DNA from: Pseudobdellovibrionaceae bacterium
GTDB lineage: Bacteria > Bdellovibrionota > Bdellovibrionia > Bdellovibrionales > Bdellovibrionaceae
Assembly: GCA_013359135.1 (NCBI GenBank)
Contig: JABWCN010000044.1
Span: 1-37,535, forward strand
Direction of reading: 5' to 3'
Length of the DNA: 37,535 nt
Position numbers and translations under genes: made by a program. Positions 1 to 37,535 of this stretch are shown piece after piece. The notes beneath the pieces were generated by a model. That model saw only the letters and a program-made list of their open reading frames with translations, had not been told where the DNA came from and ran no database searches. Position 1 is the first letter of the stretch, and every line of letters starts with the position of its first letter.

Positions 1-252
1 ATTCAGAACAAGCTGGGTACACTCTCGGAGTCGTGGGCCTAGCACCAGGTGCTGCAGATAAGCTTTGGCTTCGTCAAGTGAAGTGATGGCGAATTGCTGC
101 GCCATTGCGCTATGTCCAAGCCCGGCGATCTGCGGAAAGATAAACCAGATCCAGTGACTGGACTTTCTCCCTGCTTGGAGCTCAGCAAGGACTGTGTTGT
201 AGGTGTGCGCTTGGGCGGTGAGGAAGCGGTGGAGATTGTATGCGGCGCTCAT
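1..252 (-). CDS. DUF1810 family protein, partial (3' end beyond window)
   Basis: The frame is open from an ATG at 252 down to base 1, giving 84 codons that continue off the left edge. The product begins MSAAYNLHRFLTAQ and carries the conserved SSHWIWFIFPQIAGLG block of DUF1810, a family of about 145 residues without an established function that is sometimes misnamed calpastatin. The DNA at 1-240 matches 1479-1718, the 5' part of a second DUF1810 gene in the same orientation, at about 90% identity by eye. The two are therefore paralogues or recent duplicates flanking a toxin-antitoxin pair. The family assignment is firm; the function is unknown. Confidence 0.85.
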   Translation of the reverse strand, partial: MSAAYNLHRFLTAQAHTYNTVLAELQAGRKSSHWIWFIFPQIAGLGHSAMAQQFAITSLDEAKAYLQHLVLGPRLRECTQLVLN

Positions 253-378
253 AAACTATCTGAGGCCAAGTATATTCCATTCAGGACGATATCATGCCGT
301 GCAATGTTGGATTGCAAGGCCGGACACTCCCTCTCGGCCGGGACATCACTCTTTCCTGGCCGAATCCCCAGTGTGTGA

Positions 379-408
379 TTGACAGTTCAGCGGCATCGAG
401 TATATGAT
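379..408 (+). promoter_or_regulatory. Sigma-70-type promoter of brnTA
   Basis: A perfect -35 TTGACA (379-384) and a -10 TATGAT (403-408) are separated by 18 bases, which puts the transcription start near 415. The ATG at 404 lies inside the -10 element, so the toxin must start further downstream, at 434. This is read from sequence and not tested. Confidence 0.6.
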
Positions 409-418
409 TGCCATATAC
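400..418. promoter_or_regulatory. Inverted repeat, putative BrnA operator
   Basis: GTATATG and CATATAC form perfect 7-base arms around the 5-base spacer ATTGC. The repeat covers the -10 box and the expected transcription start of brnTA. BrnTA modules are known to be autoregulated through the DNA-binding antitoxin, so this is the natural operator candidate. The assignment rests on position and symmetry only. Confidence 0.5.
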
Positions 419-433
419 AACATAAGGCATGAG

Positions 434-754
434 ATGACGCGATTGCCAGGTGTGGAAGGGTTTAATTGGGACGAGGCAAATCTTACCAAGAATTGGGAGA
501 AGCACCGGGTTACTCCGTGGGAATGCGAGCAGGTCTTCTTCAATCTGCCGCTGGTGGTCGCCGATGACCTCGCCCATTCTACGGTGGAGCCTCGATATTA
601 CGTGCTGGGACAGACTGATGCTGGACGCCGCTTGTTTATCGTCTTCACCATCCGTCGACGGCGCATCCGCATTATTTCAGCCAGAGATATGAGTCCCAAG
701 GAGCGGAGGACGTATCGTGACCAAACTCAAAAAAAGACCGACGTTCAAGAGTGA
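434..754 (+). CDS. brnT: BrnT family toxin (DUF497), type II toxin-antitoxin
   Basis: The protein has 106 residues. It shows the BrnT pattern: an N-terminal FNWDEANLTKNWEKHRV block, a central RYYVLGQTDAGRRLFIVFT strand region and the C-terminal IRIISARDMSPKERRTY signature. BrnT proteins are RelE-fold ribonucleases that inhibit translation and are neutralised by BrnA. I chose the ATG at 434 because it follows AAGG by six bases, whereas the in-frame ATG at 404 lies inside the -10 promoter box. The 3' end overlaps the antitoxin gene by 38 bases, indicating one operon in the usual toxin-first order. The family call is strong; toxicity is inferred. Confidence 0.85.
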   Translation: MTRLPGVEGFNWDEANLTKNWEKHRVTPWECEQVFFNLPLVVADDLAHSTVEPRYYVLGQTDAGRRLFIVFTIRRRRIRIISARDMSPKERRTYRDQTQKKTDVQE

Positions 755-1007
755 GAAACAGGAAGCTGAGTTTTGGGCGTCACACGACTCAACGGAGTAT
801 GTCGACTACTCCAAGAGTCGTCGGATGGTGTTTCCCCGGTTGAAGCCGTCAACCGAGACGATCTCGCTTCGTCTGCCAAAATCCCTCTTGGATCAACTCA
901 AGACGATCGCGAACAAACGCGACGTCCCGTATCAGACACTGCTCAAGCTCTTCGTGCTCGAACGCGTCCAGGCCGAGTTGCATCACAAACCCGCCAAAGC
1001 CTCTTAG
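717..1007 (+). CDS. brnA: BrnA-type antitoxin (CopG-like DNA-binding protein)
   Basis: The protein has 96 residues and starts with GTG at 717 inside the 3' end of brnT. The N-terminal half has the KSEKQEAEFWASHDSTEY and SKSRRMVFPRLKPS segments typical of antitoxins paired with BrnT. The C-terminal half, ISLRLPKSLLDQLKTIANKR followed by DVPYQTLLK, is a ribbon-helix-helix domain. It should bind BrnT and repress the operon through the inverted repeat at 400-418. The stop codon TAG at 1005-1007 shares its last base with the left end of the repeat element at 1007-1132, so that element begins exactly where the gene ends. Confidence 0.85.
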   Translation: MTKLKKRPTFKSEKQEAEFWASHDSTEYVDYSKSRRMVFPRLKPSTETISLRLPKSLLDQLKTIANKRDVPYQTLLKLFVLERVQAELHHKPAKAS

Positions 1008-1132
1008 CAGGCTGTTGATAAAGTCCTCCAGCGTCGTTCGCGCCACGCTCAGAGGCTCAACGTACCCGACAGCGTACGATTTGCCTCTTCGATCGCTGCG
1101 GCCTTGCCGGACGGTCTTTCCGAACAGCCTGC
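1007..1132. repeat. 126-bp element with terminal inverted repeats
   Basis: The ends GCAGGCTGTT (1007-1016) and AACAGCCTGC (1123-1132) are perfect 10-base inverted repeats. Matching continues imperfectly inward (AAAG and CC blocks) to about 27 bases. There is no credible coding frame inside. The structure resembles a non-autonomous, MITE-like or REP-like interspersed element. From memory, very similar GCAGGCTGTT-ended repeats are abundant in Nitrospira-type genomes; I could not check this. It may also act as a transcription terminator for brnTA. Confidence 0.6.
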
Positions 1133-1286
1133 GAGCCCATCTGATTCCGCCGGTGAGATCGAATGCCGCGTGTGTGAGGCAATCTCACCGAGTTGGACAA
1201 CACACGGGGAGCGCGCTCCTGATCACGGCGATCGCGAGAAGCGGGGTTGAACGTGATGAGTGGAGTGAGTCAGAGCGAAAGGGGAC
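1133..1286. repeat. Intergenic stretch dense in inverted repeats
   Basis: CGGTGAGAT (1151-1159) and ATCTCACCG (1182-1190) are perfect 9-base arms. CGTGTGT near 1169 pairs with ACACACG near 1200 in a nested arrangement. GGAGCGCGCTCC at 1208-1219 is a perfect 12-base palindrome. I see no gene here. The stretch separates brnA from the converging DUF1810 gene and could be part of a larger composite repeat with 1007-1132. Confidence 0.45.
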
Positions 1287-1730
1287 CTAGCGCGGTGGCA
1301 TGTTGTGCCGGGCCAAGACGTTCATCGTCAGTTGGTCGGGCTGGCCATCGAAGTATTTGAACAGGGTATCTTTGAAGATGGCGTTGTCGGTGGTGGCGGT
1401 CATGAACAAGGTCATGCAGGACCGGAATTTCAAATAGTCGGGGTAGGGGAAGATTTCGTCAGCGCTGCGACCCTCCACATTCAGAACAAGCTGGGTACAC
1501 TCTCGGAGTCGTGGGCCTAGCACCAGGTGCTGCAGATAAGCTTTGGCTTCGTCGAGTGAAGTGATGGCGAATTGTTGTGCCATGCTGCTGTGGCCAAGAC
1601 CGGCGATTTGCGGAAAGATAAACCAGATCCAGTGGCTGGACTTTCTTCCGGCCCGCAGCTCAGCGAGGACTGTGTTGTAGACGGGTTCTTGCGCGGTGAG
1701 GAAGCGGTGGAGGTTGTAGATGTCAGACAT
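1287..1730 (-). CDS. DUF1810 family protein
   Basis: The protein is complete at 147 residues, the usual length of the family. It starts with ATG at 1730 (MSDIYNLHRFLTAQEPVYN), contains the SSHWIWFIFPQIAGLG block and ends in the family C-terminus with FKYFDGQPDQLT followed by VLARHN. The DNA near its start repeats the window's left end at about 90% identity. The gene lies between the brnTA module and the restriction gene, an accessory setting. The biochemical role is unknown. No membrane segment or signal peptide is visible, so a cytoplasmic protein is expected. Confidence 0.85.
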   Translation of the reverse strand: MSDIYNLHRFLTAQEPVYNTVLAELRAGRKSSHWIWFIFPQIAGLGHSSMAQQFAITSLDEAKAYLQHLVLGPRLRECTQLVLNVEGRSADEIFPYPDYLKFRSCMTLFMTATTDNAIFKDTLFKYFDGQPDQLTMNVLARHNMPPR

Positions 1731-1755
1731 AGTCTGTTCCCGCGCTCCCAGTTGG

Positions 1756-2628
1756 TTAGATGGCGAGATCGAAGGGGAGATCTGAAATATCGCGCAGACG
1801 ACGACCAGAAATTAGGGTATCCAACATTTCCGCTTGATCGGGGTTTCCACTCTCTTCTACAGCCTCTTTTAATTCATATAGAGCGCTGTGGTAAGTGCAA
1901 TCGACGTCGCCGGTTCCCATAGCAATGGATGCAAGTCGAGTCGGCATCGGTTCAAGAGTAACGGCTACGATATGAGGTACTTGTCCTTTTCGATTTCTGA
2001 TGAGATTGAGAGCTTCAGTCCTTGTGTTCTGAGAGCGGTCGCTGCGCATTGTCCATTTGCAGGAGATGCTGGCGTGCAAGATGTTCCGAGTTCCTTCAAA
2101 GTTTGCCGTGCGAAGTGGAGTGTGTTGTGAGAATTTCTCCGTCGGTTCGATCAGGTAATTCTTGACGTTGATTTCAGCATCACTGATTGAGCGACGAGCT
2201 ACGACAATGTCAGGGGTGATGAGATAATCGCCACCCAAGGCTGCGGAGAGTTTCTTGTGCTTCACTAAGAGGCGACTCAAATCTGCCAAATGCTCATATT
2301 GGTCAAATGCTGAAATGCCTGTAGTTGCTTGTGTTGCCGAGAATAACCAGTTTCCCGGACGCAGGTGATCCATTTTCTTGAAAGCCGCCTCAAGAAATTC
2401 TAAAGTGTATTGACTGAAGAGGGTTCCTGCTGTTTGCCCAGACTTGGGATTAGTGCAGGTAGGATGCCCCATTCGTTTTGCCATGCCTGCTGCTAGTGCT
2501 ATGCTTGTTTTGCTGCTTTTATCCGCGACAGAGAAAACCTTCAGCCCTGGTTTGTGTCCCAGAATGTTAAGGCAGATTTTCTTTTGGTAGTCTGTTCTGA
2601 GGTCGGACAGGAGAGCTTTCTTCGGCAT
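1756..2628 (-). CDS. NgoMIV-type type II restriction endonuclease
   Basis: The protein has 290 residues from ATG 2628; a TTG at 2640 is an alternative start. NgoMIV enzymes cut GCCGGC and use an Asp, a Ser-Cys-Lys triplet and a Glu for metal-dependent cleavage. Here Pro-Asp ends at residue 140, Ser-Cys-Lys is at 189-191 and the Glu is 14 residues after the Lys at 205, matching the NgoMIV spacing between Lys187 and Glu201. The conserved GQVPHIVAVTLEPMPTRLAS and GTGDVDC blocks follow. Its partner methyltransferase gene diverges from it but is cut short in this contig. An intact nuclease without its methylase would be lethal to a host with unprotected sites, which bears on whether the junction at about 3255 is real. 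The site GCCGGC is inferred from family only. Confidence 0.85.
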   Translation of the reverse strand: MPKKALLSDLRTDYQKKICLNILGHKPGLKVFSVADKSSKTSIALAAGMAKRMGHPTCTNPKSGQTAGTLFSQYTLEFLEAAFKKMDHLRPGNWLFSATQATTGISAFDQYEHLADLSRLLVKHKKLSAALGGDYLITPDIVVARRSISDAEINVKNYLIEPTEKFSQHTPLRTANFEGTRNILHASISCKWTMRSDRSQNTRTEALNLIRNRKGQVPHIVAVTLEPMPTRLASIAMGTGDVDCTYHSALYELKEAVEESGNPDQAEMLDTLISGRRLRDISDLPFDLAI

Positions 2629-2738
2629 GTCAGAGCTCAATCGGAAGGTGGAAGATCACTTAGATTATGAGCCTAAGTGTTAAGGGGTTGCTCAGTATCC
2701 AGGGTAACCGATTAATCGTGGATGTCTATATATTGCGG

Positions 2739-2766
2739 TTGACTTAAAAAATCAACTCAATATACT
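2739..2766 (+). promoter_or_regulatory. Promoter of the methyltransferase gene with internal inverted repeat
   Basis: The -35 TTGACT (2739-2744) and -10 TATACT (2761-2766) are 16 bases apart and each matches consensus at five of six positions. GTTGA (2738-2742) and TCAAC (2752-2756) form an inverted repeat over the -35 and spacer, a likely operator. On the minus strand, TTGATT and TATAGA (2755 to 2725) could form a weaker overlapping promoter for the nuclease gene. Confidence 0.55.
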
Positions 2767-2829
2767 GTTGGTTGTGTTGCCCGTATCTCTTTTGTAGTTT
2801 AGCCTTCATCCCCCACAACACAATCCTCA

Positions 2830-3621
2830 ATGGCCAAAAAAGTTGGTGCAACAAAGCGAATAGTGATCCCTCCGGACATCGATCACATATTAGGTCGATA
2901 TCCAGAACAGGCCTACGCCTTACTTAGGCATTCGTTTTCAAAATCGTCGTACAATGGCCTCCCTTCTGCAGAAAGTCTGTCCGTATATGGGAAGAGAAAG
3001 CTCAGGGTAATCGATTTGTTTTCTGGCGCCGGAGGTTTCACCTTGGGCTTGTGCCAGACCGGAAGATTTGAGCCGGTATTTGCCAATGACTTTAACGCAT
3101 ATGCCGCGAAGACCTACAACGCAAATTTCGGTGACCACTGTTTGCACGGCGATATAAATGATCTCCTTGCCAACAATTCTTTCAAGTTTCCGGATGCGGA
3201 AGTTGTGATCGGTGGGCCACCCTGTCAAGGTTTCAGCCCTTTGAACAAACAGCGTGAAGGTGATCCGATGATTAAATCACGCATTCGTCGTATTCAGAGA
3301 GAGATGGCAAGTAAAAGAATGATGGAGAAGGTTCCTAAAGGTGATGTTGTTATTACCAACCCAACACATATTGCTGTGGTGTTGAAGTATGATGAAAAAC
3401 TTCCGGCACCACAGTTGATTGCCAAAGGCGCAGATCTTGTTGCTGAAAAGATCAGAGAGATCGCCAAGCAAAATAATATTCCAATTGTAGAAAATAAACC
3501 ATTGGCTAGGACTATTTTTAAAACGATGAAATTAGGTCAAGTTATTCCTAGAGAGCTTTTCGTAGCAGTAGCTGAAGTGTTATCCTATGTTTATAAACTT
3601 AAGAGAAGGATTAAGAAATAA
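2830..3621 (+). CDS. Chimeric ORF: cytosine-5 DNA methyltransferase N-terminus joined to FlhB C-terminus
   Basis: One 263-codon frame contains two unrelated halves. Residues 1-142 are a C5 methyltransferase: a basic N-terminal extension of about 57 residues, motif [10 protein letters not shown] at 62-70 (SAM binding), and motif [12 protein letters not shown] with the catalytic Cys at 132. Motifs VI to X and the target recognition domain are missing. From Glu-Gly-Asp-Pro at 143-146 onward the protein is the cytoplasmic domain of FlhB. The methyltransferase half cannot methylate DNA. The stop codon TAA shares its last base with the ATG of flhA. The fusion is either an assembly chimera or a real recombination; I favour the former. 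Confidence 0.8.
3256..3621 (+). pseudogene. flhB: flhB 3' portion (flagellar export switch, cytoplasmic domain only)
   Basis: The sequence from [18 protein letters not shown] onward matches the FlhB linker and C-terminal domain. It includes the autocleavage motif Asn-Pro-Thr-His at chimera residues 177-180, which is cut between Asn and Pro during substrate-specificity switching, and ends with [20 protein letters not shown]. About 230 residues with the four membrane helices are absent. The following genes flhA, flhF, flhG and fliA confirm the flagellar context, so a full flhB probably exists in the source genome upstream of what was assembled here. Confidence 0.85.
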
Positions 3622-5732
3622 TGAACGATTTTTTGGAGCAATTATTTCAGTTTTTAAAGCGCTTTGAAAAGGTCACTAAAAATACTGATCTTTTTATGGC
3701 TTTTGGATTAATGGCCATTTTAGCCGTGATGATAATTCCTTTGCCACCTATTTTGCTTGATATCGCACTCACTTTTTCATTGGCTATTAGTGTACTTATC
3801 TTATTGGTTTCTTTGTATACTAAGCGAGCTTTGGATTTTACTTCATTTCCTAGCTTGTTACTACTAACAACACTGTTTCGATTATCGCTAAATGTTGCAA
3901 CGACAAGATTGATTCTAAGTCATGGCCATGAAGGAACACATGCCGCTGGAGATGTTATTCATTCTTTTGGTAACTTTGTTGTAGGGAATAATTATGTCAT
4001 AGGTTTTATTGTTTTCCTTATTTTAATTGTAATCAATTTTATAGTTATTACAAAAGGTTCTGGCCGGGTAGCTGAAGTTGCAGCTAGGTTTACACTAGAT
4101 GCGATGCCAGGAAAACAAATGTCTATTGATGCTGATTTAAATGCCGGTCTAATTAATGAGACAGATGCCAGGAAGCGTAGAAAAGAAATCGAACAGGAAG
4201 CAGATTTTTACGGAGCTATGGACGGTGCCAGTAAGTTTGTTAGAGGTGATGCTATTGCCGGTATTATCATTATGGTCATCAATATTATTGGTGGACTACT
4301 TATTGGAATGATTCAGAAGAATTTAGATATAGCTACAGCTGCAAAGTACTATACCATGTTGACTATCGGAGATGGATTATTAGCACAAATTCCTGCTTTA
4401 ATTATATCTACAGCTGCAGGTACAATAGTCACTCGTTCATCTGGGAATGATGAAAATATGGGAAAAGAAGTGACTTCTCAGTTATTTGCAAGCCCAAGAG
4501 CTTTGATGATCTCAGCGGGTGTTTTATTTTTACTAGGAATTGTGCCTGGACTCCCCACAATTCCTTTCTTCTTAATTGGAATTATCATGGCAGCAAGTTC
4601 TTGGGTTATAACTAGATACAAAGAAGAGATGGAAAAGGAAGAAAAGAAGAAAGCAGAGACTTTATCATTGGCCCCAAAAAAAGAAAATGTAGAATCTCTT
4701 TTGCCACTGGATATGGTGGAACTAGAAGTTGGGTATGGTTTAATTAATGTCGTTGAATCAAATAAAAGTGGCGATTTGTTAGAGAGAATAGTTTCTATTC
4801 GTAAGCAATTCGCATTAGATCTTGGAATAGTTATACCTAGTGTTCATATACGCGATAACTTACAGCTAGCACCTGGTGATTATAGACTACTTATTAAAGG
4901 AAATAAAGTAGGTGGAGGAAGTCTCAAGCCTGAATATATGATGGCTATGGATCCAGGAAATGTTTCGGAAAGAATAGATGGTATTCCAACAAAAGAACCT
5001 GCTTTTGGTTTAGATGCACTGTGGGTGCCGCCTTCTAGAAAAGAAGAAGCTGAAATGGCTGGATATACGGTTGTTGATTTACCTACGGTTATGGCTACTC
5101 ATTTAACTGAAATTATCAGGACACATGCTCATGAGTTATTTGGCAGACAAGAAGCTAGCCAGTTAATTGAAAACTTTAAGAAAACTCACCCAAAAGTTGT
5201 TGAAGAGTTAATTCCTGATTTGATGTCACTCGGTTCAGTTGTCAGAGTTCTTCAAAACCTTTTAAAAGAGCAAGTCTCAATCAGAGATTTGTTAACTATC
5301 TTTGAAGCTCTTGCCGATGAAGCACCTAAGCAAAAAGATATTGAGATTTTGACAGAATCAGTTCGCAAGGCTTTGAATCGATCAATCACAAGAAAGTATT
5401 CAGCAGAAGATAGTATGATACCTGTTTTAACGTTGGATCCTCATATTGAAGAATTAATTGCAAATTCTTTATTGCAAACTGAGCAAGGTGTTCAGTTGGT
5501 TATGGACCCCCAGTCTGCACACCAGCTTATTAATCAAATAGCAGTCGCTGTAGAATCAAATCCTGAAATTGCTGGGCAACCTATTCTTCTGACAACACCA
5601 ACATCAAGACGTCATTTATTTAAATTAACACATCGATTTATTCCTCAGCTGATTGTGCTTTCTCACAATGAATTGAGTAGTGATGCAAATATTAAATCTG
5701 TAGCCACTGTGGAGATGACACATGCAAGTTAA
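3621..5732 (+). CDS. flhA: Flagellar export apparatus protein FlhA
   Basis: The protein has 703 residues, the normal FlhA size. The N-terminal half has about eight hydrophobic helices (from MAILAVMIIPLPPILLDIAL onward). The FHIPEP-family signature is recognisable in the stretch around SFPSLLLLTTLFRLSLNVAT, and the cytoplasmic loop carries GSGRVAEVAARFTLDAMPGK. The C-terminal half (from about residue 350) is the soluble domain that docks chaperone-substrate complexes. FlhA forms the nonameric export gate of the flagellar type III system. The ATG overlaps the flhB stop by one base, with GAAGGA about ten bases upstream, so translation is probably coupled. The 3' end overlaps flhF by 11 bases. 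Confidence 0.97.
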   Translation: MNDFLEQLFQFLKRFEKVTKNTDLFMAFGLMAILAVMIIPLPPILLDIALTFSLAISVLILLVSLYTKRALDFTSFPSLLLLTTLFRLSLNVATTRLILSHGHEGTHAAGDVIHSFGNFVVGNNYVIGFIVFLILIVINFIVITKGSGRVAEVAARFTLDAMPGKQMSIDADLNAGLINETDARKRRKEIEQEADFYGAMDGASKFVRGDAIAGIIIMVINIIGGLLIGMIQKNLDIATAAKYYTMLTIGDGLLAQIPALIISTAAGTIVTRSSGNDENMGKEVTSQLFASPRALMISAGVLFLLGIVPGLPTIPFFLIGIIMAASSWVITRYKEEMEKEEKKKAETLSLAPKKENVESLLPLDMVELEVGYGLINVVESNKSGDLLERIVSIRKQFALDLGIVIPSVHIRDNLQLAPGDYRLLIKGNKVGGGSLKPEYMMAMDPGNVSERIDGIPTKEPAFGLDALWVPPSRKEEAEMAGYTVVDLPTVMATHLTEIIRTHAHELFGRQEASQLIENFKKTHPKVVEELIPDLMSLGSVVRVLQNLLKEQVSIRDLLTIFEALADEAPKQKDIEILTESVRKALNRSITRKYSAEDSMIPVLTLDPHIEELIANSLLQTEQGVQLVMDPQSAHQLINQIAVAVESNPEIAGQPILLTTPTSRRHLFKLTHRFIPQLIVLSHNELSSDANIKSVATVEMTHAS

Positions 5733-7167
5733 AAAATTTGAAGCAAGATCCATGAAAGAGGCATTGGAGCTAGTTAAAACTCAACTAGGTCCTGATGCAA
5801 TTATTTTGTCCGCTAAAGACAATAGTAAAAAATATGGACTTGTTGGTGATAGCAGTTTTGAAATTACGGCAGCTGTCAGTGATGATACCCTACACAAAAA
5901 GAAATTTGTTGAATCTAAAATGGCGGATCAAGATAAAAGTCGTTTTAACTCTAGTTCCGCGCGAGTACAAAAAGAGATTATCAATAAGTTTGTTCAAAAG
6001 CACGTTGGACCGAGCTCTCCAAAACCAATTACTACTCAAAGATATATCGATATTGATGAAGAAAGAAGTTTAGCTGAAGAAAGAATAAAAAATGCCGCTC
6101 AGAGGGCTTTTGAAGCTTTTGATTTTAAAGAGTCAACATTTAATCAATCGCCGGGTAATTCTAAAAATAAAGTTAACTTGAACTCTAAAGTCGTTGATAA
6201 AAATAAAATTTTTAATTCAAGTAAAGATGAAAATTCTAGTGGTGAGATTGAGTCCTTGAAAAATGAAATTTTATCTTTAAAACAGATGATTTCACAGATG
6301 AATCAAAAACCTTTAGAAACTAGTGTGTTGAGTAGTTATCCAGGTAGTAGTTATGGAATTCACTATGAATTATCTCAGCATTTTCAAAACTTGGTTAAAG
6401 AAGGAATTAATGAGGATCAGGTAGCAGAGATGATTCTAGAAATTCAAGAGCAAATTCCTGCCATAAAGCTAAAAAATAAAGCACTTGTTGAGGGAATTTT
6501 AGCCAAGAAAATTCTTGATTCTATTTTTCTAAGTGACATGGTTAACAAAAAGTTTCATTTTTTTGTTGGACCAAGCGGCAATGGTAAAACTTCTAGCTTA
6601 ATCAAGATGGCCTCTCAACTAATTGTTAGAGAGGGTAAGCGTGTTGCTATTTTAAGTGCTGATATTCATAAAGTAGGAGCTGTGGAGCAATTGAAAATTT
6701 ATTCTCAAATTTTGAATGTGCCTTTTGCCGTAATTAGAGATAAATCAGATTGGAAAGAAATTTTAAAATTTATTAATAACATTGATTATATCTTGGTTGA
6801 TTTTCCAGGATTAAGTATGAAATCTTCACAAGATCATCACTTTTTTGAAAAATTAGTAGTGAATGAAATTCCTCACAAAGCAATTCATCTGGTTTTATCA
6901 TCACGAAATAAGTTTGAAGATATGCAAGAAACTTTACAGAATTATTTCTCATTAAAAATAGATGATGTTATTTTCAATCATATTGATGAGTCCATTCATA
7001 ATGGAGCTATTTTTAGTTTTATAAAAAGTAATCAAATTCCAATCCACTCTTTTGGTATCGGCCCCAGAATTCCAGAAGATTTTGAGCCAGCAACAAAAGA
7101 AAGATTAGTAGATCTTATTTTTCACATAACAAAAAAGAATAATTCAAATCAAGAGGTTCAAGTATGA
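5722..7167 (+). CDS. flhF: Flagellar placement GTPase FlhF, divergent G-domain
   Basis: The protein has 481 residues. The start MQVKKFEARSMKEALELVK and LGPDAIILSAK are typical of FlhF, followed by a variable basic linker to about residue 270 and an SRP-type GTPase domain. The P-loop GPSGNGKT is at 283-290 and the ADIHKVGAVEQL block corresponds to the usual DTYRIGAVEQL. Two nucleotide motifs are unusual: the expected Asp-Thr-Ala-Gly is Asp-Phe-Pro-Gly at 360-363, and the guanine-specificity motif Thr-Lys-x-Asp is replaced by Asn-His-Ile-Asp at 419-422. FlhF sets the polar site of flagellum assembly together with FlhG. The gene overlaps flhA by 11 bases and flhG by 4. Identity is secure; whether it hydrolyses GTP is open. 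Confidence 0.94.
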   Translation: MQVKKFEARSMKEALELVKTQLGPDAIILSAKDNSKKYGLVGDSSFEITAAVSDDTLHKKKFVESKMADQDKSRFNSSSARVQKEIINKFVQKHVGPSSPKPITTQRYIDIDEERSLAEERIKNAAQRAFEAFDFKESTFNQSPGNSKNKVNLNSKVVDKNKIFNSSKDENSSGEIESLKNEILSLKQMISQMNQKPLETSVLSSYPGSSYGIHYELSQHFQNLVKEGINEDQVAEMILEIQEQIPAIKLKNKALVEGILAKKILDSIFLSDMVNKKFHFFVGPSGNGKTSSLIKMASQLIVREGKRVAILSADIHKVGAVEQLKIYSQILNVPFAVIRDKSDWKEILKFINNIDYILVDFPGLSMKSSQDHHFFEKLVVNEIPHKAIHLVLSSRNKFEDMQETLQNYFSLKIDDVIFNHIDESIHNGAIFSFIKSNQIPIHSFGIGPRIPEDFEPATKERLVDLIFHITKKNNSNQEVQV

Positions 7168-7979
7168 GTTTTAACTACCAAACAAAGACACTAAGTTTCA
7201 CTTCAGGAAAAGGCGGTGTTGGTAAAACTACAGTTTCTGCAAATGTAGCTTATAGATTAGCTCAGTCAGGAAAAAAAGTGTTAATTTTTGATGCTGATCT
7301 TGGAATGGCTAACGTGGATATATTTTTTGGGACAAGGGCAACTTATTCAATTATGGACGTTCTTCACGGAAGTAAGTCGATTAATGATGTTATTTTTCCC
7401 TTAGATAAAAATTTGTCGTTGATTTCTGGTGGTCACGGATATGAAAAGCTCCAAAATTTAGATTCTTTTTCAAGAAGAACTTTATTGGACTCTCTAGCCG
7501 AAACGACCTCAGCATTTGACTATATTTTGATTGATACCTCCCCTGGGATTGCACAAAATGTTTTACAAACTAACGCCGCGGTTCAAAGAGTTAATGTTAT
7601 AATTACCCCTGAACCATCAAGCTTTGCAGATTCTTATGCTTTGATAAAGCTTCTAAACAGCAAGCATAAGGTAAACCACTTTTCAATCATTTGTAATCAA
7701 GTCAAAAATCATGAAGACGGATTTTATTTGTTTAAGAAGTTTCAAGATGTAGTACAAAAATTTTTAATTGTTGGATTAGAATACATGGGTTCAATACCTT
7801 CGGACAGTTTGTTAAGAACAGCTAACTATCAGCAGAAGTTGATAAGTAAGCATATGCCTAGTTCCGATTCTTCTATTGCAATAGCACAAATAACAAATGA
7901 ACTGCTAAAGTCTCAGATTAGGACAATGTCTCATGGTGGTTTACAGTTTATGTGGGAAAACTTAACGGGTGTTGCTTAG
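7164..7979 (+). CDS. flhG: MinD-like ATPase FlhG (FleN)
   Basis: The protein has 271 residues. The deviant Walker A motif GKGGVGKT sits near residues 15-22, followed by VLIFDADLGMANVDIFFG and the Walker B-like ILIDTSPGI. This is the ParA/MinD family member that limits flagellar number and stimulates FlhF. It starts with ATG overlapping the flhF stop by four bases (ATGA), which implies coupled translation. The C-terminus (residues 240-271) is short and weakly amphipathic, as expected for membrane association. A gap of 153 bases follows before fliA. Confidence 0.95.
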   Translation: MSFNYQTKTLSFTSGKGGVGKTTVSANVAYRLAQSGKKVLIFDADLGMANVDIFFGTRATYSIMDVLHGSKSINDVIFPLDKNLSLISGGHGYEKLQNLDSFSRRTLLDSLAETTSAFDYILIDTSPGIAQNVLQTNAAVQRVNVIITPEPSSFADSYALIKLLNSKHKVNHFSIICNQVKNHEDGFYLFKKFQDVVQKFLIVGLEYMGSIPSDSLLRTANYQQKLISKHMPSSDSSIAIAQITNELLKSQIRTMSHGGLQFMWENLTGVA

Positions 7980-8035
7980 CAACTTGTTAAGAGGGAGTGT
8001 TTCATTTCTAAACATCTTAGCCACAGGTTTAGAAT

Positions 8036-8063
8036 TTGAGATTAGGACTTTAAGAAATATTAT
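8036..8063 (+). promoter_or_regulatory. Putative promoter upstream of fliA
   Basis: TTGAGA (8036-8041) and TATTAT (8058-8063) are 16 bases apart, each with five of six consensus bases. It could give fliA its own transcription within the flagellar gene string. The region is A+T-rich, so chance matches are possible. Confidence 0.4.
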
Positions 8064-8132
8064 TTTTTGTTACACTGAAAGAGTTAATTTAAGAAAAGCA
8101 ATACATTACCTCTGTAGAAGGGTTGGTCACGA

Positions 8133-8915
8133 GTGAAGAATTTGGCTTTGCTAAAAAAATACAAGGAAGATCCTAAGAAACTTACCCAAAACCAAAAAGA
8201 CAGTTTAATCAAAGAATATGCGCCTTTAATTAAATTTATTGCTCAAAAAATTGCCGTGAGATTACCGTCAAACATTGAGCTTGATGATTTGATTTCTGCT
8301 GGGGTTATTGGCTTGATGGATGCAATAGATAAATATGATCCATCAAGAGATAATAAATTTAAAACCTACGCTGAATTTAGGGTAAGAGGAGCTATTCTTG
8401 ATGAACTCAGATCTCAAGACTGGGTTCCTAGGTCTATTCGTGACAAATCTAAAATTTTAGATAAAACTTTAGCACAACTAGAGCGTGAGTTAGGTCGATC
8501 GCCTTCAGACGAAGAGGTGGCTAAAGCTTTAAATGTTTCAGTGGATGAATTCCATGATTTGGTAAATCAAGTTAGACCCGTTAGCTTGCTTTCTATTGAT
8601 GATGCACAAACCTTTAGTAATACTGATAAAAAATCTATTTTAAATCTACTCGAGGGATCAAAGTTGGCAAACCCATATAACCAACTTAACATCAAAAAAG
8701 TTAAAGATATTGTAGCTAAAGCTATTGAAGATCTTCCCGAAAGACAACGTTTAGTTCTTTCTCTTTATTATTATGAAGATCTAAATCTGAAAGAAATAGG
8801 TCAAGTTTTAAGAGTTACAGAAAGCCGAGTATCACAGTTGCATGCTCAAGCAGTAACTAGACTTCGTGCAAAGCTAGCAGCAACTATTGGATCTGGCGAA
8901 ATAGAACTAGTCTAA
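8133..8915 (+). CDS. fliA: RNA polymerase sigma-28 factor for flagellar genes
   Basis: The protein has 260 residues from a GTG start at 8133, with GAAGGG about ten bases upstream; no in-frame ATG fits better. Region 2 is clear in YAPLIKFIAQKIAVRLP and LDDLISAGVIGLMDAIDKYD, followed by KFKTYAEFRVRGAILDELR and DWVPRSIRDKSK. Region 3 contains ERELGRSPSDEEVAKALNVS. Region 4 contains LPERQRLVLSLYYYEDLNL and the helix-turn-helix IGQVLRVTESRVSQLH. FliA/WhiG-type sigma factors direct transcription of late flagellar and chemotaxis genes from promoters near TAAA-N15-GCCGATAA. The gene ends the flagellar string and converges on the next gene across a hairpin. Confidence 0.96.
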   Translation: MKNLALLKKYKEDPKKLTQNQKDSLIKEYAPLIKFIAQKIAVRLPSNIELDDLISAGVIGLMDAIDKYDPSRDNKFKTYAEFRVRGAILDELRSQDWVPRSIRDKSKILDKTLAQLERELGRSPSDEEVAKALNVSVDEFHDLVNQVRPVSLLSIDDAQTFSNTDKKSILNLLEGSKLANPYNQLNIKKVKDIVAKAIEDLPERQRLVLSLYYYEDLNLKEIGQVLRVTESRVSQLHAQAVTRLRAKLAATIGSGEIELV

Positions 8916-8920
8916 CCTTT

Positions 8921-8952
8921 AAAAGTCATCGGAATAAAGTTTGATGATTTTT
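8921..8952. terminator. Bidirectional hairpin terminator between fliA and the 519-aa gene
   Basis: AAAAGTCATC (8921-8930) pairs with GATGATTTTT (8943-8952) as a ten-base stem with one G-T wobble and a 12-base loop. The stem ends in T-rich sequence on both strands, as expected between two convergent genes. The stem is A+T-rich and so only moderately stable. Confidence 0.55.
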
Positions 8953-10510
8953 AATTCTGCCCGCTTTTAAGCATCATCTTTAAGTAATCAACTTTAAAGT
9001 TATCAATAATAGGTTTCATTGTTTGATACAAAAAAATTTGATTTTCGATCAGATAAGTATCTTCAGATTTGAGCAAAGATATTTTCTTTTGATGCCATTT
9101 TTTTTGTTTAAGAAGCTCTGTCAATCTAGCGATTTCTTTGTCTAATTCAAGTTTGATCTGTTCAAAATAAAGATCATAGAGAGGATTATTTTCTCTATTA
9201 AAATTAAAATCTACAAATGGCAAAAGTTCTAGAAATGGATCAATAAATCTCGTCATAATATTCAATGCAATTACATGCTGAGCATAGTTTTTTTGTCTAG
9301 ATATCTTAGGGTGTATCAATATTTTTATCTCGTTATCAACCCATTCTCTTTTGTCTAAATTATAGACTTTAGTTTTAAAAATTAAAAAAGTATTTGACCA
9401 GTTATATTTTTCAGCTCTGAATGAGATATAATCTAAATTTAATGAAAAACTTTGGTCTTTTAAGACTTTTTGCATATCTAAAGCATCTTTTACAGTGATT
9501 TTATTTTTGATTAATCCTTCTGGTGAGAGGGTAAGTTCATGAATAGATCTTGTAAGTCCTGTCTCGTAACCAGGTTTAATTACTTTCTTTAAGAGACCGA
9601 GGATTTGAAGGCCAAGATTCGAGTTTTTAACATCATTTGAGGTGGTTTTTATTGGCTCAACAGCTGTCAATTTATGTAAGTAATCTCTATAAATACCTAT
9701 TTGTAGTCCTTTAGCCTCTAGTAACATAATTGCTTCCTCGAAGACGGGTAAAGTATTACTTTGCACCACAAGAGTTCTGTGATTTATAACTGTAGCTTCA
9801 ATGAAGGAGTGAGTTATTTGTTTGTAGCTATTTAGTGTAGCTAACACAGTTTTAAATTGTGATAAAATCAATTCAGAATCAAAAAAATAAGTATCTACTT
9901 TTAATTTTAGATTATCCTTTTGTAACTCACTAATTAGGTTTTCAATTTCAGAAATTTTGGTGTCAATTTGTTTTAAAAAAGAATTTACTTCATTGAGTAG
10001 GTTGTTTGTATTTAAAATAACCTGATTAGCAGTATTTCGACAGCTGGTCAGATTGTTGTAGCAGGCTTTAAGCTCATTACCAAGTTGATCTTTTCTTTCA
10101 TTAGAGGCTTTTGGATTTTTCAGTAGAGATTGTGCCATCTCTATTTTTGTTTGGGTTGTAAGAGTTGTTGTTGAAATTACATTTAACATACTTTTGAGTT
10201 CATTTTCAGAACCTTGGCTAGCGATTTTTTCGAGTATTTCTTTATATTTCTCTACAGTAAATTTTAAATGCTCGCTGATAAAGTTATTAGTTAGCGTTAG
10301 GGGCGATTGGCCTTCATTAGTAGAAATGATTCTCTGAAGTTCAGCAAAAGAGAAAGAATTTTCTGATGTTTTCAGATCCAAAGAGTTTGATGTAGAGTAA
10401 TAATTTTGACAAGAATCAGCTAAAGATAAGCAAGGACTTGCTAGAGCTAAAAATATAAAAAAGCCGGGTAGTGATTTTAAAAAGTACTGTTTTTTTAAAA
10501 TTATCATCAT
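8951..10510 (-). CDS. Exported coiled-coil protein of unknown function
   Basis: The protein has 519 residues. An ATG at 10510 follows GAGGGA by a few bases; a second ATG directly after it is also possible. The N-terminus (KK, then SLPGFFIFLALASPCLSLADS) is a Sec signal peptide with likely cleavage after LSLA. Residues from about 60 to 200 form a helical region rich in Leu, Glu, Lys and Asn with coiled-coil character, including four Cys between about 140 and 175. The C-terminal third has a long helical stretch ending in KMMLKSGQN. I do not recognise a domain. It is monocistronic, facing fliA and separated from the next upstream gene by about 200 bases. A periplasmic or surface role is likely; function unknown. 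Confidence 0.8.
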   Translation of the reverse strand: MMIILKKQYFLKSLPGFFIFLALASPCLSLADSCQNYYSTSNSLDLKTSENSFSFAELQRIISTNEGQSPLTLTNNFISEHLKFTVEKYKEILEKIASQGSENELKSMLNVISTTTLTTQTKIEMAQSLLKNPKASNERKDQLGNELKACYNNLTSCRNTANQVILNTNNLLNEVNSFLKQIDTKISEIENLISELQKDNLKLKVDTYFFDSELILSQFKTVLATLNSYKQITHSFIEATVINHRTLVVQSNTLPVFEEAIMLLEAKGLQIGIYRDYLHKLTAVEPIKTTSNDVKNSNLGLQILGLLKKVIKPGYETGLTRSIHELTLSPEGLIKNKITVKDALDMQKVLKDQSFSLNLDYISFRAEKYNWSNTFLIFKTKVYNLDKREWVDNEIKILIHPKISRQKNYAQHVIALNIMTRFIDPFLELLPFVDFNFNRENNPLYDLYFEQIKLELDKEIARLTELLKQKKWHQKKISLLKSEDTYLIENQIFLYQTMKPIIDNFKVDYLKMMLKSGQN

Positions 10511-10707
10511 AGTTCCCTCTGAGCAGTTAGCTTATATGACATCACTAAGTGCAAAATTGAAGCTAGATTATGGGGAATAGAAAAAAATATAACTTATTAG
10601 TTTCTATGGCTTTTTCATAATCTGAGTCATTTAGGTAGTTACTTTCAAGGCTACAAAAAGCAGAGGGTTACTATTTTTGGTTTCAAATGTAAAACTAGAT
10701 GACGATT

Positions 10708-11811
10708 TTATGGTTCTTGAGGAAAATTAAGCTTCCAAACTTGGATCATTTGATCTTTATTCCATCCGTGTTTAAGCAGTTGGTCTGCGGCTTCTTTTAT
10801 GCTCCCAACACGAGCGTTAAGTAAATCATCCCAGAGCTTTTTAGTAGCCACTTGAGATATTTCACCATCTTGGTTTTGATCTACCAAATCCCATAAGAAG
10901 GATGTAACTCTCCATTCATTTGTCGATTTGCCACACACATCGCTAGGAACATTTTCAAAACGGATTGGAGCACGGCGAGGAACAAGATATTCAAATTTAG
11001 CATCTCTATCGCGAAGATCGATATGAGTCCACCCAGCAAAGAAAGAAGCCCAACCCTCAGATAATGCCATGGCATAACTATAACATTGATCAATTTTGTG
11101 GGAACCTCCACCAAACTCTCCAATGGCTGCTTGATCGTATATTGCATGCCCCATTTCATGAGCAACAACATCCCATTGATGCCCTAAGGTAAGACTCACT
11201 TGATCGTTATTGTAATAATCACCATCTGCAGGGAAAACAAACCGGATAGGACGCGACCAAAACTTTAAATCACTTACTTGAGCTAAAGTAATCAAAGCCC
11301 TTTGGATCACTTGATGTATGGCAATCACTTGTCCTGCCGAAGAATCTTCTTTGAAAATAACTGCAGTTTTAGCCTTACAAGGAATTTGAAATTGCAAGGT
11401 GTAAAACTTGGAACGTGAGGAAATACTGTAGCGAGTTTCATTAAACTGAGTTTGAAAGCTGATATTAGAAGATTCGCAAGAAGGTAGTTCGACAAGACCA
11501 TTAGTGTCAGTGATTAGATCTATCTTGCGTAGTCCAATACGAGTATTCACCACGGTTGTTATTCTAAGCCCTGAAACAGGAGTAGGTTGGTTTTTTACAA
11601 GTCTCACTAACTGAAATAGTGCCCCAGGGTGTGAACCGGCATTTTGATAAACATCAGGAGCTAGGCTTTCGCTGATGTTGGGAACTCGCCTAGGGCCGCG
11701 AGAAATATCGCGATCATCAGAAGAACGGATTGGGCTAATGGGAAGAAAAGAAGCCCAACCTAGTGAGTAAGATAAAATTAAAATGACAGGTAAGAATATT
11801 TTTTTGTTCAT
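10708..11811 (-). CDS. Exported HExxH zinc metallopeptidase
   Basis: The protein has 367 residues from ATG 11811; a TTG three codons upstream (11820) is less likely because it would lie in the promoter. The N-terminus NKKIFLPVILILSYSLGWA is a signal peptide. Residues about 65 to 145 look like a beta-sandwich domain. The zincin motif His-Glu-Met-Gly-His is at 218-222 within VVAHEMGHAIYD, and Glu252 in SEGWASFFAG is the probable third zinc ligand, as in gluzincins. An EF-hand-like loop DQNQDGEIS at about 311-319 may bind calcium. The N-terminal Arg/Ser-rich segment may be a propeptide. Substrate unknown; a secreted protease fits a predatory lifestyle, but that is inference. Confidence 0.85.
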   Translation of the reverse strand: MNKKIFLPVILILSYSLGWASFLPISPIRSSDDRDISRGPRRVPNISESLAPDVYQNAGSHPGALFQLVRLVKNQPTPVSGLRITTVVNTRIGLRKIDLITDTNGLVELPSCESSNISFQTQFNETRYSISSRSKFYTLQFQIPCKAKTAVIFKEDSSAGQVIAIHQVIQRALITLAQVSDLKFWSRPIRFVFPADGDYYNNDQVSLTLGHQWDVVAHEMGHAIYDQAAIGEFGGGSHKIDQCYSYAMALSEGWASFFAGWTHIDLRDRDAKFEYLVPRRAPIRFENVPSDVCGKSTNEWRVTSFLWDLVDQNQDGEISQVATKKLWDDLLNARVGSIKEAADQLLKHGWNKDQMIQVWKLNFPQEP

Positions 11812-11850
11812 AGCTGACAACTATGATTCGCTTTTTAACCAGCTGTCAAC
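11812..11850 (-). promoter_or_regulatory. Promoter of the metallopeptidase gene with flanking direct repeats
   Basis: On the minus strand TTGACA (11849-11844) lies 18 bases before CATAGT (11825-11820). The predicted start of transcription, about 11813, is only two bases before the ATG, consistent with the missing ribosome binding site (leaderless mRNA). The repeats AGCTGTCAAC (11841-11850) and AGCTGACAAC (11812-11821), differing at one base and spaced 29 bases, bracket the promoter and could bind a regulator. Confidence 0.35.
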
Positions 11851-11889
11851 AATGAAAGATATGGCATGTAACACTAAGGCACATTTTAT

Positions 11890-12750
11890 TTAACTTACAT
11901 TCAAAGGAATTTTTAAATAAGATTTTCCATTGCTCTCTGGTTTTGGCAAATGTCCTGCGTTGATATTGACTTGAATAGAGGCGAGTAGTAGCCGGGGAGC
12001 TTTGAGAGTGTTATCTCTGCGGTTTCTAAACTGAACAAAGTCGTCTTTTTTTGTATGTTCATTCAACTGGATATTAGATCTTTTTTCTTCACCGATAGTT
12101 GATTCAAACTCTAGTGCTCTGCCGTTAGGTTGATAATCATGACCAACATAAACCTTTGTTGAATCTGGAAGTTGATAAATTTTTTGGATTGAATCAAAAA
12201 GATTTTCAGAACTTCCAGATGGGAAATCACATCTACCTGTTCCATAGTCAGGCATAAAAAGAGCATCTCCTGTAAAAAGATGATTTTCAATCAGAAAGCT
12301 AGCGCAAGCTGGAGTGTGTCCTGGAGTATGAAGAACTTTTATTGTAATAGAACCGGCGTTAAAGGTTTCATCATCTTTAAGAAGTCGATCAAATTGGCTA
12401 CCATCGGTAGGAAAACTTTCTTCCAGATTGAAAACACCTTTAAAAATTTTTTGAACCTCTTTGATTTTTTCATGGATTACAACTTGAGATTTTGGAAAGC
12501 GTTTTTTTAATACCTGAGAGCTAGACAGATGGTCAGCGTGAGCATGGGTTTCAATGATATAATGTAGACTTAGATTTTTATTTTTCAAGAATTCAGTAAT
12601 AGCATCTGACTGTTCGTGGCTAATAACAGAGCCTTGAGGATCGTAATCCATGACTGGGTCAATGACAACGGCGTCTTTTGAGACAGAGTCATAAACTAAA
12701 AAAGTTAGTGTGAAAGTTGCTGCATCATAAAAGGGCTTAACCTCGATCAT
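11890..12750 (-). CDS. Metallo-beta-lactamase-fold hydrolase, ETHE1/Blh-like (sulfide or persulfide metabolism)
   Basis: The protein has 286 residues. The ATG at 12750 is preceded by AGGAGA at the right distance, which decides the start over an upstream frame extension. The metal-binding motif His-x-His-x-Asp-His is at 69-74 (THAHADH), followed by HTPGHTPACASF, TGDALFMPDYGTGRCDFP and VGHDYQP. The MPDYGTGRCDFP form resembles the Blh hydrolases found in sulfide-responsive operons, related to persulfide dioxygenase ETHE1. It is divergent from a Crp/Fnr regulator, and a second related protein fused to rhodanese lies just beyond. Persulfide dioxygenase activity is the best guess; a general hydrolase cannot be excluded. 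Confidence 0.82.
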   Translation of the reverse strand: MIEVKPFYDAATFTLTFLVYDSVSKDAVVIDPVMDYDPQGSVISHEQSDAITEFLKNKNLSLHYIIETHAHADHLSSSQVLKKRFPKSQVVIHEKIKEVQKIFKGVFNLEESFPTDGSQFDRLLKDDETFNAGSITIKVLHTPGHTPACASFLIENHLFTGDALFMPDYGTGRCDFPSGSSENLFDSIQKIYQLPDSTKVYVGHDYQPNGRALEFESTIGEEKRSNIQLNEHTKKDDFVQFRNRRDNTLKAPRLLLASIQVNINAGHLPKPESNGKSYLKIPLNVS

Positions 12751-12791
12751 AAATTCTCCTAGCGTAGATGTTAAAAGAATATACAAAGTCG

Positions 12792-12820
12792 TTGAAAAAA
12801 AATAGGTGCCAGAACATAAT
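12792..12820 (+). promoter_or_regulatory. Promoter of the Crp/Fnr-family regulator
   Basis: TTGAAA (12792-12797) and CATAAT (12815-12820) have ideal 17-base spacing, with five of six consensus bases each. The predicted transcription start is about 12827, two bases before the ATG at 12829. No ribosome binding site precedes that ATG, which supports a leaderless transcript. Confidence 0.5.
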
Positions 12821-12828
12821 TATGTACT
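12811..12828. promoter_or_regulatory. 18-bp palindrome over the regulator's -10 box and start
   Basis: AGAACATAA (12811-12819) and TTATGTACT (12820-12828) are mirror arms with one mismatch; the central 12 bases are a perfect palindrome. It covers the -10 box and touches the start codon of the regulator, a position suited to autorepression. The half-site AGAACATAA recurs (on the complementary strand) in the palindrome at 13476-13495. Confidence 0.5.
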
Positions 12829-13476
12829 ATGTTAAATAAAACCATTTTATGGAAAAACTTGCCAAATAAAGTTATAAGTGAAGTTCAAAGTCATTTCATA
12901 ACTCTGAATATTAAAAAGGGTCAATATTTATACCAAGAAGGTCAAGAACCTTCGGGATTATTTTTAGTAGAAAAGGGTATGATGGGTTTAGTTTATTATA
13001 GCGAAAAGGGTACTGAGCATCTATTACGGCTATTTAAATCAGGACAAATTCTTGGTCACCGCAGTTTATTTTCAAAAGAAAAGTATCATGCTTCAGCAAT
13101 AGCTCTGGAGAATACCGTAGTTAATAAACTCAACAAAGTAGTCATATGCGATTTAATCAGAAAACATAGTGAAATTGCTTTTGTTGTCATAGAGTCTCTG
13201 GCGATAGAGTTGCGGCGTAGCGAGGAAAAATTAATTTCATTAACTGATGCGGAAGTCTCTCAGCGAGTGGCAGAGGCTTTATATTTTATTAAAGAGATTT
13301 ATTCAGAACATACTTGGACTCGCAAAGAAATTGCTAGTTTATGTGGAAGTACAACGGCTACAGTTATAAAAACCTTAGCTAATTTTGAGAAACAAGGAGT
13401 TATTGAACAAAAGGGTCGAGATATTTTGATTAAAGACAAACGAAAATTGCTGGCCCATTTGAATAGACAGATTTAG
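12829..13476 (+). CDS. Crp/Fnr-family transcriptional regulator of the sulfur island
   Basis: The protein has 215 residues. The N-terminal cyclic-nucleotide-binding-type beta-roll spans about 15-115 (KKGQYLYQEGQEPSGLFLVE), a long dimerisation helix about 115-140, and a winged helix-turn-helix about 160-200 (TRKEIASLCGSTTATVIKTL). The four-cysteine iron-sulfur set of FNR is absent; only Cys107 and Cys172 are present, so oxygen sensing by a cluster is unlikely. Its position between two ETHE1-like genes, one divergent and one downstream, suggests it controls both. Regulation by a sulfur species is an inference from context. A palindrome begins at the last base of the stop codon. Confidence 0.88.
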   Translation: MLNKTILWKNLPNKVISEVQSHFITLNIKKGQYLYQEGQEPSGLFLVEKGMMGLVYYSEKGTEHLLRLFKSGQILGHRSLFSKEKYHASAIALENTVVNKLNKVVICDLIRKHSEIAFVVIESLAIELRRSEEKLISLTDAEVSQRVAEALYFIKEIYSEHTWTRKEIASLCGSTTATVIKTLANFEKQGVIEQKGRDILIKDKRKLLAHLNRQI

Positions 13477-13520
13477 TTATGTTCTAGAGCATAAACAACT
13501 GTGTAAAATTTCGATATAAG
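13476..13520 (+). promoter_or_regulatory. Crp/Fnr-type palindrome with class II spacing to a -10 box
   Basis: GTTATGTTCTAGAGCATAAC (13476-13495) is a 20-base palindrome with one mismatched pair. Its TCTAGA centre has the same form as idealised CRP and FNR sites. TATAAG at 13515-13520 is a plausible -10, giving transcription near 13527. The palindrome centre (13485/13486) then lies at -41.5, the classic position for a Crp/Fnr activator overlapping the -35 region. No -35 box is seen. The region is A+T-rich, so the -10 assignment is uncertain. Confidence 0.55.
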
Positions 13521-13581
13521 TAAACTATAAATTTATCAACCTATCAAACAATCGAAGATAAATTGGTTAAGAGGAGTTAGT

Positions 13582-14667
13582 ATGAATCGAGAAATAATTT
13601 TTCACCAACTTTTTGAGGCGGAATCCTCTACCTATACCTATTTGCTTGCAGATAAGGAGTCAAAAGAAGCGATCATGATTGATCCTGTTTTAGAAACCGT
13701 AGATCGAGATTTAAAATTGTTAACCGAGCTAGGTTTAAAATTGAAATATATTTTAGATACACATGTTCATGCAGATCATATTACTGGAGCAGGTCTGCTT
13801 CGAGAAAAAACTGGAGCAAAAACAGGAGTAAGTGCGAACGCTAAAGTTGCATGTGTAGATATTCCTTTAACTCAGGGGCAAGTTTTGAAATTTGGATCCC
13901 ATGAGCTCAAAGTAATTGAAACTCTAGGACATACTAATACTTGTATGAGTTTTTTATGTGAAGAAAGACTTTTTACTGGGGATTCTTTGCTTATTAGGGG
14001 CTGTGGAAGAACTGATTTTCAACAAGGTTCTAATGAAAAAATGTTTCATAGCGTGAGAGAGGTATTATTTAAACTTCCAGAAGATACAATTGTTTTTCCA
14101 GGACATGATTACAGAGGATTTACTCGTTCAAGTATTAAAGAGGAAAAAGAGTTCAATCCTAGATTGAATGAAAAGGTAAGTTTTGAAGAGTTTCAGAAAA
14201 CCATGAGTGAATTAAAACTAGCTCACCCTAAAAAAATACATATGGCTTTGCCTGCTAACTTAGCTTGTGGGCTTAAGAGTGAAAAGGAAGAACGTATTTT
14301 TCATCCTCAAAAAGTTGACGGAGTACCAGAAATTTCTTGTGAAGATTTGAACATCACTTTGAAAAGTAATCCAGCTGCTCTTGAAAAAATAAAACTGATT
14401 GATGTCCGTCGTCCCGATGAGTATGTCGGAGAGTATGGGCATATTGCAGGTGCTAAACTAGTAACACTTGGTGAGGAATTAGAAGCTTATTTAAAAAGCG
14501 AAGATAAAAATAGCGAAATTGTTTTTATCTGTCGCAGCGGTGGCAGATCGGGAAATGCAACTAGAATTGCTCAGGGGATTGGCTTTACCAAGACGATCAA
14601 TATGACTGGCGGTATGATTCGCTGGACACAGTTGGGTTACATAGTCGAAGATAAAAATTTAACATAA
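13582..14667 (+). CDS. ETHE1-like persulfide dioxygenase fused to rhodanese
   Basis: The protein has 361 residues. The metallo-beta-lactamase domain (1 to about 240) has His-x-His-x-Asp-His at 61-66 (THVHADH), TGDSLLIRGCGRTDFQQGS and PGHDYRGF, the pattern of ETHE1 persulfide dioxygenases. The rhodanese domain (about 260-355) has LIDVRRPDEYVGEYGHIAGA and the active loop CRSGGRS with Cys317. Such fusions couple oxidation of glutathione persulfide to sulfite with sulfur transfer to thiosulfate. AGGAG precedes the ATG. The gene heads a likely operon with two YeeE/YedE genes, 10 and 18 bases apart, and carries the Crp/Fnr-type site upstream. Confidence 0.92.
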   Translation: MNREIIFHQLFEAESSTYTYLLADKESKEAIMIDPVLETVDRDLKLLTELGLKLKYILDTHVHADHITGAGLLREKTGAKTGVSANAKVACVDIPLTQGQVLKFGSHELKVIETLGHTNTCMSFLCEERLFTGDSLLIRGCGRTDFQQGSNEKMFHSVREVLFKLPEDTIVFPGHDYRGFTRSSIKEEKEFNPRLNEKVSFEEFQKTMSELKLAHPKKIHMALPANLACGLKSEKEERIFHPQKVDGVPEISCEDLNITLKSNPAALEKIKLIDVRRPDEYVGEYGHIAGAKLVTLGEELEAYLKSEDKNSEIVFICRSGGRSGNATRIAQGIGFTKTINMTGGMIRWTQLGYIVEDKNLT

Positions 14668-14677
14668 AGGATAATGT

Positions 14678-15106
14678 ATGAACGAACTATTAGTAGCCTC
14701 AATTATTCACGCGGTGGTTGGAGGTATTTTAATTGGAATAGCTTCTTCTTTAATGTTGGTGTTTAATGGAAGGGTTACAGGAATTGCAGGTATTTATAAT
14801 GGAATTCTTTCTTTTGTAAAAAAAGATACAGCATGGAGAGTGGCATTTGTTTTAGGACTTGTGACTTCAGGAATAATTGGTTTTCGACTTTTTCCAGAAT
14901 TATTTATTAATCAGTCAGGTAGGTCTTTGGTTGCCATCGTTGTTGCCGGTTTGTTAGTCGGTTTTGGAACGGTACTTGGTAGTGGTTGTACTAGTGGACA
15001 TGGTGTTTGTGGAATTGCGAGGCTCTCTATTAGATCTTTAGTGGCTACCTTGGCTTTTATGGCTTCGGGATTTTTGGCAGCTTCAATTTTTGAATACTAT
15101 TTTTAA
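14678..15106 (+). CDS. YeeE/YedE family membrane protein (sulfur transport), first half
   Basis: The protein has 142 residues and four hydrophobic segments. It carries the family signature GSGCTSGHGVCGIARLS, with Cys104 and Cys111. YeeE/YedE (DUF395) proteins move thiosulfate or related sulfur compounds through conserved cysteines; here the family is split in two genes, as in the PmpA/PmpB arrangement. AAGGA lies about nine bases before the ATG, and the gene follows the dioxygenase-rhodanese gene by 10 bases. Together they suggest movement of sulfur species linked to persulfide oxidation. The direction of transport cannot be read from the sequence. Confidence 0.9.
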   Translation: MNELLVASIIHAVVGGILIGIASSLMLVFNGRVTGIAGIYNGILSFVKKDTAWRVAFVLGLVTSGIIGFRLFPELFINQSGRSLVAIVVAGLLVGFGTVLGSGCTSGHGVCGIARLSIRSLVATLAFMASGFLAASIFEYYF

Positions 15107-15124
15107 CTTAAGGAAGTAAAAAAA

Positions 15125-15571
15125 ATGGAACTAAAAAAGTATTTATATCAAGTTATTTCAGCTTTTATAGTAGGACTTATCTTCGGTGTGGGGTTAATTA
15201 TTTCAGGTATGACTCAGCCACAAAAAGTAATCGGTTTTTTAGATTTACTTGGCTCTTGGGATCCATCACTAATGTTTGTAATGCTAGCCGCAATTCCTGT
15301 CCATTTTATTAGTTATCGGTTAATAGCTAAAATGCCATCACCAATTTTAGATTGGAAATGGCACTATCCAACCAAAAAAGAAATTACTAAACCATTGGTG
15401 ATTGGAAGTATTCTGTTTGGTTTTGGCTGGGGTGTTGGAGGTTATTGTCCTGGACCGGCTTTGGTGGCTCTTGGTTCTGGAGCTTTAAATGTAATTGTTT
15501 TCTTGATTTCTATGACAATTGGTATGTGGTTTTTTGGTTTTTTAAATAAAAGGATAAAATTTAATCGTTAG
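15125..15571 (+). CDS. YeeE/YedE family membrane protein (sulfur transport), second half
   Basis: The protein has 148 residues with about four membrane segments. The signature FGFGWGVGGYCPGPALVALG contains Cys108, the counterpart of the second half-transporter in the PmpAB pair. AAGGA precedes the ATG. The gene is 18 bases after its partner and ends the sulfur operon; a 99-base gap follows. In that gap, TAGATTGTC (15569-15577) and GACAATCTA (15639-15647) form a long-range inverted repeat of uncertain meaning. Confidence 0.9.
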   Translation: MELKKYLYQVISAFIVGLIFGVGLIISGMTQPQKVIGFLDLLGSWDPSLMFVMLAAIPVHFISYRLIAKMPSPILDWKWHYPTKKEITKPLVIGSILFGFGWGVGGYCPGPALVALGSGALNVIVFLISMTIGMWFFGFLNKRIKFNR

Positions 15572-15670
15572 ATTGTCGTTTTTTGCTATTTGATTTATTA
15601 GCTAGGTTTTCTTACTTTCTTAAAAACTTCAAATTCTTGACAATCTAGAATAATATTTAACAATGAGAAG

Positions 15671-17506
15671 ATGAAAAAAATAAATTTTTATCTCCTTTTT
15701 TTGGTTTCACTAATTTTATCTTGTCAGAGTTCTGATGTTAATAAAAATAGTCAAGATGATTCTAAACCTTATGCGCAAGAATCTTTAAGTACAGAAAAAA
15801 AATTGACTTATCAAAGTCAAATGATCCCATCTGAATTTGTAGGCTCAGAGAATAAGGCCTACAAAAGTCAGGGAAAAAAATTTGCAATTTCGACTCAAGG
15901 CTATTACGCAACACAGGCGGCTCAAGAAATTTTAAATCTTAAAGGAAATTTAATTGATGCATTTGTAGCAGCGTCCTTCGTGATTTCTGTAGAGCGTCCT
16001 CAATCCACTGGAATTGGTGGTGGTGGGTTTATGATATTTAAGCAAGCAGAGAATGCAAAAATTTTAGCTTATGATTTCAGAGAGAGAGCTCCTAAGAAGG
16101 CTACCAGAGATATGTATCTAGACAAACAGGGAAAAGCTCTTGAAAGTTTATCAAAAGATGGTGTTATGTCTGTGGCAACTCCAGGACTTGTGAAAGGATT
16201 GTGGGATATTCATCAAAAATATGGCCGTTTATCATGGCAGAAAGTCATCACTCCAGCAATTTTTCTAGCTGAGAAAGGTTTTGCAATCTATCCTAACTTA
16301 GCTAGAGCTTTAGAAGAGAGAAAAGACATTTTAAAATCTTTTCCAGGATCAAGAAAAATTTTTATAGATAAGCAAGGACTACCTTTAAGAGAGGGACAAA
16401 TATTAGTTCAAAAAGATCTAGCTAAAACTCTAAGAAAAATTTCAAAAATCGGAGCTAGCGAATTTTATCAAGGTGAAACTTCCAAAAAAATTATTTCTTT
16501 TATGAAAAATCATAAAGGTTTACTAGAGGCAAGTGACTTACATAGCTACAAGGTCATAGAACGTGAGCCACTGGTAGAAAAATTCAAGCAATATTTATTA
16601 GCTAGTATGCCACCTCCGAGCTCAGGGGGAGTTCATGTATTACAGTTCTTAAAGTTACTCGAACCTTTCCATTTTACACCGCAAGATTTAAATACAGATA
16701 GGCTTGTTCACTATCAAGCTTCAGCATTTCAATTGGCTTTTGCTGACAGAGCTCAATATCTTGGGGATCCTGATTTTATTAATGTTCCGACTAAGACACT
16801 TTTAAATGAAAAATATTTAAAAGAAAGAAGATCACAGATTTCTTCAGATAAAGCTAAAACAGTAAACCAAGTGAGTTTTGGTAAAATAGAGCTTTCAGAA
16901 GAACATCATGAAACGACGCATTTATCTTTGATGGATGATGAAGGTAATGCCATAAGTTCAACACAAACGATTAATGGTTATTTTGGGTCAGGTGCTGTAG
17001 CAGAAGGAACAGGAATTATTCTTAATAATGAAATGGATGACTTTTCTATTAAACCGGGAGTTCCAAATTTGTTTGGCGCAGTTGGTTCTGAAGCTAATTC
17101 TATAGCAGCATTTAAGACACCACTTTCAAGTATGTCGCCAACTTTGGTTTTAGATGAAAAGCAAACACCTATTATGGCTGTTGGAGCTCCAGGTGGAACG
17201 AGGATTATTAGTTGTACGGCTCTGACCCTTTTTAATTATCTGAACTTGAATATGAGTCTAGAGGATGCAGTAAAAAATATCAGAATTCATCATCAGTGGA
17301 AGCCTGATAAACTATTCATCGAGGCCCCAGGACTGAGATTATCTGAAATGATGAAAATAAAAGATAGAGGCTATCAAGTAGAAGTGGGTAATATTCCTTG
17401 TCGTGTGATGGCTGTAGTTAGAGAGACCTTCAAGGAGTCTAATAGCTATAGATTTACGGCAGTAGCAGATCCAAGGGACATCGGAACGGCACTCACAGGG
17501 CAGTAA
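15671..17506 (+). CDS. ggt: Gamma-glutamyltransferase, lipoprotein form
   Basis: The protein has 611 residues. The N-terminus KKINFYLLFLVSLILSC is a lipoprotein signal peptide with the lipobox Leu-Ser-Cys, so the enzyme is probably anchored to the envelope; the Escherichia coli enzyme is soluble and periplasmic. Ggt cleaves gamma-glutamyl bonds of glutathione and transfers or hydrolyses the glutamyl group. Recognisable blocks are RPQSTGIGGGGFMIF, the autoprocessing site with nucleophile Thr415 in ETTHLSLMDDEG, PLSSMSPTLVLD and GAPGGTRIISCTAL. The proenzyme would be cut before Thr415 into large and small subunits. Its proximity to the persulfide genes may reflect glutathione turnover, but its upstream gap suggests separate transcription. 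It ends one base from the converging regulator. Confidence 0.93.
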   Translation: MKKINFYLLFLVSLILSCQSSDVNKNSQDDSKPYAQESLSTEKKLTYQSQMIPSEFVGSENKAYKSQGKKFAISTQGYYATQAAQEILNLKGNLIDAFVAASFVISVERPQSTGIGGGGFMIFKQAENAKILAYDFRERAPKKATRDMYLDKQGKALESLSKDGVMSVATPGLVKGLWDIHQKYGRLSWQKVITPAIFLAEKGFAIYPNLARALEERKDILKSFPGSRKIFIDKQGLPLREGQILVQKDLAKTLRKISKIGASEFYQGETSKKIISFMKNHKGLLEASDLHSYKVIEREPLVEKFKQYLLASMPPPSSGGVHVLQFLKLLEPFHFTPQDLNTDRLVHYQASAFQLAFADRAQYLGDPDFINVPTKTLLNEKYLKERRSQISSDKAKTVNQVSFGKIELSEEHHETTHLSLMDDEGNAISSTQTINGYFGSGAVAEGTGIILNNEMDDFSIKPGVPNLFGAVGSEANSIAAFKTPLSSMSPTLVLDEKQTPIMAVGAPGGTRIISCTALTLFNYLNLNMSLEDAVKNIRIHHQWKPDKLFIEAPGLRLSEMMKIKDRGYQVEVGNIPCRVMAVVRETFKESNSYRFTAVADPRDIGTALTGQ

Positions 17507-17507
17507 T

Positions 17508-18314
17508 TTACCAAGAAAACCAGTCAATATTTAAGCAGTAGGTTTTTTCAGACCTGGAAGGGGTAACAATTTTCATAATCTCCTCAATTAGTTTGGGAAA
17601 CATTTCTCTGATTTTCTTAGCATCTTGTTCAGAAAGACTAATTGGACCTGTTAGAAAGTAGTCTTCTTTATTTCTATGTTGCATTTTTTCTTGAGCTTTT
17701 TGTCTCCAGTTTTGATGGTGAGTATTTACATATGGTGATTCTGCACCTACGAATGTGATTTTCATCCCGGGAGTAAGACGATGATTTTGAATTTTGCAAA
17801 GTCCATGGGTTAAAAGAAAATCAACAGCTTTGGCGACAACATCTATGGGAAGCTGAAGATGTTCACTGATGTCTTGAGTAGTGCTAAATTTTTCGATGGC
17901 AACTAAATTTCGAATTGCGCTGTAAATCCAACTTGAATAGTAGATAGATTGTTCCGCCTCATTGAGTTCATTCATTTCCTGGACTCGTTGGGAGAGTTTT
18001 AGCGCCTCTCTTTTTTTGTTGTCTAAATTGTTTTTAAGTCTATTTTTTAATTTATAATTTGAAGCTCGTGAGTATTCTATCATTTCTAGAAAATAATCTT
18101 CTTCATGAGCAGACAATCCTAAGTGTTCTATCAGTTCTATGGCCTGATCAAGAGTGAGTTCTTTTTCTCCGGAGAGAATTAAACTAAACATTGTTGAACT
18201 GATTCCCGCTTTTTGGGCTAATTTAGTTTTTAACCCATGGCCTTCATTTTTTTGGGTTTTAAGCCAGTTTTTTAAAAAAAATCTGTAATCTAACGTATCG
18301 TAAATATTTAGCAT
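17508..18314 (-). CDS. TIGR02147 family (DUF4423) helix-turn-helix regulator
   Basis: The protein has 268 residues. The N-terminal IYDTLDYRFFLKNWL, the HTH segment LKTKLAQKAGISSTMFSLIL and SGEKELTLDQAIELIEHLGL, and the closing TYCLNIDWFSW are hallmarks of TIGR02147 proteins. These proteins are multiplied in Bdellovibrio and Fibrobacter and presumed to be transcription factors. A second winged-helix-like part spans about 140-185 (DISEHLQLPIDVVAKAVDFL). The gene converges with ggt with a one-base gap and no visible terminator. Immediately upstream of its start is a strong inverted repeat suited to autoregulation. Its targets are unknown; the divergent exported protein at 18518 is the obvious candidate. 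Confidence 0.88.
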   Translation of the reverse strand: MLNIYDTLDYRFFLKNWLKTQKNEGHGLKTKLAQKAGISSTMFSLILSGEKELTLDQAIELIEHLGLSAHEEDYFLEMIEYSRASNYKLKNRLKNNLDNKKREALKLSQRVQEMNELNEAEQSIYYSSWIYSAIRNLVAIEKFSTTQDISEHLQLPIDVVAKAVDFLLTHGLCKIQNHRLTPGMKITFVGAESPYVNTHHQNWRQKAQEKMQHRNKEDYFLTGPISLSEQDAKKIREMFPKLIEEIMKIVTPSRSEKTYCLNIDWFSW

Positions 18315-18318
18315 TTTA

Positions 18319-18362
18319 TATATTTTACTATAGGTAAAATATAATCGTTACTTTTTACTATA
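18319..18362. promoter_or_regulatory. Inverted and direct repeats upstream of the TIGR02147 gene
   Basis: TATATTTTAC (18319-18328) and GTAAAATATA (18334-18343) are perfect 10-base arms around TATAG. The element TTTTACTATA occurs at 18323-18332 and again at 18353-18362, exactly 30 bases apart (about three helical turns on one face). The start codon of the regulator is at 18314, so the repeats lie in its promoter, between it and the divergent gene at 18518. Confidence 0.5.
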
Positions 18363-18517
18363 ATGTTCTGGAAAACTAGTCTTTGATGCATATATATTAA
18401 GCACATCGCATGCGTTAATAGAACTAAAACACATAACAGTTAGCAGGCAGTGACAGTGCTGTTTGATAACTAAATATAACAAATAAATGGTTTAACTAAC
18501 TAAAAAAGGAAGACATT

Positions 18518-19543
18518 ATGAAAAACAGAACAAATCTAAAGCAAATTTTAAGATATAAAATAGTACTCAGTACTTTAGTATTAAATTTAATTGGGGCTTC
18601 AAGTACTTTTGCTAAAAGCTTAAATGCAGAGTTCGATATCAGCACTTCATCCTGCGTAAGTAGCTCTTATGGTCCTATTGGAAAAGAGCTAGTGGGCGCT
18701 TGGAAAATCCCCCAGAAAAATGTTGGTTCATCTGACAGCAGCCAGGTATTTATACTGATCAGTTCCAGGGGAGAAGTAAAGATGGTATTGGAAGATAAAA
18801 ATGGTTTTTTGCCAGAGGAGTTTGAAAACTTTTATAGTCGCAAAGTTTTGTTTTTTCTGAAGAAAGTGTCATCTCAGAAGTACACGGCTAACTGGAGCTG
18901 TGATTATTTAAAATTTATGAAGGAAAATAATCAAGACTTAGGTCAAGTTAATGATTCTCAGAAGCCGATAATTACCATCAAGGCAGGAAAACTTTACGTT
19001 AATACAACCAAAGAAGATCAATACTATGATAAAGCTTCTATTAAAGATGTAAATCAGGTAATTGAGCAAAATAAAAAAGTAAAAATCGAAAAAGATTTAA
19101 TTATTAAAAACGAAATTTTTCCTTTAATTGGAAGAAAATTTGCTTTAACTAGCACTGAATTTAATGGTTTTGATAATGAAGGAAAGCCTTTTCATTTTAC
19201 TCAGCCAGCATCTTCATTACAAGAAAGCTATTCTTGCGGATCAACCTCAACTCAGGAACCAGCCGAAACATGTTACAATCCTAAATTTCTTCAAATTAAT
19301 TCCAAAAGGGAAGCCGTTATTAATGGAAAGGTATTAGCTAGAATTTCCTTATACAAAGGAAGTAATGATAAAGATTTTTCTATGATGTTCTTGGTTTCCA
19401 ACCCAGCAAAACCAAACCATTCAACTACCGTACTAAGTGGAAGAGTCAGCTCTAAAGGTCATCAACTATCAGTAAGAAGTTTATGGACTTCACCTGAAGG
19501 TAAAACATCAGAAAGTATTTATTACTTTGAAGAGTTAAAGTAA
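18518..19543 (+). CDS. Exported protein of unknown function
   Basis: The protein has 341 residues. The start is supported by AGGAAG seven bases before the ATG. The N-terminus has basic residues, then the hydrophobic YKIVLSTLVLNLIGASSTFA, a Sec signal peptide probably cleaved after FAKS or TFA. The mature part is mixed alpha/beta with several Cys, including the segment SYSCGSTSTQEPAETCYNP. It has two lipocalin-like short blocks (KELVGAWKI; GRVSSKGHQLSV), but I do not recognise a family. It is followed by a strong terminator, so it is monocistronic. It diverges from the TIGR02147 regulator across a 203-base region with repeats. Confidence 0.8.
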   Translation: MKNRTNLKQILRYKIVLSTLVLNLIGASSTFAKSLNAEFDISTSSCVSSSYGPIGKELVGAWKIPQKNVGSSDSSQVFILISSRGEVKMVLEDKNGFLPEEFENFYSRKVLFFLKKVSSQKYTANWSCDYLKFMKENNQDLGQVNDSQKPIITIKAGKLYVNTTKEDQYYDKASIKDVNQVIEQNKKVKIEKDLIIKNEIFPLIGRKFALTSTEFNGFDNEGKPFHFTQPASSLQESYSCGSTSTQEPAETCYNPKFLQINSKREAVINGKVLARISLYKGSNDKDFSMMFLVSNPAKPNHSTTVLSGRVSSKGHQLSVRSLWTSPEGKTSESIYYFEELK

Positions 19544-19571
19544 ATCGACAGGTACTAAGCATGGTTTTTGA

Positions 19572-19605
19572 AAGGCTCTTCAAGAGAACTTGAAGAGCCT
19601 TATTT
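19572..19605 (+). terminator. Rho-independent terminator after the 341-aa gene
   Basis: GGCTCTTCAAG (19574-19584) and CTTGAAGAGCC (19589-19599) form a perfect 11-base stem with the tetraloop AGAA, extended by two A-T pairs and followed by TTATTT. This is the clearest terminator in the window. Confidence 0.85.
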
Positions 19606-19667
19606 CAGATAAATTCTAGTTGGCTCAAGTTAAGTTTAAACGGTTTGGCGAAATGAGGATGAATTAT

Positions 19668-21650
19668 ATGGAATTGAAAAAAAATCAATTAGGTTTTGCA
19701 AAACTTAAAAGTGTCATTTTTTTATTCAGTTTCCTATTTTTGGCGTCACTTTCAGCGCAGACTAAAGCAGAAGGAACAGGTAGTTTGGGCGGTGGAGGAA
19801 ATGGTGATCAGACTGGAGTTTTTGAATCTAGCATAAAAGCAGTCACCTCTTTAGCTGCCTATCCTAAGTATATTAAACCAGTTTTGGATAGGTTTGATTT
19901 TTTGATGAATCAATTAAACTCTGAAAAAAGAAAAGAAGAAAGTTTCTCTTACTCTACCTTTTTGATTAAATGGAAACTTTGGTATTTTACTAAAAGTAAT
20001 CTAAACATGATCGACAAAAAAACGCTTGGCGTGGTCTTTTTATCTGATACGCCTTATCAGATAGCGATAAATACACCAAGAGAAATTTGGATCAATCGAG
20101 ATTTTTTTTTCGACTTATTAGGTCGGGATTTGAAAACTGGGATTATAGATCCCGAGTTACAGCTGCGCAAACAAGCAGACTTAATTATTCATGAAATTGT
20201 TATGAATTTGTATTTTTTAAGATACCAAAGTTTTTATGAGATTTGCAAACTTTCTGAGGAGTTAGGCTTTCAAAATGCAGATAAAAAGAATCTTTCTTGT
20301 GAGCAACTAAAAGAATTAAAAATTTTTAAACAAAAAGAAGAGATGGTACTAACAGAAGAAGATTATCAAAGAATTCGAAGGGTAACTGATTTTTTTATAA
20401 ATGATATGCAAGCAGCTACTTCAGAACAACTCTACAGTAAATTGATAAACAACGGTTTTGATAAGAGATTTATTAATAAAAAAGAACAAGCACCTAAGCA
20501 AGAGAAAATAACTTATGAAGCTGTAGTTAAAACTTTTCAAAAAATGATTTTGGCAGAAAATTTTGATGAAAAATGTTTGGTGGGAAATGAAAAGAATCCA
20601 GAATTATGTAAGTTGTTTTTTAAACAATATAAAGATAGTAAAGGCAAATTATATTTTGATTTGAGTTTGCACCTGACCAAGCAGGCGCAGAATTTTAATT
20701 TTAGGATTCATAGATCCCAATTTAGTCAGTATCCTTATACTTATGGAAATGTTTCGGGACGACAAGACATTGAAGTTATCTTTAATAATATAGGAATAAC
20801 AAATTCGAATGTTTATCAGGTTGGCGACAAATTTCAAACGATTACTTTGATTTTTGAAAGTAAAAAAACATTTTTTACAACTCAAGATAAAGATGAGACA
20901 ACTTTTGAGTTAATTGGTTTTTATATACAAAATCAGGTGATTGCAAGCGTTAAACCAATAGAAGGAATGGATCCTGCCTATTATCAAAATTCGCTTTGTC
21001 AATCGTATATTTTAAATCCAAACAAATATCCTATTATCTATTCTTATAGTGATCCGATAGCATTAGATATTCTTGAATTAAATCAAAAGATTTTTTACGA
21101 ACAGAGCTTTCCTTGTTCGAATAAAAGTGCAGAATTTTTAAAAAATGAAGAAAAAATAAAAAAGTATTTGAAACCTTTGATTAATAAAACTTTCTTTAAT
21201 GAAAGAGAATTAAATTCAAATGGGACTTCCTTGGAAAATTTGCAAACTAATATTGTGTATGCGAATTTGTTACAGCTTCAGCAGGGAAATAAGCAGGCAT
21301 GTGAAAATATCAAAAAGTCTCAACCAGAAATAAATAAGTGTGTTTTTATAGAAAAGATAACGTTTTTACCTGATCTTTCTGTGCGATTAAATGATAAGTA
21401 TTTGTGTGGTATAGGTCAGCTTAAGGGAATTAAAAACAATGTAAAAAGCACTTCATTTCAAAGTATTAGATTATCAGATTTTGTGATTTTTTTAGATTGT
21501 TCTAACGAGAATTTTTCAAAAAATGTAAGTTTTTTGAATTCTTTTAATGGTGAAATAGAAATTAATAAAGACGGATTTGATCTGATAAATCTATATAAGT
21601 CTCAGGATGGTTATTTCAAAAACACTAAACAGTTCAAGCTAAGCCTTTAG
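19668..21650 (+). CDS. Large exported protein of unknown function
   Basis: The protein has 660 residues from ATG 19668, chosen because GAGG lies nine bases upstream and a signal peptide begins at once (KLKSVIFLFSFLFLASLSAQ); in-frame ATGs at 19653 and 19659 are alternatives. The mature N-terminus starts with the Gly-rich segment GTGSLGGGGNGD, a feature I associate with Bdellovibrio exported proteins. At 175-180 the sequence HEIVMN resembles a protease helix, but the second His of HExxH is missing, so peptidase activity is not supported. The rest is Lys-, Asn- and Phe-rich without a recognisable domain. It stands alone between a terminator and the DUF2461 gene. Confidence 0.8.
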   Translation: MELKKNQLGFAKLKSVIFLFSFLFLASLSAQTKAEGTGSLGGGGNGDQTGVFESSIKAVTSLAAYPKYIKPVLDRFDFLMNQLNSEKRKEESFSYSTFLIKWKLWYFTKSNLNMIDKKTLGVVFLSDTPYQIAINTPREIWINRDFFFDLLGRDLKTGIIDPELQLRKQADLIIHEIVMNLYFLRYQSFYEICKLSEELGFQNADKKNLSCEQLKELKIFKQKEEMVLTEEDYQRIRRVTDFFINDMQAATSEQLYSKLINNGFDKRFINKKEQAPKQEKITYEAVVKTFQKMILAENFDEKCLVGNEKNPELCKLFFKQYKDSKGKLYFDLSLHLTKQAQNFNFRIHRSQFSQYPYTYGNVSGRQDIEVIFNNIGITNSNVYQVGDKFQTITLIFESKKTFFTTQDKDETTFELIGFYIQNQVIASVKPIEGMDPAYYQNSLCQSYILNPNKYPIIYSYSDPIALDILELNQKIFYEQSFPCSNKSAEFLKNEEKIKKYLKPLINKTFFNERELNSNGTSLENLQTNIVYANLLQLQQGNKQACENIKKSQPEINKCVFIEKITFLPDLSVRLNDKYLCGIGQLKGIKNNVKSTSFQSIRLSDFVIFLDCSNENFSKNVSFLNSFNGEIEINKDGFDLINLYKSQDGYFKNTKQFKLSL

Positions 21651-21723
21651 TTTAATTTAAGTTTTTTCTTTGAATTTCTTGCCCTTTATTTTGTAAGTGA
21701 TAGTGTACTTTTAGAGGTGGGTT

Positions 21724-22434
21724 TTGAAGAAAATAAACAATCATAATATCTATTTTTCCTCAAAAAGTTTTAAGTATTTTGAGGACGCTGATAAAAATAA
21801 AAATAATGAAATATGGTTTAAAAAAAATAAAGAGAATTATGAGCTATATGTAAAAGAACCTATGGAATATTTGTTGGCAGAAATGAATAAAGCTTTTGCC
21901 AAGGACTTACCTCGTATTGAAATTTCTCCAAAAAAAGTGACTAAGCCGCTGAGACCGAAAAATCGAGTCGCGACAGAGGGCGGATTAATTAAAAATTTTT
22001 CACATTTTACTTTGTGGGAAAAACGTACCTCTTTATTTGAGTGGAACCCTGGAATTCATTTTCAGATCGGCAAACAAAAGAAGGATAACTTGGTTGGTAT
22101 TGGGTTATATATGATATCCAGCCGTCAATTAAGTCTTTTGAGAGTGGCTACTGTTGATGATTTCGAAACTATTAATGCTATTTTAAAAGATAAAAAACTC
22201 AAAAAATCTTGGGAAGAACTTAAAGGAGAGAAGTACAAAAGATTTCCTAAAGGATTTTCAATGGATGATCAGCGCACAATTTATTTGTGGCATAAACAAT
22301 TTTATCTTGGAAAGAATTATACTCGTCAGCAGGTTGTTCATAAAGATTTCACGAAAAATTTAATAAAAGACTTAAAATTGGCGATGCCTTTTTTCCAATG
22401 GATAAGAAGTAAGGTTGGAACTTATAAAAAATAG
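21724..22434 (+). CDS. DUF2461 family protein
   Basis: The protein has 236 residues and starts with TTG at 21724, preceded by AGAGGTG at a proper distance; no suitable ATG is near. It has the DUF2461 (TIGR02453) features: the opening IYFSSKSFKYFEDADKNKNN, the KENYELYVKEPMEYLL helix, the Ile-His-Phe-Gln-Ile-Gly segment and the C-terminal MPFFQWIRSKV. The family is widespread, cytoplasmic and of undetermined function. It precedes mraY by 200 bases, in a place where murF or murE would be expected in a classical division cluster. Probably not cotranscribed with mraY. Confidence 0.85.
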   Translation: MKKINNHNIYFSSKSFKYFEDADKNKNNEIWFKKNKENYELYVKEPMEYLLAEMNKAFAKDLPRIEISPKKVTKPLRPKNRVATEGGLIKNFSHFTLWEKRTSLFEWNPGIHFQIGKQKKDNLVGIGLYMISSRQLSLLRVATVDDFETINAILKDKKLKKSWEELKGEKYKRFPKGFSMDDQRTIYLWHKQFYLGKNYTRQQVVHKDFTKNLIKDLKLAMPFFQWIRSKVGTYKK

Positions 22435-22634
22435 CTGACTTAATTTTGATGTTTCAAAAAAGTAATTACATAGATCAATTTGTTTTGGGAATTTCACCAT
22501 ATTATGTGCTGTCGTGAAGAAGAGATAAAAATTAAATTCATTAGTCTTTTCATATAGATAATAGTTTTTTCTTGCAAACGCTCTCAAGTTTGTGTTACAA
22601 AATATTTTTACTCTTTTGAGTGCGGGGTTTTGGG

Positions 22635-23711
22635 ATGTTATATCAATGGTTATACTCACTTTCGAATGAATTTTCCCCTTTGAATATATTTAGATACGTC
22701 ACAGTACGTACTTTTATAGCTTTTTTCACAGCTTTTTTTCTGTGTTTAATCTGGGGCCCGGTATTTATACGCAGATTAATACAGCGTCATTATGGTCAAG
22801 CAATTAGGGATGAGGGGCCGCAAACCCACAAAAAGAAAACAGGAACTCCAACAATGGGTGGTGGCTTAATTTTATTGTCTACTCTAATTCCATGTTTTTT
22901 ATGGGTTGATATGAGAAATCCCTATGTTTGGGCTGTGCTCATAGTTACCTGGGGTTTTGGAATTATTGGCTATATAGATGATTATTTAAAAGTGAGCAAA
23001 AAAAACACCAAGGGACTTTCTGGAAAGATTAGATTGTTAGGAGAGTTTTTAATTTCTGGATTAACTCTTTTTATATTGATTCACGAATTTCAGTTTTCGA
23101 CTCTTGTTACTATTCCTTTTCTTAAAAATTTTCATTTTGATTTAGGTTATTGGTATGTAGTGTTTGGTTCTATGGTCATTGTGGGTACAGCCAATGCCGT
23201 AAATTTTACTGATGGCCTTGATGGTCTTGCTATTGTGCCAGTTATTATTAGCGCTAGTACTCTTGGGCTTTTTGCCTACTTTGCAGGGCATTCTACCATT
23301 GCTGCTTATTTGCAAATTCCTCATGTGCTGGGGGCTAGTGAGCTTTCACCTGTTGCTGCGACTATTGTGGCAGCTGGTTTGGGGTTTTTGTGGTTTAACG
23401 CATATCCTGCTCAAGTTTTTATGGGTGATGTTGGAAGTTTAAGTCTGGGCGGTTTTCTTGGAATTATGGCAGTTATCACCAAGAATGAATTGTTGATGAT
23501 GTTGCTTGGTGGAGTGTTTGTCGCTGAGACATTAAGTGTGATCACACAAGTGATTTCATTTAAATTAACTGGGAAAAGAATTTTTAAAATGGCTCCACTT
23601 CATCACCATTTTGAACTTGGTGGTATGACTGAAACAAAAATTATCGTTAGATTTTGGATCATCTCTATTCTACTTGCCGTCCTTAGTTTAGCCACATTGA
23701 AGTTAAGATAA
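22635..23711 (+). CDS. mraY: Phospho-N-acetylmuramoyl-pentapeptide transferase MraY
   Basis: The protein has 358 residues with about ten membrane helices. The ATG at 22635 gives the usual N-terminus MLYQWLYSL; a GTG at 22620 is an in-frame alternative. Catalytic and signature segments are [18 protein letters not shown], the Asp-Asp of [26 protein letters not shown] and [11 protein letters not shown]. MraY joins UDP-MurNAc-pentapeptide to undecaprenyl phosphate at the inner membrane, making lipid I. It is the first gene of the cell-wall cluster in this window; the usual upstream neighbours (ftsI, murE, murF) are not here. murD follows after 48 bases. Confidence 0.97.
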
Positions 23712-23759
23712 AAATTAAAAAAATGAAAGAAATAGCAGAAGGAATGGGGAAAATAAAGT

Positions 23760-25148
23760 ATGTATAAAGACGTTTCTGAATTAAAAGACAAACGTATATT
23801 GGTTGTGGGACTTGGAAGAACAGGTGTTTCTCTTTGTCATTTTTTGAGTCAGCATGGGGCTCAAGTTACGGTGACAGATCATAAGTCAAAGCCAGAGCTA
23901 TCAGCTCAACTTGAACAACTCGAGGGCTTGCCGATCAAATTTGAACTTGGATCCCATTCTCCAAAAACTTTTTTACAGCAAGAATTGGTGATTTTAAGTC
24001 CCGGAGTTTCGCCAGTTCTTAAAATTTTTGAATACGCTAGAAATCAAGGTATTAAAATCACAGGTGAGTTTGAGTTTGCGCAAGCATTTATTAAAGAGCC
24101 CATTATCAGTATTACCGGAACAAATGGTAAAACGACAGTTGGGCGCATGATGGAAAGAATGTTTACAGAAAGCGGTATTACTTGTTGGATAGGTGGTTCA
24201 AATGAAAAACCACTCACTGATTACTTAAGATACAATTTAAAAACTCAAGTAGTAATTGTTGAAGTTTCAAGTTTCATGTTGGAGCATGCTGAAACATTTA
24301 ATCCTCAAAATATAGTATTTACGAATCTAGCTGAGAATCATTTAGATCGTTATCGTTCTATGGAAGAGTATATCAATGCCAAGAGAAGAATTTTTAGAAA
24401 TACTAACCAAATGACGACTTCAATTTTAAATGCAGACGACAATGCTGTAGTTGAATTAGCTAGAGATCCAGCCGTTCAAAGAGGAAAGATTTTTTATTTC
24501 TCAAGAAAGCAAGCATTAGAGCCACAAATTATGAATATAGGTGGTGCTGTTAATATTGGTGACGAAATTAGAGTAAGAACAGGTCCAGAAATAGATTACT
24601 TCAGTATTAAAAATGTGAAAATTAGAGGAAAACATAATGTAGAGAACATTATGGCTGCTATTTTAACTGCTCGCGAACATGGTGCAAAAACAGAAGCTAT
24701 TCAAAAAGTGATTGATAGTTTTACAGGTTTACCTCATCGCATTGAATATGTCAGAAAAGTTAGGGGAGCTTTATTTTACAATGACTCTAAAGCTACTAAT
24801 GTTCATGCAGTTTTGAGGTCTTTGGATACCTTTGATGAAAACGTTATTTTGATTATGGGTGGCAAAGATACCAACTTAAATTATGAGCCTTTAAGAAACA
24901 TGATAAAAAGGAAAGTGAAGACGTTAATTTTGGTTGGTGAGGCTAAGGAACGAATTAATAGAGAGTTGGGTGATTTCGCTGAGACTTTTCTAATCGGAAC
25001 GTTTGAAGAAGCTGTTTTGATTTCTTTTCATAAAACAAGGATTGGTGACATTGTGTTGTTATCGCCTGGTTGCTCTAGTCATGACATGTTTGATAGCTAT
25101 GAAGAACGTGGTGATTACTTTAAAGAAATCATCAGAAAGTTTCAATAA
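23760..25148 (+). CDS. murD: UDP-N-acetylmuramoylalanine--D-glutamate ligase MurD
   Basis: The protein has 462 residues, a typical MurD length. The N-terminal Rossmann-like domain opens with RILVVGLGRTGVSLCHFL. The central ATPase domain has the P-loop SITGTNGKTTVGRMME and the ENHLDRYRSMEEYINAKRRI block with its conserved Lys. The C-terminal domain has GLPHRIEYVRKVRGALFYND, SKATN and LLSPGCSSHDMFDSYEERG. It adds D-Glu to UDP-MurNAc-L-Ala in the cytoplasm. The gene follows mraY closely and is followed by a 270-base gap with hairpins, so the mraY-murD unit may end here. Confidence 0.97.
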   Translation: MYKDVSELKDKRILVVGLGRTGVSLCHFLSQHGAQVTVTDHKSKPELSAQLEQLEGLPIKFELGSHSPKTFLQQELVILSPGVSPVLKIFEYARNQGIKITGEFEFAQAFIKEPIISITGTNGKTTVGRMMERMFTESGITCWIGGSNEKPLTDYLRYNLKTQVVIVEVSSFMLEHAETFNPQNIVFTNLAENHLDRYRSMEEYINAKRRIFRNTNQMTTSILNADDNAVVELARDPAVQRGKIFYFSRKQALEPQIMNIGGAVNIGDEIRVRTGPEIDYFSIKNVKIRGKHNVENIMAAILTAREHGAKTEAIQKVIDSFTGLPHRIEYVRKVRGALFYNDSKATNVHAVLRSLDTFDENVILIMGGKDTNLNYEPLRNMIKRKVKTLILVGEAKERINRELGDFAETFLIGTFEEAVLISFHKTRIGDIVLLSPGCSSHDMFDSYEERGDYFKEIIRKFQ

Positions 25149-25162
25149 ATCAAATCTATAGG

Positions 25163-25192
25163 CAGATCTCTTTAATTTTCAAAAGAGATCTG
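25163..25192 (+). terminator. Hairpin after murD, possible terminator
   Basis: CAGATCTCTTT (25163-25173) and AAAGAGATCTG (25182-25192) form a perfect 11-base stem with an eight-base loop. The downstream sequence TCATAATCATT is only moderately T-rich, so termination may be partial. Confidence 0.45.
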
Positions 25193-25242
25193 TCATAATC
25201 ATTAATGGGTATTCTATTTTTTATAAGAATCTGTTGTCTACC

Positions 25243-25363
25243 TATTTCAAAGTCGAGATCTAGTGTCTTAGATTCCAATCATTTTGAAATAACCTTGAAT
25301 TCGATCGTTAATTAAATAAAATATTTTTGAGAGTTAGTTATTTCCTCTACATACATTGTAGAG
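25243..25363. repeat. Two further inverted repeats upstream of the small lipoprotein gene
   Basis: TATTTCAAA (25243-25251) and TTTGAAATA (25283-25291) are perfect arms around a 31-base loop. CTCTACA (25345-25351) and TGTAGAG (25357-25363) form a short hairpin with a five-base loop. I see no gene or known riboswitch between murD and 25427. The repeats may be regulatory for the lipoprotein-ftsW-murG-murC unit. Confidence 0.4.
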
Positions 25364-25426
25364 ATTAATTGTTATTGCTAATGGTTATTTGAGCCAGAGC
25401 TAATTAGGAATCATAAGGAGTTGACT

Positions 25427-25762
25427 ATGTTTGCTAGGTTGTTACCAATTATATTTTTGGTTATAGGAATGGTATTAGGTGGTTGTTCATCGGCTCAAAA
25501 AAGACAAGAAGAGCGTAATAAGGTGGCCCAAAGTTCAGGGCTTTATTGTGAGTTTGTAAATGGTGATGCTAATAATGATGTAGATGTTGAAATCAATTTA
25601 CAAATGTCTAAGAAATGTGACATTTCTAAACAGTTTACAATTACGAACTATAAAAATGCATCAGACATTTTTGGTCTTGTATACTGTTGTCACTATCAAA
25701 AAGGTAAAGCCCCTGCTGCTCCAGGAGCTAAGGCTTCTGGAAATACTGATGGGTTAGATTGA
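25427..25762 (+). CDS. Small lipoprotein between murD and ftsW
   Basis: The protein has 111 residues. The start ATG 25427 follows AAGGAG by six bases. The N-terminus FARLLPIIFLVIGMVLGGC is a lipoprotein signal with lipobox Leu-Gly-Gly-Cys. The mature part has four more Cys, including a Cys-Cys pair (VYCCHYQKG), and ends in an Ala/Gly/Pro-rich tail. No known family. It lies four bases before ftsW and is very likely cotranscribed with it, so a role at the envelope during wall synthesis is possible, though unproven. Confidence 0.8.
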   Translation: MFARLLPIIFLVIGMVLGGCSSAQKRQEERNKVAQSSGLYCEFVNGDANNDVDVEINLQMSKKCDISKQFTITNYKNASDIFGLVYCCHYQKGKAPAAPGAKASGNTDGLD

Positions 25763-25766
25763 TTTT

Positions 25767-26864
25767 ATGCTCAAGCCTTTATCCTCGAACCTTTTTATAG
25801 CTATTTTGGCTTTGCTGGGTACAGGTCTTGTTCAGGTTTATAGTTCAAGTTATATTTTTGCTTTCGAGACTTATGGTGATGGTCTCTTTTTTTTTAAAAA
25901 ACAGGCTATTTTTTTAGTGCTTGGTCTTTTGGCTTTTTTTTCAGCCTTTTCTTTACCTTTAAAGTGGGTTGAAAAATCGAGTTGGCTTCTTTGGGTTATC
26001 GGTTTCTTTGGCGTCGTTCTGACTTTAATACCAGGAGTGGGAGTTAAAGTTGGTGGTGCGCACAGATGGTTGCAGTTACCTTTGGGGATTCGATTTGAGC
26101 CCGGTGAACTGTTAAAAATAGCTTTTGTGTTTTACTTCTCTTCAATATTGTATTTACGGCAAGAACTTTTTAAAAAAATACCACTTTACGTTTTACTTAT
26201 ATTATTAGTTTTACCTTTGGTACTGCTACTTAAACAGCCGGATTTTGGTAGCTTTTCAATCATATGTTTAACTGCAGTCGCTTTGCTCTTTATTTTTGGT
26301 TTGTCATGGAAGTACATTGCAAGCGCTGTGATTGCTGCAATACCTTTATTTTATTTTTTAGTTATGAAAGTAGATTATCGTAGAGCTAGGGTGATGGCCT
26401 TTTTAGATCCTTGGGCGGATCCAGAGCACAAAGGATTTCAAGTGATTCAATCAATGCTCAGTTTTCACTCAGGAGGCTTTTCGGGAGTAGGAATTGGCCA
26501 GGGACAAGGAAAGTTATTTTTCCTTCCAGAAGCGCATACTGATTTTACTTTGGCTGTATTTGGCGAGGAAATGGGATTTATTGGTTTCTTTCTTCTATTG
26601 AGTCTCTATGGATTTATTATTTATCGAACCTTACAAATAGCATTTATGGTAAAAGCTGAGTTTCTGAAGTCCCTTGTCATTGGGGCCGCTACAGTATTTG
26701 GAATAAATGTTTTTATTAATTGCGGAGTTGTGCTAGGCTTACTTCCAACTAAGGGACTCACTCTACCTTTTTTAAGCTATGGTGGAAGCTCTCTAGTTAT
26801 TTACATGTTTCTTTTTGGAATCATTGTAAATATTGAAAAAAATATGGAGCGAAATTTAAATTGA
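25767..26864 (+). CDS. ftsW: Lipid II polymerase FtsW
   Basis: The protein has 365 residues and about ten membrane segments. SEDS-family landmarks are GAHRWLQLPLGIRFEPGELL, LKQPDFGSFSIICLTAVALL, the loop Asp-Pro-Trp-Ala-Asp-Pro, HTDFTLAVFGEEMGFIG and the C-terminal GLTLPFLSYGGSS. FtsW polymerises septal peptidoglycan with its partner transpeptidase. RodA is the alternative, but the position before murG and murC within a division cluster favours FtsW. The stop codon overlaps the TTG start of murG (TTGA), indicating translational coupling. Confidence 0.95.
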   Translation: MLKPLSSNLFIAILALLGTGLVQVYSSSYIFAFETYGDGLFFFKKQAIFLVLGLLAFFSAFSLPLKWVEKSSWLLWVIGFFGVVLTLIPGVGVKVGGAHRWLQLPLGIRFEPGELLKIAFVFYFSSILYLRQELFKKIPLYVLLILLVLPLVLLLKQPDFGSFSIICLTAVALLFIFGLSWKYIASAVIAAIPLFYFLVMKVDYRRARVMAFLDPWADPEHKGFQVIQSMLSFHSGGFSGVGIGQGQGKLFFLPEAHTDFTLAVFGEEMGFIGFFLLLSLYGFIIYRTLQIAFMVKAEFLKSLVIGAATVFGINVFINCGVVLGLLPTKGLTLPFLSYGGSSLVIYMFLFGIIVNIEKNMERNLN

Positions 26865-27991
26865 AAAAAATTATCATTGCTGGTGGTGGTACGGGTGGAC
26901 ATATCTATCCTGCAATCACCATTGCTAAAGCGATCCTTAAATTAAATAGTGAGTGGGAAGTTGAGTTTGTTGGAACTGCTGAGGGATTAGAAGCTAAAAT
27001 TATTCCCAGAGAAGGTTTTAAAATCAGTTTTATTTCAGTTGGAAAACTTAATTATGCAGGATCCTTATTTAAAAAAATTAAAACTCTTTTGAGGTTGCCT
27101 TGGTCATTTATAAAGTGTTTGGCCTTGGTCATCGAAAAAAAACCAGTTTTGGTTTTAGGGGTTGGTGGTTATGTTTCAGGTCCCTTTGTTTTAGCTAGTT
27201 CTATTATGGGAGTTCCTACAGCATTGTGGGAACCCAATGCACATCCAGGTTTAACAAATAGATTGTTAGCTCGCTTTGTGAGAAAGTGCTTCATTGTTTT
27301 TGAAGAAGCTAAGAAGCATTTAAAAGCTAGAAGTTACATGAAGGTTGGAATTCCAGTGAGAGAAGAAATTGAGAAGTTAAACTCATACGTTGATTTTGAT
27401 AATGTGTCTTCAACAGAACAAAGTCATGGATTGCAAAAGTTTAAAGTCTTAGTCTTTGGGGGATCGCAAGGAGCAAGAGCAATTAATTTAGCCATAAAAG
27501 AAATGTTTGAAAAATACCATTCAGAGTTAACTTCATTTGAATTTATTCATCAAACTGGTATGGTTGATTTTCAGGAAGTGAATCAAAGTTATTCTTCGCA
27601 TCCAGATTTTTCTAATATTAAAGCTTTAGAATATGTCTATGATATGGATAACAAATATCGTTGGGCCGATCTAGTTATTTGCAGAGCTGGAGCGGGTACT
27701 GTTGCTGAGATCGCGGCGTCAGGAAAGCCAGCAATCTTTATTCCTCTGCCTTGGGCAGCAGATGATCATCAAAGAAAAAATGCAGAAGCTTTAGTTAGTA
27801 AAAAAGCAGCAGTGATGATAGATCAAAAGAACTTAACACCAAGAGTTCTTTTAGATAAAATCGTTGAGATTCAAAAAGACCTTTCTTTAAGGCGACAAAT
27901 GAGTGAGAACGTGAAGCATTTCTTCTTCCCTAATGCGGCAGAAAAAATGGCAACACAATTAATTAACCTACAGTATGAAAACGAAGAGTAG
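26861..27991 (+). CDS. murG: UDP-GlcNAc:lipid I N-acetylglucosaminyltransferase MurG
   Basis: The protein has 376 residues from a TTG start that overlaps the ftsW stop by four bases. The N-terminal loop IIIAGGGTGGHIYPAI, VLGVGGYVSGPFVLAS and WEPNAHPGLTNRLLA belong to the acceptor-binding half. The C-terminal half has VFGGSQGARAIN and the UDP-GlcNAc site ICRAGAGTVAEIAASGKPAI with PLPWAADDHQRKNA. MurG makes lipid II on the cytoplasmic face of the inner membrane. murC follows three bases after the stop codon. Confidence 0.97.
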   Translation: MKKIIIAGGGTGGHIYPAITIAKAILKLNSEWEVEFVGTAEGLEAKIIPREGFKISFISVGKLNYAGSLFKKIKTLLRLPWSFIKCLALVIEKKPVLVLGVGGYVSGPFVLASSIMGVPTALWEPNAHPGLTNRLLARFVRKCFIVFEEAKKHLKARSYMKVGIPVREEIEKLNSYVDFDNVSSTEQSHGLQKFKVLVFGGSQGARAINLAIKEMFEKYHSELTSFEFIHQTGMVDFQEVNQSYSSHPDFSNIKALEYVYDMDNKYRWADLVICRAGAGTVAEIAASGKPAIFIPLPWAADDHQRKNAEALVSKKAAVMIDQKNLTPRVLLDKIVEIQKDLSLRRQMSENVKHFFFPNAAEKMATQLINLQYENEE

Positions 27992-27994
27992 GAT

Positions 27995-29359
27995 ATGAGC
28001 TTACAAAAGTCTAAATTTCATTTTATTGGTATTGGTGGCATTGGCATGTGTGGCTTGGCCGAGGTTTTGAAAAACATGGGACTTGAGGTCACAGGTAGTG
28101 ATCTTTCAGAAAATGCTAATACTGAAAATTTAAAGAAAAAAGGAATTAAAATTTTTATTGGTCACAGTGAGAAGCATTTAGGTGATGTTGATGTTGTGGT
28201 TTATAGCTCGGCAGTTTCTGTGCAGAATCCAGAAATGAAAGAGGCAAGAGCTCGTGGGATACCAGTAATTCCAAGGGCTGAAGCTTTGGCAGAGATAATG
28301 AGATCTAGACGTGGGATTGCTATTGCTGGAACTCACGGAAAAACAACTACAACAAGTTTAGTTTCGACAATTTTTCTTGAAGCTAATAAAAGTCCTACAA
28401 TTATTGTCGGAGGAAAGTTTCAAAATATTGGTTCCACCGCACAGCTTGGAAAAAGTGATTGGATGATAGCTGAAGCTGATGAAAGTGATGGTAGTTTTAA
28501 TAAATTAACGCCAGAGATATCTATTATTACTAATATTGATTCAGATCATATGGATTATTATAAAACTTTTGATAATCTACAAAAAGCCTTTTACGAGTTT
28601 GCATTAAAAATTCCTTTTTATGGAATTAATATTATTTTTGGTGATGATCATGTGACTCGAAATCTTTTCGAAAATTTTCCTAAAAAAATTTGGTTTTACG
28701 GGTTTAACCCCAAAAATGACTTTTGGTTGAGTGGAGAAAAAAGCAATTATCAGATATTTTATAATAATAAAAAATCGGGCACTCAAGATTTGTTAGGTCA
28801 GTTGCAATTAGAAATTCCTGGTCGACATAATGCTTTAAATTCTTTAGCAGCTCTTCTGGTGGCAAATCATTGTGGACTGGACTTGAAAGAAGCTTTAACT
28901 TCATTAAAAAACTATAAAGGCGTTGATCGTCGCTTTCAGTTTAAGGGTGAAATCAATGATATTAAAGTTTATGATGATTATGGGCATCATCCAACTGAAG
29001 TTAGAGCTGTATTAGAGGCTTTTAAAGAGAAATTTCCAGATAGGCGTTTAGTTACTTTGTTCCAACCGCATCGTTATTCCAGAACCCAAAGTTGCTGGAG
29101 TGAGTTTTTAAATTGTTTTTATTTGTCAGATTTAGTTATTCTTACTGATATTTATCCTGCAGGTGAGGAGCCAATTCCAAATATAACTGCTAAGAATTTG
29201 TATGAAGAATTAAAAATAGAAAAGAAATTTTATCTGCCTAAAAGTAGCGATATTATTTCCTCGATGAAGCATATCTTAAAACCAGGTGATGTTTTCCTAA
29301 CGTTAGGAGCTGGTGATGGATGGAAAATAGGTATGGACTTATTGACTTCTTTGCGTTGA
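27995..29359 (+). CDS. murC: UDP-N-acetylmuramate--L-alanine ligase MurC
   Basis: The protein has 454 residues. It opens with FHFIGIGGIGMCGLAEVLK, has the ATP-binding loop AIAGTHGKTTTTSLVS, the EADESDGSF and NIDSDHMDYY blocks, and in the C-terminal domain VYDDYGHHPTEVRAVLEAF and TLFQPHRYSRT. MurC adds L-Ala to UDP-MurNAc, the first peptide step of peptidoglycan precursor synthesis. AGGAT lies just before the ATG. In many genomes murB and ddl follow murC; here three small lipoprotein genes follow, starting nine bases after the stop. Confidence 0.97.
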   Translation: MSLQKSKFHFIGIGGIGMCGLAEVLKNMGLEVTGSDLSENANTENLKKKGIKIFIGHSEKHLGDVDVVVYSSAVSVQNPEMKEARARGIPVIPRAEALAEIMRSRRGIAIAGTHGKTTTTSLVSTIFLEANKSPTIIVGGKFQNIGSTAQLGKSDWMIAEADESDGSFNKLTPEISIITNIDSDHMDYYKTFDNLQKAFYEFALKIPFYGINIIFGDDHVTRNLFENFPKKIWFYGFNPKNDFWLSGEKSNYQIFYNNKKSGTQDLLGQLQLEIPGRHNALNSLAALLVANHCGLDLKEALTSLKNYKGVDRRFQFKGEINDIKVYDDYGHHPTEVRAVLEAFKEKFPDRRLVTLFQPHRYSRTQSCWSEFLNCFYLSDLVILTDIYPAGEEPIPNITAKNLYEELKIEKKFYLPKSSDIISSMKHILKPGDVFLTLGAGDGWKIGMDLLTSLR

Positions 29360-29367
29360 AATAAAGT

Positions 29368-29826
29368 ATGTCCAAAATAATAAATAAAACTTTAAAAATT
29401 ATATTTTTATATAGTACTTTGATGTGTCTTTCCTCTTGTGCTTATTTACATCATGTTCAGGTAGGGGAAATAGATAGTACAGGTGATAATGATTTAATAC
29501 CTTTTGAAATTAAAGTTAGTGAGTTCGGTATTGATCTAAATGATGCGAAGTCGACTTCTAAAATTTTGATGAATTCTAAAAACTCTAAACAGGCTGACGA
29601 AATTTTAACAATGCTTCAGTACTTTCAAATGGGTCCTAAGACAGGGGCTCCTGTTTTTTCAGTAGCTTATGTTAACCATTTAGAAAATAAAATTAGAGAA
29701 AACTGTCCAAGTGGAAGAGTTACAGGAATTATGAGTATTAGAGAAGCTAGGCAGTATCCCGTGATTAAGGGTGAAATTGTAAAAATTAAAGGTTATTGTT
29801 TGAGATCTAAAAAGGAAAAAATATGA
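29368..29826 (+). CDS. Small lipoprotein 1 of a three-gene paralogous set
   Basis: The protein has 152 residues. Its signal peptide LKIIFLYSTLMCLSSC ends in the lipobox Leu-Ser-Ser-Cys. The mature C-terminal part has NCPSGRVTGIMSIREARQYP and ends near KIKGYC. The two following genes share the pattern Cys-x2-Gly-x2-(Ser/Thr)-Gly and a closing Gly-x-Cys, which suggests one disulfide and one fold. The layout recalls Bor/TRL-like phage and spirochaete lipoproteins, but this is a weak inference. It overlaps the next gene by four bases and follows murC by eight, so it belongs to the murC transcript. Confidence 0.78.
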   Translation: MSKIINKTLKIIFLYSTLMCLSSCAYLHHVQVGEIDSTGDNDLIPFEIKVSEFGIDLNDAKSTSKILMNSKNSKQADEILTMLQYFQMGPKTGAPVFSVAYVNHLENKIRENCPSGRVTGIMSIREARQYPVIKGEIVKIKGYCLRSKKEKI

Positions 29827-30251
29827 AAGTTGTTTTAATCGCATTACTAAGTATTTATTTTATAGGGTGTGTTTCGTTAAATACGGTATCGTTGACTTCT
29901 ATTCCAGCTAACAGAAGTAAACCTGTGGTGGCAACAACTGAAAGACTCATGTTTTTTGGTTTTAACTTTGACAATGATTATGTTGATTATTTAACAGATA
30001 ATTTGAAGAATCAATGTCCACATGGGTTGATATCTGGAGTGTTAACTAAAGATGAAAGTATAGATTATTTTTTATATATTGTTTGGAAGAAAAGAATTAC
30101 AGCTCAAGGCTATTGTGTGTCTCTAAAGTCGGCAGCAAGCTCTAAGTCGTCTTCTAATATTGGGAGTGAAAATCCTCGTAAGAGAAATCCATCCAATATG
30201 ACTTCTGAAATTGATTCCAAACAAGAATCAGTGGAAGTGTCAGATGAATAG
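29823..30251 (+). CDS. Small lipoprotein 2 of the paralogous set
   Basis: The protein has 142 residues. The signal MKVVLIALLSIYFIGC has lipobox Phe-Ile-Gly-Cys. The core RLMFFGFNFDNDYVDYL and NQCPHGLISGVLTKDES, with AQGYC near residue 100, is shared with its neighbours. A Ser/Lys/Asn-rich tail of about 40 residues is unique to this copy and probably disordered. It starts within the stop of lipoprotein 1 (ATGA) and overlaps lipoprotein 3 by eight bases, so the three are translated together. Function unknown. Confidence 0.78.
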   Translation: MKVVLIALLSIYFIGCVSLNTVSLTSIPANRSKPVVATTERLMFFGFNFDNDYVDYLTDNLKNQCPHGLISGVLTKDESIDYFLYIVWKKRITAQGYCVSLKSAASSKSSSNIGSENPRKRNPSNMTSEIDSKQESVEVSDE

Positions 30252-30579
30252 AATGTGGGTTTTAAAAGTTATTTTATTATTTGGAATTTTCATGTCATTA
30301 GCTTCTTGTACACATAGTGTTCATATAGTTAATTTTTCTGATTTTAGACCCTATAGAGAGGCTAAAACGGCTGTTAGTATTGAAGCTAAATCAGAACAGT
30401 TTGTTGTGTTGGGTTTTACTGACAATACTAGTTATGTTAATGAAGCCTATCAACGATTGATGCAGAAATGTATCGATGGGCAGATTTCTGGTATATCGAC
30501 ACAATATTACACTTCACTTGGCTTCTTTTCATGGACAAATCACATAGTGATGCAGGGTCTTTGTCACAAAGTTAACTAG
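30244..30579 (+). CDS. Small lipoprotein 3 of the paralogous set
   Basis: The protein has 111 residues. The signal WVLKVILLFGIFMSLASC has lipobox Leu-Ala-Ser-Cys. Its core EQFVVLGFTDNTSYVNEAY and KCIDGQISGISTQYY, with the end QGLC, aligns with lipoproteins 1 and 2. I chose ATG 30244 inside the previous gene's 3' end; ATG 30253 is nearly as good. The last codons overlap the 3' end of the convergent chemoreceptor gene by eight bases, and no terminator is visible between them. Confidence 0.75.
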   Translation: MNRMWVLKVILLFGIFMSLASCTHSVHIVNFSDFRPYREAKTAVSIEAKSEQFVVLGFTDNTSYVNEAYQRLMQKCIDGQISGISTQYYTSLGFFSWTNHIVMQGLCHKVN

Positions 30580-32125
30580 CTTTGTTGTAGTTAGTTTTAT
30601 CAGTTAAAACACCACCATCAATAATAAAAGCCAATACTTGCATTTGGTTATGTAGTTGTCTTGCTTTTTGATTTAGCAATTCACTAGAGGCCGCAGTCTC
30701 TTCTGCACTGGCTGCATTTTGTTGTGTCAGTTTATCTAATTCAAGAATAGATTTGTTGATAGTTGTCATTCCTTGTGATTGTTCATTAGAAGCATTTGCA
30801 ATTTCGATATTAAGGGTTGTTACCTTTTCAACAGCTTCAACAATACTGTGCAGAGATTCTCCGCTATCTTTAGCGACTTGAAAGCCAGTATTGATTTTAT
30901 CAACACTTTCTTTAATTAGAGAAGAAATTTCCTTAGCAGAAATAGAAGATCTTTGAGCTAGGGCTCTGACTGCTTCGGCAACTACAGCAAAACCTTTTCC
31001 TTGTTCACCTGCTCTGGCAGCTTCTACAGCGGCATTTAGAGCTAATAAATTTGTTTGGAAGGCAATGTCATCTATAACATTTATAATTTCTTCTATTTTT
31101 TTTGAGCTTTGAGAGATTTCATTCATTGAATTTATTAAATTCTCGACATTTACTCTCCCTTGCTTTGCTCGGTTCTGACAATCTTGAGCTAAAGTTTTGG
31201 CTTGTTCCGAGTTGCTAGCATTAAGTTTAATCATACTGGAAACTTCTTCAGTTGAAGCTGAAGTCTCTTCTATGGAAGCTGCTGCTTCTGTTGCAGCTAC
31301 GCTCAAAGATTGGGAAGAGTTAGAAATTTCATTACTTGCATTATAAAGTTCTGAACCCACAGCATTGATTTCATTATTAACTATTTTTAAGTTTTCCATC
31401 ACTTGTTTGGTAATTAAAAAGCCAATGATCAATGCACAAGCTATTCCTAAAACACCGAAGCCTATAATTGAAAAAATGCTGGCTTTAATTTGTTCTTTGA
31501 TGTGTTGTTTACTTTGAATAATTGCAAAAACAGCATGAAGATGATTATCCTGCCAGTTCTCCATTTTATAGCCTAAAATATCCTTACCATTACCCCAAGG
31601 AGATGTAGTTGGATTCCCATGACAAGTCAAACACCCATGTTTTTCAGAAAGTCTAACAGGGCGATAAACAATAACTTGATCTGAAGTTGATTCCACAATT
31701 TGAGGAATGTTTTCTTTGGCAAAGCGCTCAAGAATTTCACTTTCGCTACTTGTTGCTAAATTTTTTTCTTTTCTGGGGTTTTTACTGAAAACACGAAATT
31801 CATAACCTTCTTTTTCTGCGCCTTCAGAGCCAATTTTGAGAGAGGCATAAATAGGAACTTGGTTTAGTACAATTTGCTTAGCTTCATTAGAAAGTTTACC
31901 ATCGGGATATTGAGCTTTAATCGTTGCAATTGTGGAATTTAATCCACCCTGGTTGGCAACAAAATCTCTGGCGACTTCAAGTCTAGAAAGAATAGCTGTG
32001 GATTTGTTAATTAAATCCAGTTCTCCTTGCTTTTTAAGTTCATAAGAAGAGGTGAATATTTCAATAATTAAACCAAGTGTACTTGCGAAAATGATAGCAA
32101 TGATAATCCGTGTATTTAACTTCAT
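30572..32125 (-). CDS. Methyl-accepting chemotaxis protein with Tll0287-like (DUF3365) haem sensor
   Basis: The protein has 517 residues. A membrane segment at about 7-27 and a second at about 216-238 bracket a periplasmic domain with the c-type haem motif Cys-Leu-Thr-Cys-His at 165-169, in the setting PVRLSEKHGCLTCHGNP typical of DUF3365/Tll0287-like sensors. No clear HAMP domain follows. The cytoplasmic part has the highly conserved hairpin tip IDDIAFQTNLLALNAAVEAA and RAGEQGKGFAVVAEAVRALA, which contacts CheA and CheW. It likely senses redox state or a haem ligand such as oxygen or NO. The gene is reversed within the division cluster, between the lipoproteins and ftsQ. Confidence 0.92.
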   Translation of the reverse strand: MKLNTRIIIAIIFASTLGLIIEIFTSSYELKKQGELDLINKSTAILSRLEVARDFVANQGGLNSTIATIKAQYPDGKLSNEAKQIVLNQVPIYASLKIGSEGAEKEGYEFRVFSKNPRKEKNLATSSESEILERFAKENIPQIVESTSDQVIVYRPVRLSEKHGCLTCHGNPTTSPWGNGKDILGYKMENWQDNHLHAVFAIIQSKQHIKEQIKASIFSIIGFGVLGIACALIIGFLITKQVMENLKIVNNEINAVGSELYNASNEISNSSQSLSVAATEAAASIEETSASTEEVSSMIKLNASNSEQAKTLAQDCQNRAKQGRVNVENLINSMNEISQSSKKIEEIINVIDDIAFQTNLLALNAAVEAARAGEQGKGFAVVAEAVRALAQRSSISAKEISSLIKESVDKINTGFQVAKDSGESLHSIVEAVEKVTTLNIEIANASNEQSQGMTTINKSILELDKLTQQNAASAEETAASSELLNQKARQLHNQMQVLAFIIDGGVLTDKTNYNKAS

Positions 32126-32151
32126 GATGGTTCCTACTCTGTTCTACACAG

Positions 32152-32178
32152 CATATCGCAAATTTTTTTTTTTGTTTA
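32152..32178 (-). promoter_or_regulatory. Possible sigma-28 promoter of the chemoreceptor gene
   Basis: On the minus strand TAAA (32178-32175), an A-rich spacer and GCGATATG (32159-32152) resemble the FliA consensus TAAA-N15-GCCGATAA, with the CGATA core shifted one base closer. Chemoreceptors are typical FliA targets and fliA is present in this window. The match is imperfect. Confidence 0.3.
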
Positions 32179-32299
32179 AGTCTAGTCTTTTGAGTTCAGT
32201 TTCTAGATTTTAGTTGAGCCAGACCTTGATAAGCTAATTTTTTAAATTTTTTTAGTGTAAGATTAAGTAAAAAATAGATATTGAAACTAAGGTGTTAAC

Positions 32300-33082
32300 T
32301 TGATTGATAAAAATGTAAGAAAAGAAATTAAACCAGCTGTAATTAAAGCTTTCAAGTTTATTTTTATGAGTTTTTTTTTCTTAGCTATAGTAATTCTTCC
32401 TGTGCTATTTCTTAATAAAAAAGGATTTTTTGATATAAAAACAATAAATGTCCAGATGTCTGAAAGAACAAATTCAGATAAAGTTTACTTTCAAAGCCTA
32501 ACTACAAGGTTAGCACAAGATTTAGAAAGATATAAAAACAGTTCTTTGTTGCAAGTAAAACTTGGAGAGATTCACAAGGCATTGTTGCAATCTGCTTGGA
32601 TTAAAAATTATGAGATTCGTAGAGAGTGGCCAGAAACCCTAGCTATCAAAATTATTCCCAATGAGGTTGTGATGCTATACTGGGATAAACAGCATAATCC
32701 ATATGCTATTTATGAAAATAATAAGATGGAACTTATTAGTGATAAACGCATTACTCCTGATAAAATTCATAATTATGATCATACTGTTTTTATGAATGAA
32801 AATATACGCAAGCGAATGATTGAGCTGATTCAAAATCTTCCTGAGAATGGACCTGTTGTTGAGAGTGAGATTGCGCAAGTTGGTTATACTCAACAGACTG
32901 GGTTTTGGTTGGAGTTAGTAAAAAAACAAATTGAGATTAAATTAGGTGAAGAAAGCTTGAATTTAAAACTAGACCGAGTTTCAAATGTGCTCGAGTATCT
33001 TTCGCAGAAGCAAATTAATGCTCGCGTCATAGATGCTAATCTCAATCAGAAAGTTCTTGTCAGGTTGCGTAAGGATCCCTAA
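32300..33082 (+). CDS. ftsQ: Cell division protein FtsQ
   Basis: The protein has 260 residues from a TTG start with AAGGTG five bases upstream. A short basic cytoplasmic N-terminus is followed by one membrane helix (FIFMSFFFLAIVILPVLFL, about 18-36). A POTRA domain with GFFDIKTINVQ comes next, and the FtsQ domain contains SAWIKNYEIRREWPETLAIK and a C-terminal NARVIDANLNQKVLVRLR. FtsQ recruits FtsB and FtsL to the septum. It lies directly before ftsA and ftsZ, the classical order. Divergence from the chemoreceptor gene across 174 bases implies a promoter in that gap, although I cannot single one out. Confidence 0.93.
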   Translation: MIDKNVRKEIKPAVIKAFKFIFMSFFFLAIVILPVLFLNKKGFFDIKTINVQMSERTNSDKVYFQSLTTRLAQDLERYKNSSLLQVKLGEIHKALLQSAWIKNYEIRREWPETLAIKIIPNEVVMLYWDKQHNPYAIYENNKMELISDKRITPDKIHNYDHTVFMNENIRKRMIELIQNLPENGPVVESEIAQVGYTQQTGFWLELVKKQIEIKLGEESLNLKLDRVSNVLEYLSQKQINARVIDANLNQKVLVRLRKDP

Positions 33083-33135
33083 GCTAAAGTCATAGGACTT
33101 AAGAATGAGTCCGTATAGATTTAAGGGATTATTCC

Positions 33136-34386
33136 ATGAGTGGATTAAAAACTAAACACCCTGTTATTGCAGGTCTTGACATTGGCTCAACTAAAGTCTG
33201 CTTTGTTATAGGGATTGTTAACTCTGAAAATAAAATTGAAATAGTTGGAGTTGGAAAAGCTCCTAATGCAGGAATTCGACAAGGCGTTGTTGTTAATATT
33301 GAGGCCACACAAAATTCAATTAAAAAAGCTAAAGAAGAAGCTGAACTTATGTCTGGGTATCAAGTTCAAGATGCTTGGGTTGGCGTCAGCGGTACGCATA
33401 TTAAGTCATTTGACTCTAAGGGCATGATTGCTATTAAGAACAAAGAAGTAAGTCAGGCAGATATTGACAGAGTTATTGAGGCCGCTAAGGCCGTTGCTGT
33501 TCCAGCAGATCGACAAGTTTTACATGTATTACCTAGAGAATTCAAAGTTGATACTCAGGATGGGATCACTGATCCTATTGGGATGTCTGGTGTTAGGTTA
33601 GAAGCCAATGTCCATATTGTTACGGGCGGACAGACGGCAATTAATAACACTATCAAGTGTGTAGAAAAATCAGGTATAAAAATTAATAGTTTAGTTTTGG
33701 ATTCTTTAGCTGCGTCTACTTCTGTTATCTCTGAGGATGAAAAAAGTCTGGGTGTTTGTGTTGTAGATATGGGAGGTGGCACCTGCAATTTACTTTATTT
33801 TGTGAATGGTAGTGTCGCACACACTTCGGTTATTCCAGTTGGCGGGCAGCATTTCACCCACGATGTGGCTATTGGGTTAAGAACTCCCCAGGTTTCTGCA
33901 GAACAGTTAAAAATAGAGCATGGCTATGCCATGGCAGCTCAAATTGGAGAGAATGAAGTCATAGATGTTCAGGGTGTTGGAGGAAGAAAATCAAGATCTA
34001 TTCCAAAAAAAGATTTAGCTGATGTTTTAGAGGCGAGAGCTGAAGAAACTTTAAATCTTATTCAGCATGACATTAAAATGAGTGGGCTTTTACCAATGAT
34101 GGGGTCAGGTGTTGTGCTTACTGGTGGAGCCAGTCAGTTGCAAGGTCTTATTGAAATGGGTGAGTTTATTTTTGATATTCCAATAAGAAAAGGTGTTCCT
34201 TCGGGAGTTGGTGGATTATCTGATGTTGTGAAAACAAGTGAGTATTCCACTGCTGTTGGTTTGTTAAAGCATGGATTTAATGCAAATAAAGATGAGTATC
34301 TAAAACAATCAAGTACTCATATTATCACTGACTCTGCGGACTCAATAACAAAAAAAATGAAGGATTTTTTCGGGCAAATATTTTAA
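33136..34386 (+). CDS. ftsA: Cell division actin homologue FtsA
   Basis: The protein has 416 residues. The phosphate-1 loop is in [17 protein letters not shown], the 1C subdomain follows ([20 protein letters not shown]), and [16 protein letters not shown] is the phosphate-2 region. [12 protein letters not shown] is the adenosine motif. The C-terminal [11 protein letters not shown] is an amphipathic membrane-targeting helix. FtsA anchors FtsZ filaments to the membrane. It follows ftsQ by 53 bases and precedes ftsZ by 13. Confidence 0.97.
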
Positions 34387-34399
34387 TAGGGGAGAGAAT

Positions 34400-36052
34400 A
34401 TGTTTGAGTTAGAGGAAAATATTAACATAGGTGCCAATATCAAAGTTGTAGGCGTAGGTGGTGGCGGTAGTAATGCTGTGTCCACAATGATTGAAGGTGG
34501 TATGACTGGCGTTGAGTTCGTCGTAGCCAATACAGATATTCAAGCATTAAATGCCAATAAAGCAGCAACAAAATTGCAATTAGGCTTAGATTTAACAAAA
34601 GGACTTGGAGCAGGAGCTAATCCTGACATTGGAAGAAGAGCAGCTATTGAGTCATATAACGAAATAGTTGAAAAGCTTGAAGGTGCAGATATGGTTTTTG
34701 TTACTGCCGGCATGGGTGGTGGTACAGGAACTGGAGGCGCTCCTGTTGTAGCAAAAATTGCTAGAGAGCTTGGAGCTTTGACCATTGGTGTAGTTACTAA
34801 ACCATTCATGTTTGAAGGTAAAAAAAGAGGCAAACATGCTGAGGCTGGTTTACAAGAACTTAGAGATAATGTTGATACTTTAATTGTTATTCCAAACCAA
34901 AAACTATTATCAATTGCTGCTGAAAAAACTCCGTTGTTAGAAACTTTTAAAAAAGCTGATGAAGTTTTGTTACAAGCTGTTAAGGGTATCTCTGATTTAA
35001 TAAACATTAGGGGATTAATTAACTTAGACTTTGCAGACATTAGAACTGTTATGAAAGAAAAAGGCATGGCCATTATGGGAACTGGTGCTGCTAAGGGTGA
35101 AAACCGTGCTGTTGAAGCTGCAACTGCTGCCATTTCTTCTCCATTACTTGAGAATATTAAGATCGATGGGGCTACTGGAATTATTATAAATGTCACTGGT
35201 GGTTCTGATCTTAGTCTTTACGAAGTTAATGAAGCGTCGACTCTTATTACTGAAGCTGCTCATGAAGATGCCGAAATTATATTTGGTGCAGTTATAGATG
35301 ATAGTCTGGGTGATGAAGTTAGAGTTACTGTTATTGCCACAGGATTTTCTAAACCTGAGCCAAAGTTAAATGTTCAAGAAACATTTACAGGGATGCAGAA
35401 TTTTTTGAATCCACTTCCTCCGCAAATGTCAGCTCCGTTGAATATTCCTGGTCTTCCAAATATTAATTTTAATTTACCTCCGATTCCTCAGTTTCATCAA
35501 TCGGTAAGTCAAGCAAGTAATCAAGGTCAAAATCAAGGACAAATGGCTTCTCATTCTCAAATCCCTGTTCAGCCAACACCACATGCTGAAATTGTGATGC
35601 CAACTATTCCTAACATGAATTATGAGTTACCTCCGATTGCTACGGTTCAAAATTCTGTAAATTTTTTTACACAAGAAAATATGACAATTAATCCTCCGAC
35701 GAATCATGAAGCTGTGTCACATGTAGTAAGTGGAGAATCAATTGGTGTTACTTCTCATGTGCAGTCATCACAAATTTCACAAGAGATTGCTAATCCTATT
35801 TCGCCTGTAGATCATGGAGTTAATTCCAAAGAAATGTTGATTGCAAAAGCAAGAGCTTTTAGAGAAAGCCAAGATTTAAAAAATAAGTATCAACAGCCTG
35901 AGCAATTATCTATGAATATGGAAGCGGAAGCCACTCTGGAAGAAGCCAGAAGAATGGCCAGAGATGTGTTGAACTCTTCTTTTGCAGGTCAAAATTTAGA
36001 GGTCCCAGCTTTTATAAGAAAAAGACAAAATTTGGAAGTTGATAAAACTTAA
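34400..36052 (+). CDS. ftsZ: Cell division tubulin homologue FtsZ with long linker
   Basis: The protein has 550 residues, against 383 in Escherichia coli. The GTPase core has [20 protein letters not shown] and the tubulin signature GGGTGTG at 106-112. The core ends near residue 315. A linker of roughly 200 residues rich in Pro, Gln, Asn, Ser and His follows, and the C-terminal peptide VPAFIRKRQ begins at 535, leaving a seven-residue tail. That peptide binds FtsA and other partners. GGGGAGAG lies just before the ATG. The stop TAA shares its last base with the start of the next gene. Confidence 0.97.
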
Positions 36053-36804
36053 TGTCTGTTTGTTATTTTTTGTCTGATCTTCATTTAAAAGGTCGATCAG
36101 ATAAAAACTATGAAAAGTTAATTCATTTTTTTGAAGTCACTTGGCAGTCAAAACCAGGTGATGTCATTCTCTTAGGTGATATTTTTGATCTCTGGGTCGC
36201 TGATCATTCTCTATTTATTTCAGAATATAAAGAACTCATAGAGTATTTAAAAAAAACTAAATCAAAAAATTACAGAGTTTTGTATTTTGAGGGAAATCAC
36301 GATTTACATCTGGATAAATTTTGGAGTCAAACCTTAGGATTTGAAGTTATACCAGACTTAACTTTTATTCGATGGGATAATCTAGTTTTTAGACTTGAAC
36401 ATGGTGATTTAATTAATCAAGAAGATAAAGCTTATCTGAAGCTTCGCAAGTTTTTGCGTAGCCCAATTATGACCTGGTTAGCGTTTGTTTTGCCAGGTTT
36501 TTTTTGGAATTATTTAGGAAAAAAATGGAGTTCTGCAAGCAGAAAGAAAAGCCAAATTTATTCTGCAGAAAAAATTTCTTGGATAAGAGACCTTATTCGG
36601 CAACATGCTCAAAAGCAAATCGAAACTCAGTATTTTGATGTTATTGTTACTGGGCATATGCACGTTAGAGATGAATTTCATTTCTTATTTCAAGGTAAAA
36701 ATATTACCTCCTATAATTTAGGGTCTTGGCAAGAAGAGCAGAAAATATTAGTTTATCAGCAGTCATCACCAAATTTTTCTTGGTTAGACTTAAATATTAT
36801 ATAG
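36052..36804 (+). CDS. lpxH: LpxH-like UDP-2,3-diacylglucosamine pyrophosphatase (metallophosphoesterase)
   Basis: The protein has 250 residues, close to the 240 of Escherichia coli LpxH. The calcineurin-like metal motifs are Asp9-x-His11 (SDLHLKG), Asp43 in LGDIFDLW, Asn82-His83-Asp84 in EGNHD, His117 in EHGD, and GHMH near residue 203. LpxH hydrolyses UDP-2,3-diacylglucosamine to lipid X in lipid A synthesis at the inner membrane. Other metallophosphoesterases share these motifs, so the exact substrate is probable, not certain. The one-base overlap with ftsZ implies coupled expression of a lipid A step with cell division. Confidence 0.82.
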   Translation: MSVCYFLSDLHLKGRSDKNYEKLIHFFEVTWQSKPGDVILLGDIFDLWVADHSLFISEYKELIEYLKKTKSKNYRVLYFEGNHDLHLDKFWSQTLGFEVIPDLTFIRWDNLVFRLEHGDLINQEDKAYLKLRKFLRSPIMTWLAFVLPGFFWNYLGKKWSSASRKKSQIYSAEKISWIRDLIRQHAQKQIETQYFDVIVTGHMHVRDEFHFLFQGKNITSYNLGSWQEEQKILVYQQSSPNFSWLDLNII

Positions 36805-36852
36805 TTTAAACAAAATTATATTTAGAAAAGCTCGTTGTTAATCAAGTGTAAA

Positions 36853-37535
36853 TTAATTTTTTGGAACCGAAATTGTGATCATTGAGCCATGATCTTTAGG
36901 AAAGTGAGCCTCTTCCCGGGTTTCAATTGAAATGCTGCCTCCAAGTAACTCCAGATAAGATTTTACAATAGGAAGACCAAACCCAGTCCCTTTTTCACCC
37001 TCTGTTCCAAGGCGATTTGTTTTCTTATAAAAAGAAAAAATGTGTTTTAAAATTTCTTCAGGAATTCCAATTCCATTATCTTCAAAAGTTAAAAAATAAA
37101 AATTATTGGAACGCTTAAGTCGAATATAAATTTCTGTGTGATTGTAAGAGAATTTAATAGCATTACTAAGAAGATTACATAGAATTTTGTAAACAAGAAT
37201 AGTTTGATCACAGTGAAATAATTCACAATTTAAGTTTGTTGGGTAATTAATGATTATATTTTTCTCTTTTGCTAGATCATTACAGGTAAAATCTAACTCT
37301 TCAAATACTTGTCCCCAAGTCAAAGGTTGCTGTATAAGAATTTTTTTTCCACTTTTAACAGCTTCATAATCTTTAATTTCTTTAATCATAGAAGTAATGG
37401 CTTCAAGAGCTTTTTGAGACTTGTAAATAAGCTCTTGATTTTCTTCACCTCTTATTTGTTGTAAAGCTAGTTTTAAGCTAGTTAGCGGAGTAGCCAAATC
37501 ATGAGAAATGGCCCTAAGAAATTGACTTCTCTCCT
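36853..37535 (-). CDS. Sensor histidine kinase, C-terminal part (5' end beyond window)
   Basis: The frame stays open to the right edge, so about 226 C-terminal residues are seen. The phosphoacceptor His is in AISHDLATPLTSLKLAL, close to the edge. The ATPase domain has the N box CNLLSNAIKFSYNHTEI, the G1 box FEDNGIGIPEEIL, an F box FYKKTN and the G2 box GTGFGLPIVKSYLELLGG. The end is VSVPKN followed by a stop. The sensor part and any partner response regulator lie outside the window. It converges on the lpxH-like gene across 48 bases without a clear terminator. Confidence 0.92.
   Translation of the reverse strand, partial: ERSQFLRAISHDLATPLTSLKLALQQIRGEENQELIYKSQKALEAITSMIKEIKDYEAVKSGKKILIQQPLTWGQVFEELDFTCNDLAKEKNIIINYPTNLNCELFHCDQTILVYKILCNLLSNAIKFSYNHTEIYIRLKRSNNFYFLTFEDNGIGIPEEILKHIFSFYKKTNRLGTEGEKGTGFGLPIVKSYLELLGGSISIETREEAHFPKDHGSMITISVPKN

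Follow-up and report, generated by a model that had tools for sequence, protein, structure and literature searches.

An open reading frame at 2830-3621 (plus strand) begins as a C5 DNA methylase and ends as FlhB, the export switch protein of the flagellum. Is this frame a gene of the bacterium, or did it arise when DNA from two organisms was joined into one contig? The window, by which we mean the whole stretch of DNA analyzed (37,535 nt), is the complete contig C91 of a genome bin with 94 contigs and 3.84 Mb, rated 99.98% complete and 1.15% contaminated. On the basis of sequence comparisons, we are highly confident that C91 is a false join between Nitrospira-type DNA and the second half of the bin's own flhB.

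A methylase start and an FlhB end in one reading frame

The frame runs for 263 codons without interruption by a stop codon. Residues 58-142 match the C5 methylase family (PF00145, profile positions 1-81/324, E 1.8e-21), with a match to FlhB following at residues 140-254 (PF01312, profile positions 220-335/335, E 6.2e-54). NCBIfam matches agree with this order of methylase and then FlhB. The original prediction was that a methylase start had been fused in frame to an FlhB end and that both were truncated, and these profile matches bear it out. Both the catalytic PPCQG motif IV of the methylase and the NPTH autocleavage site of FlhB are present. The methylase part (2830-3246, plus strand) is the N-terminal part of the partner of an NgoMIV-type enzyme and is cut after motif IV. 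The FlhB part (3267-3621, plus strand) is the C-terminal part encoded by the bin's own genome. A functional C5 methylase has motifs I to X, including the target-recognition domain, but the frame spans only the first 81 of the 324 profile positions. Similarly, a functional FlhB has its N-terminal membrane domain and its NPTH domain in one protein, but here only profile positions 220-335 are encoded. Because most of the methylase motifs and all of the FlhB membrane helices are missing, a working fusion protein is not credible.

The two parts meet at AAACAGCGTGAAGGTGATCC (3247-3266, plus strand), which encodes the peptide KQREGDP. All 20 of these bases are identical in the intact methylases of genomes G110 and G108. 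The flhB gene of G003, a genome from the same genus as the bin, encodes the same peptide and shares 15 of the 20 bases. Directly to the left (3181-3246), 62 of 66 bases are those of the G110 methylase versus 18 of 66 for G003 flhB, whereas directly to the right (3267-3330) the counts are 13 of 64 for the methylase and 48 of 64 for flhB. Homology with the methylases of G110, G108, and G040 stops directly after 3266, and the alignments with FlhB start at 3246/3247 for four relatives and at 3256 for the closest one. Because the window matches the methylase to the left and flhB to the right, the alignments place the crossover within 3247-3266. The 20 bases are an upper bound on the shared stretch, as the bin's own flhB DNA at this point is not independently known. 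A shared length of about 20 bases would suit the small k-mers of common short-read assemblers. The joining is in frame because KQREGDP, which the methylase and FlhB families both encode at the joint, is common to them. A switch at a Glu-Gly-Asp-Pro stretch and a short shared sequence near 3251-3270 had both been proposed; the first lies within KQREGDP, and the second held up with its interval refined to 3247-3266.

Base composition changes at the same place. The G+C content is 0.55 at 1-1718 and 0.47 at 1719-3246, and it is 0.34 in the rest of the contig beyond the frame. Within the frame it is 0.48 in the methylase part and 0.37 in the FlhB part. This drop from 0.47-0.55 to 0.34-0.37 agrees with the predicted fall from about one-half to about one-third at the frame switch. 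The G+C content at third codon positions follows the same course (0.51 in the methylase part, 0.32 in the FlhB part, and 0.25 in flhA).

Complementary halves of flhB on two contigs

A profile search of the whole bin found two FlhB matches, neither of them full. One covers profile positions 2-207 (C3:117289-117906), and the other covers positions 226-346 (C91:3247-3606). An intact flhB elsewhere in the assembly had been suggested as a way to decide the matter. The search gave no intact copy in the bin, only these two complementary halves, and this is the appearance expected when an assembly breaks one intact flhB. When aligned to the intact flhB of G003, the halves are collinear and separated by a gap of about 57 nt, or 19 residues (RWDLEKKMMMTKHEIKEET). 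The missing 57 nt were not found elsewhere in the bin, where the C91 end alone matched, although with so short a query this is a weak negative. All five same-genus genomes have flhB as a single intact open reading frame, and an FlhB match above the family cutoff was found in 36 of the 40 genomes searched, a set that includes the bin.

Both halves lie beside flagellar genes. On C3, fliL-M-N-O-P-Q-R precede the first half of flhB, which lies near the contig end (gene names other than flhB were read by eye from translations). On C91, the second half is followed by an intact, native flhA (3621-5732, plus strand; TIGR01398, 928 bits, above the cutoff) and then by an flhF-like gene (assigned by eye), an flhG-like MinD/ParA ATPase gene, and a gene for a flagellar-type sigma factor. 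The flhB-flhA region of C91 is collinear with the same-genus genomes at 71 to 77% DNA identity. The C-terminal cytoplasmic part with its NPTH site is followed by flhA, as in relatives, and the difference is that the membrane part sits on another contig of the same bin. A division and cell wall cluster (23760-36052), encoding two Mur ligases, an FtsW/RodA family protein, FtsA, and FtsZ, is on the same contig as these flagellar genes. In G014, a genome of the same family, flhB is also split over two contig ends (C35:3-923 and C55:3-239), at a different place and with overlapping profile ranges.

The first half of flhB, too, continues into foreign sequence. On C3, it runs in frame into TrhO residues (NF001133, profile positions 48-166/229). 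This TrhO fragment lacks both ends, and an archaemetzincin gene in convergent orientation lies immediately next to it; the region with this second false join is C3:117904-119058, equivalent to 2116-3270 of locus L003. The bin also has a TrhO of its own, encoded by a full open reading frame on C74 and with 30% identity to the C3 fragment. No archaemetzincin was found in the 19 relatives searched. The tail of C3 has a G+C content of 30 to 34%, and in a search for its source (TrhO fragment and archaemetzincin), plasmid records were less than 60% identical. On the strength of TrhO sequences in general, a tentative guess is that this tail may be from Bacteroidota. A further joint probably separates the TrhO fragment from the archaemetzincin gene. 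Because the C3 half runs into a foreign TrhO beside archaemetzincin, and the bin has a TrhO of its own, the flhB region was broken in the assembly, with each side joined to different foreign DNA.

The Nitrospira-type segment to the left of the joint

Everything to the left of the joint (1-3246) is foreign, Nitrospira-type DNA, and no second copy of it was found in the bin. Positions 1-1718 are 97.9% identical to G120:C55 and 89 to 90% identical to G102 and G117. These three genomes, as well as G110 and G108, share the family of G040, a groundwater metagenome-assembled genome titled "Nitrospirae bacterium" that is the source of locus L027. The flanks of the breakpoint are therefore from different genomes, the left resembling the G040 family and the right collinear with the bin's same-genus relatives. 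Among 175 genomes of the Nitrospira-type family, the best matches to 1719-3246, the restriction-modification part, were only 77 to 84% identical, and no contig matched all of 1-3246 near-identically. The exact donor strain is absent from the genome collection searched.

The segment begins with two copies of a DUF1810 gene (1-252 and 1287-1730, minus strand). They flank a BrnT/BrnA toxin-antitoxin pair (404-754 and 717-1007, plus strand) as a direct repeat of 240 nt that is 90% identical, and C91 begins inside this repeat. G120 has the same DUF1810-BrnT/BrnA arrangement, 98% identical over 1-1718. A stretch of about 130 bases (approximately 1005-1136) matches at 80 to 89% in very many Nitrospira-type family genomes, sometimes more than once per genome, and resembles a repeat dispersed through that lineage.

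An intact NgoMIV-type restriction endonuclease gene follows (1756-2640, minus strand), with the full-length match to PF09015 that identifies this enzyme (profile positions 2-275/275, E 3.5e-103). The protein is 91% identical (best segment) to its counterpart in L027, where the divergently oriented methylase is a full 406 amino acids. The methylases of G110 and G108 are also full length (406 amino acids), with 83 to 84% DNA identity to the window. Therefore, both genes that meet at the joint are intact in their source lineages, the methylase in these genomes and flhB in all five same-genus genomes. The C91 locus resembles that of L027 in its divergent restriction and C5 methylase genes, and it differs in that the methylase is cut after motif IV, solely through the false join. 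An intact NgoMIV-type methylase elsewhere in the assembly had also been proposed as informative, but the whole bin has no other PF00145 match, and so a genome rated 99.98% complete lacks the C-terminal half of the methylase. In G110:C7 (737-3677 of locus L064), the same methylase is near a DUF1810 gene, and other open reading frames, one of them HNH-like by eye, replace the NgoMIV-type restriction gene. This raises the possibility of a nuclease swap beside a conserved methylase in G110.

Origin and consequences of the join

C91 is best explained as follows. Bases 1 to approximately 3246 derive from a Nitrospira-type bacterium that was presumably part of the same sample and in whose lineage the methylase is intact. 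Bases from approximately 3267 onward derive from the flagellated bacterium of the bin, with flhB almost certainly intact in the cell. The assembly would have crossed from one gene to the other in a stretch of at most 20 bases (3247-3266) in which both encode KQREGDP. The first half of flhB, near the end of C3, would have been falsely joined to a fragment of another organism's trhO. From the two halves, the intact genes of relatives, the foreign left side, and the shared stretch, as read from the alignments, we infer that the two sides were brought together by the assembler, or already in a chimeric molecule or read, and not in the cell. A chimeric contig had been put forward as the simplest explanation, and the missing FlhB half in the bin, the intact relatives, and the foreign left side bear this out. 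Counting against it, no donor contig matches the whole left side closely, and it is unusual for the two edges of one 57-nt gap in flhB each to carry a false join, to different DNA in each case.

That double break could be read differently. A large foreign insertion inside flhB, with one of its ends in the tail of C3 and the other at the beginning of C91, would leave foreign DNA flanking both halves and only about 57 nt unaccounted for between them, as is seen here. The flhB gene would then be truly broken, and the methylase would be broken beside the NgoMIV-type enzyme. However, the two ends differ, one being Nitrospira-like with a G+C content of 47 to 55% (C91) and the other having a G+C content of 30 to 34%, a TrhO fragment, and archaemetzincin (C3). 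Both ends are cut within coding genes, and neither resembles a mobile element: there was no tRNA and no Rfam match, and positions 1-3300 of C91 have no inverted repeat, the duplicated DUF1810 direct repeat being the only repeat there. Furthermore, the transfer would have to be extremely recent to explain 98% DNA identity over 1.7 kb to an unrelated lineage, a cell left with the restriction enzyme but no methylase would not be expected to survive, and flhB is intact in relatives. Therefore, we consider an insertion very improbable. We give still less credence, close to none, to a cross-lineage recombination at KQREGDP that produced a functional fusion of methylase and FlhB. In its favor, a conserved peptide marks the joint and the reading frame is kept, but the shared peptide explains the frame. 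Neither function could remain, as the product would have no methylase target-recognition domain, none of the later methylase motifs, and no FlhB membrane helices. Also, the N-terminal half of FlhB is separate in the same bin, and same-genus genomes have an ordinary full-length flhB. A real recombination that broke flhB and the methylase together, the alternative in the original prediction, finds no support: the other flhB half is in the bin, relatives are intact, and the methylase is intact in the donor lineage. The proposed consequence, a cell with no full export switch and an unprotected restriction enzyme, is dropped with it.

Within the reading of C91 as a false join, the joint could predate assembly. 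A chimeric molecule or read, from library ligation or from PCR template switching, might have been followed by the assembler. Template switching could likewise use the shared stretch of at most 20 bases, and the second false join, across the gap in flhB, is in keeping with such an origin. Such molecules are normally rare compared with true ones, however, and an assembler would usually take the true path, so we regard this as unlikely, though less so than the insertion. The present sequence data do not distinguish it from pure assembler error.

Chimeric contigs are a recognized problem in metagenome assembly. How many arise varies strongly with the assembler, and among short-read assemblers, megahit made more than SPAdes in one benchmark (PMC11261854). 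Misassemblies are relatively rare compared with misbinning, and single-copy marker scores detect nonredundant foreign DNA poorly (PMC8201837), which fits the low contamination figure of this bin. C91 is like the chimeric contigs described in metagenome-assembled genomes (PMC8201837, PMC11261854) in that two lineages occupy one contig of a bin that scores well for both completeness and contamination. It differs in that the joint is on a peptide common to two unrelated protein families, which produced a convincing in-frame hybrid gene.

The hybrid gene is not a real feature and has no biological novelty. If an insertion of two origins were true, this would be a bacterium without a flagellar export switch and with an NgoMIV-type enzyme beside a broken methylase. 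Instead, flhB is almost certainly intact in the cell, which almost certainly lacks an NgoMIV-type system. An in-frame hybrid at a conserved motif can be wholly artificial, even when the bin is rated 99.98% complete and 1.15% contaminated. In gene content comparisons, the foreign 3.2 kb would falsely give this species a restriction-modification system, a toxin-antitoxin pair, and the loss of flhB.
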